Positions 1 through 64,000 of a DNA stretch of 64,000 nt are shown one piece after another (positions within the stretch are counted from its first letter, which is position 1; every line of letters begins with the position of its first letter). This DNA is from Armatimonadota bacterium (GTDB lineage Bacteria; Armatimonadota; UBA10988): NCBI GenBank assembly GCA_016235455.1, contig JACRKZ010000093.1, forward strand, positions 1 through 64,000, in the 5' to 3' direction. The notes beneath the pieces are model-generated. The model made no database searches and was not told the origin of the DNA. It worked only from the letters and a program-made list of their open reading frames with translations. Position numbers and translations under genes: made by a program.

Positions 1-683
1 TCGGTGCGCATGGGCATGTTGCCGCTGATGAAGACCACCGAGCCGTACTCGCCCAGCGCCCGCGCGACGGCCAGGGCGAAGCCGGAGGCCAAGGCCGGCG
101 AGACCGCGGGCCAGATGACCCGGCGGAAGGTCTGCCAGCGGCTGGCGCCGAGGCTGGCGGCGGCCTCCTCCACCTCGGCCTCGAGCTCCTCCAGAGCTGG
201 CTGCAGGCTGCGCACGACGAACGGCAGACCGATGAAGGTCAGGGCCACGGCGATGCCCCAGGGCGTGTAGGCGATCTTGATGCCATAGGGTGCCAGCAGC
301 GCGCCGATCCAACCCTTGGGTGAGTAGAGCGCGGCCAGCGCGATGCCCGAAACCGCCGTCGGCAGCGCAAAGGGCAGGTCGACCAGCGCGTCGAGCAGGT
401 CGCGGCCGGGGAAGCGGTAGCGCACCAGCGTCCAGGCCACGATCGAACCGAATACCGCGTTGATGGAAGCGCCGACCAGCGATGTGCCAAAGGTCACACG
501 GTACGAGGCCAGCACGCGCTCGTCGGTGACCACGGCCCAGAAGCCGGCCAGTCCCAGGCTGGTCGTGCGCCAGACCAGCGCCGTGAGCGGCAGCAGGACG
601 ACCAGACCCAGATAGAGCAGCGTGTAGCCCAGAGTCAGGCCAAAGCCTGGTAGAACGCTGCGCTGGACCAGTCTGCGTGACAT
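1..683 (-). CDS. cysT: sulfate ABC transporter permease CysT (3' end outside window)
   Basis: Inner-membrane permease of the sulfate/thiosulfate importer, working with the binding protein encoded just upstream. The visible 227 residues follow E. coli CysT closely: an N-terminal LPGFGLTLGYTLLYL membrane segment, then RYRFPGRDLLDALVDLPFALPTA, and the cytoplasmic EAA loop EEAAASLGASRWQTF that contacts the ATPase. The ATG at 683 follows an AGGA ribosome site. The last 40 to 60 residues lie beyond base 1. It is downstream of the binding protein with a 54-base gap that holds a strong hairpin. CysW and CysA are expected to follow outside the window. Identification is by recalled similarity and is secure at subfamily level. 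Confidence 0.93.
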   Translation of the reverse strand, partial: MSRRLVQRSVLPGFGLTLGYTLLYLGLVVLLPLTALVWRTTSLGLAGFWAVVTDERVLASYRVTFGTSLVGASINAVFGSIVAWTLVRYRFPGRDLLDALVDLPFALPTAVSGIALAALYSPKGWIGALLAPYGIKIAYTPWGIAVALTFIGLPFVVRSLQPALEELEAEVEEAAASLGASRWQTFRRVIWPAVSPALASGFALAVARALGEYGSVVFISGNMPMRT

Positions 684-696
684 GACAATCCTAGCG

Positions 697-732
697 GACC
701 AACGGGAGACGCCATGGCGCCTCCCGTTGGTC
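697..732 (-). promoter_or_regulatory. strong intercistronic hairpin between sbp and cysT
   Basis: A perfect 12-bp inverted repeat (697-708 and 721-732, arm GACCAACGGGAG) has an inner stem extending almost to the loop. It lies between the sbp stop and the cysT start and no T-run follows, so it is unlikely to be a simple terminator. Binding-protein genes of ABC importers often carry such a 3' hairpin, which stabilises the upstream message so that the binding protein outnumbers the permease. That role here is inferred. Confidence 0.7.
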
Positions 733-737
733 GGGGG

Positions 738-1880
738 TCACTTGGCCTTGGGCTTGTAGATGGCGTCGAACACGCCGCCGTCGGCGAAGTGGGTCTTCTG
801 CGCGTCCTTCCACGTGCCGAACGCGTCGGCGATGGTGAACAGCGCCACCTTGCCCAGCCGCGCCACATCGGCCGGGTCGGCCTGCTCGGGCGTCGTGGGC
901 CGGTAGTAGTGCCGCGCGATCAGCTTCTGGCCCGTGGGCGAGTAGAGGAACTTGAGGTAAGCCTCGGCCACCTCGCGGGTGCCGCGCTTGTCGACCACCT
1001 TGTCCACCACCGACACCGGCGGCTCCGCCAGGATGCTGAGGCTCGGCGTGACGATCTCGTACTGACCCTTGCCCAGTTCGTTGATTGCCAGGTAGGCCTC
1101 GTTCTCCCAGGACAGCAGCACGTCGCCAATGCCGCGCTCGACGAAGGTCGTAGTGGAGCCGCGGGCGCCGGAGTCGAGCACCGGCACATTGCCGAAGAGC
1201 TTGGTCACGAACTCCTTGGCCTTGGCCTGTGCCTTGTCGACATCAGCCTTGGCGGAGGGATCGTTGAGCTTCTTAAGATCGCCCAGCTCCTTCTGGAGCA
1301 CATAGCCCCAGGCCGCCAGGTAGTTCCAGCGCGCGCCGCCCGAGGTCTTCGGGTTCGGCGTGATGACCTGGACGCCGTCCTTGAGCAGATCCGGCCAGTC
1401 CTTGATGCCCTTGGGGTTGCCCTTGCGCACCAGGAAGACGATGGTCGACGTGTACGGCGAGCTGTTGTTGGGCAGCCGGCTCTGCCATTTGGCGTCGAGC
1501 AACTGGCCCTTCTCCACAATCGAGTCGATGTCGTAGGCCAGCGCCAGCGTCACCACGTCGGCTTCCAGCCCGTCGATGACCGCGCGGGCTTGCTTGCCCG
1601 AGCCGCCGTGCGACTGCTCGATGGTCACGTCCTGCCCGGTCTTGGCCTTCCAGTCGGCGGCAAAGGCCGCGTTGACATCCTTGTACAGCTCGCGCGTCGG
1701 GTCGTAAGACACGTTGAGCAGCTTGACCGGCCCCTCCGCCGGCTTCGGCGCGGCGGCCGCGCTGGCCTTGGGTGCCGCGAGCGCGGAGGCCTCGGGCGAC
1801 CCGCCGCGGCAGCCCGCGCAGCAAGCCATGGCCGCTGTCGCCACCGCCGCCGTCACGCTCCGCCACCAGATACGCCTCAT
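738..1880 (-). CDS. sbp: sulfate/thiosulfate-binding lipoprotein
   Basis: Periplasmic substrate-binding protein of the sulfate importer, 380 residues. Family hallmarks are visible: [13 protein letters not shown] near the mature N-terminus, [19 protein letters not shown], and [18 protein letters not shown], which form the sulfate pocket in Sbp/CysP. The start at 1880 was chosen because a GGAGAA ribosome site lies just before it and the protein then opens with a signal sequence (MRRIWW, hydrophobic stretch) ending in a lipobox-like CAGC, so it is probably membrane-anchored. A longer frame to 1982 would overlap its own promoter. It is the first gene of the importer operon and is transcribed divergently from the DMT transporter. 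Confidence 0.93.
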
Positions 1881-1940
1881 GTTGCTTCTCCTTCCGCGTC
1901 CGAGCTCGGCCTTGTTCTCAATGCCTACATAAACGCTCGA

Positions 1941-1982
1941 CTTACAGGTGTTTACTGTAAGGGCGTCCCGGCGAGTTGTCAA
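1941..1982 (-). promoter_or_regulatory. promoter of the sulfate operon with overlapping inverted repeat
   Basis: On the minus strand there is TTGACA (1982-1977), a 17-base spacer and TACAGT (1959-1954). The perfect 7-bp inverted repeat CTTACAG-N7-CTGTAAG (1941-1961) covers the -10 box and the start-site region. A dimeric repressor bound there would block RNA polymerase. The regulator is not in the window, and control by sulfur status is a guess from the downstream genes. Confidence 0.72.
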
Positions 1983-2008
1983 GGGCCGAGTCGAAAGTGC
2001 GCCGTGCT

Positions 2009-2953
2009 ATGCTTCGCGGCCAGCGGGAGGTGGTGCTTCAGGTGGTCTACGCGCTGTTGTGTACGGGGCTGTTTGCCTGCTCGGCGTTCTTCGCCGCGCG
2101 GGCCACGGCGTCGGTGGGGCCGAGCCGCGCAACACTGGCGCGCATCCTGATTGCCACCTTCGTGCTGGGTGGCTGGACCTTGGCTGCCGGCTGTCACCTT
2201 CCTTCCGCGGCCATCGGCTGGTTGCTGCTCAGTGGCCTGGTGGGCATGGGGTTGGGTGACATCGCCTTCTTCGCCGGCATTCCGCTGGTGGGTGGCCGGC
2301 TGATGACCTTGCTCGGCCAATGCCTGACTGCACCCATCGCGCTGGGTGTGGAGCTGGTTTGGCTGGGCGTCTGGCCCGACCCGTCGCGCGCGGCCTGCGT
2401 GGCGCTGATCCTGGTGGGCGTGGCGCTGTCACTGACCGCGGAGCCCGCCTCAGCCGACCGGCCGACGCCGACGCGGCGACGGTTCTGGCTGGGCGTGACC
2501 TACGGCGTGATCGATGCGCTGGGCACGGCGTTGGGCGCGGTGCTGACGCGCCGGGCACTGGCCTGCTTGCCGGCCGGCGCGCCGTTCGATGGTGGTACGA
2601 CCGCGTGGTACCGCATGGTGGGCGGCGCCTTGGTCACCATCGCCGTCTACCGGCCCGTGCTGGTCCGCTGGTGTGCGCTGCCGCGCGAGCGTGGTACGTT
2701 CCGCGCCGTGCGGCGGCGCTACCGGGCCACGGTGGCCAACGCGCTGTGCGGCTCGGTGCTGGGCATGGCGGCCATGCAGGCGGCGCTGACCCACGTCGAG
2801 GCTGGCGTGGTGCTGGGAGTGGTGGCCACGGCGCCGTTGGGCACGATGCTGCTGCTGTGGCGGTTCGACGGGCTGCGGCTGTCGCGGCGGACGGTGCTGG
2901 GCGGGTGTCTGGCCGTGGCGGGGGTGGTGGCGTTGCAGTGGGCGGGTGGGTGA
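2009..2953 (+). CDS. EamA/DMT-family membrane transporter
   Basis: A 314-residue integral membrane protein built of about ten hydrophobic helices in two halves, as in the drug/metabolite transporter (EamA, RhaT-like) superfamily. Segments such as VVYALLCTGLFACSAFFAAR and the C-terminal ALTHVEAGVVLGVVATAPLG fit the repeated EamA unit. A hydrophilic linker (EPASADRPTPTRRRF) separates the halves. The ATG at 2009 was taken; a TTG at 1976 is possible but overlaps the divergent promoter. The substrate cannot be predicted. It is unrelated to the sulfate operon except for sharing the divergent control region. Confidence 0.8.
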   Translation: MLRGQREVVLQVVYALLCTGLFACSAFFAARATASVGPSRATLARILIATFVLGGWTLAAGCHLPSAAIGWLLLSGLVGMGLGDIAFFAGIPLVGGRLMTLLGQCLTAPIALGVELVWLGVWPDPSRAACVALILVGVALSLTAEPASADRPTPTRRRFWLGVTYGVIDALGTALGAVLTRRALACLPAGAPFDGGTTAWYRMVGGALVTIAVYRPVLVRWCALPRERGTFRAVRRRYRATVANALCGSVLGMAAMQAALTHVEAGVVLGVVATAPLGTMLLLWRFDGLRLSRRTVLGGCLAVAGVVALQWAGG

Positions 2954-3059
2954 GGGGCGGCGCGACAAGCCGGCACTCCGTCGCTCGCCGGCCGTGGCTG
3001 CGGGATGGCTTGTGGATCGAGGCCCCACGGGCCATAGCAGAGGTGGAGGCGGTGCGCCC

Positions 3060-3344
3060 ATGGCACAGTGGGAGAAGCGCGAGGCAACGGTAAGGCAGAA
3101 CACCAAGGCGGTGCGGCAGGCGGACCTGCTGGGGGTTCTCGAGCGCGCTGGTTTCTCATGCCGGCGCGGCCGCCGCGGCCACTGGACCTGTGTTCACATC
3201 GAGTCGCAGGCGCGATGTACGTTCGCCGAACCGCACGGGGGCGCGGACTCGTTCGTCAAGCCGGTCTACGTGCGCAACGCACTGGCGGCGTTGGATGCGG
3301 CGCGCTCCGATAGGGGCGGCGAGGCCGAGACGCCCGAGGAGTAG
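3060..3344 (+). CDS. HicA-like mRNA interferase toxin
   Basis: A 94-residue protein with the pattern ADLLGVLERAGFSCRRGRRGHWTC followed by HGGADSF and a helical end. This resembles the small double-stranded-RNA-binding fold of HicA toxins, in which the His after the glycine (H41 here) is catalytic. The usual SHHH-type motif is weak, so this is a tentative family call. Its 3' end overlaps, on the opposite strand, the 3' end of a HicB-like antitoxin gene by 79 bases. Standard hicAB operons are co-directional, so the convergent layout is unusual. No strong ribosome site precedes the chosen ATG. Confidence 0.55.
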   Translation: MAQWEKREATVRQNTKAVRQADLLGVLERAGFSCRRGRRGHWTCVHIESQARCTFAEPHGGADSFVKPVYVRNALAALDAARSDRGGEAETPEE

Positions 3345-3703
3345 TCTCGCAAGGCTTGCGTCAGCAGGTATGTCACCTCTGCGTTGATGCTGATACCCTC
3401 GGCCTTGGCTCGCTGCACCAGCGCGACGTGCAACGACCGCGGCACGCGCACGCTGAACGTGCCGGAGTAGCTGCTCAGCGGCTCGGGTACGGGCTGCCCA
3501 AGGTCTTCCATATGTTCGATCATGTCGGCCAGAGCGGCCCGCAGGTCGGCCTCTGCCTCCTCGGGGCTGCCACCGACGCCGACCACGCCGCCGAAGTCTA
3601 TGGCGCGCGCCACGAACGGCTCGTCCTCTTCAGCCGCCACAGCTACCGCATACCGTTGTGCCCTCAGCAGGTAGTTGTCTGTTGCCTCGGCCTGGACTGC
3701 CAT
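3266..3703 (-). CDS. HicB-family antitoxin with ribbon-helix-helix domain
   Basis: A 145-residue protein. Residues 15 to 70 form the degenerate RNase H-like HicB fold (YAVAVAAEEDEPFVARAIDF, then SPEEAEADLRAALADMIEHM). Residues 80 to 125 are an Arc/MetJ ribbon-helix-helix DNA-binding domain (SGTFSVRVPRSLHVALVQRA, then GISINAEVTYLLTQAL). Such antitoxins neutralise HicA and repress their own promoter. The ATG at 3703 was chosen because a GGGAG site lies 8 bases upstream and a promoter -10 lies at 3727-3732, which rules out earlier starts. The last 20 or so residues run antisense to the HicA-like gene. Confidence 0.85.
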   Translation of the reverse strand: MAVQAEATDNYLLRAQRYAVAVAAEEDEPFVARAIDFGGVVGVGGSPEEAEADLRAALADMIEHMEDLGQPVPEPLSSYSGTFSVRVPRSLHVALVQRAKAEGISINAEVTYLLTQALRDYSSGVSASPPLSERAASNAASALRT

Positions 3704-3726
3704 GGTGCCGATCTCCCAGTACTGCA

Positions 3727-3755
3727 TTGTAACCACATACGGTGACATCGGCAAG
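3727..3755 (-). promoter_or_regulatory. promoter for the hicB-like gene
   Basis: Minus-strand TTGCCG (3755-3750), a 17-base spacer and TACAAT (3732-3727), giving a start site near 3720 and a short leader carrying GGGAG before the ATG at 3703. It lies in the divergent gap to the fucosidase operon. Confidence 0.65.
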
Positions 3756-3819
3756 CGCCGCGAGGCGCCAGAGGATCGACGCGGTCCGCGTCGAACCCCA
3801 CCCCCACGGGAGCCCGCCC

Positions 3820-6762
3820 ATGCGCGCATCGACCCTCTGCCTTGCTGCTGTCGTTGTCGTCGCCGCGTCGGTCGGCCGAGGAATGCCCATGAGTGACAAG
3901 TCGCCGATCTACGAAGTCGAGTCTTGCGCCGCGCTGGACCTGCGTGACGCGGTGACGCTGGAAGCCTGGGTCAAGGCCGACCGCCTGGAAGGTACCGGCG
4001 CGCGCCTCATCGACCGCCACGAATCGGGCACCGACAACGGCTACCTGCTGGACACCTTCCCCGGCAACTCGCTGCGCATGATCACCGCCAATGGCGCGGT
4101 GAGCTACGGCGCCCGGCTCACGGTCGACCGCTGGTGGCATGTGGTGGGCGTGTACGATGCCGCGCGGAAGGTGCAGAAGCTGTACTTGGACGGCAAGGAA
4201 GTGGCCGCCAAGACCACGGGCGACTTTCCGCCGATGACCATGCGCGAACTGCCGTTGCGTCTGGGCGCCAACCAGGCGGGTGGCGACCGGCTGCGTGGCG
4301 CGATGGCGCGGGCCGCGGTCTATGGCCGGGCGCTGACGGCCGAGGAGATCGCCGCGCGCGCGGCCGCCGGGCCCGAGGCAGCGGCGCCGCTAGACGGCGC
4401 GCTGGGCGACTGGAAGCTGCCTGACCGACCCGGCCGGACCATCCAGCCCGCCGCCGGCGCACTGAGGCTCGCATCGGGTGTGGTCGATGTGGATCTGACC
4501 GGTCAGGCCACGCCGCCGGACGGGCGCTGGGTGACCTGGTACCGGCAGCCCGCGGCGCAGTGGGTGGAGGCGCTGCCCATCGGCAACGGTCGGCTGGGCG
4601 CGATGGTCCACGGTGGCGTGGCGCGTGAGCGCCTGCAGCTCAACGAGGGCACGTTCTGGGCCGGCGGGCCGTACGAACCCGGCAATTCCGACGTCAAGGA
4701 GCCGCTGGCCGAGGCGCGCGCGCTCATCTTCGCCGGCAAGTACCGCGAGGCCCAGAAGGTGGTCGACGACAAGCTGTTCGGCCGGCCCAAGGGGCAGATG
4801 TCGTACCAGCCAATCGGCGACCTGCTGCTGACCTTCCCGGGTGGCGAGACCGCGGCCGACTACCGCCGCGAACTGGATCTGGACACCGGCACCACGCGCA
4901 CGCGGTTCGTGCGTGACGGTGTGACCTACACGCGCGAGGTGCTGGCCAGCCCCATCGATCAGGTCATCGTTATGCATCTCAGCGCCGACAAGCCTGGCGC
5001 GCTGAGCCTGTCGGCCGCGCTGAAGTCGCCGCAGAAGAGCGCCGTGGCCATCGACGGCGACACGGTGGTGCTCACCGGCACCGGGCCCGACTACCGCGGC
5101 ATCAAGGGCGCGGCGACCTTCGAGTGCCGCGCCAAGGTGCTGCCCACCGGAGGCCGGCTGACGACCGAGGGCAGCCAGCTCAAGCTGAGCGGCGCCGACC
5201 GTTGTGTGGTGCTCGTCAGCATCGCCACCAACTACGTGAGCTACAAGGATCTCAGCGGCGATCCGCACCAGCGCGCGCTCAAGCCGTTGCAGGCCGCGGC
5301 GGGCCGCACCTGGGCTGAGTTGCGGAGCCGCCACGTGGCCGAGCATCAGCGGCTGTTCCGCCGTGTCGATCTCGACCTGGGAGGCTGGCAGGAGGCGCTC
5401 CGACCCACCGACGAGCGCATCCGCGCCATCGCCAAGGGCGTCGACGACCCGGCGCTGGCGGCGCTGTACTTCCAGTTCGGGCGCTACCTGCTGGCCAGTT
5501 GCTCGCGGCCCGGCGGCCAGGCGGCCACGCTGCAGGGCTTGTGGAATGAGAGCACCAGCCCGCCGTGGGACAGCAAGTACACCATCAACATCAACACCGA
5601 GATGAACTACTGGCCGGCCGAGACCGCCAACCTGAGCGAGTGCGTTGAGCCGCTGGCGCAGATGCTGGCCGAGATGGCCGAGTCCGGCGCGGTGACCGCC
5701 AAGTCCATGTTCGGCGCGCGCGGCTGGGTCTGCTTCCACAACACCGATGGCTGGCGCGCCACGGCACCCATCGACGGGCCGTGGGCCTACACGCCGACCT
5801 GCGGCGCCTGGCTGGCCACGGCCCTGTGGGAGCGCTGGCTGTTCACCGGCGACCGCGCCTTCCTGGCCCGGGTCTACCCGATCCTCCGGGGCTCGGCGCT
5901 GTTCTTCCAGGACACGCTGGTGCCCGAGCCGACGCACGGCTGGCTGGTCACCTGCCCCTCGGCCTCGCCCGAGAACGCCCATGTCAAGGGCGGCCATGTG
6001 TGCGCCGGGCCGACCATGGACAACCAGATCCTGCGCGATGTGTTCGACCAGGCCGCCCGTGCCGCGGAGGTGCTCGGCCTGGACAGCGAGTTGCGCACGC
6101 AGTGGCAGGCCACGCGCGCCAAGCTGCCCCCCGAGCACATCGGTAAGGCCGGGCAGTTGCAGGAGTGGCTGGAGGACTGGGACACCGAGCCCGGCGCGGA
6201 CCTGCACCATCGGCATGTGTCGCACCTGTACGGCTTGTATCCCAGTGGACAGATCAGCCCCAAGACCACGCCGGAACTGGCGGCGGCCGTGCGCAAGTCG
6301 CTCGAGATTCGCGGCGACCAGGCCACCGGCTGGAGCCTGGGCTGGAAGATCAACCTGTGGGCCCGGCTGCTCGACGCCGAGCACGCCCATCACATGGTGC
6401 TGATGCTGCTCAGCCCCGACCGCACCTACCCGAACTTGTTCGACGCGCACCCGCCGTTCCAGATTGACGGCAACTTCGGTGGCGTCTCGGGCATGTGCGA
6501 GATGCTGCTGCAGTCGCACGAGACGGTCGACGGCCAGCCCGCGCTCGACCTGCTGCCGGCGCTGCCGCGGGCCTGGGCCAACGGCAGTGTGCGCGGGCTG
6601 CGCGCGCGCGGTGGGTTCCAGGTCGACCTGACCTGGCGCGACGGCCGGCTGACCGAGGCGCGGATCACCTCGCTGCTGGGCCGGCCGGCCACGCTGCGCT
6701 GGGGTACGACCACCAAGACCGTCGTCCTGCGCGCCGGCGCCTCGCAGGTGATCAAGGGCTAG
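3820..6762 (+). CDS. secreted GH95 alpha-L-fucosidase/galactosidase with N-terminal LamG domain
   Basis: A 980-residue exported glycosidase. Residues 1-20 are a signal peptide ([16 protein letters not shown]). Residues 25-190 form a concanavalin-like LamG domain ([33 protein letters not shown]). The GH95 part runs from about 237 to the end, beginning [20 protein letters not shown]. By analogy with Bifidobacterium AfcA, the catalytic set appears present: N590 and N592 in [11 protein letters not shown], the acid E718 in SASPENAH, and D883 in IDGNFGG. The enzyme would invert terminal fucose or galactose linkages in glycans. The start follows a GGGAG site. It heads a three-gene operon, with the sulfatase starting one base after its stop. 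Confidence 0.92.
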
Positions 6763-6763
6763 C

Positions 6764-8083
6764 ATGGCGCGGACACCCAACATCGTCGTCACCATCGCCG
6801 ATGACCAGCGCTTCGATACCATCGGCGCGCTGGGCAATGGCTGGATCCGCACGCCCTATCAGGACGCCATGGCCGAGGCCGGCACGGCCCTGACGTGTGC
6901 CCACCACAACGGCTCCACGCATGGCGCCGTGTGCGCGCCCAGCCGGGCCATGCTGTTCACGGGCCGGCGCCTGGCGCAGGTGCCCGAGCGGCTGCGCGAA
7001 TACTGGCGCGACCACGGCGAGGATCCGGCGCTGGCCGAGGCCACGCCGCTGTTGGGCGAACTGCTGCGGCGCGGCGGCTACAACTGCCATGCCGTGGGCA
7101 AATGGCACAACGGCCACCGCGCCTTCCAGCGCTGTTTCGACAGCGGGGAGGCGCTGTTCTTCGGCGGCATGAGCGACCACGACAAGGTGCCCATCGACCC
7201 CTTCGACCCTGACGGCATCTACCCGCCCGAGCGGCGCACGGTCGGCGCCAAGTTCTCCACTGAGCTGTTCACCGATGCCGCCGTCGATTTCGTGCGCGGC
7301 TACGATGAGGACCGGCCGTTCTTCCTGTTTGTGGCCTACACCGCGCCGCACGACCCACGCACGCCGCCGGCCGATGTGCGCTACGCTGCCGACCAGGTGC
7401 CGCTGCCGGCCAACTACCTGCCCATGCACCCCTTCAACAACGGGGAGCTGACCATCCGCGACGAGCGGCTGGCCGGTTACCCGCGCACGCCGCGCGAGGT
7501 GCGGCAGCACCTGGCCGACTACGCCGGCATGATCACCGATCTCGACCGCGGTCTCGGCCGGCTCCATGCCGCGCTGGCCGAGTCGGGCCATGCGGACGAC
7601 ACCGTCGTCATCCATACCGCCGACCACGGCCTGGCGGTCGGGCAGCACGGACTGATGGGCAAGCAGAACCTGTATGAGCACAGCATCCGCGTGCCGTTGC
7701 TGGTGCGTGGCCCCGGCATTCCGGTGGGCCATCGTGTCGACGAGCTGTGCTACCAGCACGACCTGTATCCGACGCTGCTGGAGCTGGCCGGGATTGAGCC
7801 GCCCGAGCCGCCTGGCTTCCGCAGCCTCCTGCCGCTGCTCGCCGGCGCGCCGGGCTATGACACGGTCACCTGCTCCTATGCCCAGTGCCAGCAGATGGCC
7901 AAGGACCGACGACACAAGCTCATCCGCTATCGCCCCGTGCACGGTCGCGGCAGCGACTACCGCCAGGTGTTCGATCTGGCTGCCGATCCGCTTGAGCAGA
8001 CCAACCTGGCCGGCTCGCCGGAGCTGGCCGAGGTCGAGGCGCGGCTGGAGTCGCACCTCGTCTGGGAGCCGGCCGAGCCATGA
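6764..8083 (+). CDS. type I formylglycine sulfatase
   Basis: A 439-residue sulfatase of the alkaline-phosphatase superfamily. The N-terminus IVVTIADDQ carries the calcium-binding D13 and D14. VCAPSRAML holds C57, the residue converted to formylglycine in the C-x-P-S-R signature. Later His/Asp sites appear in GKWHNGH and HTADHG. No signal peptide is seen, so it may act in the cytoplasm. It is translationally coupled to its neighbours: one base after the fucosidase stop, with an ATGA overlap into the next gene. The context suggests removal of sulfate from fucose-containing glycans. Substrate specificity is inferred. Confidence 0.92.
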   Translation: MARTPNIVVTIADDQRFDTIGALGNGWIRTPYQDAMAEAGTALTCAHHNGSTHGAVCAPSRAMLFTGRRLAQVPERLREYWRDHGEDPALAEATPLLGELLRRGGYNCHAVGKWHNGHRAFQRCFDSGEALFFGGMSDHDKVPIDPFDPDGIYPPERRTVGAKFSTELFTDAAVDFVRGYDEDRPFFLFVAYTAPHDPRTPPADVRYAADQVPLPANYLPMHPFNNGELTIRDERLAGYPRTPREVRQHLADYAGMITDLDRGLGRLHAALAESGHADDTVVIHTADHGLAVGQHGLMGKQNLYEHSIRVPLLVRGPGIPVGHRVDELCYQHDLYPTLLELAGIEPPEPPGFRSLLPLLAGAPGYDTVTCSYAQCQQMAKDRRHKLIRYRPVHGRGSDYRQVFDLAADPLEQTNLAGSPELAEVEARLESHLVWEPAEP

Positions 8084-9048
8084 AAGCCGCCTTCACCCCG
8101 GTCGTCTACGAGCATGCCGCGCGCTTCGTGGGGCGCTCGCCGTGGGAGGTATCGCGCGATGCCGACCTGTTGTTCGAGGCCCATCGCGCCGCCTATGAGG
8201 AGTACCACCAGCAGGTCGTCTGCGTGGGCATCGACATCTACAACCTGGAGGCCGAGGCCTACGGCGCACGAGTCCAGGCCGGCTCGCCCAACGCCATTCC
8301 CGCCATCCATGAGCCGCTGCTGGAGCGCCTGGAGGACGGCCTGGAACTGGCCCCGTTCGACCCCGCGCGTGACGGCCGGCTGGCGCTGGTCATCGACACC
8401 GCGCGGCGGCTGCGCGACGCGCTGTCCGGCGCCGATGTGCGCGTGCCCGTGGCTGGGCCGTTCTCGGTGGCTTTCAACCTGCTGGGCATCAACCAGCTCT
8501 GCCTCGACGCCGCGCTGCGACCGGCGGCCACGGCGCGGTTACTGATGCACCTGGCCGACAATCAGGCCGTGCTCTGCCGCGCCGTGGCGGCGGCCGGGCT
8601 GGACATCGCCTTCTTCGAGTCGGCGGCGGCGCCGCCCCTCATGTCGCCCGCACAGTTCCGCGCGGTCGAGTTGCCGGCGCTGGACCACATGCTGCACCTG
8701 GCGGCACAGGCCTTGGGTCATGCCGTGCCCTGCATCATGGGCGGCAACACCTGGCCCATCGTCGACGACCTGCTCTCCACCGGGACCAACTACCTGGTCT
8801 GCAATGCCGAGACCGACCAAGCGGCCTTCGTCGCGCGTGTCGCGAGTCGGCGGCCGGAAGTGCGAGTGCGCGTCAACCTGGACCCCGCGGTGCTGGTCAG
8901 CGACGATCACGCGCGCCTCACCGCCGAAGTCGAGCGCGTGCTGGCCGTCTGCGCGGGTCGCGCGACGTGCGTCATCGGCACCGGCGCGCTGCCGCTCGAG
9001 ACACCCCCGGCCAACGTCCACGCGATCGCCGATTACCTGGCCCTGTAA
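8080..9048 (+). CDS. uroporphyrinogen decarboxylase-like (MtaA/CmuA-type) protein
   Basis: A 322-residue protein of the URO-D/MtaA/CmuA superfamily, a TIM barrel that in characterised members either decarboxylates uroporphyrinogen or transfers methyl groups to corrinoid or coenzyme M. Visible family features are the N-terminal DADLLFEAHRAAYEEYHQ, VAGPFSVAFNLLG and the C-terminal CVIGTGALPLETPPANVHAI. It starts inside the sulfatase stop codon (ATGA). Glycan-degradation loci of several uncultivated phyla carry such divergent URO-D proteins of unknown role. A true haem-pathway function is unlikely in this operon. The reaction is unknown. Confidence 0.8.
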   Translation: MKAAFTPVVYEHAARFVGRSPWEVSRDADLLFEAHRAAYEEYHQQVVCVGIDIYNLEAEAYGARVQAGSPNAIPAIHEPLLERLEDGLELAPFDPARDGRLALVIDTARRLRDALSGADVRVPVAGPFSVAFNLLGINQLCLDAALRPAATARLLMHLADNQAVLCRAVAAAGLDIAFFESAAAPPLMSPAQFRAVELPALDHMLHLAAQALGHAVPCIMGGNTWPIVDDLLSTGTNYLVCNAETDQAAFVARVASRRPEVRVRVNLDPAVLVSDDHARLTAEVERVLAVCAGRATCVIGTGALPLETPPANVHAIADYLAL

Positions 9049-9119
9049 CCCTCTGTCCATAGCTCGCCTCAAGACGGATCGGCGTGGCGACCGAACACCG
9101 TTCGGATGGCGAAAAGCGC

Positions 9120-9162
9120 TTGACACCTGACCCGCGATTCTGGCATCCTTTAGGAAACCTAA
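9120..9162 (+). promoter_or_regulatory. putative MarR-operon promoter and operator
   Basis: A consensus -35 TTGACA sits at 9120-9125, with a weak -10 CATCCT at 9144-9149. It is followed at once by the perfect palindrome TTAGG-AAA-CCTAA (9150-9162), 10 bases before the marR start. The position fits autorepression by the MarR protein, which would also control the efflux genes. The -10 is poor, so the promoter part is tentative; the palindrome is directly visible. Confidence 0.55.
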
Positions 9163-9172
9163 TAGTTGCGGG

Positions 9173-9664
9173 ATGCACATGTCTCAATCCGAGCCAAATC
9201 CAGACCGGGTGGTTGCCCCTCGCTACCGCGAGGCGGAGTTGGTGATGGATGCGGTGTTCGCGACGATGGGTTTGATGCGGACCGAGATGCGTCGGCGCCA
9301 TCAGGGCGAGGTTTCGATGTCGCAGTTCCCCATACTGCGCACGCTGGCCAAGCAGCCGGGCGTGTCGTTGGGTGAGCTGGCGGAACGGTTGGGGCTGCGG
9401 CCGCCCACTGTTTCGAGGCTTGTCGATGACCTGGTGGCGCGTGGCTGGGTGCAGCGGACGCAGTCGACGTCGGATCGGCGGTCGGTGGCGTTGAGCCTGA
9501 CCGAGGCTGGCGACGAGATGATGCGCGAGGGACGCCGTGCCGGGCTGCTGAAGCTGGCCGAGCGCCTGTCCGCGCTGGACGATGACGAGGCGGCCCGGCT
9601 GGTGGCCGCGGCGGGTTCACTGCGGCGGGCCGTGGTGGGCGTTGAGAACGAGCGAGGAGAGTGA
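9173..9664 (+). CDS. MarR-family transcriptional regulator
   Basis: A 163-residue winged-helix regulator. The core LGELAERLGLRPPTVSRLVD is the helix-turn-helix recognition unit, followed by the wing with DRRSVALSLTEAG, and long N- and C-terminal helices for dimerisation. MarR proteins usually repress neighbouring efflux genes and release DNA on binding phenolic or oxidant ligands. It is the first gene of an efflux operon and is preceded by a palindrome that could be its operator. The ATG at 9179 is an equally good start, since the GCGGG sequence is better spaced from it. Confidence 0.92.
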   Translation: MHMSQSEPNPDRVVAPRYREAELVMDAVFATMGLMRTEMRRRHQGEVSMSQFPILRTLAKQPGVSLGELAERLGLRPPTVSRLVDDLVARGWVQRTQSTSDRRSVALSLTEAGDEMMREGRRAGLLKLAERLSALDDDEAARLVAAAGSLRRAVVGVENERGE

Positions 9665-9680
9665 CCGTGCTGCTCAAGGG

Positions 9681-11021
9681 GTGGCGCCGACGGGTGTCGC
9701 GCCACCTGTGGCCGCGATCACCGCGGAGGCGGCCAAGCCGGTGGCCGGCGATGGCGTGGTTCGTGTCAATCTGGCCCAGGCGCTGAAGCTGGGGCTGGCC
9801 CACGACCGTGATGTGCGCTCCAGCGCCTACGACGCGGCGAGCGCTCGCGCCTCGGTCACCCAGGCCTGGTCGGTCTACCACCCGCAAGTGAGTTTTGATG
9901 CGTCGGCGCGCCTCTTCGACTCGGCGCGCACGGGCATCACCAGCGGCGCCGGCGCGGCGGCCACCAACAGCTACGACGTGAGCCTGACGGTGACGCAGTT
10001 GCTGTTCGACCTGGGCCAGGGCCTGTTCGACGTCTACCGCTCGCGCGAGCTGGCCAAGGTGGCCAGCTTCAACGAGTTCACCACCGCGTTGAGCGCGGCG
10101 CAGCGCATCTACGGCGACTTCTACGATGTGCTACGCACCGGCGCGCTGGAGACGCTGCAGCGTGAGGTGCTGGCCCAGGCCACGCGCCAGCGGCAGCAGG
10201 CCACGGCGCTGTTCGAGTCGGGCAAGGGCTCGCGGCTCGACGTGACCCGCTCCACGGTGGCCGAGAGCAACAGCAAGGTCGACCTGGAAGTCACCGCCAA
10301 CGCCTCGCGCGAGGCACTGGCCCGGCTGCGGCGCGACCTCGGTCTGGCGCCGGCTACGCCGCTCGAGGTCAACGAAGCGACGGTCGTGCCGACGGTGGAC
10401 GTGGAGTTGGTGAAGGCGCTGGGCCTGGGCGAGAAGAGGCCCACGGTGTTGGCCGCCGAGGCCCAGACCAAGGCGCAGCGACATGCGCTGGACAGTGCGC
10501 GCATCGCGCGCTGGGCCTCGTTCCAAGTGACCGGCAGCTACGACTACTACCTGAAGAGCAGCCGCGACGTGAGCAGTGAGTATGTGCTGGGCGCGTCGGT
10601 GTCGGTGCCCCTGTGGGACGGGCAGAGCGGTAAGTCGGCCGAGACGCGGGCCAAGCTGTCGTGGCTGCGGGCCGGCGAGCAGTTGCTCAAGGAGCGCGAG
10701 CAGGTGCGGCTCGATATCGAGCAGGCGCACTTGTCCAACCGCGATGCCACCGACCGGCTGACCTCGGCCGAGCGGGCCTCGGGGCTGGCGGCGGAGAGTC
10801 TGCTGCAGACCGAGGAGAGCTACCGGCTCGGCTCGGCGAGTCTGCTGGACGTGGGCGATGCCCGCACGGAGTACCAGCGCGCGGAGAGCAATCGCATCAC
10901 CGCGCGGTTGGATAGGGATTTGGCGGCTTTGAACCTGATGGTGGCTGTGGGCCGGCTGCCGTTGACGGATGCGGCGCTCGCCGCGACCACCGGTGACGTG
11001 GCCAAGGAGACGGGTCGATGA
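9681..11021 (+). CDS. TolC-like outer-membrane efflux protein (N-terminus uncertain)
   Basis: About 446 residues with the duplicated TolC pattern of long amphipathic helices: LAQALKLGLAHDRDVRSSAY at the start and ESYRLGSASLLDVGDARTEY near the end. It would form the outer-membrane duct for the adaptor and permease encoded next. The stop overlaps the adaptor start (ATGA). The start is a problem. The best ribosome site (GAGGAG, 9653-9658) points to GTG at 9661 or 9667, both in a different frame. The open frame from GTG 9681 begins with APTGVAPPVAAI and has no signal peptide. A frameshift or small deletion near 9,670-9,720 is likely. Confidence 0.85.
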   Translation: MAPTGVAPPVAAITAEAAKPVAGDGVVRVNLAQALKLGLAHDRDVRSSAYDAASARASVTQAWSVYHPQVSFDASARLFDSARTGITSGAGAAATNSYDVSLTVTQLLFDLGQGLFDVYRSRELAKVASFNEFTTALSAAQRIYGDFYDVLRTGALETLQREVLAQATRQRQQATALFESGKGSRLDVTRSTVAESNSKVDLEVTANASREALARLRRDLGLAPATPLEVNEATVVPTVDVELVKALGLGEKRPTVLAAEAQTKAQRHALDSARIARWASFQVTGSYDYYLKSSRDVSSEYVLGASVSVPLWDGQSGKSAETRAKLSWLRAGEQLLKEREQVRLDIEQAHLSNRDATDRLTSAERASGLAAESLLQTEESYRLGSASLLDVGDARTEYQRAESNRITARLDRDLAALNLMVAVGRLPLTDAALAATTGDVAKETGR

Positions 11022-13357
11022 AGCGGTTTGTAGGGCAATACAAGTGGGTGATTGGCACGGTGGTGCTGGTCGGTCTGAGCATCGGTGTGCTGCGCATGCG
11101 CCAGACCGCCGAGACGGCGCCAGCCGCCGCGCCGACCACCGCATCGGTGACGCGGGGCACGATCAAGGCCACCGTGGTGGCCACGGGCGCCATTCAGCCG
11201 GAGACCTCGGTCGACGTGAAGGCCAACGCCGGTGGTGAGGTGACCTCGCTGCTGGTGGACGTGGGCGATGTGGTCAAGGCGGGCGACCTGCTCTGCACCA
11301 TCGATCCCACCGACAGCCAGACCACGGTGCGCACCTCACGCGCCGACCTGACCTCGTCCCAGGCCCAGGTCTCGCAGGCCCGAGCGGCCGACTCGCTCGA
11401 CCGCATGACCCTGCCCGCCAAGGTGACCGATGCGGTGGAAGCGATCAAGGCATCGCGTGCCAAGCTGCGGTCAGCCGAAGAGAACCTGCGCCTGGCCCAG
11501 AGCACGGCCGCCACCGACATCGACAGCGCCAGCCAGGATCTGCTCATCGCCAACGTGCGGGCCAACCGCGCCGGCACGTCGCTGACCATGGGCGAAGGCT
11601 CGGCCGATGCGCAACTACGCCAGGCGCTGCAGCAGCGCGAGCAGGCGGCGGCCAGCGTGGCCCAGGCGGAGGCGACGCTGTCGCTGGCCAAGGACGAGTA
11701 CGCGACCGGCTTGGAGAGCGCCCATCAGACCCGCGCCTCAGCGGCGGCGCGTCTGGAGCGCGCGCGGTTGGGTGCGTCGACCACGCCGGCCGGCGCCGAC
11801 GCCGGTGTGCGTCAGGCCGAGGCGTCGTTGGCTCAGGCCAGGCAGCGGCTCACGCGCCTGACCAGCGCCACTCAGCCCAGCGCCTCCGCCAGCGCCGAAG
11901 GCGACTACGAGTCCGCCAAGGTCAGTCTGTCGGCTGCTGAAGCCGAGCTCAAGCGCCAGCGCGAGCTGTTCGCCAAGGGCTACGTGCCGTACACCGCGGT
12001 CGAAGGCGCCGAGACGGCGTTGGCCGCGGCGCGCGCCAAGAGCCAGGCGGCCAGTGAAACCTGGAAGAACCTGCGCAATTCGCAGTCGGCCGACCGCAGC
12101 GAGGCCGAGGCGGCCGTGGCGCAAGCCGAGGCCTCGTTGGCCCAGGCCAAGGAGACGCAGCGCGCGTCAGGCACCACCAAGTACGATGTGGCCGATGCCG
12201 AGGCGACGCTGAACTCGGCCGACCAGTCGCTGAAGTTGGCCGAGGCCGGGCAGAAGACGGTGCAGATGCGCACCGAGCAGCTGCGGTCGGCCAAGTCGGC
12301 CCTGGCCAGCGCCGAGGCTGGCGTGCAGGCGGCGCAGTCGCAGATGCTCGACGTCAAGCGACTGGGCAACGACGTGACCGAAGCGGGCTATACGGCCAAG
12401 CGCAGCGAGATCGCCAAGGCGCAGGCCGAGGCGAGCCGGCGCACGATCGAGATGCGCAGCGCGGATGTCGACGCGGCGCGGGCCGCGCTCAGGCAGGCCG
12501 AGGCGCAGCTCACGCAGGTCTACGCCCAGCGCTTCAAGCTGGCCCAGAACCGCGGCGCGGTGACCCAAGCGGCAGCCTCCGTGGTGCGCAACGAGGCGCA
12601 GGTGTTCAACGCCGAAAAGCAGTTGCGCGACACGATCATCCGCGCGCCGCGCGACGGCGTGGTCATCGACCGCTCGGTGGAAGAGGGCACGATCATCTCC
12701 TCGGGTCGCAGCAGCGTGACCGAGGGCACCAAGATCCTGACCCTGGCCGATGTGCGCCAGCTCTACTGCCTCGCGGCAGTGGACGAGAGCGATGTCGGCA
12801 AGGTCTACGCGGGCCAGAAGGCGCAGTTCAAGGTGGAGGCGTTCGGTGACCGGCAGTTCCCGGCCACGGTGCGCAAGGTCTACCCCAAGGGCACCGTCAC
12901 GGCCAACATCACCCAGTTCACCGTGGAGTTGGCCGTCACCAAGACCGAGGTCATGCTGCGGCCTGGCATGTCCGCCGACATCGAGATCCTCACCGAGGAG
13001 CGCCCCAACGTGTTGGTCCTGCCGGCCGAGGCGGTGCGTGAAGGGCCGGGTGGCTTCTATGTCATGATGCCGGGCGCGGCCGGCGCCGGCAAGGCCAAGG
13101 CCAGCGGCGCCAAGTCCAGGAGCGGCGCCGGCGGGACCGGCGGCGCCGGCAAGCCGGCGGAAGACGGCACCAAGGTGCCGATCAAGGTCGGCATCACCAC
13201 CGCCGAGAGCATCGAGATCGTTGAGGGCCTCAAGGAAGGCGACAAAGTGCTGGTGCCAGCCGCGGCAGGCAACGCCAAGGGCGGCGACAAGCAGAGCAAC
13301 AACGAGCAGATGCAAAAGGCTATCAAGATGGGCATGAAGAGCATGGGCGCGAGGTAG
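11018..13357 (+). CDS. MacA/HlyD-type periplasmic adaptor with very long coiled-coil
   Basis: A 779-residue membrane-fusion protein. One N-terminal membrane helix (YKWVIGTVVLVGLSIGVL) is followed by the first lipoyl half (GEVTSLLVDVGDVVKAGDLL). Then about 450 residues of Ala/Glu/Gln-rich heptads form a helical hairpin. The second lipoyl half and beta-barrel follow (DTIIRAPRDGVVIDRSVEEG, LRPGMSADIEILTEE). A Gly/Lys-rich insert lies near residues 690-720. Ordinary MacA is about 370 residues, so this hairpin is far longer and may span a wide periplasm. It links the MacB-like permease to the TolC-like duct. It overlaps the upstream gene by four bases and lies 8 bases before the permease gene. Confidence 0.9.
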   Translation: MKRFVGQYKWVIGTVVLVGLSIGVLRMRQTAETAPAAAPTTASVTRGTIKATVVATGAIQPETSVDVKANAGGEVTSLLVDVGDVVKAGDLLCTIDPTDSQTTVRTSRADLTSSQAQVSQARAADSLDRMTLPAKVTDAVEAIKASRAKLRSAEENLRLAQSTAATDIDSASQDLLIANVRANRAGTSLTMGEGSADAQLRQALQQREQAAASVAQAEATLSLAKDEYATGLESAHQTRASAAARLERARLGASTTPAGADAGVRQAEASLAQARQRLTRLTSATQPSASASAEGDYESAKVSLSAAEAELKRQRELFAKGYVPYTAVEGAETALAAARAKSQAASETWKNLRNSQSADRSEAEAAVAQAEASLAQAKETQRASGTTKYDVADAEATLNSADQSLKLAEAGQKTVQMRTEQLRSAKSALASAEAGVQAAQSQMLDVKRLGNDVTEAGYTAKRSEIAKAQAEASRRTIEMRSADVDAARAALRQAEAQLTQVYAQRFKLAQNRGAVTQAAASVVRNEAQVFNAEKQLRDTIIRAPRDGVVIDRSVEEGTIISSGRSSVTEGTKILTLADVRQLYCLAAVDESDVGKVYAGQKAQFKVEAFGDRQFPATVRKVYPKGTVTANITQFTVELAVTKTEVMLRPGMSADIEILTEERPNVLVLPAEAVREGPGGFYVMMPGAAGAGKAKASGAKSRSGAGGTGGAGKPAEDGTKVPIKVGITTAESIEIVEGLKEGDKVLVPAAAGNAKGGDKQSNNEQMQKAIKMGMKSMGAR

Positions 13358-13365
13358 GGCGTGAG

Positions 13366-14569
13366 ATGAACCCACTAGAGGCACTTCGCATCGCGTTCAG
13401 TGCGCTGAGCGCCAACAAGATGCGCGCGGCATTGACCACGCTGGGTGTGGTCATCGGTGTGGCGGCGGTGATCGCCATGACCGCGCTGGGCCAGGGCGCG
13501 GCCAAGGATGTGCAGGCGCGGCTCAACAAGCTGGGCAGCAACCTGATCTTCGTCGCGCCCGGCCAGGCCGGCCGAGGCCCCATCTTCATGGGCTTCGGCA
13601 GCGCCGACACCCTGTCGCTGGAGAACGCGGAGAAGCTGCGGCGCAGCATGCCCGAGCTGATCGCCGGCGTGGAGGCTGAGGTCAGCTCGAGCGAGCAGGT
13701 CAAGTTCGGCACCTACAGCAGCAACTACCGCATCGTGGGCACGTACAGCGATTACTCGTTCGTACGCAACCCCGACATCGCCGACGGGCGGTTCTTCTCG
13801 CGCTTGGACGAGGAGGCCGCGCGTCGCGTCTGCGTGGTGGGCTCCAACGTGGCCCGCGACGTGATCAAGAGCGGCCGCGCCGTGGGCAAGCGGATCAAGA
13901 TCAAGGGCATCCCCTTCGAGGTGGTGGGTGCGTTGGCCGAGACCGGCGGCTTTGGCCGTCAGGACGACCAGGTGTTCATCCCGCTGCGCACCTTCGTCCA
14001 GCGCATCAACTTCAGGCGCTACGCCTCGAACATCGGTGTGTCGGCGCGCGACGGCAAGAGCTTCGAGGAGGTGCAAGCCGGCATTCGGCGGTTCCTGCGC
14101 CGCGAGCACAAGCTGCGCCCGAGCCAGAAGGACGACTTCTCCATCGCCAGCCAGACCGATATCGCCTCGACGCTGAACGACACGAACCGCATCTTCACCA
14201 TGCTCCTGGCCGGCATCGCCGCCATCTCGCTGGTGGTCGGCGGCATCGGCATCATGAACATCATGCTGGTGACCGTGACAGAACGCACCCGCGAGATCGG
14301 CATCCGCAAGGCACTGGGCGCCCGCAAGCGCGATATCCAGTTGCAGTTCCTCATCGAGAGCTGCGTGCTGAGCATCCTCGGCGGCCTGCTGGGTGTGGCC
14401 ATGGGCCTGGGCACGGCCCACCTCATGCAGACCAAGATGGGCCTGACGGTGGATGTGAAGATGCAGTCGGTGGTGCTGTCGTTCGGCTGCGCCGCGGCCA
14501 TCGGCATCTTCTTCGGCTTCTACCCGGCCAGCCGCGCGGCGGCCCTCGACCCGATCCAGGCACTTCGCT

Positions 14570-14577
<8 letters not shown>
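13366..14577 (+). CDS. MacB-type ABC permease (FtsX domain, no ATPase part)
   Basis: A 403-residue permease. It has an N-terminal membrane helix (ALTTLGVVIGVAAVIAMTAL), a periplasmic MacB-PCD region of about 220 residues, then three helices with the FtsX signature (VVGGIGIMNIMLVTVTERTR, EIGIRKALGARKRDI). It is one half of a MacB-like transporter whose ATPase is a separate gene that overlaps its 3' end by 8 bases. With the adaptor and TolC-like duct it forms a tripartite system for export of drugs, lipids or peptides. The substrate cannot be told from sequence. Confidence 0.93.
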
Positions 14578-15298
<721 letters not shown>

Positions 15299-15354
15299 GC
15301 TGCCTCCGAGCCGCGGGGCAAGGAATGCCGGCGGCGCGGGCGAAGTGAACCGCC

Positions 15355-16032
15355 ATGGAACGTCTAGGTCACCGCGGTGCGCCCAGCCTGGCCACCGAGA
15401 ACACGCTACCCAGCTTCGCCGCGGCCGTGCGCCTGGGCGTCGACGCTGTCGAGCTCGACGTGCAGCTCAGCGCTGACGGGCGGCTCATGGTCATCCATGA
15501 CGACACCGTCGACCGCACCATGCCCGGTAGCGGCCGCGTCGCCGACATGGACTCCGCCGACCTGCTGGCCCTGGGCGTGCCCACCTTCGCATCCGTTCTG
15601 GGCGTGCTGGCGGACCACTGCGGCCTGACCTGCGAACTTAAGGGCCCGGGCACCGGCCCGCCGGCCGTGGCCCACGTGAACGCCGCCGGTCTGTCCGCCA
15701 CCACCGTCTTCACCTCGTTCGACCTCGATCGCGTGACCGCGGTCAAAGCCGCGCAGCCCGCGTTGCGAGTCGGCGGCATCAGTGGTCGGGCCGATGACGA
15801 GCTATTGGAGCGGCTGCTGGCCCTGGGCGCCGAGCTGGCCGACATCCATTGGGCCGCGCTCACCCCTGGGTGGGTCGAGTCGGCGCATGCCGCCGGCCTG
15901 CGCGTGCGCGCCTGTACCGTGAACGACGAGGCCGCCCTGGCCCATGCGCTGGCCGCGGGAGTCGACGGGATCATGAGCGACCGGCCTGATTGGCTGCTCT
16001 CGGCGCTGGCTAGCGCTGCGCAGGGCACCTGA
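15355..16032 (+). CDS. ugpQ: glycerophosphodiester phosphodiesterase
   Basis: A 225-residue TIM-barrel phosphodiesterase. Family residues are all visible: GHRGAPSLATENTLPSF with the catalytic His-Arg and Glu-Asn, VELDVQLSADG, VIHDDTVDRT, CELKGP, and the C-terminal GVDGIMSDRPDW. It hydrolyses glycerophosphodiesters to glycerol 3-phosphate and an alcohol. It lacks a signal peptide, like cytoplasmic UgpQ. Its stop overlaps the start of the RNase HII gene by one base. The gene symbol is by general resemblance to UgpQ rather than proven orthology. Confidence 0.92.
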   Translation: MERLGHRGAPSLATENTLPSFAAAVRLGVDAVELDVQLSADGRLMVIHDDTVDRTMPGSGRVADMDSADLLALGVPTFASVLGVLADHCGLTCELKGPGTGPPAVAHVNAAGLSATTVFTSFDLDRVTAVKAAQPALRVGGISGRADDELLERLLALGAELADIHWAALTPGWVESAHAAGLRVRACTVNDEAALAHALAAGVDGIMSDRPDWLLSALASAAQGT

Positions 16033-16739
16033 TGGCCACGAACGTAGCCATGCCGACCTGCGAACACGAGTCGGCGCTCATCGCCGACGGGCTGCACATC
16101 GTGGCCGGCATCGACGAAGCCGGCCGCGGGCCGCTGGCCGGGCCGGTGGTGGCGGCAGCGGTGGTGCTGCCGCCGGGGCTGGTGATACCCGGCCTGACCG
16201 ACAGCAAGAAGCTCGACGCCGCAGCGCGGGATCGGCTGTTCGACGTCATCGGCGAGTCGGCGCAGGCGGTGGGTGTAGGTCGCTGCGAGGCTGACGAAAT
16301 CGATCAACTCAACATCCTGCGCGCCACGCTGACCGCGATGCGCCGCGCACTCGACTCCCTGGGCCTGGCCGTAGACGCCGTGCTGATCGACGGCAACCAG
16401 CGCCTGCCGGGCCTGGCCTGCCACCAAGTGACGCTGGTCAAGGGCGACTCGCGCAGCATGTCCATCGCCGCGGCGAGCATAGTCGCCAAAGTCACGCGTG
16501 ACCGCGAGATGTGCCGACTCGACACATCGTACCCGGGCTATGGATTCGCGGGGCACAAGGGCTATCCGGCGCCATCGCACCTTGCCGCGCTGAGCGAGCT
16601 GGGTCCGTGCCCGGTCCATCGGCGCAGTTTCGGCCCGGTGCGCGCGCTGCTGGCCGATCCGCCGCCGCTGCCGCCCGCGCGGAGTCGGGGCGCCTCGGCC
16701 ACTCAGTTGTCGCTGTTCGAGAACGACGATGCGCGGTAG
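16032..16739 (+). CDS. rnhB: ribonuclease HII
   Basis: A 235-residue endonuclease that nicks the RNA strand of RNA-DNA hybrids and removes single ribonucleotides from DNA. The signature GIDEAGRGPLAGPVVAAAVV carries D28 and E29, and DSKKLDAAARDRLF follows. The third Asp is in DAVLIDGNQ, and the C-terminal metal Asp in IVAKVTRDREM. The 3' end overlaps the yraN start by 11 bases; rnhB-yraN is a widely conserved pairing. A proline-rich C-terminal extension (PPPLPPARSRGA) is not part of the fold. Confidence 0.96.
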   Translation: MATNVAMPTCEHESALIADGLHIVAGIDEAGRGPLAGPVVAAAVVLPPGLVIPGLTDSKKLDAAARDRLFDVIGESAQAVGVGRCEADEIDQLNILRATLTAMRRALDSLGLAVDAVLIDGNQRLPGLACHQVTLVKGDSRSMSIAAASIVAKVTRDREMCRLDTSYPGYGFAGHKGYPAPSHLAALSELGPCPVHRRSFGPVRALLADPPPLPPARSRGASATQLSLFENDDAR

Positions 16740-17121
16740 GAGAGGCCCATCGCGCGGGCAACTGCTGGGTCGCCGGGCCGAGCGGGCGGTGGCCTGGCGG
16801 CTGTTCTGGCGCGGGTACCGGCTGTTGGCCCACAACTGGCGCTGCGCGTTGGGCGAGATCGACCTCGTGGCCCGCCATCGCGGCCAACTGGTGGTCATCG
16901 AGGTCAAGGCGCGACTCAGTGAAGACCGCCTGCCGCCCGAGGCGCAAGTGGGTCGCGAGAAGCAATGGCGGCTCTGCCGGCTGTTGGATGCTTACCGTCG
17001 GGCGCATAACATGTGGCAGGTGCCCTGTCGTTTCGATGTCGCCGCCGTGGTGCTCGACGAGCGGGGCCGAGTACGCGAGTTGCGGCTCTGGCAGGATGCG
17101 TTCGAGTACCAGGACGCGTGA
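16729..17121 (+). CDS. yraN: YraN/UPF0102 family putative endonuclease-fold protein
   Basis: A 130-residue protein of UPF0102. The core GEIDLVARHRGQLVVIEVKAR matches the restriction-endonuclease-like motif of this family, with the E, D and E-x-K set in place. A conserved N-terminal helix (GRRAERAVAWRLFWRGYRLL) precedes it. The family often lies next to rnhB, as here, where it overlaps the end of that gene by 11 bases. A role in DNA repair or recombination is suspected for the family but has not been settled. Confidence 0.93.
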   Translation: MRGRRGPSRGQLLGRRAERAVAWRLFWRGYRLLAHNWRCALGEIDLVARHRGQLVVIEVKARLSEDRLPPEAQVGREKQWRLCRLLDAYRRAHNMWQVPCRFDVAAVVLDERGRVRELRLWQDAFEYQDA

Positions 17122-17210
17122 ACGGTCGGCCGCCGGGCAGAGGACGTGGACCTCGACAGCTCACCAGCACGAGCCTCGAGGGTGTGGTGGGGGATCGATT
17201 GGGTAGCCCC

Positions 17211-19715
17211 ATGCGCTGTGTGGTGTCGGGCACAAGCTGGGTCAGTCGGACCATCTGGCTGTTGCTTCTGCTGGTCGCGGGCGCGGCGCGGTTGGCGCTG
17301 GCCGCCGGTCCCAGTGCGCCGTTGCGCGTCGTCACCGACGACAACTACCCGCCCTACGTCTTCCGCGGTGGCAGCGGCGAACTCAGGGGCATTCTTGTTG
17401 ATCACTGGCGTCTCTGGACCGCCCGGACAGGGCGGCCGACCAACCTGACCGGGATGGACTGGAATGAGGCCATTCGGCGCTTCGAGGCCGGCGAGTTCGA
17501 CGTGCTGGACACGGTCTTCCGGACCCCGCAGCGTGAGTTGCGCTACGACTTCACGCGTCCCTACGCGCGCATCGATGTGCCGCTGTTCTTCGACCAGAGC
17601 GTGTCGGGGATCAACAGTGCGCAGGACCTGGGCGGCCTGGTGGTGGCGGCCAAGGCGGGCGATGCCGTGCTGGAGACGCTGGCCCGGAGCGGCGTGCACA
17701 ACGTGGTCACGTATCCCTCGTATGAGCGGCTGATCGCCGCCGCGGCGGCGGGTCAGGTGCGTGTGTTCACGGTGGACGGGCCGCCGGCACACTACTTCCT
17801 GACGCGCATGGGCGTCGCCGACCGGTTCCGGGAGTCGCCGCCGCTCTACACCGGCCAGTTCCACCGCGCGGTGCTCAAGGGGCGGGTGGCGCTGTTGCGC
17901 GAGGTGCAGGGAGGATTCGACCGGATCTCACCGGCCGAGTTGCGCGGCATCGACGAGCGGTGGATGGGCTCACCAGTGACCATCGGCGGGCTGTGGCGGC
18001 AGTACCGCTACCCTGTGCTGGCGCTGATCGCCGCCTGGGTGCTGCTGTCGGGCTGGCTCTGGTCGCTGCGGCGCACGGTGGCTCACCGGACGGGCGAGTT
18101 GCGGGCCGAGGTGGTCGAGCGCGCGGCCAAGGAACAGGCGCTGGCCGACAGCCAGGAGCGGCTGGCCACCATCTTCAATACGGTCCACGAGGCCATCTTC
18201 ATCCATGACGTGGAGGGCCGGATATTGGACGTGAACCAAGCCGTGACCGAGCTGTTCGGCGTGTCGCGCGACGAGGCGCTGGCCCTGACCGTGCGCGACT
18301 TCTCGGCCGAGGACAGCCCGCTGCTCGAACTGCGTGAACGCTGGGGGCGAGCGCTCTCGGGCGAGTCGAGCTGGTTCGAGTGGCAGGCCCGTCGGCCGCG
18401 CGACGGCCAGCTGCTGCCGGTCGAGGTGTCGCTGCGCGGCGTGACCTTGGGCGGGCAGGCCCTGGTCCTGGCCAGTGTGCGCGACATTGCGCAGCGCAAA
18501 CGCGCCGAAGCGGAGCGCGACGATCTGGAATCGCAGTTGGCCCAGTCGCAGAAGATGGAAGCCATCGGGCGCCTGGCCGGCGGCGTGGCGCACGACTTCA
18601 ACAACCTGCTCACGGTCATCCTCGGCCATTGCGACGACCTGCTAGAGGACTCCGGCCAGGCCGACACGCGCTGCGAAGAGATCGTCCAGATCCGCACGTC
18701 GGCGCTGCGCGCGGCGGATCTCACGCGCCAGCTCCTGGCCTTCAGCCGGCGCCAGACGCTGCGGCCAGAACCGCTCGACCTGGGGCTGGTGGTGCTCGAT
18801 ATGGAGCGCATGCTGCGCCGACTGATCGGCGAGGATATCGAGTTGGTGACCGAGATCGGCGCCGTGCTACGCAGTGTCACCGCCGACCGCGGCCAGCTCG
18901 AGCGCGTGATCATGAACTTGGCCGTCAACGCCCGGGACGCCATGGAGGCCGGCGGCCGCCTGTCCCTGTCGGTGTCCAACGAGCCGTTGCCGGACGGCCA
19001 GGCCGCGCTGCCGCCGGGCGACTACGTGACCCTGATCGTGGCCGATACCGGACACGGCATGGACGAATCCACGCGCCAACACGTCTTCGAGCCGTTCTTC
19101 ACCACCAAGGAGAAGACCAAGGGCACGGGGCTGGGCCTGTCCACCGTGCTGGGCATCGTCAAGCAATCCGGTGGCGAGATCGTCTGCCACAGCGCGCTGG
19201 GCGCGGGCACGCGCTTCGTCATCTACCTGCCGGCCAACAACACAACAACGACTGCGGCCGTGCCGCGTACGAGCCCTGGATCGGCGGTTGCTGGTCGCGG
19301 CGAGCATGTGCTGCTGGTGGAGGACGACGACGCGGTGCGTCGATTGACCCAGCGGCAACTGGAGCGTCTGGGATTCGCCGTGACCGCCGTGGCCGACGGC
19401 CGCGAGGCGCTGGCGGCGTTCGACGCCTTGCCGCAGGTGCCCGACCTCGTGCTGAGCGACGTCGTCATGCCCGGCATGAACGGCATGGCCCTGCTGCGCG
19501 AGATGGCCTCGCGCCGGCCCGGTTTGCGCGTGCTGCTGATGTCGGGTTACACGGACGATGCCATCGGCCGCAGCGGCGTCCTCGACCCGACGGTGCCGTT
19601 CCTGTCCAAGCCGTTCGGCTCGGCCGAGTTGCTGGCCAAGGTGCGCGCGGCCATCGATGGGGATCCACCACCCCTGGCCGCGAGAGGTCCTGAGAGCAGT
19701 CGCGAGCAGGCCTGA
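17211..19715 (+). CDS. hybrid sensor histidine kinase with periplasmic solute-binding sensor
   Basis: An 834-residue signalling protein. It has a signal sequence (WLLLLLVAGAARLALA), then an SBP_bac_3-like periplasmic sensor (about 40-260; VVTDDNYPPYVFRG, EAGEFDVLDTVFRTPQRE), a membrane helix near 268-286 (YPVLALIAAWVLLSGWLW), a PAS domain (about 316-440), and HisKA with H461 in GGVAHDFNNLLT. HATPase follows (N-box around 568; DTGHGMDESTRQHVFEPFFT). A C-terminal receiver has the phospho-acceptor D750 in VLSDVVMPGMNG. It would sense an amino-acid-like ligand. The ATG at 17211 was preferred because it places the signal peptide at the N-terminus. The output partner is unknown; a stand-alone receiver is encoded 3 kb away. 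Confidence 0.92.
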   Translation: MRCVVSGTSWVSRTIWLLLLLVAGAARLALAAGPSAPLRVVTDDNYPPYVFRGGSGELRGILVDHWRLWTARTGRPTNLTGMDWNEAIRRFEAGEFDVLDTVFRTPQRELRYDFTRPYARIDVPLFFDQSVSGINSAQDLGGLVVAAKAGDAVLETLARSGVHNVVTYPSYERLIAAAAAGQVRVFTVDGPPAHYFLTRMGVADRFRESPPLYTGQFHRAVLKGRVALLREVQGGFDRISPAELRGIDERWMGSPVTIGGLWRQYRYPVLALIAAWVLLSGWLWSLRRTVAHRTGELRAEVVERAAKEQALADSQERLATIFNTVHEAIFIHDVEGRILDVNQAVTELFGVSRDEALALTVRDFSAEDSPLLELRERWGRALSGESSWFEWQARRPRDGQLLPVEVSLRGVTLGGQALVLASVRDIAQRKRAEAERDDLESQLAQSQKMEAIGRLAGGVAHDFNNLLTVILGHCDDLLEDSGQADTRCEEIVQIRTSALRAADLTRQLLAFSRRQTLRPEPLDLGLVVLDMERMLRRLIGEDIELVTEIGAVLRSVTADRGQLERVIMNLAVNARDAMEAGGRLSLSVSNEPLPDGQAALPPGDYVTLIVADTGHGMDESTRQHVFEPFFTTKEKTKGTGLGLSTVLGIVKQSGGEIVCHSALGAGTRFVIYLPANNTTTTAAVPRTSPGSAVAGRGEHVLLVEDDDAVRRLTQRQLERLGFAVTAVADGREALAAFDALPQVPDLVLSDVVMPGMNGMALLREMASRRPGLRVLLMSGYTDDAIGRSGVLDPTVPFLSKPFGSAELLAKVRAAIDGDPPPLAARGPESSREQA

Positions 19716-19720
19716 AGGCA

Positions 19721-19759
19721 AAGGGCGCGGAACCGGTCTGCCGACCCGTCCGCGCCCTT
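19721..19759. terminator. bidirectional terminator-like hairpin
   Basis: A perfect 11-bp inverted repeat (19721-19731 and 19749-19759, arm AAGGGCGCGGA) with a 17-base loop sits between the convergent kinase and Gfo/Idh genes. No clear T-run follows on either strand, so it may end transcripts inefficiently or only protect 3' ends. Confidence 0.6.
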
Positions 19760-19791
19760 CTGAGACACACTGCGCCCTGGTGCGCCGCAGC

Positions 19792-21108
19792 CTACACTTT
19801 GTCGGGCTCGGGCACGGTGAACGCCGCGGGGCTGTCGTGCCGAGCCAGCAGTGCATTGGCCTGCTCGTCGCCGGGGAAGACCATCTTCTTGGGGTCGAAG
19901 GTCAACGTGCGGCCACAGCGATAGGCGATGTTGGCCAGCGCGCAGAGCTGCGCCGACAGCACGCCCTCGCTCACCGGGCAGTTCAGGTCCTCGGACTTGC
20001 GTGAGCGCACGCAGTCGATGAAGTTCTGGAAGTTGTCGCCGCCGGCGCCGCCCACCGCGGGCAGCTTCTTGTCCTTGGGCCGGTCGATCACCCCGGTCTC
20101 TGTGCGCAGTGTGTAGTTGTCGCCACTGCTCATGTAGCCGGCCGTGCCGTAGACCAGGTTGCCGATGCTGACCTTGGCCTCTTGATGCGTTGGCAGGCCG
20201 CGCACCTCGAACTGCAGTTCCACGCCATCGGGGTAGCCGAACGTGGCGAACTGCGTGTTGGGCGTCTCGCCGTCGTCGGTGTAGCCGTACCGCCCGCCAG
20301 CCGAGGACACGGTGGTCGGCGCGCCGCGGTTGAGGAACCAGCGGGCCTGGTCCATCTGGTGGACGCCCTGGTTGCCGATATCGCCGTTGCCGTACTCGAA
20401 GAACCAGTGCCAGTTGTAGTGTACGTAGCGCTCCGAGAAGGCGCGGTGCTTGGCTGGCCCCTGCCAGACGTCCCAGTCGAGCCAGTCGGGCACGGCCGAG
20501 TCGGGCTTGATGCCAAGCGACTTGCGCGGCTTGAAGCACAGGCCGCGGCTCAGGTAGACCTGACCCAGGTCACCGTCCCACACCCGGCCAACCGCCGTGC
20601 GCGCGCCACCGTTGGCGCGGGTGTGGTCGTGGCCGATCTGCACGATGCGCTTGTACTTCTGCACCGCGGCGATAAACGATTGCCCTTCGGCCACGCCCCA
20701 ACACGCCGGCTTCTCCACGTAGGCATCCTTGCCCGCCTGGCAGGCCCAAATGCCCGCCAGCGCGTGCCAGTGGTTGGGCGTGGCGGTGAAGATGCAGTCG
20801 ATCTCTTTATCCTCGAACAGGCGGCGCAGGTCCTGGTAGGTCTTGGGCCGACGACCGGTCTTCTTCTCGAGCGCCGCCGCGCCGCGCTCGAGCACGCGCT
20901 TGTCGACATCGCACAGCGCCACCACGACGACGTCTTTCATCTTCAGGCAGGCGTCGATATGCGCCTGGCCACGGCCATTGAAGCCGATGACGGCGGCACG
21001 GACGGTGTTGGCCTGCGCCGTGGACGACGGCGCGGCGCTGAGAATGGTCAAGCCGGCGGCGGCCAGGCCACTCGAGCGCAGGAAGTCACGACGATCCAGA
21101 GTGCTCAT
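19792..21108 (-). CDS. Tat-exported Gfo/Idh/MocA family oxidoreductase
   Basis: A 438-residue NAD(P)-dependent dehydrogenase of the Gfo/Idh/MocA family. The N-terminus MSTLDRRDFLRSSGLAAAG is a twin-arginine signal. A Rossmann domain follows (AAVIGFNGRGQAHIDACL), with the conserved EKP motif in VEKPACWG holding the usual catalytic Lys, then the C-terminal alpha/beta domain. Such exported members are common in glycan-degrading Planctomycetes-like bacteria and act on sugars in the periplasm. The start was set by the Tat signal and a GGGAG site. It is the last gene of a minus-strand operon, 11 bases after a paralogue. Confidence 0.92.
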   Translation of the reverse strand: MSTLDRRDFLRSSGLAAAGLTILSAAPSSTAQANTVRAAVIGFNGRGQAHIDACLKMKDVVVVALCDVDKRVLERGAAALEKKTGRRPKTYQDLRRLFEDKEIDCIFTATPNHWHALAGIWACQAGKDAYVEKPACWGVAEGQSFIAAVQKYKRIVQIGHDHTRANGGARTAVGRVWDGDLGQVYLSRGLCFKPRKSLGIKPDSAVPDWLDWDVWQGPAKHRAFSERYVHYNWHWFFEYGNGDIGNQGVHQMDQARWFLNRGAPTTVSSAGGRYGYTDDGETPNTQFATFGYPDGVELQFEVRGLPTHQEAKVSIGNLVYGTAGYMSSGDNYTLRTETGVIDRPKDKKLPAVGGAGGDNFQNFIDCVRSRKSEDLNCPVSEGVLSAQLCALANIAYRCGRTLTFDPKKMVFPGDEQANALLARHDSPAAFTVPEPDKV

Positions 21109-21119
21109 GGCAGGCTCCC

Positions 21120-22388
21120 TCAGGCAGGCAGGCTGTAGCCGGCGGCATACGACGGTCGGGCCAGCAGTTTGTCGGCGTCCGGCGCGTCCACGAAGCGGCC
21201 CGCGGCCGGGTCGAAACGCAAGGCCCGGCCGAGTTTCAGGCTGATGCCGGCCAGCGCAATGTACTGCGCGGTGCGCACACCCGCCAGCAGCGGGCAGTTC
21301 ACGTCGGCCGGCGCGTTGGCGCGCACGGCCGCAGCGAAGTTGGCGACCACGTCGCTGCCGCCCGCGCCGGGCAGCTTGACCTGGGGCAGGCCTTCGGGCG
21401 CCTTGCCTTTGCCATCGTAGTCCAGGTGCGGCTCGAAGCCGTCGGCCTCGGTCAGCCAGCCGGTGGCGCCGTAGGCCATCGCGCCCACGCGCAGGCCGAC
21501 CTCGTCCGGGCTGGGCAGCCCACGCACCTCGACAGCCAACGACCGCTTGTCGGCCAGGGTGAAGACCGCGTGTTGCACGTTGGGCGTGTCGCCCGGCACA
21601 TCCTTGCCGAAGCGGCCGCCCGAGCTGTGCACGGCGATGGGCAGATCGGCGCCGCCGAGCAGCCAACGGGCGCTGTCGAGCGGGTCGAGCGCGCCGTCGC
21701 CCAGTTCGCCGTGCCCAAGCGCGCCGTAATGAGTCCAGCCACCGCTCAGCAGGCCGATGTTGAAGGCCAGCTTGCCCACGGGCCCTTGCCACTGGGGCCA
21801 GTGCAAAGTCTTGGGTGGGGCCGCGTCGCGGGTCGCCACCGTCGGCACATACGGCCGGTAGCAGATGGCGCGGGCGGTATGCACGGCGCCGACCACACGG
21901 CTCTGGGCGCGCACCACGCCGCCGCGCACGGCCGCCGCGGTGCGGTTGTCGTGGCCAACGGCCACGATGCGGCCCGAGGCTTTGGCCGCTTCCAGCAGGC
22001 GTTCGCCCTCGGCGAAGGACCAACACACCGGCGGCTCGACCAGCACGTCCTTGCCCGCGCGCAGGGCCATCAGCGTGGCCAGCGCGGTCCAGTGGGTGGG
22101 GACGGCAATGATCACGGCCTTGACGGTCGGATCAGCCAGGAGTCGGTGCAGGTCAGCCTGCGGCTTGATGCCGGCGGGTGCCGTGGCCCAGGTCGTCTCG
22201 TCGACGTCGCAGGCAGCCACGAGTCGGGCATCGGCACAGGCTGCGAGTTGGGCCAGGCGCTGCAGGCCGCGGCGACCCAGGCCAACCAGACCGACACCCA
22301 GCGGCGCCGCCTGGGCCCGAGCCGCGGCGGTGGCGGCGGCCAGCACGGCCGCCTGTCCCGCGCCGCGCAGGGTAAGCGAATCACTCAT
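21120..22388 (-). CDS. divergent Gfo/Idh/MocA paralogue with altered EKP motif
   Basis: A 422-residue paralogue of the downstream gene. The same layout is visible: a weak N-terminal export-like region (MSDSLTLRGAGQAAVLAAAT, no twin arginine), a Rossmann motif (GLVGLGRRGLQRL), and matching C-terminal blocks such as NCPLLAGVRTAQYIALAGIS. The catalytic EKP motif reads VEPPVCWS, so the Lys is replaced by Pro. It may bind a cofactor and partner the active copy, or carry out different chemistry. The start follows a GAGGAA site, 53 bases after the response-regulator gene. Confidence 0.88.
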   Translation of the reverse strand: MSDSLTLRGAGQAAVLAAATAAARAQAAPLGVGLVGLGRRGLQRLAQLAACADARLVAACDVDETTWATAPAGIKPQADLHRLLADPTVKAVIIAVPTHWTALATLMALRAGKDVLVEPPVCWSFAEGERLLEAAKASGRIVAVGHDNRTAAAVRGGVVRAQSRVVGAVHTARAICYRPYVPTVATRDAAPPKTLHWPQWQGPVGKLAFNIGLLSGGWTHYGALGHGELGDGALDPLDSARWLLGGADLPIAVHSSGGRFGKDVPGDTPNVQHAVFTLADKRSLAVEVRGLPSPDEVGLRVGAMAYGATGWLTEADGFEPHLDYDGKGKAPEGLPQVKLPGAGGSDVVANFAAAVRANAPADVNCPLLAGVRTAQYIALAGISLKLGRALRFDPAAGRFVDAPDADKLLARPSYAAGYSLPA

Positions 22389-22441
22389 GGGGCTTCCTCA
22401 CTGGCCTGGAGGTTGGCCGGTGACGCCCCGAATCCTTCTGG

Positions 22442-22825
22442 TCAGGCCAGTTCGTCGGACAGCAGGCGGCCTACGAGCTCGATCAGGTGCTGCGGCTCAT
22501 AGGGCTTGGTAAGGTAGATGTCCGCGCCGCGGATGAGCCCCTCGCGTTCGTCGCTGTCCTGACCAAGCGCGGTCAGCATGATCACGGGCGTGTCGCGGAG
22601 TTCCGGGTCCTCACGAATGCAGGTCAGCACGTCCCACCCGCTCAGCTCGGGCATCATGACATCCAGGACCACCAGATCGGGCCGGTGGGCCTCGATGGCT
22701 TCGATGGCTTCGCGTCCGTCATACGCCTCGATGACCTCATAGCCGGCGTATTCGAGATTGTGCCGGATGGCCAGCACAATCAGCTTCTCGTCATCGACGG
22801 CCAGCACTCGTTTTTTGCCCGCCAT
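22442..22825 (-). CDS. single-domain response regulator (receiver only)
   Basis: A 127-residue CheY-like receiver with no output domain. Acidic pair DDE, phospho-acceptor Asp in LVVLDVMMPELSG, Thr in VIMLTALG and Lys in YLTKPYEP are all present. It probably works as a phosphorelay intermediate or by protein contact, and the hybrid kinase at 17.2-19.7 kb is a nearby candidate donor. The start at 22825 was chosen because a promoter -10 at 22846-22851 puts the transcript start near 22839 and a GGATGGGG ribosome site then precedes this ATG. An ATG at 22834 would be almost leaderless. Confidence 0.93.
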   Translation of the reverse strand: MAGKKRVLAVDDEKLIVLAIRHNLEYAGYEVIEAYDGREAIEAIEAHRPDLVVLDVMMPELSGWDVLTCIREDPELRDTPVIMLTALGQDSDEREGLIRGADIYLTKPYEPQHLIELVGRLLSDELA

Positions 22826-22845
22826 GCGCCCCATCCTACGCGTTC

Positions 22846-22874
22846 ATGCTACCACACCACCACCGCCGACGCAA
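22846..22874 (-). promoter_or_regulatory. promoter for the response regulator-Gfo/Idh operon
   Basis: Minus-strand TTGCGT (22874-22869), a 17-base spacer and TAGCAT (22851-22846). The spacing and the short leader to the receiver gene support it. Confidence 0.6.
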
Positions 22875-22992
22875 CGCGACACTCTCCCGGCCCGTGCGGC
22901 GCGGCGCCGTGCGCCACGCGGTGCGACCGGACGCGGTTAGCCCTCAACCACCGCGCTCGTGCACCGCGCTCGCGTGCGCCGCGAGCGCGCGA

Positions 22993-23021
22993 TTGCCACG
23001 GCGCTGAGCCTCCGCTACAAT
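22993..23021 (+). promoter_or_regulatory. dapF promoter
   Basis: TTGCCA (22993-22998), a 17-base spacer and TACAAT (23016-23021), a near-consensus housekeeping promoter. The predicted start lies about 30 bases before the dapF GTG, leaving room for the AAAGAGG ribosome site. Confidence 0.75.
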
Positions 23022-23056
23022 CGTGCCTGCAACCAGGTGGTGGAAAGAGGCAAGGC

Positions 23057-23896
23057 GTGGACTTCGTCAAGCTGCACGGGCTAGGCAACGACTTCCTGAT
23101 GATCGACGCGAGGGATAAGGCCGGCGTCGACTGGGCGGCCCTGGCGCGCTCGGCTTGCCACCGGAACTTCGGTGTTGGCGGTGATGGCTTGCTGCTCCTC
23201 CTGCCCAGCACGACATGCGACTGGCGGTTGCGCATCATCAACAGTGACGGCTCCGAAGCCGAGATGTGCGGCAACGGCATCCGCTGCTTCGCCAAGTGGC
23301 TGCGCGACCGAGGACTGGAGACGCGTGACACCTTCACCGTGGAAACCCTGGCTGGCATCATCACGCCCACCATCGTCGACTACGACGGCGGCGCCACCGC
23401 GCTGGTCGCCGTCGACATGGGTGAGCCACGCCTCGCGCCAGATCAGATACCGTTCGCCGCGGACCCAGGCACCGAGCAGGTGGTCGGCGCGCTGCTGCAG
23501 GTGGACGAGGAGCCGTTTCTGATCACTTGCGTCTCCATGGGCAATCCGCACTGCGTGCTGTTCGTCGACGACCTGGACCAAGTCTCGGTGGAATCCTGGG
23601 GGCCGCAGATCGAACGGCACCCACGCTTCCCGCAGAAGACCAACGTCGAGTTCGTGCAGGTGCACAACCGCCAGGAGATGACCATGCGCGTGTGGGAACG
23701 CGGCGCGGGCCGGACTCTGGCCTGCGGCACGGGCGCGTGTGCCTCGCTGGTCGCGGCCGTGCTCACGGACCGCGCCGATCGCGAGGCTGTGGTGCACCTC
23801 GACGGCGGCGATTTGCGCATTGCCTGGCCGCTGGCCGACAACCGCATCGTGATGACGGGCCCGGCCACCACCGCCTTCTGGGGCTCGCTGGCCTGA
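23057..23896 (+). CDS. dapF: diaminopimelate epimerase
   Basis: A 279-residue enzyme that converts LL- to meso-diaminopimelate for lysine and peptidoglycan. The family blocks are intact: FVKLHGLGNDF at the start, SEAEMCGNGIRCFAKW with catalytic C71, and GRTLACGTGACAS with catalytic C223. The GTG at 23057 was chosen because the conserved N-terminus begins there and an AAAGAGG site and promoter precede it. It is a single gene, convergent with the DUF951 gene. Its presence implies a meso-DAP cell wall. Confidence 0.96.
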   Translation: MDFVKLHGLGNDFLMIDARDKAGVDWAALARSACHRNFGVGGDGLLLLLPSTTCDWRLRIINSDGSEAEMCGNGIRCFAKWLRDRGLETRDTFTVETLAGIITPTIVDYDGGATALVAVDMGEPRLAPDQIPFAADPGTEQVVGALLQVDEEPFLITCVSMGNPHCVLFVDDLDQVSVESWGPQIERHPRFPQKTNVEFVQVHNRQEMTMRVWERGAGRTLACGTGACASLVAAVLTDRADREAVVHLDGGDLRIAWPLADNRIVMTGPATTAFWGSLA

Positions 23897-23907
23897 CCAG
23901 GACCACC

Positions 23908-23934
23908 GGCTCGGGTCGCGCACGTGTCCGAGCC
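23908..23934. terminator. terminator-like hairpin between convergent genes
   Basis: A 7-bp stem GGCTCGG/CCGAGCC (23908-23914 and 23928-23934) lies between the dapF stop and the DUF951 stop. There is no clear T-run. Confidence 0.45.
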
Positions 23935-23942
23935 ACAACCCA

Positions 23943-24167
23943 CTACGACTCACCCTCCTCCTTGGCCCCCCGCGGGCCGCGCGCGATGAACCGCTTGAGC
24001 CGCCGTTCCAGCTGCGCGCGCGGCAGCCACACCTGATGGCCGCAACCAGCGCACTCTATCTTGAAGTCCGCGCCGCTGCGCATGACCAGCCAGTGGTTGG
24101 CGCCACAGGGATGGGCCTTGCGCAACTCCAACTCGTCGCCAACGTAGATGGGCAGGATGTCAGCCAC
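23943..24167 (-). CDS. DUF951 family small protein
   Basis: A 74-residue protein with the DUF951 pattern: KAHPCGANHWLVMRSGADFK, then ECAGCGHQVWLPRAQLERRL. The paired cysteines (one in HPCG, two in CAGC) suggest a zinc ribbon. The function is unknown. In other bacteria the gene lies among housekeeping genes. It starts with GTG at 24167 after a GGAGG site 8 bases upstream. It is transcribed divergently from the rRNA operon. Confidence 0.88.
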   Translation of the reverse strand: MADILPIYVGDELELRKAHPCGANHWLVMRSGADFKIECAGCGHQVWLPRAQLERRLKRFIARGPRGAKEEGES

Positions 24168-24254
24168 CAGGCTCGCCTCCGGATCTCAAATCTCGGCAAG
24201 CCGCTCTGTGAGCGGTGTAGCGCATACATTCCGGGAGTATTACGGGAAAGTCGC

Positions 24255-24283
24255 TTGACAGTTAGCGACGCTCTGCCTATACT
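24255..24283 (+). promoter_or_regulatory. rRNA operon promoter P1
   Basis: Consensus TTGACA (24255-24260), a 17-base spacer and TATACT (24278-24283), followed by a GC-rich stretch at the expected start site. It lies about 240 bases before the 16S gene. Confidence 0.85.
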
Positions 24284-24417
24284 CCGGACCTGTCGCCGGT
24301 GAGGCCGGAGACGGGGGGCGAAGCGAAGCCGCGAGGCGGAGCGAGCCCAGCACCTAGATACCAGAGATCCTGGGAGCAGCGCAAGGGCGGCGAGAGCGGC
24401 CGGAGCTGAAGAAGGGG

Positions 24418-24446
24418 TTGACAGAGAAGACCAACTCAGGTAGACT
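24418..24446 (+). promoter_or_regulatory. rRNA operon promoter P2
   Basis: A second consensus -35 TTGACA (24418-24423), a 17-base spacer and TAGACT (24441-24446), about 80 bases before mature 16S. Tandem promoters of this kind are usual for rRNA operons. The rest of 24168-24525 is untranslated leader; I see no gene in it. Confidence 0.8.
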
Positions 24447-24490
24447 GAGAAATTGGTCGTCCGCGATACGGGCGATGAACCGGAAGCGGC

Positions 24491-24516
24491 GGTACCTTGA
24501 AAACTGAATAGCGTAC
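24491..24516 (+). other. 5' arm of the 16S RNase III processing stem
   Basis: The 26 bases just before 16S are complementary to 26122-26147 just after it, with a single G-U pair. Together they form the long helix that loops out 16S for RNase III cleavage. Confidence 0.85.
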
Positions 24517-24525
24517 ATTCCACGA

Positions 24526-26063
<1,538 letters not shown>

Positions 26064-26121
26064 GGGACACCTGGTACCAGATGAGAGTCTGGCATCAATC
26101 CCAGGTCGAGCGGTTGACAAA

Positions 26122-26147
26122 GTACGCTATTCAGTTTTCAGGGTACC
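26122..26147 (+). other. 3' arm of the 16S RNase III processing stem
   Basis: Pairs with 24491-24516 over 26 positions with one G-U pair. It lies in the 16S-tRNA spacer. Confidence 0.85.
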
Positions 26148-26175
26148 CCTCGGTAGCCAGGCGGCTTTGCCCGAT

Positions 26176-26249
26176 GGGCTAGTAGCTCAGATGGTTAGAG
26201 CGTCCGGCTGATAACCGGGAGGTCGGTGGTTCGAATCCACCCTGGCCCA
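26176..26249 (+). tRNA. tRNA-Ile (GAT)
   Basis: A 74-base cloverleaf: acceptor GGGCTAG/CTGGCCC with a G-T pair, D-arm GCTC..GAGC, anticodon loop CTGATAA giving GAT, and T-arm GGTGG-TTCGAAT-CCACC. The discriminator is A and no CCA is encoded. It sits in the usual 16S-23S spacer position. Confidence 0.96.
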
Positions 26250-26259
26250 TGAGAGTGTC

Positions 26260-26332
26260 GGGGATGTAGCTCAGCTGGGAGAGCAGCTGCTTTGCACGCA
26301 GCAGGTCACCGGTTCGAGCCCGGTCATCTCCA
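26260..26332 (+). tRNA. tRNA-Ala (TGC)
   Basis: A 73-base cloverleaf: acceptor GGGGATG/CATCTCC, anticodon loop TTTGCAC giving TGC, T-arm ACCGG-TTCGAGC-CCGGT, discriminator A, and no encoded CCA. It lies 10 bases after tRNA-Ile in the same spacer. Confidence 0.96.
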
Positions 26333-26497
26333 ATGATCCGGTCCAGGCAACTGGGCGGGGCCAACAACCAGATTGAGGCAGGAAGTCCGGCACAGCCGGG
26401 CGGAGGGCCCCATAGCCCGCTTGGCGGGCGATGTACCTAGACAACTGAATATGGATAGCGCAAGCTGTAGCCGTGATACCGAGTTTATACAGCCCCT

Positions 26498-26514
26498 GAC
26501 CTTTGGTTCAGGGG
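26498..26514 (+). other. 5' arm of the 23S processing stem
   Basis: The bases before 23S (TGACCTTTGGTTCAGG region) pair with 29441-29459 after it, with one G-U pair, forming the helix processed around 23S. Confidence 0.75.
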
Positions 26515-29440
<2,926 letters not shown>

Positions 29441-29473
29441 TCCCCTGAACCAAGGGTCACAGGCCTACAGCAG

Positions 29474-29516
29474 CGTCACCGCAAGCGGTGACGTCAGGCT
29501 CCGCTTCCGCGGAGCC
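29474..29516 (+). promoter_or_regulatory. two adjacent hairpins in the 23S-5S spacer
   Basis: Two strong stem-loops in a row: CGTCACCG/CGGTGACG (29474-29493) and GGCTCCGC-TTCC-GCGGAGCC (29497-29516). They are probably processing or transcript-shaping elements between 23S and 5S. Confidence 0.6.
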
Positions 29517-29568
29517 GACCCGCGCGCTATCCAAACACCGCCAGGCTGAGCCTGGTGTGTGCCAAGTT

Positions 29569-29686
29569 TCCGGGTGGCCATAGCGGAGGGGTCACACCTC
29601 TTCCCATTCCGAACAGAGCCGTTAAGCCCTCCTGCGCCGATGGTACTGCACGGGCGACTGTGTGGGAGAGTAGGTCGCTGCCCGGT
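29569..29686 (+). rRNA. rrf: 5S ribosomal RNA
   Basis: About 118 bases. The conserved core CCCATTCCGAACAGAGCCGTTAAG is present, and the ends pair (CCGGG with CCCGG). It completes the 16S-Ile-Ala-23S-5S operon. I see no clear rho-independent terminator directly after it. Confidence 0.95.
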
Positions 29687-31394
29687 TCCTTTCTGCGCGT
29701 AGAGCTTGCTCGGGCGTTCGCTTCAGGCGTTGGAGTGCTGCCCCGCGGCGCGCCGAGCCTCAGGCAGGCCCGCTCCGCGTCGACGGGTACACCGCTAGGC
29801 GGCGTCGGGCCTGCAGGGAGGCCCGCACGCGCAGCAGGCCTCCTCGGTTCTGCGGTGTCCCGCGGGCTGGCCTGACCAGTGAGCACCTGCCTATGAGATA
29901 CGAGGGCTCGGGCGGGCCCTTGCGGGGCGAGCGGGTGCGTGGTGTGGTCGACAACACCGTGTTCGGCGGCGGACAGGCGCCCATCTTGACTGGCTGGGCC
30001 AGGCCTTGAGGATCACCTCGTGTTCCCCGGTTCGCTGCGGAGTACGGAGCGCTGGGTGACCACGGCGCAGACGGCACTGTTTGGGGCTCGTGCATGCACC
30101 GGCTCGGCGGCGATGCTGGACCGAGCCATGTCAACTGCAGAGCGGTAGCCGAGGGCCGGAGCGTCGGCTGTGGCCGCTGGCCGTGACGGCTCATTGCTGG
30201 TGGTGGACGCAAAGGATGGCCGGACGGCGTGTGCGGTGCCTGCGGACCGGTCGCGGCCCACGGAGGCCTATGGGCGGAGCAAGGCGCGGGACACGTGGTC
30301 AGGCGGTCACAGAGCCAAGTCGTCAGCGGCTCGGCGGGGCCCGTCCAGGAGCCATGGCCGCAGAGCGAGTGGCATGGCGCTGCGATTGGCCCGCTTGCCT
30401 GGTTGCTGCCCGTGTCGCGTTGCCGATTGCGGTCGCGAAGAGGACCCTAGCCAGAATGCCAAGTCAGGGGCCAGGTGGACCCGGGTGAGGCCGCGCGCTT
30501 CTACTTATGGGGGCGCATCGACCGGTGCCCAGCCTACGCCGCCGTAGCCCGGCTCCTGGGCAAGCCGTCCGGGTCAGCGCTATCCTGGCCATCAGCAGCG
30601 CAGCACGCCTGTCTGCACGCCCTTGCGCAACACGGGAAGCGACCGCGGCCCCCTGGTCAGCACGCCGAGTCAGGCCTACCAGACTGCGCCGAGCAGCGCG
30701 CGCGGGGCAGGCAGGCCACCGTCTCGCAGTGAGGGTGCCGCGCACGTCGCGCCGCAGCCTCTAGCACCACAAGCTCTTGACGAGCAGTGCCCACAGACGC
30801 TCCCGGGCGTTTCGGCCCACGCTTCGACGATGCATGCTTCAACAGCGCTTGTGCACCTGGCCGGTGTCCAGGCTGGAGGGCAGCTGGAATCAAGCGACAC
30901 ACGCATGAAGGTCGGGCACTCATTGCTGCTCTCCCAGAGCGGCTCCGCCTACGCCAAGTCGCCCCTTCCGCGACAGGAGGCCAACACGGCGCCAGGCGAA
31001 CGGAGCCCGCTGTCCGAGGCCTCGGTGTGCTGCCCTTGCCCTCTCTGCCCGGCGGGCCGCGCTTGCGCTAGATCCGGCCTATGGCGCCCGGTGACCAGGT
31101 CTCCCGCCCGGAGTCTGCGAGCCGAGCTCCTAGCGGGCGACGATGTCGACCTGCCTGGCAGGGCCTGGGCCGCCGACCCGCGAATCATCGCAGCCTATCG
31201 GGACGCAGCCGCACCACACGCGGGCCGTGTGCCCAAGCGCACCGTCGACGTGGCGGTCAGGGACGGGGTGGCGGGCTTCGCCGACGGTCGCGCTCCCGAT
31301 GCCATGGCTGACCCGCTGCATCATACTATCCGCACCATGCCATGGCTGGGGATGCGCTATCGTGACCACCAGACCACGCCCCCTGCGGAGCGTC
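29687..31394. other. 1.7-kb gene-poor region after the rRNA operon
   Basis: No frame on either strand shows both a ribosome site and the strong third-position G/C bias of neighbouring genes. Short frames are rich in Arg, Ala and Pro with no recognisable domain. One stretch (31095-31370, plus) reads somewhat protein-like (RAWAADPRIIAAYRDAAAPH) but with weaker third-position bias and no clear start. A weak inverted repeat, CAGGCCCG/CGGGCCTG (29765-29772, 29816-29823), may be a transcript end. It may be decayed sequence or hold an RNA I cannot recognise. Confidence 0.55.
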
Positions 31395-32813
31395 ATGCTC
31401 TGTCAGCCCAACTTCGCCTGGTGCGGCCGCCGCACCTGGAACCTGCTGCCCTACGGCCTCGGCCTGCTCAACGCCTGCCTCAAGCAGCGCGGCTACGACT
31501 CATGGCTGCTTGACCCCAACGCCGCCAACCTGAGCGAGGAGGAGGTGCGGGCCGAACTGCGCCGCACGCGGCCTGACGTGGTGGGCATCACGACCTTCTC
31601 AAGCGAATACCTGGACGAGCCGCGCATCATGAGCCGGCTGGTCAAGGAGGAGCTGCCCGAGACGCTGGTCATTCTGGGCGGGGCGCTGCCGACGGTGTGG
31701 CTTGAGGCGATCATCGACGACCCAAACATCGACTACCACGTGACCGCCGAAGGCGAGTACCGCCTGCCGGCCTTGCTCGACGCCCTCAACCGCGGCGATG
31801 CTCCGGCGCTGGCCACCATCGATGGCCTGGCCTCGGCGCACCCGGTGCCCTTCGAGCGGCCGTCGGCCGGCTTCGTCGAGGACCTGGACGCGCTGCCGGT
31901 ACCCGACTACGGCGGGCTGGACCTCGCGGACTACACGGAGTACCGCCACGTGCAGGCGCACACGGTGCTGCCGCGCCAGTGGCCCTATGAGACCACCATC
32001 ACCAGTCGCGGCTGTCCCTATCGCTGCTGCTTCTGCGCCGGCCGCACCGTCAGCGGTGCCCGCGTACGCCTGCGAAGCGCAGCCCATGTGCTGGCCGAGG
32101 TCGACCTGATGCTGGCGCGCGGCACGCGTGAAGTCATCTTCCTCGACGACCACTTCCTGGCCAATCGCGACCGTGCTCTGGCCATCATGGCTGGCATCCA
32201 CGAGCGCGATCCCCAGATGACCTGGAAGTGCGTCAATGTGACGCTTTGGCATCTGGACGAGGAACTGCTGGCGGCGATGCTGGCCAGCGGCTGCAACCAG
32301 ATCACCGTGTCCGTTGAGTCGGGCAACCAGCAGGTGCTGCGCGACATCGTGCACAAGCCCATCCAGTTGCCGACCGTGGCCCCGTTGCTGGCCAGGGCGC
32401 AGGCCATGGGCTTCGAGATCGCCGTCAACTTTGTCCTGGGCTTCCCCGGCGAGACCTGGGAGCAGATCCGCGAGACGGTATGCTTTGCTGAAGCACTGCC
32501 GGCCGACCTGGTGCTGTTCCACATCGCTACACCCATGCCGCGCACCGAGTTGTGGGACGTCTGCCAGCGCGAGGGCTGCCTGGCCGAGGAGGCGTCGTCG
32601 GCGGGGTACACCACGGGCCGCATCTCCACCGACGAGTTCAGCCCGCAGGACCTGCAGATCCTGCGGGCCTACGAGTGGGATCGCATCAACTTCGCCAGCC
32701 CTGAGCGCCGCGCCCGCATTGCGCGCATGTCTGGCTTGACGCTGGACGAGCTCGATCAATGGCGGCGCCGAAGCCGGCGGCAACTCGGCCGCGTGCTGGC
32801 GGGGCAGGCCTGA
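31395..32813 (+). CDS. B12-binding-domain radical SAM protein
   Basis: A 472-residue iron-sulfur enzyme. Residues 1-150 form a cobalamin-binding-like Rossmann domain (LLPYGLGLLNACLKQRGYDS, RPDVVGITTFSSEYLDEP, LVILGGALPTV), although the DxHxxG cobalamin-ligand motif is not seen. The radical SAM core has the cluster motif RGCPYRCCFC with C207, C211 and C214, followed by VSVESGNQQVLRDI and NFVLGFPGETWEQIRETV. The layout resembles BchE/HpnP-type proteins and lipid or glycan modifiers. The ATG at 31395 follows a GGAG site. The reaction is unknown. A second radical SAM gene lies 474 bases downstream. Confidence 0.88.
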   Translation: MLCQPNFAWCGRRTWNLLPYGLGLLNACLKQRGYDSWLLDPNAANLSEEEVRAELRRTRPDVVGITTFSSEYLDEPRIMSRLVKEELPETLVILGGALPTVWLEAIIDDPNIDYHVTAEGEYRLPALLDALNRGDAPALATIDGLASAHPVPFERPSAGFVEDLDALPVPDYGGLDLADYTEYRHVQAHTVLPRQWPYETTITSRGCPYRCCFCAGRTVSGARVRLRSAAHVLAEVDLMLARGTREVIFLDDHFLANRDRALAIMAGIHERDPQMTWKCVNVTLWHLDEELLAAMLASGCNQITVSVESGNQQVLRDIVHKPIQLPTVAPLLARAQAMGFEIAVNFVLGFPGETWEQIRETVCFAEALPADLVLFHIATPMPRTELWDVCQREGCLAEEASSAGYTTGRISTDEFSPQDLQILRAYEWDRINFASPERRARIARMSGLTLDELDQWRRRSRRQLGRVLAGQA

Positions 32814-33287
32814 GCGGACGTAGGTCGATGACCAATCCGGCAAAGATGCGGCGTGCCATGCTGCGCGTCCGGCGCGTCGCGGAAGCTGTCGCCGTCGGTG
32901 TCTGCGCGGTACCGGCGCCACAAGACCACGGGCTCAGCGCGCGCCGCTCGCACGAGCACTGCCTGATGCGCGGCGGCGACCCGGCGGTCATGATGGCGGA
33001 GCCGCATGGGCGGGTCAATGCACCTGATCGGCCTGCGCGTGGTCTGCCTGGGCGCCGTGCTCATCGTTGGCAGGCCCAAGCCTTGCGCGCTGCAACATAC
33101 CAGTGAGGCCAGCCGTGGAAGCCTGATCAGTCTGAAGACCGCGGCCACGTTGCGCGACCGGCTGGCGCGCCGGTTTGTCAACTTGTTCAGCTTCGCGATG
33201 AACGACGATGTCGTACACACCGGCTGCGCGCCGGTGGCCGACTGCCTGCCGGCCATGGCGGTCGGCCAGCAGGGGCTAGGAGCCGCC
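32814..33287. other. 474-base stretch without a supported gene
   Basis: A frame from ATG 32828 (MTNPAKMRRAMLRV...) and a minus-strand frame near 33015-33218 are open, but neither has a good ribosome site, strong third-position bias or a recognisable domain. I see no promoter or terminator that I would defend. Confidence 0.5.
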
Positions 33288-34514
33288 ATGCCAGACGTGA
33301 TGACGCCCGCCGAGACGATGATCCGGATCGAACGACTGGTGGCCCAGGGCCTGGTGCGCGAGGCTGCGGAGGTCGCCGCCGCCGCGCTCTGGCAGCATGC
33401 CGACCAACCAGACCTGCTGCTGGCCATGGCCGCGCTGAATGAGCACTTGGGCGAGACCGAGTTGGCCCTCGGCGCCTACGAGCGGGCCTGTGCCGTGGCC
33501 GCCGACCGCGTCGACGCTTGGCGCGGGTGGGTCGACGCCCTGACCCATGCTGGGCGTGCCGCCGACGCCGGACCGGGGCTGGCGCGGCTCATGGCGCTGC
33601 AGCCACCGATCTGGCAGCAGGTCACCGTGGAGGTCACCACCTACTGCAACCTGAAGTGCCGCGGCTGCGCGCGCACCATCGACGCGGCGCGCGGCCAGTG
33701 GACCAACCGCCATATGAGCGTCGACTCGTTCCGCCGCATCGTGGAGGCCATCCCGCCCACCGCCGAGATCGTCACCCAGGGCGTGGGCGAGCCGACACTG
33801 CACCCCGACCTGCCCGGCATCATCGCCGTGGCGGCGGGCAGCGGCAAGTTCGGCTGCATCTGCTTCACCACCAACGCGCTGGTGCGCGATGCGGACTACC
33901 ACCAGGAACTGTTCGACCGTGGGCTGAGCCATCTGCTGGTATCCGTGGACTCGCTGGAGCCCGACTTGGCCCAGACCGTGCGGGGCGGCACCAACGCAAG
34001 CGATCTGCGCGAGCGGCTGGCTATTCTGTTGCGGCGCTTCCCCGGCCGGGTGATCGTGGAGATCACCCTGGGTGGCACCAACTTGCATGGGCTGGCCCAG
34101 ACCCTGGCCGACCTGCAGGCGACCGGCGCAGGTCGCGTCAACATCCATCCATTCGACGACATGGGCCTGCCCGACGACTGCCTCAGCCGCGAGCGCAGGG
34201 CCGCCATCGCGCAGGTGGTGCCTGACCTGCGGCGCGCCTTCCCCGGTCTGCATATCGAGTTCCACAATGCCGATCCTTCTCCGGCGGTCTGCCGGCATCC
34301 GCTGTTCGAGCCGGCCATTCGCGTCGACGGCAGCCTGACCCCCTGCTGCCGCATCCTCGACGACGGCGGCTTCAGCTTCGGCAACCTGCTGGAGCAGTCG
34401 TTCGAAGAGGTGTGGTTCGGCACTGCCACCGACCGTTGGCGCCGCGCATTTGAGCAGCGCTCGCCCGACCTCTGCGCGGGCTGCCCGATGTTCCTGCCCC
34501 GCCCGGGCGCCTGA
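33288..34514 (+). CDS. TPR-radical SAM/SPASM fusion protein
   Basis: A 408-residue protein. Residues 10-100 look like two or three TPR-type helical pairs (LLLAMAALNEHLGETELALG, ACAVAADRVDAWRGWVDAL). The radical SAM core begins with VTVEVTTYCNLKCRGCART, whose C120, C124 and C127 bind the SAM cluster. The C-terminus is SPASM-like, with CC in GSLTPCCRILDDGG, GNLLEQSFEEVWFG, and the final CAGC, so it would hold an auxiliary cluster. SPASM enzymes modify peptides, proteins or sugars, and the TPR part may hold a partner. A clear AGGAG site precedes the ATG. No precursor peptide is obvious nearby. Confidence 0.87.
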   Translation: MPDVMTPAETMIRIERLVAQGLVREAAEVAAAALWQHADQPDLLLAMAALNEHLGETELALGAYERACAVAADRVDAWRGWVDALTHAGRAADAGPGLARLMALQPPIWQQVTVEVTTYCNLKCRGCARTIDAARGQWTNRHMSVDSFRRIVEAIPPTAEIVTQGVGEPTLHPDLPGIIAVAAGSGKFGCICFTTNALVRDADYHQELFDRGLSHLLVSVDSLEPDLAQTVRGGTNASDLRERLAILLRRFPGRVIVEITLGGTNLHGLAQTLADLQATGAGRVNIHPFDDMGLPDDCLSRERRAAIAQVVPDLRRAFPGLHIEFHNADPSPAVCRHPLFEPAIRVDGSLTPCCRILDDGGFSFGNLLEQSFEEVWFGTATDRWRRAFEQRSPDLCAGCPMFLPRPGA

Positions 34515-35106
34515 GGCGACCTGCCGTGGCCCAGACCAACATTCAGGACCGCCACGCGTAGGCGTCGCGCCGCTGCGACAGTGCGTCGCTCTCATGGGGT
34601 GCAGCGCCTTACTGGGCCGCCCGGCGCTCCGTCACTCGCCAGACTGGCAGCCAGTCACCAACTGCGGTCCAGTTCCTCGTCCGCGGTCTGCGGGATAGTC
34701 AGCACGTGCTCCAGCCCGCCGGCCTCGGCAGGGCCCAGCCCCATGCGCCTGAGTACCAACGGCTCGATTGCCCCGCTGGCTTGCTGCTCCCTGAGCAGCG
34801 CTGGTCATGCTGCTCTCCGGGCTTCGCCTGCCGTTCATGCACTCGCACAGCCCCTGCACGCCACCGCCAACGACGCGCGCTGCGCTGGGATCGTCCATGC
34901 CGGCGCCGCCCACCCCGGCCGAACGGCGCAGATGGATGGAACCACGCCATGCGCCTCGTCTCCCTTGCTTCATCTGCTCACCGTGCGGGGCCAGCGCGCC
35001 TGCGCACCGACGCCGGTGCACCAGACTGACTGATGCCAGACAATCGCCGACGCCGATTGTGCGCGGGCGAAGCGGTCGCTGGCCTGTGTGCCAAGGAGAC
35101 CATGAT
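34515..35106. other. 592-base stretch without an intact gene
   Basis: Apart from the possible gene remnant on the minus strand (listed separately), I see no convincing frame, promoter or terminator here. The AAGGAG ribosome site of the next gene lies at 35092-35097. Confidence 0.5.
34655..34804 (-). pseudogene. possible C-terminal remnant of a degraded gene
   Basis: A minus-strand open segment of 49 codons reads IEPLVLRRMGLGPAEAGG then LEHVLTIPQTADEELDRSW and a stop. It has a composition typical of a real protein and good third-position bias. A stop codon (34807-34805) lies directly upstream in the same frame, and no start is present. Frames upstream look less protein-like. It may be what is left of a gene broken by frameshift. 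I do not recognise the family. Confidence 0.3.
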
Positions 35107-36435
35107 ATGAGGCGATGCCTGACGTTGCTGGCGACCGTTGCGGCCGCCGGCCTGGTGGGCTGCGGCAGCGGCTCCGCGGGCGGCCAAGCCGCCAATCCGG
35201 CCTTCGCGCGGATGACGGTCGGACAGGGCACCAGCCCGACGACGGGTGCCATTGCGGGCAGCGTCACCGATGCCGCCGGCTCGCCGGTGGCCCAAGCGGC
35301 AGTCGTGGTTACCACGGGCGGCACGGGCCGCGCCGCGGGGCAGGGCTCGTTCTCCGTGACTACGGACGCGCTCGGCCATTTCGCCATCGGCAACATGACA
35401 CCAGGCAGATACCACGTCGACGCGACGCACGACGCCTATGGCGGCATGAGTGAGGATGTCGTGGTATCGGCTGGCCAGAACCACGACATGGGCGCCATGC
35501 ACATGGCCCCGACGGGCCAGTCGGGCATGGGCGGCGGCGCCATGGGCCCACAGCCCGATGGCGCCAGCGCCGGTAGTGGCATGGGCATCATCCTGGGCCT
35601 CGTGACCCACGACGACGACATGCCGTTTGAGGGCGTGACGCTGACCACCGGCAACGGCCACTTCACGGCCACTGGGCCCGACGGCCTGTTCGCGCTCGGG
35701 AATCTGCCGCCGGGCCACTACGATGTGACCGCCAGCGGCGCCGAACACCACGATGTCATGCTGAGCGCCGACGTGACCGGTCAGCAGGTCGCTGGTCCGC
35801 TGCACTTCATGATGCTGGACGGCCAGGGCGCGGCCGTGCCGGGCTCAGCGAGTCTGGCCGGGCAGGTCATCAACGCGGCCACGCACGCAGCGGTCGCCGG
35901 CGCACAGGTCTCGGTCATGGCGGGCACGCCCGTCACCTCGATGGCCGACGGCACCTTCGCCCTGGCCGGCGTACGGCCCGGCATGCGCATGCTGCGCGTT
36001 ACGGCAAGCGGTTACCTGCCCTATGCGCAGCCCGTCATGCTCCAGAACGGCGACGCCTTGACTGACGTGGTCGTGGCACTGGACACCGTGCCAGCCAGCG
36101 CCTCCGCCACTGGCACCATCCACGCCATGGTCACCGACTCGGTGAGTGGCCTGCCCATCGGCGGCGCGGCGGTGCAGATCGACAACCGTCGCCCGTTCCA
36201 CACCGGTGCCGATGGCACCGCCACGATCACCGGGGTGCCAGCGGGCGCCCATGCGGTGCGCATCGGGGCACGCAGACATCTCATGCACGAGGAGCAGGTG
36301 ACGGTGCTGGCCGACCAGACCGTGCACGTACCAGCGGCGCCGCAGCCGGCCACCGATCTGCAAGTCGGCGACGGCCATGGCCCCATGGGCCACGGCGGTG
36401 GCGGCGGCGGTGGTATGGGCGGAATGCGCCACTGA
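35107..36435 (+). CDS. Met/His-rich lipoprotein with carboxypeptidase-regulatory-like repeats
   Basis: A 442-residue lipoprotein. The signal MRRCLTLLATVAAAGLVGC ends in a lipobox LVGC. Four Ig-like carboxypeptidase-regulatory (CarboxypepD_reg) domains follow, each starting with a G-x-V-x-D/N unit: GAIAGSVTDAAGSPVAQAAV, GIILGLVTHDDDMPFEGV, SLAGQVINAATHAAVAGAQV and GTIHAMVTDSVSGLPIGGAAV. Between and after them are Met/His/Gly-rich stretches (NHDMGAMHMAPTGQSGMGGG and the tail GHGPMGHGG...GGMRH) that could bind copper or other soft metals. The start follows AAGGAG. Metal binding is inferred from composition only. Confidence 0.85.
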   Translation: MRRCLTLLATVAAAGLVGCGSGSAGGQAANPAFARMTVGQGTSPTTGAIAGSVTDAAGSPVAQAAVVVTTGGTGRAAGQGSFSVTTDALGHFAIGNMTPGRYHVDATHDAYGGMSEDVVVSAGQNHDMGAMHMAPTGQSGMGGGAMGPQPDGASAGSGMGIILGLVTHDDDMPFEGVTLTTGNGHFTATGPDGLFALGNLPPGHYDVTASGAEHHDVMLSADVTGQQVAGPLHFMMLDGQGAAVPGSASLAGQVINAATHAAVAGAQVSVMAGTPVTSMADGTFALAGVRPGMRMLRVTASGYLPYAQPVMLQNGDALTDVVVALDTVPASASATGTIHAMVTDSVSGLPIGGAAVQIDNRRPFHTGADGTATITGVPAGAHAVRIGARRHLMHEEQVTVLADQTVHVPAAPQPATDLQVGDGHGPMGHGGGGGGGMGGMRH

Positions 36436-36463
36436 CGACGGCTTGGCCAATAGCCTATGCAGA

Positions 36464-36504
36464 GCGAACAGGGCCGAGCAGCGCCGCTGCTTGGCCCCGT
36501 TCGC
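36464..36504 (+). terminator. terminator-like hairpin after the lipoprotein gene
   Basis: A long stem with two mismatches: GCGAACAGGGCC pairs with GGCCCCGTTCGC and AGCAGC with GCTGCT, around a tiny loop. It starts 28 bases after the stop and is followed by TTGGGGCTTGGGG rather than a pure T-run. Confidence 0.6.
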
Positions 36505-36705
36505 TTGGGGCTTGGGGCGCACGGCGCCATCGCGGGCACGCGGCCCTTGGCGGCCGAGTCTGCACGGTCGTCAGTTGCCTGGGCACGACCTGGCAAAGAA
36601 GGCCGAGGGCCCAAGACAGCTGTGGACCGCGGCGCGGAGCTGAGCGCCACCTACCCGCGCGCGGCCAGCGGTGCTACACTGCCGCGACCGATGCGGGAGG
36701 CAACC

Positions 36706-39069
36706 ATGCGGATCCTAGGGGCGAGTCTGGCGGTGTTGTTGTGCCTGGCGCCGACGCTGGCCGACACCACGCTGACGGCCGGCGCGCTGGGCGCGACCGT
36801 CGCGGACAGCGGTGGCCTGACCAGCCTGACCGTCGATGGTGTCGAGTGGCTGGGCCCCAAGGCTGGCGGGCTGCGCGGCTTCTACTTCTACCAGGACAAG
36901 CCGCTGACGCTGAGCAAGGTGGAGAAGCAGGGCGCTGCCGCCGTGCTGGCTAGCGCCGACTTTGGCAGCGTGCGCTACGAGTTCGGCGAGGCCGGCGGCA
37001 CGTGGTTGGTCACCAACGCCACCGACAAGCCGATGGAGTTCGTCGGCCTGTTCGAGGCGCCGACACATGTGGCCAACGACAAGGGCGAGATGGTCAAGGC
37101 GCTGGGCAACCAGCCGTGGCCGACCACGTCGTGGTTCGTCGACAAGCGCAAGCTGACCATCACCGGAGGCACCCGCATCTGGGGACCCTACTCCAAGACG
37201 TTGGAGGTGTGGCACTGCACGCTGGCGCCAAAGGAGGCGCGCACCATCACGTTGACGCTGGGCAACGCGTCCGAGGCGGAGCTGTCGGTGATGGCGGGCA
37301 AGGCGCCAGCGCCGACCGCACCGGCCGTGCCGGCCGCGCCGGCTGCGCCGGCGTTGGGCGAGCGCGTGGTGATGTGCGATGCCTACAGCGCGACGGTCGG
37401 CGAGGACGGATGCGTGACCAGCCTGAAGACCGGCGGGCAGGAGTTCCTGGTCAGCGCCGCGGGCTTCCCGCGCGGTGGCTATTTCTTCCAGGGCACGGGC
37501 ATCGTGCGCATGGCCCGAGTCAACCAGCCCGAGCCTGGCGTGGTGCTGGCCGACGGCGACAAGTGTGCAGCCAAGTATGAGTTCGCCGCCAAGGGGCAGA
37601 CCTGGAGCCTGACCAACAAGACGGACCAGCCGATGCTGTTCGTGGTGGTGATGGACGCCGGGGTGGGCGCGGTGTGCAACGAGCAGGGCACGTTCGCCAA
37701 GCCGCCCATCGAGCGCCCGTGGGGCACGGCGACGTGGTTCCGCGGCGAGGCCAATGTGACCCTGGCCGGCGGCACGCGCATCTGGGGACCTTGGAACGAC
37801 AAGCACGCCATCTGGGAGACATCGATCCCGGCGCATGGCACGACCAAGGTTGACGTCAAGGTAGGCGCGGCGAGCCCCGAGCAGGTGGGTCAGGCGCTGA
37901 AGGTGGCAGCCGCGGCGCGTGAGGTGCCGCGTGATCCGGACGGACCAATGTGGGATTTGCAGCGCTTCGCGGCCGCGCCGCGTGTGTGGCCGGCCGAGGG
38001 CTTCACCAGCCCCGACTGCCGATCCGTCTACTTCGAGGGACCAGCCTACCAGGGCAAGCCGACCAAGGTGTTCGCCTGGATCGGCCTGCCCAAGGTCGAG
38101 CCGGGCACGAAGGTGCCGGCCATGGTGCTGGTGCACGGCGGAGGTGGCACGGCATTCGACGCGTGGGTGCGGCGCTGGACCAGTCGCGGCTACGCGGCCA
38201 TCGCCATGGACACCTGCGGCTGCGTGCCGCACGGCGAGTACGGCAAATGGGACCGCAACCCCGAAGGCGGCCCTCCCGGCTGGGGCGGCTACGGCCAGAT
38301 CGACGATCCGCGTGAGGATCAGTGGACCTTTAACGCCGTCGCGAGCGCGCTGCTCGCTCATTCACTGCTGCGCAGCCTGCCCGAGGTCGATCCTGACCGC
38401 GTCGGGCTGACCGGCATCTCGTGGGGCGGCTATCTGGCCAGCCTCCTGGCCGGCGTCGACTCGCGGCTCAAGTGCGTCATCCCCGTGTATGGCTGCGGCT
38501 TCACCAACGAGCACAGCTTCGCGGGTAGCGTCGCCGCGCTGGGGCCGGAGCGCGCCGCGCGGTGGATGCGCTGGTGGGATCCGTCGGCCTATCTGGCCAA
38601 CGCCAAGATGCCCATGTGCTGGGTGACCGGCACCAACGATTTTGCCTACACCTTCAATGCGCTGCAGAAGAGCTATCGACTGCCCACCGGGCCGCGCACG
38701 CTGTGCATCCGCCTGCGCATGCCGCACGGCCATGGCGACGCGGGCGAGGGGCCGGCAGAGATCTTCGCCTTTGCCGACAGCGTGCTCAAGGGCGGCGTGC
38801 CGCTGGCCAAGATGAGCGCGGCCAAGCGCGACAAGCTGGCGGTCTCGGCGACGGTGGAGAGCCGCGCGGCGATCAAGAAGGCGGAGCTGTGCTTCACCAA
38901 GGACCGCGTGCGTTGGCCTGACCGCCTTTGGCAGACGGTGCCGGCCACCCTTGACGGCACCCGCCTGAGCGCCACACTGCCCGAGGGTGTCAGTTGCTGG
39001 TACCTCAATGTGTTCGATGATCGGGATCTGTGCATCAGTACCGAGCACGAGGAGATTCCGGCCGGCTGA
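36706..39069 (+). CDS. secreted alpha/beta-hydrolase (esterase/S9-like) with duplicated N-terminal domain
   Basis: A 787-residue exported hydrolase. A signal peptide (MRILGASLAVLLCLAPTLA) is followed by two copies of a domain of about 185 residues (22-210 and 222-410), each with a T-x-W-F block and GTRIWGP. A hydrolase domain runs from about 420: oxyanion region VLVHGGGGTAF, nucleophile S572 in LTGISWGGYLASL, an acid near TGTNDFAY, and His in MPHGHGD. The layout resembles acetylxylan-esterase or dipeptidyl-peptidase-like families. The substrate is unknown, possibly acylated polysaccharide. The ATG at 36706 follows GGGAGG. It stands alone. Confidence 0.87.
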   Translation: MRILGASLAVLLCLAPTLADTTLTAGALGATVADSGGLTSLTVDGVEWLGPKAGGLRGFYFYQDKPLTLSKVEKQGAAAVLASADFGSVRYEFGEAGGTWLVTNATDKPMEFVGLFEAPTHVANDKGEMVKALGNQPWPTTSWFVDKRKLTITGGTRIWGPYSKTLEVWHCTLAPKEARTITLTLGNASEAELSVMAGKAPAPTAPAVPAAPAAPALGERVVMCDAYSATVGEDGCVTSLKTGGQEFLVSAAGFPRGGYFFQGTGIVRMARVNQPEPGVVLADGDKCAAKYEFAAKGQTWSLTNKTDQPMLFVVVMDAGVGAVCNEQGTFAKPPIERPWGTATWFRGEANVTLAGGTRIWGPWNDKHAIWETSIPAHGTTKVDVKVGAASPEQVGQALKVAAAAREVPRDPDGPMWDLQRFAAAPRVWPAEGFTSPDCRSVYFEGPAYQGKPTKVFAWIGLPKVEPGTKVPAMVLVHGGGGTAFDAWVRRWTSRGYAAIAMDTCGCVPHGEYGKWDRNPEGGPPGWGGYGQIDDPREDQWTFNAVASALLAHSLLRSLPEVDPDRVGLTGISWGGYLASLLAGVDSRLKCVIPVYGCGFTNEHSFAGSVAALGPERAARWMRWWDPSAYLANAKMPMCWVTGTNDFAYTFNALQKSYRLPTGPRTLCIRLRMPHGHGDAGEGPAEIFAFADSVLKGGVPLAKMSAAKRDKLAVSATVESRAAIKKAELCFTKDRVRWPDRLWQTVPATLDGTRLSATLPEGVSCWYLNVFDDRDLCISTEHEEIPAG

Positions 39070-39217
39070 GACAACGGCGATCCGAATGGCGGACCGGCTT
39101 CAGGCGGGGCACGGGCGTGAGTCCAGAGCGGCATGTCGCCTGAAGGCGGTACTCTCCGCGGCAGGCCCAGCAGGCGTGGGTCGCGCGCTCACAATGTGGT
39201 AGAACAACCGGAGGACC

Positions 39218-40618
39218 ATGCCCAACGCACACCAGCCAGCCGACAGCCCTGCCGCCCGGCCCGCCGAACGACGGCGGCGGCTCAACACGGCCCTCAGTCT
39301 GGCCGGCGTGGTGGGCGATGCGGTGGTGCTCAACCTGGCCATGGTGCTGGCCTTCTGGTTGCGCTTTCGTAGCGGCTGGCTGGCCGTGCCCAAAGGCGAG
39401 CCGCTGACGCTCGAAGCCTACTGGGGCGCCATGGTCGCGGTGACCGGCGTGTGGTGGGTGGTGTTTGGCTGGCTCGGCCTGTACCGGCCGCGTCCCTGGT
39501 CCACCGCGCTCGATGAAGCCTATCGCGTGCTCATTGCGTCGGTCGGCGTGCTGGTGGCGTCACTGGCGCTCAGCTTCCTGTATCGCTCGTCAGAGTATTC
39601 GCGGCTGACTGCCGGGCTGGCCTTCTTCCTGGCGGTGCTGCTGGCCATGACCCAACGGGCCGTGGGGCTGAGGCTGGTCAAGGGCCTGCTGCGACAGCCA
39701 GGCTATCGCACCCGCGTGGCGCTGCTAGGCACGCCGCCCGAGGTGCGCGAGGCGATTGGCGATGACCGTGAGGTGGTGCTCGAGCTGCCCGCCGATGCCG
39801 ATCATCTGGCGCAGGTGCGCTGTGGCGTCGAGCACGGCGACATCGATGAGGTCATGCTCAGACGGCACGGCTTGGACAGCAACACGCTCGTGGCACTGTT
39901 CCGCGCGTGTGAGTCGGTCGGCGCGGCAGTGGTACTTGTCGCCGACCAGGTTGACCTGCTGCTGGCGCGGGGCACGCGCGAGGACACGGCCGGAGTGCCG
40001 CTGGTCCGGGTGCGCGACGTGCCGCTGGATTCCGCGCAACGCGCCATCAAACGGCTGGCCGACCTGGTCATCGGCGGCGTGCTGCTGGTGCTGTGCGCGC
40101 CGCTGATGCTGCTGTTGGGCCATCTGGTGCGCCACGGTTCGCCGGGGCCGGCGCTGCTGCGGCAGACGCGCGTGACCGAAGGCGGGCGCCAGTTCGCGTG
40201 CCTCAAGTTCCGCTCCATGGTGGTCGACGCCGAGGCCGGCACGGGCGCCGTGTGGACCCAACGCGGCGACCCGCGCGTGACGCCCATCGGCCGGTTCTTG
40301 CGGCGCACCAGTCTCGATGAACTGCCGCAACTGATCAATATCGTGCGCGGTGAGATGAGCCTCATCGGCCCGCGGCCCGAGCGGCCGGAGTTCGTCAATC
40401 AGTTCATCGAGGAGATCCCGCGCTACGACGATCGCCATCGCATGCCCGCCGGCCTGACCGGCTGGGCGCAAGCCAATGGCGAGCGCGGTAGCGACAGCCA
40501 GATCGGCCGGCGCACGCGGTTCGATCTGTTCTACGTGGATAACTGGTCGCTGATGCTCGACCTGCAGATCCTGGTCAAGACCGCCGCCGAGGTGTTCTTC
40601 CATCGGGGAGCCTACTGA
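39218..40618 (+). CDS. polyprenyl-phosphate glycosyl-1-phosphate transferase (WbaP/WcaJ-type)
   Basis: A 466-residue membrane enzyme that starts repeat-unit assembly by moving a sugar phosphate onto undecaprenyl phosphate. Four N-terminal membrane helices (residues 25-150), a variable nucleotide-binding-like middle, and a catalytic domain are seen. The catalytic domain has KRLADLVIGGVLLVLCAPLM, then FACLKFRSMVVDAE, RRTSLDELPQLINIVRGEMS and LIGPRPERPEF, the full bacterial sugar-transferase signature. The ATG follows GGAGG. It heads a four-gene operon, one base before the next gene, and commits the cluster to a lipid-linked surface polysaccharide. Confidence 0.94.
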   Translation: MPNAHQPADSPAARPAERRRRLNTALSLAGVVGDAVVLNLAMVLAFWLRFRSGWLAVPKGEPLTLEAYWGAMVAVTGVWWVVFGWLGLYRPRPWSTALDEAYRVLIASVGVLVASLALSFLYRSSEYSRLTAGLAFFLAVLLAMTQRAVGLRLVKGLLRQPGYRTRVALLGTPPEVREAIGDDREVVLELPADADHLAQVRCGVEHGDIDEVMLRRHGLDSNTLVALFRACESVGAAVVLVADQVDLLLARGTREDTAGVPLVRVRDVPLDSAQRAIKRLADLVIGGVLLVLCAPLMLLLGHLVRHGSPGPALLRQTRVTEGGRQFACLKFRSMVVDAEAGTGAVWTQRGDPRVTPIGRFLRRTSLDELPQLINIVRGEMSLIGPRPERPEFVNQFIEEIPRYDDRHRMPAGLTGWAQANGERGSDSQIGRRTRFDLFYVDNWSLMLDLQILVKTAAEVFFHRGAY

Positions 40619-40619
40619 C

Positions 40620-42800
40620 ATGGCCAAGATTCGCTGGCGACCGGCCGATGTGGCCATGGCGGCACTGCTGCTGGCCACGGCCGTGGGCCTGGGCTGGGCT
40701 TGGCTCGACCGGCCGCTGGTGGGCAACGACATCGAGTGGCAGTACCTGCCGGGCCATGCCTGGCTGGGTCGCGCGGTGGCCGGCGGCGAACTGCCGCTGT
40801 GGTGCAGCGAGGCCGGCGCGGGCTTCCCGCTCGTGGCCGAGGGGCAGATCGGCCCGTTCTATCCCGGCAACCTGCTGCGCGTGACCAGCCTGCCACCGTG
40901 GCGGGCCTACGGCCTGACCATGCTGCTGCATCTGGCGCTGGCTGGGCTGGGCGTGTATGTGCACCTGCGGCTGCTCGGCGCGCGCCGGCTGGCGGCGCTC
41001 ATCGCCGGCATGACGTTCATGGGCTCCGGCCCCATCCTTGCGCGCGCGGTCCATCTGAACCTGTTCGAGGGCCTGTGCTGGCTGCCCTGGCTGGGCGTTG
41101 GCCTGGAGTTGGCGCTGCGTGGCCGGCGGGCGCTGGTCGGCGGTGTGGCCGTCGGCATGATGTTGCTCGCGGGGCACCAGCATCCGCTGCTGCTCTCCAC
41201 GCTGTTCGCGCCGCTCTACCTGATCGGCCGCCGTCTGGTCGGCGATGTGGACGCCAGCTGGCGCGATCTGCCGAAACGGGTCCTGACACCGTTTTTGCTG
41301 GGCGCGCTGCTGGGGGCCGCGGCCTGGCTGCCGTTGGCGGAGCTGGTGCCCCAGGGCGAGCGCGCGGCGGGGCTCACCCTCGAGTCGCGAACCGTGCTGT
41401 CGCTGGAGCCAGCGGGACTCTATGCGCTGATCGCTCCGCAGTGGTTCGGCTCGCCCCATGCGGTCGACCAGTCGCCGATGCGGCGGTTCGGGGTGGTGCT
41501 CCCGTATGAGTGGTGCCCGTATGTGGGCCTGGTGCCGCTACTGGCGCTGTGCTGGCTGGGCGGGCTTGGGCGGCGCTGGCGTTGGTTGTTTGGGCTCATG
41601 GCGCTGGGCGGGCTGCTGTTGGCCATGGGCCGCGTGCTGCCGTTCTACCCAGCGCTCAGCTACCTGCCGGGCTGGTCCATGGTGCGCGGTCCGGGCCGGC
41701 TGCTGCCGTTGTTCGCCTACGGCCTGGCGCTGCTGCTGGGCCTGACCTTGAGCGAGCACACGCTGCGCGGCGGGCCCGTAGGGCGGCCCAGGCTCTACGC
41801 CCTGCTGGCCACACTGTTTGCTGCCCTGCTCCTGGCCGGGATAGCGTGGCTCCTGGCCACGGCGCCGAGCCGCAATGGTGAGCCCTGGTGGCGTGCCGGA
41901 TCGGTCGTGGGCTGCGCCACGCTGCTGCTGGCGCTGCGGGTCAAGGCCGGGCGTGGTCGGCTGTGGCTGTCGGCCTTGGCGCTGGTCGTGGCCGCCGACC
42001 TGATCAGCGCTTTCTCGGGCTACTACGCGCTAGGCGAAACCGACTACTACGACCCACCGGTGGGCGTTGCCGCCATGGGTGACGCGCCGGTGCGGCTGAT
42101 GGCACCCGACTACCACGGCGTGCTTGGATCCAACCGCCATCTGCTCTATCCCGGCATCGCCAACGTCGGGCTGCGCAGCGTCTTGGCCACGGCACGCACC
42201 ATGCACCTCGGCGCTCTGCTGGAGAAAGGCCGTCGCGATGGCGATAGCGCGGGCCGCACCTGGCTGTCGTTGCTGCGAGTGACCGCGACGCAGTCCCTGC
42301 AGACGCCCGAGCGGTCGGTGCCGCGGCTGCGGCTGAAGCCCACCGGTGTGCCGCCGGCGCCGGATGCCTGGCTGGTGCCGCGTGTGGAACGGGCCGCTTC
42401 GGCCCAGGCCAGCCTGGAGCGCGTCTCACGGCCCGACTGGCGGCCTGACGCCGTGGCCCTTGTCGAAGGCCGCGCGCCGGCGGTGGCGGCGTCCACCCTC
42501 GGCACGATCGGTGTGGTGCGCCACCTGTCGCGCCAGCGGCTGGCCGTGGCGACCGATTGCCAGGAGGCGCAGATGCTGGTGGTTGGTCAGTCGGCCTATC
42601 CCGGCTGGCGCTGCTATCAGCAGGGCCGCTCCAGTGCGGTGCGCGTGGTGGATCACGCCCTGGCCGGGGCGGTCGTGGCGCCGGGCCGGGGCTGGGTACG
42701 GCTCGTCTTCGAGCCGACCACGCAGCGGTTGGGCCTGTTCCTGAGCTTGCTGGGACTGGCGCTGGTGGTCGCGATGTGGATCGGTGGGCGCCATGAGTGA
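40620..42800 (+). CDS. YfhO-like multi-spanning membrane protein (GT-C fold)
   Basis: A 726-residue protein with about a dozen hydrophobic helices and an extracytoplasmic C-terminal part. The N-terminal loop NDIEWQYLPGHAWLGR then GGELPLWCSEAGAGFPLVA and FYPGNLL matches the YfhO pattern of GT-C glycosyltransferases, which use lipid-linked sugars to decorate surface polymers. It starts one base after the sugar-phosphate transferase gene and overlaps the next gene by 8 bases. The probable role is addition of side sugars or modification of the polysaccharide; the donor is unknown. Confidence 0.8.
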   Translation: MAKIRWRPADVAMAALLLATAVGLGWAWLDRPLVGNDIEWQYLPGHAWLGRAVAGGELPLWCSEAGAGFPLVAEGQIGPFYPGNLLRVTSLPPWRAYGLTMLLHLALAGLGVYVHLRLLGARRLAALIAGMTFMGSGPILARAVHLNLFEGLCWLPWLGVGLELALRGRRALVGGVAVGMMLLAGHQHPLLLSTLFAPLYLIGRRLVGDVDASWRDLPKRVLTPFLLGALLGAAAWLPLAELVPQGERAAGLTLESRTVLSLEPAGLYALIAPQWFGSPHAVDQSPMRRFGVVLPYEWCPYVGLVPLLALCWLGGLGRRWRWLFGLMALGGLLLAMGRVLPFYPALSYLPGWSMVRGPGRLLPLFAYGLALLLGLTLSEHTLRGGPVGRPRLYALLATLFAALLLAGIAWLLATAPSRNGEPWWRAGSVVGCATLLLALRVKAGRGRLWLSALALVVAADLISAFSGYYALGETDYYDPPVGVAAMGDAPVRLMAPDYHGVLGSNRHLLYPGIANVGLRSVLATARTMHLGALLEKGRRDGDSAGRTWLSLLRVTATQSLQTPERSVPRLRLKPTGVPPAPDAWLVPRVERAASAQASLERVSRPDWRPDAVALVEGRAPAVAASTLGTIGVVRHLSRQRLAVATDCQEAQMLVVGQSAYPGWRCYQQGRSSAVRVVDHALAGAVVAPGRGWVRLVFEPTTQRLGLFLSLLGLALVVAMWIGGRHE

Positions 42801-44325
42801 GGGGTTGCGTCGCCGGCTGCCGGGTCTGGCGCTGTTCGGCGTGGTGATGTTGTGCTTCGTCTTCGGTACCGTCTTCGCCACGGGCGAGCGCCCCAACCAG
42901 GACGAGGGCTGGTACCTGAACGCGGCACGGCTGGTCATGGCCGGGCACACACCGTATGTCGATTTCGCCTACGTGCAGCCGCCCCTGCTGCCGTATGTCT
43001 ACGGCCTGCTCGGCGGGCATCACACCCTCGAGGCCGGCCGCGCGGTGAGCCTGTTGTTCGGCACGCTGACCGTGCTGCTGGTCGGGTTGGCCGCTTGGCG
43101 TGACGGCGCGCTGAGCGGCCTCGTCGCCGCCAGCCTGCTGGCCTTCTGCCCCTTCGCGCTGTCGCAACAGAGCATCGTCAAGACCTATGCGCTGACCAAT
43201 GCGCTGACCGCGCTGGCGCTGCTGCTGGCGCTGCGGGTGCCCGGGCGGCGCGGCCTGGTCGGCGCTTCGCTGGCCTTCGCCCTGGCGGCGTTGACCCGTA
43301 ACTCCGCCGCGGTGGTGCTGGTGGCCTGGTGGCTGTGGCTGGCCGTCGACCGTGAGCGGCGGCGCGACCTGCCGCTGGCCGTCGCCGCGTCGTGCGCGCC
43401 GCTGGTCCTGGCCTACCTGCCGTTGGGCCTGATGGACCCCGCGGCGCTGCGCTACAACCTGGTTGGCCACCATGCCGCGCAAAGCGCCGGCGGCGACCTG
43501 GGCCAGGTGCTCGTGGCAGCCATTGTCGTCGTGCGCCAGATGACCGCCGCGGCGCCGGCCATGGCCGCGCTCATCGCGGCTGGGCTGTGGCTGGAGCGGT
43601 CCACGGCCGACCGCGGGCCGCTCGATCTGGCAGCGCTGCTGTTTGGCCTGCTGGCGGCGGGCCATTTCGTTTCGGCGCATCCCTACCAGGAGTACCAGGT
43701 GCTCTGCCTGCCGGCTGGCGCGGTGCTGGCCGGGCTGTGCTGGGGGCGCATCACCGCGCGTTCGGCTGAGCGCGCCACGCTCCTGGCACTGCTGACGGCG
43801 GTGGTCGGACTGGTGCCGTTGCTGGCCATGGGGCCGACATTGTGGAAGCTGCCCGGTCTGGCCATGCCCGGTGGGATCCACGCTCCGCTACGCAAGGTCG
43901 CGGCCATCGTGCGCGCCAATGTGCCCGCCGGCCAGCCCGTGCTGACCTTCCAGAGCGACGTGGCGGTGGAAGCCGGCCGGCCGCTCACGCCCGGGCTGAC
44001 GCTCGCCTCGTTCAGTTTCGTCTCGTCAGACGACGAGGCCCGCCGGCTGCACCTGATGAGCCCCGGCTTGCTCCGCGCCGAACTCGAATCGCGTCGGCCG
44101 GCCGCGGTGGTGGTGTCGCCGGGCGATCTGGCGCGCATCTTCCGCGCGCGCTGGAAGGAAGACCGGTTGGTGCCGGCCGAGGGGCTGGACACCGATGCGC
44201 GCCGCCTGTATGAACCCATTGTCGAGGCGCTGGACACCAACTACCGGCTGGTCGGCAGTGTCGACGGCGTCGGCCAGTTCGGTGAGTCGTTCTGGGTACT
44301 GGCGCGGCGAGGAGAAGCACGGTGA
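42793..44325 (+). CDS. GT39/ArnT-like glycosyltransferase membrane protein
   Basis: A 510-residue GT-C protein with about ten membrane helices. The first outer loop ERPNQDEGWYLNAARLVMAG then TPYVDFAYVQPPLLPYV carries the acidic pair (D, E) typical of PMT/ArnT-type transferases, which take sugars from polyprenyl phosphate. The ATG at 42793 was chosen; a GTG at 42784 is possible. It overlaps the upstream gene by 8 bases and the downstream one by GTGA, so the cluster is translated as a unit. Confidence 0.85.
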   Translation: MSEGLRRRLPGLALFGVVMLCFVFGTVFATGERPNQDEGWYLNAARLVMAGHTPYVDFAYVQPPLLPYVYGLLGGHHTLEAGRAVSLLFGTLTVLLVGLAAWRDGALSGLVAASLLAFCPFALSQQSIVKTYALTNALTALALLLALRVPGRRGLVGASLAFALAALTRNSAAVVLVAWWLWLAVDRERRRDLPLAVAASCAPLVLAYLPLGLMDPAALRYNLVGHHAAQSAGGDLGQVLVAAIVVVRQMTAAAPAMAALIAAGLWLERSTADRGPLDLAALLFGLLAAGHFVSAHPYQEYQVLCLPAGAVLAGLCWGRITARSAERATLLALLTAVVGLVPLLAMGPTLWKLPGLAMPGGIHAPLRKVAAIVRANVPAGQPVLTFQSDVAVEAGRPLTPGLTLASFSFVSSDDEARRLHLMSPGLLRAELESRRPAAVVVSPGDLARIFRARWKEDRLVPAEGLDTDARRLYEPIVEALDTNYRLVGSVDGVGQFGESFWVLARRGEAR

Positions 44326-45410
44326 AGCTGGCGCTGGTCCATGAATGGCTGACCAACATGGCGGGCAGTGAGCGCGTGCTGGGCGCCATGGCCGAGCTGT
44401 GGCCCGCCGCGCCGGTCTACACCAGCGTCTACGCGCCCGAGTCACTGCCGCCTGAGTTCGCGCCCGGCTCCATGGACGTGCGCTGCTCGTGGCTCCAGCA
44501 GGTGCCCGGCGCCAACCGCCACTGGCGCGCGCTGCTGCCGTTCATGCCCAGCGCGTTCGAGAGCTTTGACCTCAGCGGCTACGATACCGTCATCACCAAC
44601 TGCCATCAGTGCGCCAAGGGCGTGCTGACCCCGGTGCATACGCGGCACATCTGCTACTGCTACACGCCGATCCGCTATGCCTGGGAGATGCCGCACCGCT
44701 ATCTGGCCGAGGCCGGGCCGCTCGCACGCCTGCTGCTGCCGCCCGTGCTGCGGCGGCTGCGCGTCTGGGACTACGTTGCTGCCCAGCGGCCGGACCACTA
44801 CATCGCCATCTCGCGGTTCGTCGGTCGGCGCATCGAGAAGCACTACCGCCGCGCCGTGGATGCCGTCATCTACCCGCCGGTGGTCACCGCTGACTACGCG
44901 CCGGCAGCCACGCGCGAGGACTTCTACCTGGTGGTCTCGCGGCTGGTGGGCTACAAGCAGGTCGACCTGGCTGCCGCGGCGTTCACCGAGCTGGGCCTGC
45001 CGCTCAAGATCGTCGGCGTCGGCCCCGATGAGGCGCGCGTGCGCGCCGCCGCCGGGCCGACCGTCGAATTGCTGGGCTGGCGCGACGACGCCGCCGTGCG
45101 CGACCTCTACAGCCGCGCGCGCGGCTTGGTCTTCTGCGGCGTCGAGGATTTCGGTCTGACACCCGTGGAAGCTCAGGCCAGCGGCTGCCCGGTGGTCGCG
45201 TTGGGCCGCGGCGGCACGTTGGAGACCGTGGTCGAGGACGAAACCGGCCTGTTCTTCGCCGAGCCGACCGTCACCGCGCTGGCCGACGCCGTGCGGCGCT
45301 TTGCGGCGCGCGACTGGTCGGTCGAGGCCTGCCGAGCCAACGCGCGCCGCTTCGATGTCGCGCTGTTCAAGCAGCAGTTGGCCGACTTCGTGGCGGGCAC
45401 TGCTGGCTGA
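44322..45410 (+). CDS. GT4-family glycosyltransferase
   Basis: A 362-residue cytoplasmic glycosyltransferase (group 1, GT-B). The N-terminal LALVHEWLTNMAGSERVLG is the glycine-rich acceptor loop. The C-terminal donor half has YLVVSRLVGYKQVDLAAAAF, then the E-x7-E motif in EDFGLTPVEAQASGCPVVAL. Such enzymes move nucleotide-sugar residues such as mannose or glucose onto lipid-linked chains. It starts with GTG inside the previous stop codon after GAGGAGAAG. It is the last gene of the polysaccharide operon and ends 8 bases from the convergent STN-paralogue operon. Confidence 0.94.
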   Translation: MKLALVHEWLTNMAGSERVLGAMAELWPAAPVYTSVYAPESLPPEFAPGSMDVRCSWLQQVPGANRHWRALLPFMPSAFESFDLSGYDTVITNCHQCAKGVLTPVHTRHICYCYTPIRYAWEMPHRYLAEAGPLARLLLPPVLRRLRVWDYVAAQRPDHYIAISRFVGRRIEKHYRRAVDAVIYPPVVTADYAPAATREDFYLVVSRLVGYKQVDLAAAAFTELGLPLKIVGVGPDEARVRAAAGPTVELLGWRDDAAVRDLYSRARGLVFCGVEDFGLTPVEAQASGCPVVALGRGGTLETVVEDETGLFFAEPTVTALADAVRRFAARDWSVEACRANARRFDVALFKQQLADFVAGTAG

Positions 45411-45418
45411 GCGGGCTG

Positions 45419-46963
45419 CTACTGCTGCTCCACCCGCGGCAACTCGACATCGGTGATGGCGAACGGCAGGCTGCCGACCTTCGTGCCGGGGTCAATCAGG
45501 CCGACCAACATGCGCGGCACCTCCGCCGAGGCGCTGATGCTGTAGAGCACGCGCGCCACCACGCGCTTGTCGCCGTCGCGGCTCTGCTGCAGGTTGACCT
45601 GCGACATCTCCATGCGCCTCCGGCCAGACTTTGTCTCCAGTACGACCACGGGAACGAGTGGGTGACTGGCCGGGCTGCCCATGCCGCCCATGCCCGGCAT
45701 GCCCATACCGGGTATTCCGCCAGGCATGCCACCCGGCATCCCCATACCAGGCATGCCACCCGGCATCCCCATGCCCGGCACGCCACCGGGCATATCCATG
45801 CCGGGCGGCGGCCCTTGGGCCAGGATGGTCACTCGCGGCTCGTCTTGCGCGGCGGGCACAGCGCCGAGGCCCGGCGGGCCGGGCGGCAGGACGGGGCCCA
45901 TGCCGCCGCCGGGCATCCCCGGACCCATGCCGCCGGGCGGCATGCCCGGGCCCATGCCGCCGCCCGGCATGCCCGGGCCCATGCCGCCGCCCGGCATGCC
46001 CGGGCCCATGCCGCCGCGCATGTTTTGGCCGCGGCCGCCACCGTTGGCCTGCGTGGCGCGGATGAGCTTGGTGAGTGCGTCGGTGAGCGGCATGGAGATG
46101 CTGAGTTCGGCTGTCCAGGTCTTGGGTGTGCCCTCGTATTCGGCACAGTGGACCAACGTCACGTCGATGTCGTGCTCCGACTGTTGCTGGTTGTCCTGAG
46201 CCAGGTCGCCGAACTCGAAGATGACTTCCTGCGCCTCGGGCAGCACAGCCAGCGTGCCGGTCAGTTCGTCCAAGTGCTGCAGCGGCGCCTTGGGCAACTG
46301 GAAATCGAGGCTGAAGCTATCGCGGTACTGCGCGCCGCGCTGGATGGGCAGGTACTCGAGGCCCTGCGTGGCGCGGACCTTGGCGTCGAGCACGGTGCCG
46401 TCGAACTTGGCCCCTCCGGTGAGCCCAGCGCCGAGCAGCGTCCGCGACGCCAGTTCGCTGTCGGTCTCGAGTTGGAGCATCGTGGTCAGCGCCTGTCGGC
46501 CGACCGCCCGGCCGCCGATAGTGATGCTACTGGCATCTTCCACGGTGATGTTGGTCAGAGCCACGCGGTAGGCGCCGACTTTGACCGTCGGTCGCTCGGG
46601 TTCGTGCTGCTGCGGACCCATGCGCGAGCCGATCATCAGGCTGGTGCCCATGTTCTGCACCACCAGGCCCTGCTCGCGCAACATGGCCAGCACCGCGCGC
46701 AGCGACTGACCTTCGGCCTTCAGGCTGATCTTGGGGTCGACGCGGTCCAGCAACTCCTCGGGGATCGCATCGATGTTTCCGCCCGGCGCCATGGTGCCGA
46801 TAGCCACACCCGTCTGCGCGGCCAGCGCCGAGGCCACCGCACTCAATCGCGTGTCCATCGCGTTGATGGTCACCGGTGGGTCGATGACGCTCAGTGGTGC
46901 GGCCGGGGCGGCCGCCGTCATCGCCAGAGCGGCCAGGGCCGCCGCATACACGCGATTGGTCAT
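45419..46963 (-). CDS. secreted STN-domain paralogue 5 (GMP-repeat linker)
   Basis: A 514-residue exported protein, last of five tandem paralogues. A signal peptide (VYAAALAALAMTAAAPAA) is followed by an STN-like module (PLSVIDPPVTINAMDTRLSA), a second short module (KISLKAEGQSLRAVLAMLRE), and a beta-rich middle with EVIFEFGDLAQDNQQQSEHD. A low-complexity Gly/Met/Pro linker (repeats of GPGMPGGGM) leads to a C-terminal domain ending LVGLIDPGTKVGSLPFAITD. STN domains occur at the N-terminus of secretins and TonB receptors, but no barrel follows. The start has GGAGGATAAGG before it, two bases after the upstream stop. The function is unknown. Confidence 0.85.
   Translation of the reverse strand: MTNRVYAAALAALAMTAAAPAAPLSVIDPPVTINAMDTRLSAVASALAAQTGVAIGTMAPGGNIDAIPEELLDRVDPKISLKAEGQSLRAVLAMLREQGLVVQNMGTSLMIGSRMGPQQHEPERPTVKVGAYRVALTNITVEDASSITIGGRAVGRQALTTMLQLETDSELASRTLLGAGLTGGAKFDGTVLDAKVRATQGLEYLPIQRGAQYRDSFSLDFQLPKAPLQHLDELTGTLAVLPEAQEVIFEFGDLAQDNQQQSEHDIDVTLVHCAEYEGTPKTWTAELSISMPLTDALTKLIRATQANGGGRGQNMRGGMGPGMPGGGMGPGMPGGGMGPGMPPGGMGPGMPGGGMGPVLPPGPPGLGAVPAAQDEPRVTILAQGPPPGMDMPGGVPGMGMPGGMPGMGMPGGMPGGIPGMGMPGMGGMGSPASHPLVPVVVLETKSGRRRMEMSQVNLQQSRDGDKRVVARVLYSISASAEVPRMLVGLIDPGTKVGSLPFAITDVELPRVEQQ
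45900..46007. repeat. four tandem 27-bp repeats
   Basis: Four head-to-tail 27-base units starting at each ATGCCGCCG (45900, 45927, 45954, 45981); the last two are identical. On the minus strand they encode GPGMPGGGM units in the linker of the STN paralogue. A related, less regular array lies at about 45680-45810. Copy number could vary by slippage. Confidence 0.9.
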
Positions 46964-46965
46964 CC

Positions 46966-48420
46966 TTATCCTCCGTCGGGCGCCTCCTTGCCGGAAGCAC
47001 CCAGCACTGTCTCGTTTGGCCCCAGGGGCGCGGGCTCGCCCAGGAACACGTCGCCGAACCGCACCGTCTGGTAGTCCACCGCGCGGCCGAAGTCCACCAG
47101 GCCCACACGCAGCTTCGTCGGCTGCTCACGGATGCCCACGGCGCGGGCCACGTAGCGCAGCGTCAGGCGCGCCGTCGCCGGGTCAAGGCTGATCTCGCGC
47201 AGCCCGACCGCCATCGTGCGGCGCCCATGCTCGCCTTCCAGCAGCACCACCGGCGCCAGGGGGTCGGTGGCTGTGTCGACCCAGGCGCCTACTGGCACCA
47301 CCCGCCGCCGCGAGCCGTCGTTGGCGCGGCCCGCGAACGGCATCGGCCACATGCTGACGCTGTCCCATACGGAGTCGACCCCGCCAATGCCGGTTACACC
47401 CGGCGAGATGACAGTTTGCGGCAGGCTTGGCTGATCGGAGTCGATGGGCATCTGCAGCGCGCTCAGTCGCGGCCCGGCCGAGCCGGAGACCGCCACACGC
47501 GACAGCAGGTGCTGCAGCGGGCCGCTCATGGGACGCACCACGGTCAGCATGGCCTCGACCGCTTCCAGCCGGCGGTCATCGACCAGTCTGTGCAGGACTA
47601 CCGACGCGCCCGGCTGCTCGGCGCGCTGTTCGGGCATGCCGTACGGATCGAACGTGAACACGCGCTCCTCGGCATCGCGGCACCAGGCCACCAGCAACGT
47701 CTGGTAGCCGATGCGGGTCAAGGCCGCGCCCGACCACGGCACGACATACTCGAGCGTGCCATCGGCGCCCAACGGCTCGAACGGCCGCGTGGGCGGTCCA
47801 TAGCCCGTGGCCATGACGTCGCCGACGCGGAAGACGGACTCCACGCGTGCGCCAAGCAGCGCGCGCGACAGCAACTCCGTCTCGGCCCGCACCCGGTAGC
47901 GCAGCCGCGTGACGCGCCGGGTCAGGCTCTGAGCACCGCTCTCGAGTTCGCGTTCGGTAGTCGTGGCAGCACTGCTGAGCGTGACGCGATAGGGGTAGTC
48001 AGCTTCGGCAGCCGGCGCCAGATCGCCCAGCGTTGCGGCACCGCTGGCCGCTCCGCCGGAGATGGCGATGCTGTCGCCGCGCGGCTCGACATCGTAGCCC
48101 TGGCCGGCGAGCAGGTTGAGCACCGCGCGCAGGCCGACATCCTTGACCGACAATGACAGCCGGGGCACCAGATCGGCATCGCTGCCCTGCGCCGGGCCTG
48201 GCCGCCGGGTCCACGGCGAGTCGCCGCGGCCGACCATGCGGCCAAAGTCGAGCGCATCGGGTACGACCACACCGTAGCCAGTCTGCTCCTGGATCTCGGT
48301 CGCTAACCGGGTGAACGGCACCTCGTCCAGCGTGAAGGTCAGGCGTGGATCGAGCACGCTGTCGGCGGCTGACGCGACCGCCGGCAGCAGGCAGAGAAGT
48401 GAGCACAGCCATGTGCGCAT
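46966..48420 (-). CDS. secreted STN-domain paralogue 4 (no repeat linker)
   Basis: A 484-residue exported protein. A signal peptide (MRTWLCSLLCLLPAVASA) is followed by the STN-like module SVLDPRLTFTLDEVPFTRLA, a second one (LSLSVKDVGLRAVLNLLAGQ), a beta-rich middle domain (RAETELLSRALLGARVESVF), and the family C-terminus RVGLVDFGRAVDYQTVRFGD. Unlike its sisters it lacks the Gly/Pro linker. The start at 48420 was chosen for the signal peptide and GGGGGTG site. It lies 107 bases after paralogue 3 and 2 bases before paralogue 5. The function is unknown. Confidence 0.83.
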   Translation of the reverse strand: MRTWLCSLLCLLPAVASAADSVLDPRLTFTLDEVPFTRLATEIQEQTGYGVVVPDALDFGRMVGRGDSPWTRRPGPAQGSDADLVPRLSLSVKDVGLRAVLNLLAGQGYDVEPRGDSIAISGGAASGAATLGDLAPAAEADYPYRVTLSSAATTTERELESGAQSLTRRVTRLRYRVRAETELLSRALLGARVESVFRVGDVMATGYGPPTRPFEPLGADGTLEYVVPWSGAALTRIGYQTLLVAWCRDAEERVFTFDPYGMPEQRAEQPGASVVLHRLVDDRRLEAVEAMLTVVRPMSGPLQHLLSRVAVSGSAGPRLSALQMPIDSDQPSLPQTVISPGVTGIGGVDSVWDSVSMWPMPFAGRANDGSRRRVVPVGAWVDTATDPLAPVVLLEGEHGRRTMAVGLREISLDPATARLTLRYVARAVGIREQPTKLRVGLVDFGRAVDYQTVRFGDVFLGEPAPLGPNETVLGASGKEAPDGG

Positions 48421-48527
48421 GGGCACCCCCGGATCGTGGCACGGTCGGGCCGCGGCGCGGGTGCCGAGGCTCACCGAGGGTCACCCATTCGACAGCCGAC
48501 CTGATCCTCCTCTGTGTCGACGACCGG

Positions 48528-50087
48528 CTAGCGCGCGTCGGCCGCCGGCAGGTCCACGGCCGTGAACGCGAAGCCGACATTGCTCGTGCGCTGGCCGTAG
48601 TCCACCAGCCCGATGAGGAGGCGCTGCACCGGCTCGGCCGGCGCGGGGCCCTGGGCGGTGCAAGTCACGACGATGCGGTCGCCCGGAGCGGCGGCGCCTG
48701 GCGCGCCACCGCCGCCGCGGCTCTGCTGGCGCAGCACCAGCGGATAGCGGCCCTTGGCGGTCTCCATCACGATCATCGGCGCCAGGCCGTTGATCAGACC
48801 GGATCCGACGAGGACCGAGTCGAACGCCGGCTGGACCAGGCCGCCGCCGGGCAGCCCGAGCACTGGCGGGTTGGCCGGCATGATCTGCACGCCGACGGGC
48901 GGCGGCGGCGGCGCGTCTGCTGGCGGGCCTTCGACCTGCCTCATCACGCCGTTCGGGTCCATCTCGAACCGCTGCGTGACGCCGTTGCGCGTAATGGTCA
49001 CGTTGCCCTGGCGCTGGACCTGCACGTTCGGCTGCGGCTGGCCCAACCCGCCGGGCAGGCCCGGCACGGCGACCGCCGGCGGGATGGCCGCCGGCGGCCC
49101 GATCTGGAGTTGGATAGGCGCATCGTGCAGCCGGAACGCCTCGGGACCCGCCATCCCGCCCATGCCCAGCCCGCGCATCGGTCGCCCCTGTTGCTCATTG
49201 GCCTCGGTCTTGGGGTAGGAGACGGTGACCTGGGCCTCGACGGGCAGTGGCTGGCCGACGGGGCTGAAGCCGCCTTGGGTCTGGCCGAAGCGCACCAGCG
49301 TGACGTCGATGTCTCCCTCGGTCTGTTGCTGGCCGGTCTTGTCCAGGTCGCCGAACTCGAGCGCGACCTCCTTGGCGTCGGGGTAGACGCGTAGCGAGCC
49401 GGTCAGCGAGTCGATGGTCGACACGGGCTTGATGGGCAGCGCGAAGATCAGGCTCAGGTTGTCGGTCAGCCCCACGCCCGGCAGCGGCAGCCAGCCGGTC
49501 TGGGTGCGGGGTGCCTGCGCGGCGAGTTCTGCGCCGTCCAGCTTGAGCTGGTAGTCGGCGCCATAGCCGATCAGCGCGCGACTGGCGACCTCCGTGTCGC
49601 AGTCCAGCGTCAGCTCGACGCGCGTCTGGCGGCGTGACGGCATGGGGCCACCGAAGCGGCGGTACTCGACGTTCTCGGTGGTCAGGCTCTGGAGCTGCAC
49701 GCGGTACGCGCCGACCTTGGCTTCCGGCCGTGGCTCCGCGGCTCGGGCGTTGGGCACACCGATGACCTGCACCTGCCCACCGACCATCTGCACCGTAACG
49801 CCCAGGGCCGTCAGTCGGCGCAGCACCTGCCGCAACGTCTCGTCCTTGACCGACAGGGAGACGTTGGGGTCGAGCCGGCGCCGATGCTCCTCGGGCATGT
49901 TGCCCCATTGGACGCGGGCCATCGGCGAGGCGACCCCCACACCCGACCCGCGCGACAGCGTGTCGAGCACCTGGCTGAACGGGACTTCGCGCAGGTCGAA
50001 GGTGAGACGCGGATCGAGTACGCTGAGCGGCGCCGCGTGCGCGCGCAGAGCAATCCCCAAAAGGCAGAGGGCCAGGCAACGTCCCAT
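48528..50087 (-). CDS. secreted STN-domain paralogue 3
   Basis: A 519-residue exported protein. A signal peptide (MGRCLALCLLGIALRAHA) is followed by the STN-like module LSVLDPRLTFDLREVPFSQV, a second module (NVSLSVKDETLRQVLRRLTA), and a middle domain with CDTEVASRALIGYGADYQLK and EVALEFGDLDKTGQQQTEGD. The latter is nearly identical to the matching block of paralogue 5. A Pro/Gly linker and the C-terminal LLIGLVDYGQRTSNVGFAFT follow. A GGGAG site precedes the ATG. Paralogues 3 and 5 are the closest pair. The function is unknown. Confidence 0.85.
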   Translation of the reverse strand: MGRCLALCLLGIALRAHAAPLSVLDPRLTFDLREVPFSQVLDTLSRGSGVGVASPMARVQWGNMPEEHRRRLDPNVSLSVKDETLRQVLRRLTALGVTVQMVGGQVQVIGVPNARAAEPRPEAKVGAYRVQLQSLTTENVEYRRFGGPMPSRRQTRVELTLDCDTEVASRALIGYGADYQLKLDGAELAAQAPRTQTGWLPLPGVGLTDNLSLIFALPIKPVSTIDSLTGSLRVYPDAKEVALEFGDLDKTGQQQTEGDIDVTLVRFGQTQGGFSPVGQPLPVEAQVTVSYPKTEANEQQGRPMRGLGMGGMAGPEAFRLHDAPIQLQIGPPAAIPPAVAVPGLPGGLGQPQPNVQVQRQGNVTITRNGVTQRFEMDPNGVMRQVEGPPADAPPPPPVGVQIMPANPPVLGLPGGGLVQPAFDSVLVGSGLINGLAPMIVMETAKGRYPLVLRQQSRGGGGAPGAAAPGDRIVVTCTAQGPAPAEPVQRLLIGLVDYGQRTSNVGFAFTAVDLPAADAR

Positions 50088-50131
50088 GGATGACTCCCGG
50101 TGACCGTTGCACTGGCCCTCTGTCGAGAGCC

Positions 50132-50149
50132 GGCTCTCTTGCGAGAGCC
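50132..50149 (-). promoter_or_regulatory. intercistronic hairpin between paralogues 2 and 3
   Basis: Stem GGCTCTC/GAGAGCC with a four-base loop, just after the paralogue 2 stop. An alternative palindrome, GAGAGCCGGCTCTC (50125-50138), overlaps it. No T-run follows, so it may attenuate or stabilise the long transcript. Confidence 0.45.
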
Positions 50150-50154
50150 AGGCG

Positions 50155-51726
50155 CTACTGGAGCGGTACGTTCGGCAGAGCGAACGGCACGTTGGCCGTC
50201 TTGTCGCCCGGGTCGATCACACCGACCAGAACGGACTTCGCCTCGGCGGCGGCACCCGTCAGCGGCACGCGCATGGTCACTGTGAGAGTGTTACCCGCGA
50301 ACCGCACCGTGCGTTCACACGACTTGGGGTCGATGCCGATGCGCTTGCCCGGCGCCGTCTCCACGGCCACGGCCTGCAGCAGCCAGCGCGCCACGGCCGC
50401 CATGTCCAGCCGCACCGGCTGGTCGCCGATGAAGGCCATGCCGTCGGCGCCAAAGCCGCCACGACCACCGAAGCCACCAAAGCCACCGAACCCGCCGGGC
50501 CCGCCGCCACCACCTTGGCGACCTTGCCGGCCGGGGTCAGGCTGACCGGGTTGGCCAGGCTGACCGGGCTGACCGGGCGCCTGGGCGAACTGCACGCCGC
50601 CGTCGGCCGGCGTGGCCAGCGCGAACCGCAGGCCCGGCTCAGCCTGAGCCTGACCGCCAGCGGCCGGGGCTCGTCCCGGGGCACCGGGCGCACCCGGCGC
50701 GGCACCGGGCGCGCCCGGGCCGCCACCAGGACCGCCAGGACCACCTGGGCCACCACCGCGACCGCCGCCGAAGCCGCCGCCACCGAACATGCCGGCACCG
50801 GTCTCGATGCGCAGCGGGCCGTTGGCATTGGCGAACACGCCGGACAGACGCTGGGCCATCTCAGGACCGAGCGTGCGCTTGAGCGTCAGGTTGACCGTCT
50901 TCACGTTGCCGGCGGTCTGCACGCCAACCAAGGTCATGTCGATGCCGGCATCCGTCTGCGTCTGGTTGGCCGCGGCCAGATCGTCGAAGACGAAGCTGCG
51001 CTCGACGCAGTCGGTCAGGACGATGAGCTGGCCACTGACCGCGTAGGAGGTCAGGGGTGTGGTCGGCAACTGGTAGGCCAGATCGAACAGGCCGTTGCGC
51101 GGCGCGATGGGCTGCGGCGTGTTATTACCGCCACGGCCGAAGCCGCGCTGGCGCATCTCCGCCGGCTGCCCGTTGATGGCCGACTGCACGGTACCATCGA
51201 TGCCCATGACCGCCAGCAGCGCCGAGGGCGAGGTGGGGGCCACGGCCAACTCGAAGGTCAGGCCGGAGAACGAGTTCGGGTCATTGGGGCCGAACCCGGT
51301 GGTCAGCATGTTCACCGCGCGGTAGTTGTTGAGCACCAGCGCCCACTTGTCGGCCTTGGCCACGGGCCGCGTATCGACCAGCGGCGCATTGGCCGGCGCC
51401 GCCACGGTCGACGGCGTGAGCTCCCAGGACATCTTCGCCGCCTGGTAGCTGAGCGTGCCGCCGACCTGCACGGCCAGCGCCGCCAGCACCTGCGACAGCG
51501 GGTTGCCCGCCGCGATGATGGTCACGGTCGTCGTGGCCGGCTTGGCGTCGGCCGGCAGTTCGACCTTCACGCCGCCCGCGGCCGACAACTGCGTCAGTGC
51601 CTCGGCTAGCGCGACGCCCTTGAGATCCAGCGTGATCGGCGGGTCGTAGACCGAAGTGGCGGCCGCCCACAGCGGGCTCGTCGCCAGCGCCAACACGCAC
51701 ACCAGTGTGAAGAGCTTGCGCGTCAT
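50155..51726 (-). CDS. secreted STN-domain paralogue 2 (Gly/Pro-rich linker)
   Basis: A 523-residue exported protein. A signal peptide (MTRKLFTLVCVLALATSPLWA) is followed by the STN-like module TSVYDPPITLDLKGVALAEA, a second one (TTVTIIAAGNPLSQVLAALA), a beta-rich middle (DCVERSFVFDDLAAANQTQT), a long Gly/Pro/Phe linker with GQPGQPGQP and GGFGGFGG runs, and the C-terminal LVGVIDPGDKTANVPFALPN. Its start overlaps the paralogue 1 stop (ATGA) after a near-perfect AAGGAGGTG site. The function is unknown. Confidence 0.85.
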   Translation of the reverse strand: MTRKLFTLVCVLALATSPLWAAATSVYDPPITLDLKGVALAEALTQLSAAGGVKVELPADAKPATTTVTIIAAGNPLSQVLAALAVQVGGTLSYQAAKMSWELTPSTVAAPANAPLVDTRPVAKADKWALVLNNYRAVNMLTTGFGPNDPNSFSGLTFELAVAPTSPSALLAVMGIDGTVQSAINGQPAEMRQRGFGRGGNNTPQPIAPRNGLFDLAYQLPTTPLTSYAVSGQLIVLTDCVERSFVFDDLAAANQTQTDAGIDMTLVGVQTAGNVKTVNLTLKRTLGPEMAQRLSGVFANANGPLRIETGAGMFGGGGFGGGRGGGPGGPGGPGGGPGAPGAAPGAPGAPGRAPAAGGQAQAEPGLRFALATPADGGVQFAQAPGQPGQPGQPGQPDPGRQGRQGGGGGPGGFGGFGGFGGRGGFGADGMAFIGDQPVRLDMAAVARWLLQAVAVETAPGKRIGIDPKSCERTVRFAGNTLTVTMRVPLTGAAAEAKSVLVGVIDPGDKTANVPFALPNVPLQ

Positions 51727-53300
51727 TGCGCACCTCCTTGGCCGCCCTGGCCACCTTCAGCACCACCGCGGCCGCCGCGGCCGCCACGGCCACCACGGCC
51801 ACCACCGCCGTCACCACCAGCTCCGCCAGCGCCAGCGCCCGGCTGACCGGGCTGACCGGGCTGACCGGGCTGGCCGGGCTGGCCTCCAGGGCCGCCAAAG
51901 CCGCCCGGCCCGCCAGCGTTGTTGGGTCGAGGCGCGGGGATGGCGATGTCATTGACGATGACGATCTGGTCCTTGGCGGACACACCGGGGTCGAGCACGG
52001 AGACCACCAGGCGCTGCGCGCCCTGCACGGCGGTCGGCCAGGTGGCGACCAGATGCGTGGTCAGCGTATCGCCCTTGAGCGTGAACTCGCGCTGCTGCGA
52101 CGAGGTGCGGGCATAGGCGAAGCCGGCCGGCGCCTTGGAGAAGGCTACCACGGGCACAATCCAGGCCGGAAGGGTGCGCATGCCGCCCATACCACCCATG
52201 CCGCCGCGTCCGCCGCCGCCGTTGGTGTCCAGCACCGAGCCGACGTCGATCTTGCCGTCCGCCGCGACGGGCAGCGCCTTGAGCTGCTCAACCGCCGTGG
52301 GACCCAGCTTGGTGGTGACGGTCAGATCGGCTGTGGCGGGCTGGTCGCCGGCCGCGGCGGTGAAACTGTTGAGCGTCACTTCCACGTTGCCGGCGGCCTG
52401 CTTGGCCCCAGCCTGCGCGGGGTCGAGCGTGACCAGGCGCTCGGCGATCTGGTCATAGAGCTTGAGGCTCAGGTTGACCTGGCGCACGGCCTTGATTTCC
52501 GGCGCGCCGGCCGGCAGCTCGAACGGCAGATCGAAGTTGCCGTTGGCCGGATTGGTGGCCAGCAGTTGGCCCGACAAGCCGGCGACCGGCTTGAAGGTGA
52601 CCGTGGCTTCGGGCAGCACGGTGGCTTCAACCGACTCGACCGAAATGCCGGCGACCTTGGCGTCGGCCAGGGCCGTCGCGCCGTCCACAGCGACCTCCAG
52701 GGTCAGCGTGGCGTTGGGCTGGTGCGCCGGACGCGGCCCGAAGAAGTGCTCCGTCGTGCGGGCGTAGCGCAGATTGTTGACCATGATGCCCAGGTCACCC
52801 ACCACGCGAAACGGCGGCTGGGACTGGTTGCGGCCCATGGCCGGCAGCACGTAGTAGGTGCCGCCCACGCGCTGCACGCGCTGGTTGTACTGGCGCGCCA
52901 GTACGTCCAGCACGTAGCCCAGCGGAAAGCCGTTGGCCTGGGTGGTGATCTGCGGATCGAGCATGTCCAGGAACCGGTTGCCGCCCTGGCCACCGGCGCC
53001 CGGCTGACCGGGCTGGCCACCGGCACCGGGCTGGCCCGGCTGGCCCGGCTGACCACCAGGCATGCGACCGGCCATCATGCGCACCGCGGCCTGGTCGAAG
53101 TTGTAACCGGTCTGCGCGCCGATGAACTTGAGCACCTCGGACAGCCGCTGCCCCGACGCATTGATGGTCACCAGCGGCTCGACCAGGCTGATCTGGGCCG
53201 GGGCCTGCTGGGCAGGGCTCGGCCCAGCGGCCAGCGCTACGCTCAGCGCGGGCGCGGCCCAGAGCCAGCCGCGGCTCCGGCACCGAAAACGTGTACCCAT
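51723..53300 (-). CDS. secreted STN-domain paralogue 1 (GRGG tail)
   Basis: A 525-residue exported protein, first gene of the five-paralogue operon. A signal peptide (GWLWAAPALSVALAAGPSPA) is followed by the STN-like module LVEPLVTINASGQRLSEVLK, split by a GQPGQPGQ insert from a second module (PQITTQANGFPLGYVLDVLA), the beta-rich middle (RLVTLDPAQAGAKQAAGNVE), the C-terminal LVVSVLDPGVSAKDQIVIVN, and a final Gly/Arg tail (GRGGRGGRGG) unique to this copy. The ATG at 53300 has GGGAG nine bases upstream; an ATG at 53309 abuts that site. The function is unknown. Confidence 0.84.
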   Translation of the reverse strand: MGTRFRCRSRGWLWAAPALSVALAAGPSPAQQAPAQISLVEPLVTINASGQRLSEVLKFIGAQTGYNFDQAAVRMMAGRMPGGQPGQPGQPGAGGQPGQPGAGGQGGNRFLDMLDPQITTQANGFPLGYVLDVLARQYNQRVQRVGGTYYVLPAMGRNQSQPPFRVVGDLGIMVNNLRYARTTEHFFGPRPAHQPNATLTLEVAVDGATALADAKVAGISVESVEATVLPEATVTFKPVAGLSGQLLATNPANGNFDLPFELPAGAPEIKAVRQVNLSLKLYDQIAERLVTLDPAQAGAKQAAGNVEVTLNSFTAAAGDQPATADLTVTTKLGPTAVEQLKALPVAADGKIDVGSVLDTNGGGGRGGMGGMGGMRTLPAWIVPVVAFSKAPAGFAYARTSSQQREFTLKGDTLTTHLVATWPTAVQGAQRLVVSVLDPGVSAKDQIVIVNDIAIPAPRPNNAGGPGGFGGPGGQPGQPGQPGQPGQPGAGAGGAGGDGGGGRGGRGGRGGRGGAEGGQGGQGGAQ

Positions 53301-53461
53301 GTTGGTCATCTCCCTCAGACGATGGGGCCATAGACGCTGGCCCAGACGGAAGGTTCACTCAAACGTCACAGTGCCCATGGATCTTGTCGGGCAGGGCGTC
53401 AGACCAGCGGATCCGGGCCATTTCGCGGGCCCCACGGCCATGTGCTGACCCGTCCCGCCTC

Positions 53462-53490
53462 TTGCCGTGCCGGCGGTCCAGTGATATCGT
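53462..53490 (+). promoter_or_regulatory. promoter for the 77-residue gene
   Basis: TTGCCG (53462-53467), a 17-base spacer and TATCGT (53485-53490), about 30 bases before the ATG at 53519. Confidence 0.55.
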
Positions 53491-53518
53491 GAGACTAGCT
53501 GGATCTGGAGGGCGAGAT

Positions 53519-53752
53519 ATGCTGATCGTTAAGGTCACCGAGCGCGAAGACGGCACGATCGTCGCGGAGACCCAACGGCAGGTGTTGGCGCAGTTCCAGG
53601 GGCAGACCAGGCAGGATGTGGTTGCCTATCTGGAGCACAAAGCGCGCTCATGCGGGGAAGACCTGCGAATTGTCGAGAGCTTCGACGACTTCGACCCGAA
53701 CGGGCGGCTCACGGACCGTGACTTCCGGCACATGATGAAGCGACACTTCTGA
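53519..53752 (+). CDS. small hypothetical protein, 77 residues
   Basis: I do not recognise the family. The protein (MLIVKVTEREDGTIVAETQR, then VVAYLEHKARSCGEDLRIVE, ending RHMMKRHF) is hydrophilic, with alternating strand-like and helical parts and no signal peptide. A GGAGGG ribosome site and a plausible promoter precede the start, and a shared terminator-like hairpin follows, so it is very likely a real single-gene transcript. It is transcribed divergently from the STN operon and convergently with the cold-shock gene. Confidence 0.75.
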   Translation: MLIVKVTEREDGTIVAETQRQVLAQFQGQTRQDVVAYLEHKARSCGEDLRIVESFDDFDPNGRLTDRDFRHMMKRHF

Positions 53753-53786
53753 GACGAAGCGACGGCTCAGGTCAGGCGAAAAGGGT

Positions 53787-53822
53787 CGAGCGGCCAGCCC
53801 CCGTACGGTGACCGGCCGCTCG
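53787..53822. terminator. terminator between the small gene and csp
   Basis: A perfect 9-bp stem CGAGCGGCC/GGCCGCTCG (53787-53795, 53814-53822). On the minus strand it is followed by ACCCTTTTCG, a short T-run suited to ending the cold-shock transcript. On the plus strand there is no T-run. Confidence 0.65.
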
Positions 53823-53834
53823 TGGGTAGAATGC

Positions 53835-54044
53835 TCAGGATTCCTTGGGCTGTACGGCTACGGCTCGTGGGCCGCGCCCGTCATCGTTGATCTCGTACTC
53901 AACCTCTTGGCCCTCAAACAGCGTCTTGTAGCCTGCTGAGTCGATCACCGAGTAGTGAACGAACACGTCCTGGCCACCGTTGTCCTGTTCGATGAAGCCG
54001 TAACCCTTTTGATCGTTGAACCATTTGACCTTGCCGACCGGCAT
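53835..54044 (-). CDS. csp: cold-shock domain protein
   Basis: A 69-residue OB-fold RNA/DNA chaperone. It begins [20 protein letters not shown] with the RNP1 motif KGYGFI, and the RNP2 motif VFVHYSVI follows. The full length is typical of CspA-family proteins. The ATG at 54044 follows GGAG at a good distance; an upstream in-frame TTG is less likely. A promoter about 100 bases upstream leaves a roughly 90-base leader, in keeping with csp genes whose leader RNA controls translation. Confidence 0.96.
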
Positions 54045-54140
54045 GGGACACTCCAAATCCGGCTGCTCTCCGCCGCGTTCACGACCTCCCCAGTACTAGT
54101 CACGTCTGGTTGGCGGTCGGTTCATCCGGATCCAACCCCC

Positions 54141-54170
54141 ATTGTAATCAACTTCGGTCCCGCTCTTCAA
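54141..54170 (-). promoter_or_regulatory. csp promoter with long leader
   Basis: Minus-strand TTGAAG (54170-54165), an 18-base spacer and TACAAT (54146-54141). The predicted start near 54134 gives a leader of about 90 bases before the csp ATG. Confidence 0.6.
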
Positions 54171-54219
54171 GATGCTCCCGGGGGTACGAGTCCGCGTTAC
54201 TCAACCGTTTCACAACACT

Positions 54220-54966
54220 CTACAAGCCGGCGCAGCACGGGCACCAGGGGTCTTTGGGCACGTTCAGGGCGAATGCGTCGCCTGCCATGGTATCGAATAG
54301 CATGACACGGCCCAAAAGCGGCGCCACGCGGGGATGTTGCGGCAGCAGCAGCTTGAGTGTCTCGGCGGCGCAGCAGCAACCCACCTGACCCGCCAGCGGG
54401 CCCAGCACGCCTTGTGTGGCGACCTCGGCGGGTGGCGCCGGGAACCGGCAGCGATAGCACGGCCCGCCCAACGCGGGCGCATAGACCGCCACCTGCCCCT
54501 CGCCCTGGTAGACGCTGCCATCGATCCACGGCCGGCCAAGGCGCACGCAGGCGTCGTTGACCACATAGCGCAGGGCGTAGCTGTCGCCCGCGGCAACGAC
54601 GGCATCGTACTCGGCCAGCACCAACTCGGCGTTGTCGGCCGTGAGCGCGATGCTCAGGCCGCGCACCTCGACCTCGGGGTTGGCCTGCGTCAGCCGGGTG
54701 GCGGCTCGCTCGGTCTTGAGCAGGCCCAGGTCAGCCGGCCCGAAGAGGATCTGGCGGGGCAGGTCGGCGGGCGCCACGCGGTCGTGGTCGATCAGTGCCA
54801 GTCGGCCGACGCCCGCGGCGGCCAGATACAGCGCGCACGGCCCACCCACGCCGCCCAGCCCGACCACCGCCACCGACGCATCACGCCACGCCTGCTGCCC
54901 GGCCTGGCCGACCTCGGGCAGCATGATCTGGCGCGCGTAGCGTTCGTGGTCCAGTGCGCTGAGCAT
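54220..54966 (-). CDS. ThiF/MoeB/HesA-family E1-like adenylyltransferase
   Basis: A 248-residue enzyme that adenylates the C-terminal Gly of a ThiS/MoaD-type sulfur carrier. It opens ERYARQIMLPEVGQAGQQ, then the nucleotide loop VAVVGLGGVGGPCALYLAAA, DHDRVAPADLPRQILF with the conserved Arg, and zinc Cys pairs in CYRCRF and the C-terminal CPCC. The end block GVLGPLAGQVGCCCAAETLK is family-typical. The ATG at 54966 follows GAGGA. It lies 11 bases after the PHP gene. No carrier-protein gene is visible nearby, so thiamine or molybdopterin use cannot be decided. Confidence 0.93.
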   Translation of the reverse strand: MLSALDHERYARQIMLPEVGQAGQQAWRDASVAVVGLGGVGGPCALYLAAAGVGRLALIDHDRVAPADLPRQILFGPADLGLLKTERAATRLTQANPEVEVRGLSIALTADNAELVLAEYDAVVAAGDSYALRYVVNDACVRLGRPWIDGSVYQGEGQVAVYAPALGGPCYRCRFPAPPAEVATQGVLGPLAGQVGCCCAAETLKLLLPQHPRVAPLLGRVMLFDTMAGDAFALNVPKDPWCPCCAGL

Positions 54967-54977
54967 GGTTGCCGTCC

Positions 54978-55817
54978 TCACCTGTGCCGCTCGGCCGCGC
55001 CGCGCAGCCTGTCGAGCACCTCGTCGTCGTCGGGCACGCGACCGGGCACCTGGCCCAGGCGTACGCCGGGCTTGGTGGCGCCGTGGAAATCCGAGCCGAC
55101 GGTGATGGCCAGCCGCCAGCGCGTGGCCAGGTCGCGGTACAGCCGACGTTGGCGCGGCGTGTGCTGCGGGTAGTACACCTCCAGCCCGTCGAGTCCTCTG
55201 GCCACCCAGCGGCTCAGCGTGTCGGCCAGATCGGCCGGGCTAAGCCGCGTCTGGCAGGGATGCGCCAACACCGCCGCGCCGCCGGCCGCGTGGACCAGTT
55301 CGATGGCGTCGCCGGGCGACAGGTCCTCGCGCGGCACATACAGCGGCGAATCGTCCGCCAGGTAGCGCTCGAAGGCCTGGTAGATGCTGCTCACCGCGCC
55401 CAACTCCACCATGGCCTGAGCCATGTGCGGGCGGCCGATCTGCTCGCCGCCGGCCAGTCGGTCGAGCTGTTCCATCGTAACGGCGAAGCCGGCGGCGTTG
55501 AGCCGCTCGACCATGGTCACGTTGCGCACGCGGCGCGCGGCCTGCAGTTGGGCCAGCACGGTCCGCAGCCCAGCGTGGTGCGGGTCGATGTGGTAGCCCA
55601 GCAGGTGCAGGTTGCCCCGCGCCCAGGTCAGGCTGAGCTCCACGCCGACGATGATCTCGACATCCTGGCGATCGTCGGGCAGCCGGTCGTAGGCGTCGAC
55701 GTTGTCGTGGTCGGTGATGGCCAGCGCGCGCAGGCCCGCGGCGGCGGCGGCGGCCACCAGTTCCGCCGGCGTCAGCGTGCCGTCGGAGCAGACGGTATGG
55801 CTATGCAGATCGATCAT
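54978..55817 (-). CDS. PHP-domain phosphoesterase
   Basis: A 279-residue metal-dependent phosphoesterase of the PHP family (YciV/RnaAM-like). Metal sites are plain: MIDLHSHTVCSDGTLTP, LAITDHDNVDAY, GVELSLTW, AVLAHPCQTRL and VGSDFHGATKPGV. Characterised relatives remove the 3' phosphate from pAp-type nucleotides or act as 5'-3' exonucleases on short RNA. Its ATG overlaps the murC stop (ATGA), so the two are coupled; the ThiF-like gene follows 11 bases on. Confidence 0.93.
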   Translation of the reverse strand: MIDLHSHTVCSDGTLTPAELVAAAAAAGLRALAITDHDNVDAYDRLPDDRQDVEIIVGVELSLTWARGNLHLLGYHIDPHHAGLRTVLAQLQAARRVRNVTMVERLNAAGFAVTMEQLDRLAGGEQIGRPHMAQAMVELGAVSSIYQAFERYLADDSPLYVPREDLSPGDAIELVHAAGGAAVLAHPCQTRLSPADLADTLSRWVARGLDGLEVYYPQHTPRQRRLYRDLATRWRLAITVGSDFHGATKPGVRLGQVPGRVPDDDEVLDRLRGAAERHR

Positions 55818-57142
55818 GCTCGCTCTGTCCGCACCCACTCGGCCAAGCGATGCGCCAGCGCGGTCACGTCGCCGGCGCCCATGACGAGCCATGTCTCGCG
55901 GTCGCCGGCGGCGGCGGTCAGGCGCGCGAAGGCGTCGTCGTGCCCACCCACGTAGGACACGCCGGCCGCCTCGCCACCCGCCACGGCGGCCACCTGCGCG
56001 GAGTCGACACCCAGCGTGTCATGCTCGCGCGCGGCGTAGATGTCGCACAGCAGCGTCTCGTCGGCGGGGTCGAAGACCCCGGCATACTCGGCCAGCAGCG
56101 CCCTGGTGCGCGCGAACTGGTGCGGTTCATAGACCACTCTAAGGCGTCGGCCCAGTTGCGTCGCCGCCAGCACCGTGGCGCGCACCTCGGCCGGATGGTG
56201 AGCATAGTCGTCGACCACCACGATGCCGCCGCTATCGACCAGCCGCTCGAAGCGCCGTGCCGTGCCGCCGAACCGCCCGATCAACTCCGCGGCACGGGCC
56301 AACGGCACGCCGGCCTCGACCGCGGCGGCGACCGCGGCGGCGGCGTTCTGGGCGTTGTGGCGGCCCACGGCGGCCAGTTCCACCGTCACGCTCTCGCCTT
56401 CGGGCGAGGTCAGCGCAAAGCGTTGCCCGACGGCGCTGGGCACGGGCTCGCCGGTGCGCCAATCGGCCCCGGCGGCGAAGCCGTAGGTCTGCACGCGGCA
56501 CACCGCCGCGTCGGCCAGGGCGGCGGCGGTGGGGCAGTCGGCGCCCAGCAGCAGCAGCCCGTCGGGCCGCACCTGGCTGACGAACTGGCGGAACGTCGCG
56601 ACGTAATCGGCCAGGTCCACGTAGATGTCGGGGTGGTCGTTCTCGACGTTGGTGACGATGGCCGTGCGCGGTTCGAGCGCCAGGAAGGCCCGCGCATACT
56701 CGTCGGCCTCGACCACCACCCACTCGCCGGCGCCGACGCGGCAGTTGGTGCCATAGTTGCCCACCAGGCTGCCGACCAGGAAGGTCGGGTCGAGCCCGGC
56801 CTCGACCAGGATGACCGAGGCCATGCCTGACGTGGTGGTCTTGCCATGCGTGCCGGCCACGCACAGGCCGCTCTTGGGATTGACCGCGGCGCCGAGCACA
56901 TCCGCGCGACTCCGAATCGGCAGGCCGCGTTGTCGCGCGGCAGTCAACTCGGGATTCTCGGCCGGCACAGCGGCCGAAACGGCCAGCCAATCGACGTCGT
57001 CGGCCAGGTTGGCCGCGTCGTGTCCGATGTAGACGGTGATGCCTTCGGCGGCCAGCGCGCGCGTGTAGTCGGAGGCGGCCTGGTCCGAGCCGGAGACGCG
57101 ATGTCCCTGGGCGGTGAGCAGCCGGGCGATGGCGCTCATCAT
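55814..57142 (-). CDS. murC: UDP-N-acetylmuramate-L-alanine ligase, N-terminally truncated
   Basis: A 442-residue Mur ligase that adds L-Ala to UDP-MurNAc in peptidoglycan synthesis. The body is intact: SAIARLLTAQGHRVSGSD, the ATP loop VAGTHGKTTTSGMASVI, VEADEYARAFLALEP, VVDDYAHHPAEVRAT and YEPHQFARTRALL. The usual N-terminal strand (HFIGIGGxG) is missing. The frame upstream reads AWTAGC just before MMSAIARLL and then hits a stop, so roughly the first 15 codons and the ribosome site are absent. The upstream gene runs into this region in another frame. A deletion or misassembly at about 57,145 is likely, and the protein as given may not fold. Confidence 0.88.
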   Translation of the reverse strand: MMSAIARLLTAQGHRVSGSDQAASDYTRALAAEGITVYIGHDAANLADDVDWLAVSAAVPAENPELTAARQRGLPIRSRADVLGAAVNPKSGLCVAGTHGKTTTSGMASVILVEAGLDPTFLVGSLVGNYGTNCRVGAGEWVVVEADEYARAFLALEPRTAIVTNVENDHPDIYVDLADYVATFRQFVSQVRPDGLLLLGADCPTAAALADAAVCRVQTYGFAAGADWRTGEPVPSAVGQRFALTSPEGESVTVELAAVGRHNAQNAAAAVAAAVEAGVPLARAAELIGRFGGTARRFERLVDSGGIVVVDDYAHHPAEVRATVLAATQLGRRLRVVYEPHQFARTRALLAEYAGVFDPADETLLCDIYAAREHDTLGVDSAQVAAVAGGEAAGVSYVGGHDDAFARLTAAAGDRETWLVMGAGDVTALAHRLAEWVRTERA

Positions 57143-60100
57143 GCAGCCAGCGGTCCAGGCTCGGGCAGATCAGCCAGCGGGCCAGCGTGATCCCCTGGCG
57201 TGGCAGTTTGCGCCGAGGCTCGGTGGCGGCGACCTTCTGGACCGCGCGCCGCGGCTCGGCCAGAGCCAGGGCGGCGAGCTGAGTCGTGACGCTCGACACG
57301 TCCGGCGCCAGCGCGTCCGCGGGCGCCGCGCCAACGATCTGCGGGTGCCCCTCGTCGAGGCTGCGTTCCAGACCCGGATCGAGCAGTGCACGGGCCACCT
57401 GCAACGGGTCGGCGCGCGGCGCCGCGACGTAGCTGTAGCCGCGCCTGCTCGCGGGCCGCACGCCGCGGCTTGGTGCGGGCAGGGCGTCGAGCCAGGCACG
57501 GGTGGCGATGGGCGCCGCCTCGGCGGCCAGGGGGATCAGCCAGTCGGGCGTGGTGTCACACAGCGCCTCGTCGACCAGGCGTTCGGCGGCATCGGCGGTC
57601 GCCAAGGTGGCGGCGATGAGCCGGGCATCGGCCGCCAGTGGCGCCGGCAAGGCCTTGAGCAGCGCTTCGCCACCGGGCCGAGCGGCCAGCGCGGGCAGCC
57701 AACGCTCCGCGGCGTCCTCATCGAACGAGGCGCCCATCCACCGTAACGCGGCGGACGCGGCGGCGGCGTGCGCGCCCAGGCGAGCCAGACCGACGATGTT
57801 GGTGCGGCGGAGGGCGCGTAGCGAGTCGGGGCTGGCGTGAGCCAGGGTGGCGTCCATCAGGTCCGCTCGGCGGCCAGCATAGCGCGCCATGGTGAACAGC
57901 CACTGCCGTGTGTGGGCCGGCGTGGTGTCCGCTGTCAGCACGCGCCGCAGCGCCTCGATGGCGCCGGGACGGTCGAGTTGTGCGGCAAGGAATGCGCGCA
58001 GGTCCCTGGCCTCGGCCGTCTCGTTGGGCGGCACGGGCGTCTGGTCGAGCAGCTCGCCGGCGCGAGCCACCTCGCTCGCGGCGGCCAGCGCCAGCCCGAC
58101 GGTCAGCCGCAGCACGGTGCGTTGGCTCGCATCGAGAGCATCGGCCAGGCGCAGTGCGCCGAGCATCGCCGTCGGGCGCGCCAGCACGGCGCCCGGCAGC
58201 GCCTCCTCAAGCAGCGCGCGGCCCGCCGTAGCGTGCGGGTCCAGGGCGGCCAGCAACTCGACCGCGCGGCCGGGGTCGATCTCGGCCAGCAGCGTCGGCA
58301 CGGCGGCCTGGCAGCGGTTGTCGTGCGTCGGTGTCGTCCAGATGTCCATGAGCAACGCTTCGGCGGCGTCCCGCATCTGGTCGCGGCTCGGTGTCACCAC
58401 CGGGCGGACGGTGATGGTCAGGTCGCCGCCGTCCGCGGCGGTGGTGCCTTCGCCCGCCAGCGCGCCACGACCGGCGACGAGCCGGATCGGGCCGGGCCGC
58501 AGGTTGGCGAGCGCGAAGCGCCCCTCGTCATCGGACCAGGCGCGTGCGGGCGGGTGGCTGTCGGCGTCGTCGCAGGTGGAGACCAGAGCACCGGCCAGCG
58601 GCTGGCCGGCGGCATCGACCACGCGGCCGGCCGCGCGGCCAGCGCGCCGCTTGAGCACCAGGTCGGGCAGCGTCACCTGCTCGCCGGCGGCGGTGCCGGA
58701 CACGCCATCGGGGTCGCAGTCAGGGAGGTCGCCGGCCATCACCAGGAAATGGCCGCCGCGCGGCACCGCAAGCGGTCCACTGAGGGCGTAACGACCCTCG
58801 GCGTCGGTCGTCGCGCGGTAGTACCACTCGACGCTGTTGGCCTTGGCGCCGGCGTCGATACGCAGCGGCGCGTGAACCACTGGCTGGCCGGCCTTGTCGA
58901 GCACGCGGCCGGCGATGGCGGTGCGCGCCAGGGCCGGCACCACCACCCGCTGCGCCGTCGCCGACCAGGTGGCCAGGTCGACCGTCTGCTGGGCACGAAC
59001 GACCTCGCTGGGCTCGACCACATGGAGATTGGACTGTCCTTCGTGAGGCACGGCGCGCAGCGTGCAGCGGCCGGCGTCGTCGGTATCCGCCATGCGGTGC
59101 AGCGAAGGGCCGAGCAGGTAGACCCCAACTCCGGCCACCGGCCGGTCCTGGTCGTCGACCACGGTGACGGCCACGTCGCGGCCGCGCTCGAAGCGTACCG
59201 GCAGCTCCTGCGTCGGCCTGTCGGCGGCCAGCGTGCCGGTCAGGCGCTGCTCGCGCCGGGCCCAGCCGTCCTCCTGAGGCGCGTGGCAGGTCAGTTGGTA
59301 CGGGCCGGGCAGGCAGCGCATTTGCAGGCGGCCGTCGGCGCCCGTGCGCAGCTCCCGCGCCGTGCTCCCCGGCTGCGGCTCACCGACGATGATCGCCACA
59401 TCGGGTATCGGCGCGCCGGTCGCGGCGTCGGTGGCGACCAGCGTGACCAGCATGCCGGGCTCGCCAACTAGGTCGGTGCCGGCCGTGGTGGCCGAGGGCG
59501 CCAGCGGCACCTTGTCGCGGTTCGGCGTGAGGGCTGGGCCGGTGGGGTCATCCAGGCCGACCTGCACATACCGCGCGCGCAGATGGCCTGAGCGGTAGCG
59601 CCCCTGGGCATCGGTGCGCACCGTCTGCGTGGCGCCGATGTCGGCTGCGGGGCGGATGACGATGCCGTTCACCCCCGCGGCGGCGGCTTGGAACTCGGGC
59701 GCGGGCCGAATGGTCACCGTGCAGCCGGCCAGCGCGCGGCCCTGGCGGTCGGTCACGCGACCGCTGACCACGGTCGGCGGCGCCAGCCGCACGGTCCAGT
59801 CGCCGCGGGCATGGCCATCAGGCTGCGCGGGCCCGATGACACGCTGGGTCGGGTGCGTCACCTCGACCCAGGCGCCCAGCGGCGGCCAGCGGTCGAACCG
59901 CCACGCGCCGTCGGCGCTGGTGGTGCAGGTCAGGTCGCCCTGCGGCCAGGCGACGTTGAGCCAGGGGAAGAGTGGGTCGGCCAGGCCGGTCACGGTCACC
60001 ACGGCGCCGGCCACGGGCTGGCCCTCGGGGGTCAGCAGGCGGCCGGTACGCTGGACCCACGACCGGAGCGTGATCGTCACCGGCATCTGGCAAGCGGATG

Positions 60101-60371
60101 CGTCCAATGGCAGGAGGCCCTGGCCCTGGTCGTCCCAGGCCACGACGGTGCCGTTCATGCCGTTGATAACGCGCGGGTTGTCCAGGTGGAAGCGGCCCTG
60201 CTCATCGGCTGTGGTCTCATGCCGGTCTCCGCACCAGCAGTCCTCCCACGCCAGCCGCGCGCGCGCCGCCGGCTGACCATCGGGCCGCAGTACACGCCCG
60301 TTCAACTCGTCGGCCCAAGCGCCGGCCGTAACCAACAGCACACCCAGCCACGCCCACCACCACCTGATCAT
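57143..60371 (-). CDS. giant carboxypeptidase-regulatory-like repeat protein A, 3' truncated
   Basis: About 1,076 residues before the murC junction; the frame stays open to 56232, but that part is antisense-quality read-through of murC. A signal peptide (MIRWWWAWLGVLLVTAGAWA) is followed by roughly seven Ig-like CarboxypepD_reg units (LNGRVLRPDGQPAARARLAW, SGRVTDRQGRALAGCTVTIR, AGRVLDKAGQPVVHAPLRID and others). From about residue 660 there is an Ala/Leu-rich helical region (GALRLADALDASQRTVLRLT) that looks like a HEAT/TPR-type solenoid. Compared with its paralogue B it lacks the last 20 or so residues. It is probably an exported adhesion or scaffold protein. Confidence 0.8.
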
Positions 60372-60389
60372 TCCCGGTCCCCTCGAGCA

Positions 60390-60403
60390 GGTTGTTTACA
60401 ACC
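60390..60403 (-). promoter_or_regulatory. inverted repeat upstream of repeat protein A
   Basis: Perfect palindrome GGTTGT-TT-ACAACC, 19 bases before the ATG at 60371. A TTGACC (60436-60431) is a possible -35, but no good -10 is seen at the right distance. It may be an operator. Confidence 0.35.
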
Positions 60404-60468
60404 ATGTGTTACCTACCCCGGACCAACGTGGGTCAAACGCGCCGGCATGTCGGGTGGCCGGCCGAGCC

Positions 60469-63400
60469 TCAGGCACCGGGCCGCGCGCCAGCGGTCAGCC
60501 AGGCCAGCAGCATCTCACGGCGCGGCCAGTCGGGCTGCCACCGCGCTGGGCTCGGCCGGCTAAGGAAGCGGCCCAGGTCGTAGAGCGCCCGCCGCCGACT
60601 GGACTCCTCGGGGATGGCTTGGGCCATCTGCAGGGCACGTCGCGCGTCCAGCAGGCTCAGGGCGAGGAGCTGGGCCGAGCCCACGACCTGTCGGGCATCG
60701 CCTGGGAGCAGGTAGTCGCGCTCCAGGTCGCGCTGTGACTCACACTCTGACCGGACCATGCCGGGGTTGAGCACCAGCAGGGCGGCACGACGGGCCAGGT
60801 CGGCAGACGAGACGCTCGGCGGCTGGAGGAAGTGCATGGTCATCGGCGGCGCCTGCCTGGCAAGCCAGGCACCTATGGCCTCCGGCGAACGCATCGCGGC
60901 CAGCGGCAGCCAGTCATCGCCGCCGAAGTCGGACAGCGCGTTGGCGAGCGCCAGGGCGCTCAACTCGACCGGAACGCCGGCCAGGAGCGCCGCGGCGGGT
61001 TGGGCCGTTGCCGGCAGTCGATCGCGCAGGGCTGCCGCGCGTGCACTCGGTCCTGCCGCGAGCACCGGCAGCCAGCGCTGCCAGTCCTTGGCGTCGTAGC
61101 CGTCGCCGAGCGTGTGCAGGAGTGAGTCCACGGCTGCCTCGGGACTGCGGCGGGCCAGCGCCACGGCGTTGGCGAGTTGTGCGCGCTCCACGGAGGCGTG
61201 GTTGACCACGGCGTTGGTGATCGCGTCCAGCAGGTCCTGGCGAGCACCGGTCAGCCAGGCCAGCGTCACCGCCCAGTCGCGGTCCGTGCCCGGTATGGAC
61301 GCCCGGTCCAGCGCTTGCCGCAGCGCCACACCTGCGCCCGGCCGGTCCAGTCGCGCGGCAAGCAGCGCGCGGGTTGCCTCGGTGACCGCGTGAGCCGGCT
61401 CGGTCAGCGGCGTCGCGTCGAGCAGTTGCGCCGCCATCGCCGGTTGTCCATCATCGACCAGCGCCAGACCAGCGATGAGCCGCACTGCCGCGCGCAGCGG
61501 GCCGGGCAGCCGGTCGGCCAAGCGCAGCGTACCGACCATCTCGCTTGGGGCGGCGTCGATCGCGTCCAGCAGGTCGAGCGCGAAGCCTCGGCCATCGCCG
61601 ATGGCACCGCCGGCGGTGCGTTCCAGGAGCCTGGTCGCCGCGGGGGCGTCGACGCTGGCCAGCAGGCCGGGGCAGTTGTCGGGCCAGCCGGCCTGCAGGG
61701 CGCGACTGGCGACCGCGCACCGCTCGGCGTCGCTGGTCCAGGTGATGGGCCGCAGCACCAGGTCAGGCCCGTCGGCGCCGTCGGACAGCATGGCCTCGCC
61801 ATAGCGCTGGTCGAGGCCGGCGACGATGCGGCGCGGGCCGTGCTCGAGGCCGGAGAGCACGAAGCGCCCCTCGGCGTCGGTGCGGGTCGAGTAGTCGTCA
61901 TGGTGGAACCCGTCAGGTGAACGGACCACCGCGTAGAACACCGGCCGTCCATCGCTGTCCACCACTCGGCCGCGCACCACGGCGTCGACGGCGACCATGA
62001 CTATGTCCGGCAGTTGGGTCTGGGCAGCACCCGTAGACACGCTCACCTCTGTCGAGGTCCTTCCCTCGGCCCAGACGGAGAGCGTGTAGGGCTGGCTCGC
62101 CGGCGGCCCCATGTCGCCGGCCAACTGGTAGAAGCCCTCACCATCGGTTTCGGCCTGGAAGCCCCAACTCGATTGGTCCGACGGCACCACCGCTTCCAGC
62201 CGCAGTGTCGCGCGCGACGCAGGCCGGCCCAGGTTGTCGAGGACGCGTCCACTGAAGGTAGTTCGGTTCACCGGTGCCACGTCGAACGCGACGGGCGCGG
62301 GCCGATGGGCAGTGGCATCGACCGTCAGTTCGCCGCGCACCAGACCGCTGGGTTCGATGGCGGTCAGGACGACCTCTTTGCTCGGCGGCACGGCGGGCAG
62401 CACGAACCGACCCAGATGATCCGTGGTGGTCGCCGAGTTGCTACGGTCGCGCTCGATGGTGATGCCGTCCAGCGGTCGTCCGCCCTCGGTGACGACGCCG
62501 CGTAGCTCGCGGCCGCGGGTCAGCCGCACAGTCACCGAGGTCCTCGCGGTATGGGTTCTCAACATGCCCTGGACGGAGGTCTGGTCGGCCTCGGCGAACC
62601 AGCTCCACGGCAGCTCCCAGGCCAAGTCGAACGCGCCGGGCAAGGCCCGCAGCGTCAGGTGCCCGTCGTCGCCAGTGCGCGCCGCGGTCGGGGCCACGGT
62701 GTCTCCATCGCCCACCGAGCCCCACACCCGGACCCCGGGCACGCCTCGCCCTGTGCGCTCGTCGACGAAGGCCACGTCCAGCAGCGCGCCCGGCTGGGCG
62801 ACGAAGTCGATGCCCTCTACCGTGCTGCCCTCCACCAGCTCCACCCGCTTGGCGGCGCCGGCCACGACCGGGCTGCGCAGGCTGGACAGGCCGACGAGCA
62901 CCGCCCCCTGCCACAGCGTGTGCGTCTCCAGGTGCCCGAACCGGTAGCGGCCCGCGGCATCGGTCCGGGCCACCCCGCACTCGTCGCCCGACGCTTCGGC
63001 AGTTAGCACCGCGCCACGCACGGGCCGACCGCTGGGATCGGTGACGCGGCCGGAGACGCTGCTGGCCGGACCCACGCGGTAGCGCGGCCGGCGGTTCGTC
63101 CAGAGATGGCCGGCATCCTCGGGCACGACGCGGTACTGGCGATGGCTCACCGCCAGCACGCCGTCGCACGCCGGCCACCGGTCGACGTGCCAACGCCCGC
63201 GCGCATCGCTTGTGGTGGCTACGTCGAGCGCCGCGGGCACGGGCACCGTCTCCGACGCGCCGCGACCTACCGGCAGGCGCGCCAGTCGCACGGTTGCGAC
63301 AGCCAGCGGCTGGTCGTCGACAGTGAGCAGTTGGCCGGCGGCCCGGACCCACGGGGCCAGCGTCAGGTCCAGCCTGGCTGGCTCGGTGATGCCCAAGGAG

Positions 63401-63759
63401 GGCTCCGGCGGCCAGTCGTCACCGACGATGACAGGAGACGTGATAAGGCCTTCCTCGATGCCCGGAAAGTAGTACTGCGGCGGGCGCAGCCGGCGTGCCG
63501 TGGTGTCCGCCGCCAGACCATCGGGCCCGTAGGCGACGACCGCGCCATCCCAGGCGAGATCAAAGTGGTCGCTCTCGAACCGGTAGCGCCCACGCTCGTC
63601 CGCCTGTTGGCGATGCTCCAGGCCGCAGCCGCAATCGACCATCACGACCCACGCGCCGGCCGCGGGTCGACCGCCGGGCAAGGTGACGCGCCCCTCGAGC
63701 ACCGCGCCGCCCGCCTGCGCGCAGGCCAGCAGCAGGGCCAGGCCGACCGACCGTGTCAT
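60469..63759 (-). CDS. giant carboxypeptidase-regulatory-like repeat protein B
   Basis: A 1,096-residue paralogue of protein A. A signal peptide (MTRSVGLALLLACAQAGGA) is followed by Ig-like units such as VLEGRVTLPGGRPAAGAWVV, SGRVTDPSGRPVRGAVLTAE, SGRVLDNLGRPASRATLRLE and VRGRVVDSDGRPVFYAVVRS. From about residue 690 a helical solenoid-like region runs to the end (LSLLDARRALQMAQAIPEES). The first unit carries the same Cys-rich VDCGCGLEHR patch as DCWCGDRHE in protein A. The ATG at 63759 follows AAGGGGA. The function is unknown; export and surface display are inferred. Confidence 0.87.
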   Translation of the reverse strand: MTRSVGLALLLACAQAGGAVLEGRVTLPGGRPAAGAWVVMVDCGCGLEHRQQADERGRYRFESDHFDLAWDGAVVAYGPDGLAADTTARRLRPPQYYFPGIEEGLITSPVIVGDDWPPEPSLGITEPARLDLTLAPWVRAAGQLLTVDDQPLAVATVRLARLPVGRGASETVPVPAALDVATTSDARGRWHVDRWPACDGVLAVSHRQYRVVPEDAGHLWTNRRPRYRVGPASSVSGRVTDPSGRPVRGAVLTAEASGDECGVARTDAAGRYRFGHLETHTLWQGAVLVGLSSLRSPVVAGAAKRVELVEGSTVEGIDFVAQPGALLDVAFVDERTGRGVPGVRVWGSVGDGDTVAPTAARTGDDGHLTLRALPGAFDLAWELPWSWFAEADQTSVQGMLRTHTARTSVTVRLTRGRELRGVVTEGGRPLDGITIERDRSNSATTTDHLGRFVLPAVPPSKEVVLTAIEPSGLVRGELTVDATAHRPAPVAFDVAPVNRTTFSGRVLDNLGRPASRATLRLEAVVPSDQSSWGFQAETDGEGFYQLAGDMGPPASQPYTLSVWAEGRTSTEVSVSTGAAQTQLPDIVMVAVDAVVRGRVVDSDGRPVFYAVVRSPDGFHHDDYSTRTDAEGRFVLSGLEHGPRRIVAGLDQRYGEAMLSDGADGPDLVLRPITWTSDAERCAVASRALQAGWPDNCPGLLASVDAPAATRLLERTAGGAIGDGRGFALDLLDAIDAAPSEMVGTLRLADRLPGPLRAAVRLIAGLALVDDGQPAMAAQLLDATPLTEPAHAVTEATRALLAARLDRPGAGVALRQALDRASIPGTDRDWAVTLAWLTGARQDLLDAITNAVVNHASVERAQLANAVALARRSPEAAVDSLLHTLGDGYDAKDWQRWLPVLAAGPSARAAALRDRLPATAQPAAALLAGVPVELSALALANALSDFGGDDWLPLAAMRSPEAIGAWLARQAPPMTMHFLQPPSVSSADLARRAALLVLNPGMVRSECESQRDLERDYLLPGDARQVVGSAQLLALSLLDARRALQMAQAIPEESSRRRALYDLGRFLSRPSPARWQPDWPRREMLLAWLTAGARPGA

Positions 63760-63830
63760 CCCGTATGTCCCCTTCGCATCGCTTGGCACCGATACCCGCC
63801 GAGACCCGCGATTGTGACAGACCGGCCAAT

Positions 63831-64000
63831 CTACTCCACCGCCACCCCCGTCACACACACCGTGCTCTCCCCAACCTCACTGCCGTTGGCGAAGGTCACC
63901 GTGGCGGAGCCCGAGGTCGGCACGAACGCCAGCTCCCCCGCGACGAACGCGTCGACGCCCAGCACGAGCCGGTGGTTGGCCAGGCTCTTGCCATCGGCGG
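63831..64000 (-). CDS. C-terminus of a secreted protein (5' part outside window)
   Basis: The last 55 codons of a minus-strand gene, reading ADGKSLANHRLVLGVDAFVA and ending TVCVTGVAVE. The composition is that of a beta-rich exported domain, with good third-position bias. It ends 71 bases before repeat protein B and is in the same direction. No family can be named from this fragment. Confidence 0.65.
   Translation of the reverse strand, partial: ADGKSLANHRLVLGVDAFVAGELAFVPTSGSATVTFANGSEVGESTVCVTGVAVE

Follow-up and report, generated by a model that had tools for sequence, protein, structure and literature searches.

Tandem STN-domain paralogs in an Armatimonadota bacterium belong to a lineage-restricted family of exported proteins with two predicted Ig-like domains

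What might a cluster of genes for exported STN-domain proteins encode when none of its products continues into a channel? STN (N0) domains have been described mostly at the ends of secretins and TonB receptors, where they serve for docking. An array of this kind lies in the window, i.e., the whole 64,000-nucleotide stretch of an Armatimonadota bacterium genome that we analyzed (assembly GCA_016235455.1, contig JACRKZ010000093.1, positions 1 to 64,000), where five co-directional open reading frames, A to E, occupy positions 45419-53300 on the minus strand. A sequence-only reading of the window had taken them for duplicated secreted paralogs that might form a multi-subunit assembly and constitute a candidate undescribed system. 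Genomes of the collection are denoted below by G and contigs by C, with G000 being the window's genome.

Results

Layout of the array

We found the five genes at the place and of the sizes first described (484-525 residues), with products of 525, 523, 519, 484, and 514 aa for A to E. The features of the array are as follows:

53300-51723, minus strand: gene A, 525 aa; signal peptide, STN domain, two predicted Ig-like sandwiches, and a Gly/Pro/Arg-rich C-terminal tail; a GQP-rich insert separates the two halves of its STN domain
51723-51726, minus strand: ATGA stop-start overlap of A and B
51726-50155, minus strand: gene B, 523 aa; signal peptide, STN domain, predicted Ig-like domain 1, and predicted Ig-like domain 2 carrying a long Gly/Pro-rich insert
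50088-50154, minus strand: B-C intergenic gap with two consecutive predicted 7-bp hairpins (50114-50149) within an outer stem
50087-48528, minus strand: gene C, 519 aa; the most typical member
48420-46966, minus strand: gene D, 484 aa; architecture as in C, with a short linker that is not Gly-rich
46963-45419, minus strand: gene E, 514 aa; architecture as in C, with a Gly/Pro/Met repeat linker
45686-46017, minus strand: 27-bp DNA tandem repeats coding for the Met/Gly/Pro linker of E

The ATG at 53300, located 9 nt downstream of a GGGAG, was preferred over the ATG at 53309 as the start of gene A. The genes had been described as overlapping or nearly touching, which holds for two of the four junctions, A/B (ATGA) and D/E (a spacing of 2 nt), but not for B/C and C/D, with gaps of 67 nt and ~107 nt, respectively. 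All five are probably cotranscribed, and translational coupling is likely at A/B and D/E. A single-sequence folding prediction for the RNA of 50084-50160 gave a z of -3.3, with 0 of 200 shuffles being equally stable. This putative hairpin gap lies between A-B, the pair that is fused in the sister genome G001 (see below), and C-D-E, and it could set their relative expression; together with the wider B/C and C/D gaps, it could mean that A-B are expressed separately from C-D-E. A scan for sigma-70 promoters and terminators found nothing above chance. The neighboring genes encode a glycosyltransferase, a small protein that matched no family, ThiF, PHP, a Mur ligase, and a CarboxypepD_reg protein.

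The five products are exported paralogs

Comparisons with the linkers removed connected the five proteins by BLASTP (C-E, 36% identity, E=9e-59; C-D, 28%, 4e-20; B-E, 33%, 9e-15; A-E, 26%, 1e-9), and a single profile aligned all of them over their length, with identities among the paralogs of ~18-37%. Each has a signal peptide, as had been noticed at first; read by eye from the sequences, these are type-I-like with AxA-type sites, and none of A-E has the lipobox cysteine of a lipoprotein signal peptide. Gly/Pro/Met-rich linkers were confirmed in four of the proteins (A, B, C, and E) and are missing from D.

The motifs proposed to unite the five were shared less widely than had been thought. 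The string SVLDPRLTF, ascribed to all five, is found in C and D and was overstated for the others. EFGDL..QQQ is literal in C and E, while B has FDDLAAANQTQ and the motif is degenerate in A and D.

Predicted domain architecture

AF2 models of C (mean pLDDT 66, pTM 0.63) and D (mean pLDDT 68, pTM 0.68), both built on an alignment of only six sequences, agreed on a predicted order of a signal helix, one STN domain composed of two beta-alpha-beta halves, sandwich 1, and sandwich 2. In the model of C, the STN domain spans residues ~26-109, sandwich 1 residues ~122-245, and sandwich 2 residues ~253-292 and 438-512, being interrupted by a disordered Gly/Pro-rich linker at residues ~304-432. Since the models show a single two-half STN fold, the two STN-like repeats noted from the sequence are to be read as the halves of one domain, the second repeat being the second beta-alpha-beta half. 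The region described as a beta-rich middle followed by a C-terminal motif is indeed beta-rich, but the models recast it as two Ig-like beta-sandwiches; the C-terminal motif is present and falls on the second-to-last strand of sandwich 2, and EFGDL..QQQ, previously placed within the middle, is predicted to form the seam between the two sandwiches.

In a MAFFT alignment of 25 homologs, the STN domain and both sandwiches were shared over their entire extent; the linker always entered sandwich 2 at one site and was missing from most of the distant relatives. Consistent with the initial proposal, both this alignment and the tree described below indicate gene duplication with diversification of the linkers.

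Structural searches were less specific. All Foldseek matches fell short of E 0.001. The STN part of the C model resembled the signaling domain of PupA (2a02, prob 0.60), and the top match for C was YjhA (3cfu), a DUF4352 protein (PF11611; prob 0.82, TMt 0.41). We rejected an assignment of the sandwiches to DUF4352: C shares with it an extracytoplasmic Ig-like beta-sandwich fold, but there was no Pfam match in the scanned members and the profile-profile probability from hhalign was 0.7-4%. The sandwiches are called only Ig-like because DUF4352 membership failed this profile-profile test. The D model retrieved mostly Fab light chains (prob <=0.3), with DUF4352 not being among the listed matches, and we take these matches to suggest two Ig-like domains and nothing beyond. 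An internal duplication, by which sandwich 1 would equal sandwich 2, was likewise unsupported (hhalign, 8% over 14 columns). A 22-row family alignment had zero invariant columns, and its nearly invariant positions were Gly and Pro only, a pattern that argues against an enzyme.

A family profile and its distribution across the phylum

None of the Pfam, NCBIfam, PADLOC, or PDB entries covered any of A-E over the full length. NCBIfam gave nothing significant, the PDB sequence search gave low-complexity matches, and the PADLOC anti-phage defense models gave no match at E<=0.1. Pfam STN was detected in C only, below threshold (26.2 bits against the curated 28.4, E=6.8e-6). On the other hand, a profile built from our STN-Ig-Ig family alignment (A6) matched each of the five almost completely, either unbroken or as two segments separated by the linker. 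A-E are themselves among the rows of A6; its independent support comes from full-length matches outside the rows, e.g., in G024, G003:C3, G000:C122, and G269.

Full-length or near-full-length matches to the profile were found in at least ~14 of the 291 genomes of the phylum (G000-G004, G010, G013, G024, G254, G259, G264, G269, G270, and G276), versus STN-only matches in more than 240; these counts are minima, as no more than six candidates were scored in each genome. The class of the window's genome comprises five genomes in the collection. A scan of genome contigs with a three-row family alignment found one locus, apparently on the G003:C81 contig. The expectation of a conserved five-gene system was not upheld: we failed to find the five-gene array anywhere else among the genomes examined, and at the array's place G001 keeps an A-B fusion only, with G002:C466 and G003:C81 holding a single copy each. 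Tandem copies, however, do recur in several lineages, and the STN-Ig-Ig architecture, often in tandem, is not peculiar to this locus. Several adjacent family copies occur in G254 (contigs C267, C125, and C462), four family ORFs in G010:C177, and gene pairs on G000:C122 (a second tandem pair in the window's genome), G002:C150, and G003:C3. These three pairs represent one locus, conserved in three genera, in which a ribokinase gene is followed by the two family genes on the same strand, the ribokinase being 61-64% identical between genomes; beyond the pair, G000 and G003 have a divergent gene (44% identity), which in G000 is TPR-CHAT. Proteins with two modules occur in G010, on C177 (966 aa, two STN domains) and C257 (~976 aa, with two pairs of sandwiches and a single clear STN domain). 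No conserved neighbor pointed to a known machine, and a tblastn search with C for a plasmid origin gave no match.

A six-gene tandem array of ~650-aa secreted STN paralogs in the same phylum (G047, locus L034) is homologous to A-E in the STN domain only; beyond it, those proteins look like a different family.

Relationship to secretins and TonB-dependent receptors

The assignment of an STN/N0 domain of the secretin type is supported by the subthreshold Pfam STN match in C, the AF2 topology, and a profile match to a genuine secretin N terminus. Three secretins in the window's genome exceed the family cutoff. One of these, a 649-aa ORF on contig C18 that also holds the secretin domain, was matched in its N-terminal domain by the STN part of the family profile (E=3.9e-13). 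A-E and secretins accordingly share a homologous N-terminal domain and differ in what follows: the secretin domain (PF00263) was absent by Pfam from A-E and from the relatives in G002 and G003, and the models of C and D have Ig-like sandwiches in its place. As had been claimed from the sequence, no secretin, receptor barrel, or pilus family was found in any of the five by Pfam, NCBIfam, or PDB sequence search, with weak chance matches otherwise, and no full-length match to such a family emerged.

Given the shared N terminus, A-E could be degenerate secretins or receptors that lost the barrel. This is barely credible, as no secretin or barrel remnant was detected and a two-sandwich C-terminal half of their own is kept end to end across many lineages, contradicting decay. 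Alternatively, A-E could dock by their STN/N0 domains onto the N0 ring of a genomic secretin, or replace that ring, and thereby extend a type II or type IV pilus machine within the periplasm. The three secretins and the homology to the C18 N terminus fit such accessories, but the array and the secretin genes lie on different contigs, pilus or secretion genes were not identified among the array neighbors, and the full-length family is far rarer than STN-only matches. We consider this role quite improbable.

TonB-dependent transducers such as PupA, PupB, and FpvA share the STN signaling-domain fold with A-E, which suggests a further possibility, namely, cell-surface signaling in which the STN domain would contact a periplasmic FecR-type anti-sigma factor and ligand binding by the Ig-like domains would alter ECF-sigma activity. 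The genome does encode one FecR and one TonB receptor. A-E differ from the transducers, however, in lacking a plug and beta-barrel (no match to PF00593 after the STN domain, the proteins ending at ~500 aa with two beta-sandwiches) and FecR/ECF neighbors: no anti-sigma or ECF sigma gene adjoins the array or the relatives' profiled loci, and the sole FecR is on contig C1, apart from the array. An ECF-promoter-like string upstream of A was rejected as a promoter, with 3 matches in the genome against 1 in a reversed control and no regulon. Signaling is therefore an improbable function of the array.

A and B are fused in a sister species

In G001, a sister genome of the same genus, an 803-aa protein has the layout STN-S1-S2-STN-S1-S2 (S1 and S2 being sandwiches 1 and 2), with its A-like and B-like modules in the same order as A and B here. 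In a maximum-likelihood (ML) tree of 32 linker-free sequences, one clade (support 100/97) united A-E with the two halves of this protein and the lone copies G002:C466 and G003:C81. Within it, A grouped with the N-terminal half (99/97) and B with the C-terminal half (93/87, which falls short of the strict threshold), while C-D-E made up a separate clade (98/96). Reciprocal BLASTP agreed, the best match being A for the N-terminal half (5e-12) and B for the C-terminal half (2e-19). Swapped partners, or a joining of both G001 halves as expected from an internal duplication, were disfavored (AU p 0.03-0.04); these tests are support rather than proof because they were picked after the tree was seen and lie near 0.05. 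The G001 halves are long branches. The fused ORF is free of Ns and of internal stops, and a separate signal peptide is missing from its second module. Both G001 and the window's genome are drafts (80% and 93% complete, respectively), and an assembly error behind the fusion is possible but unlikely.

An exclusive clade of A-E was rejected (AU p=0.006), so the five are not one species-specific clade: A and B are older than the divergence from G001, and C-D-E are their own tandem set. On the simplest reading of the tree, A and B were separate neighboring genes before the two species of the genus split, their fusion followed in G001, and C-D-E either expanded in the G000 lineage or disappeared from that of G001.

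Discussion

The fusion of the neighbors A and B in a sister species suggests that A-E are probably parts of one cell-envelope assembly. Joint action is favored by this fusion of neighboring paralogs, together with the stop-start overlap, the tight D/E spacing, and the recurrent tandem or fused organization. The reading we prefer, to which we give about even chances, is that A-E are Sec-exported soluble subunits of a jointly acting hetero-oligomer in the periplasm or at the surface, with A and B as direct partners; we infer the assembly, its location, and its purpose. The genes would have arisen by tandem duplication of one STN-Ig-Ig gene family. Their STN domains would pair with the STN of neighboring subunits or with another envelope partner, the Ig-like domains may stack or bind ligand, and the disordered Gly/Pro/Met loops, emerging from one fixed point of the second Ig-like domain, would serve as flexible spacers.

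Contacts of this kind have precedents. STN-containing domains mediate the association of PupB with PupR (PMC7186176), VirB7XAC2622 of the Xanthomonas type IV system oligomerizes via its N0 domain (PMC3093366), and DotD of the Legionella type IVB system has a C-terminal domain resembling secretin N0 and a short segment essential to core-complex formation (PMC2951367). Like A-E, DotD and VirB7XAC2622 are exported and have an N0/STN-type domain without a barrel of their own, and they belong to multimeric outer-membrane core complexes (PMC2951367, PMC3093366). They are, however, smaller lipoproteins with a C-terminal N0 domain and disordered N-terminal segments, in contrast to the nonlipidated 484-525-aa A-E with an N-terminal STN and two predicted Ig-like domains. 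Unlike in the DotD and VirB7XAC2622 systems, no type IV secretion genes were found among the array neighbors examined.

The main competing explanation is that A-E expanded within their lineage as soluble proteins of the periplasm or surface that bind ligands or adhere, each acting independently and without mutual assembly, with duplication and linker change diversifying what they bind. High divergence between the copies, linkers of differing repeat type, single-copy relatives (G002:C466 and G003:C81), and the sporadic spread over the phylum all agree with it. Against it stand the A-B fusion in G001 with the order kept, which suggests joint action, the further two-module proteins in G010, and the tandem pair conserved in three genera. 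Independent binding is possible on this evidence but, in our view, the less likely of the two readings.

The proposal of a multi-subunit assembly thus gained the G001 fusion and the two-module proteins of G010 as points in its favor, while the physical assembly would be a step beyond them. It is a reasonable reading, with the A-B fusion as one concrete support. Since most relatives are a single copy or a pair, no fixed five-subunit set is required. More tentatively, and with clearly less confidence than in joint action itself, A-E may each be a different subunit of a single, so far undescribed hetero-oligomeric structure in the envelope, held by STN-STN and Ig-Ig contacts and devoid of a secretin or barrel, i.e., a lineage-restricted machine that evolved by duplicating one module and then shuffling, fusing, or extending its copies.

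Among the papers searched, none linked STN to Armatimonadetes, Planctomycetes, or duplication. A-E are a lineage-restricted protein family that no tested library names, with an uncommon use of the STN domain. In this family, STN sits on a predicted pair of Ig-like domains with no channel, so a module known mainly from the ends of larger proteins is used alone and has undergone repeated duplication in a phylum with few cultured members. The A6 profile lets others recognize proteins that are unnamed in the curated libraries tested, and the A-B fusion turns a set of tandem paralogs into a specific, testable protein-protein pair.

Sequence features within and around the STN operon

The 67-nt gap between genes B and C of the STN operon, which encodes exported paralogues of the STN-Ig-Ig family, and the region upstream of gene A contain the following:

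50114-50149: a pair of hairpins with 7-bp stems, one of them capped by a GCAA tetraloop
53331-53357, minus strand: TGAACC-N15-CGTCTA, a string resembling an ECF promoter, some 30 bases upstream of gene A

The twin hairpins were more stable than those of shuffled sequences, and none of this type was seen at the other STN-Ig-Ig family loci examined. Strings of the TGAACC-N15-CGTCTA type occurred only three times in the genome, versus once in the reversed control.

Genes on either side of the operon include:

39218-40618, plus strand: Bac_transf sugar transferase
44322-45410, plus strand: group-1 glycosyltransferase
55814-57142, minus strand: Mur ligase ORF
56232-60371, minus strand: ORF with six CarboxypepD_reg stretches

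The two transferase genes are separated by two ORFs that read like multi-membrane proteins, and the plus-strand genes at 39218-45410, possibly a surface-polysaccharide cluster, are convergent with the STN operon. On the other side, the CarboxypepD_reg ORF overlaps the Mur ligase gene by about 900 bases in a different frame. The start of the latter seems cut short, because its family match begins only at profile position 12, and there may be a frameshift near 57143.

STN genes at other loci of the phylum

In three genera, a tandem pair of STN-Ig-Ig genes has been kept directly after a ribokinase gene:

L107 (G000, the genome of the window, contig C122), 4986-8207
L035 (G002, contig C150), 3-3129
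L108 (G003, contig C3), 8702-11849

Beyond this trio lies a divergent gene, which encodes a TPR-CHAT protein in G000 and has a 44% identical counterpart in G003.

Three further loci carry STN ORFs:

L007 (G000, contig C4), 403-1878: 491-aa STN protein
L078 (G254, contig C462), 3338-4168: STN/sigma-70-like ORF
L034 (G047, contig C117), 4845-17022: array of six consecutive, co-directional STN ORFs, about 635-674 aa each

The 491-aa protein, possibly a degenerate secretin, has a weak and partial secretin-domain match below the cut-off (E=1.2e-4). The L078 ORF begins as an STN family protein, and its end, judged by eye, resembles sigma-70 region 4; since a fusion of an exported protein with a sigma factor makes little sense, it is likely the product of chimeric assembly or recombination. 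All six L034 ORFs encode secreted proteins whose N-terminus is STN-like, while the C-terminal region (QDKKSRDLEAEM...) is unnamed and of a different kind from that of the STN-Ig-Ig proteins. This array is the second type of STN array in the phylum, and a longer one.
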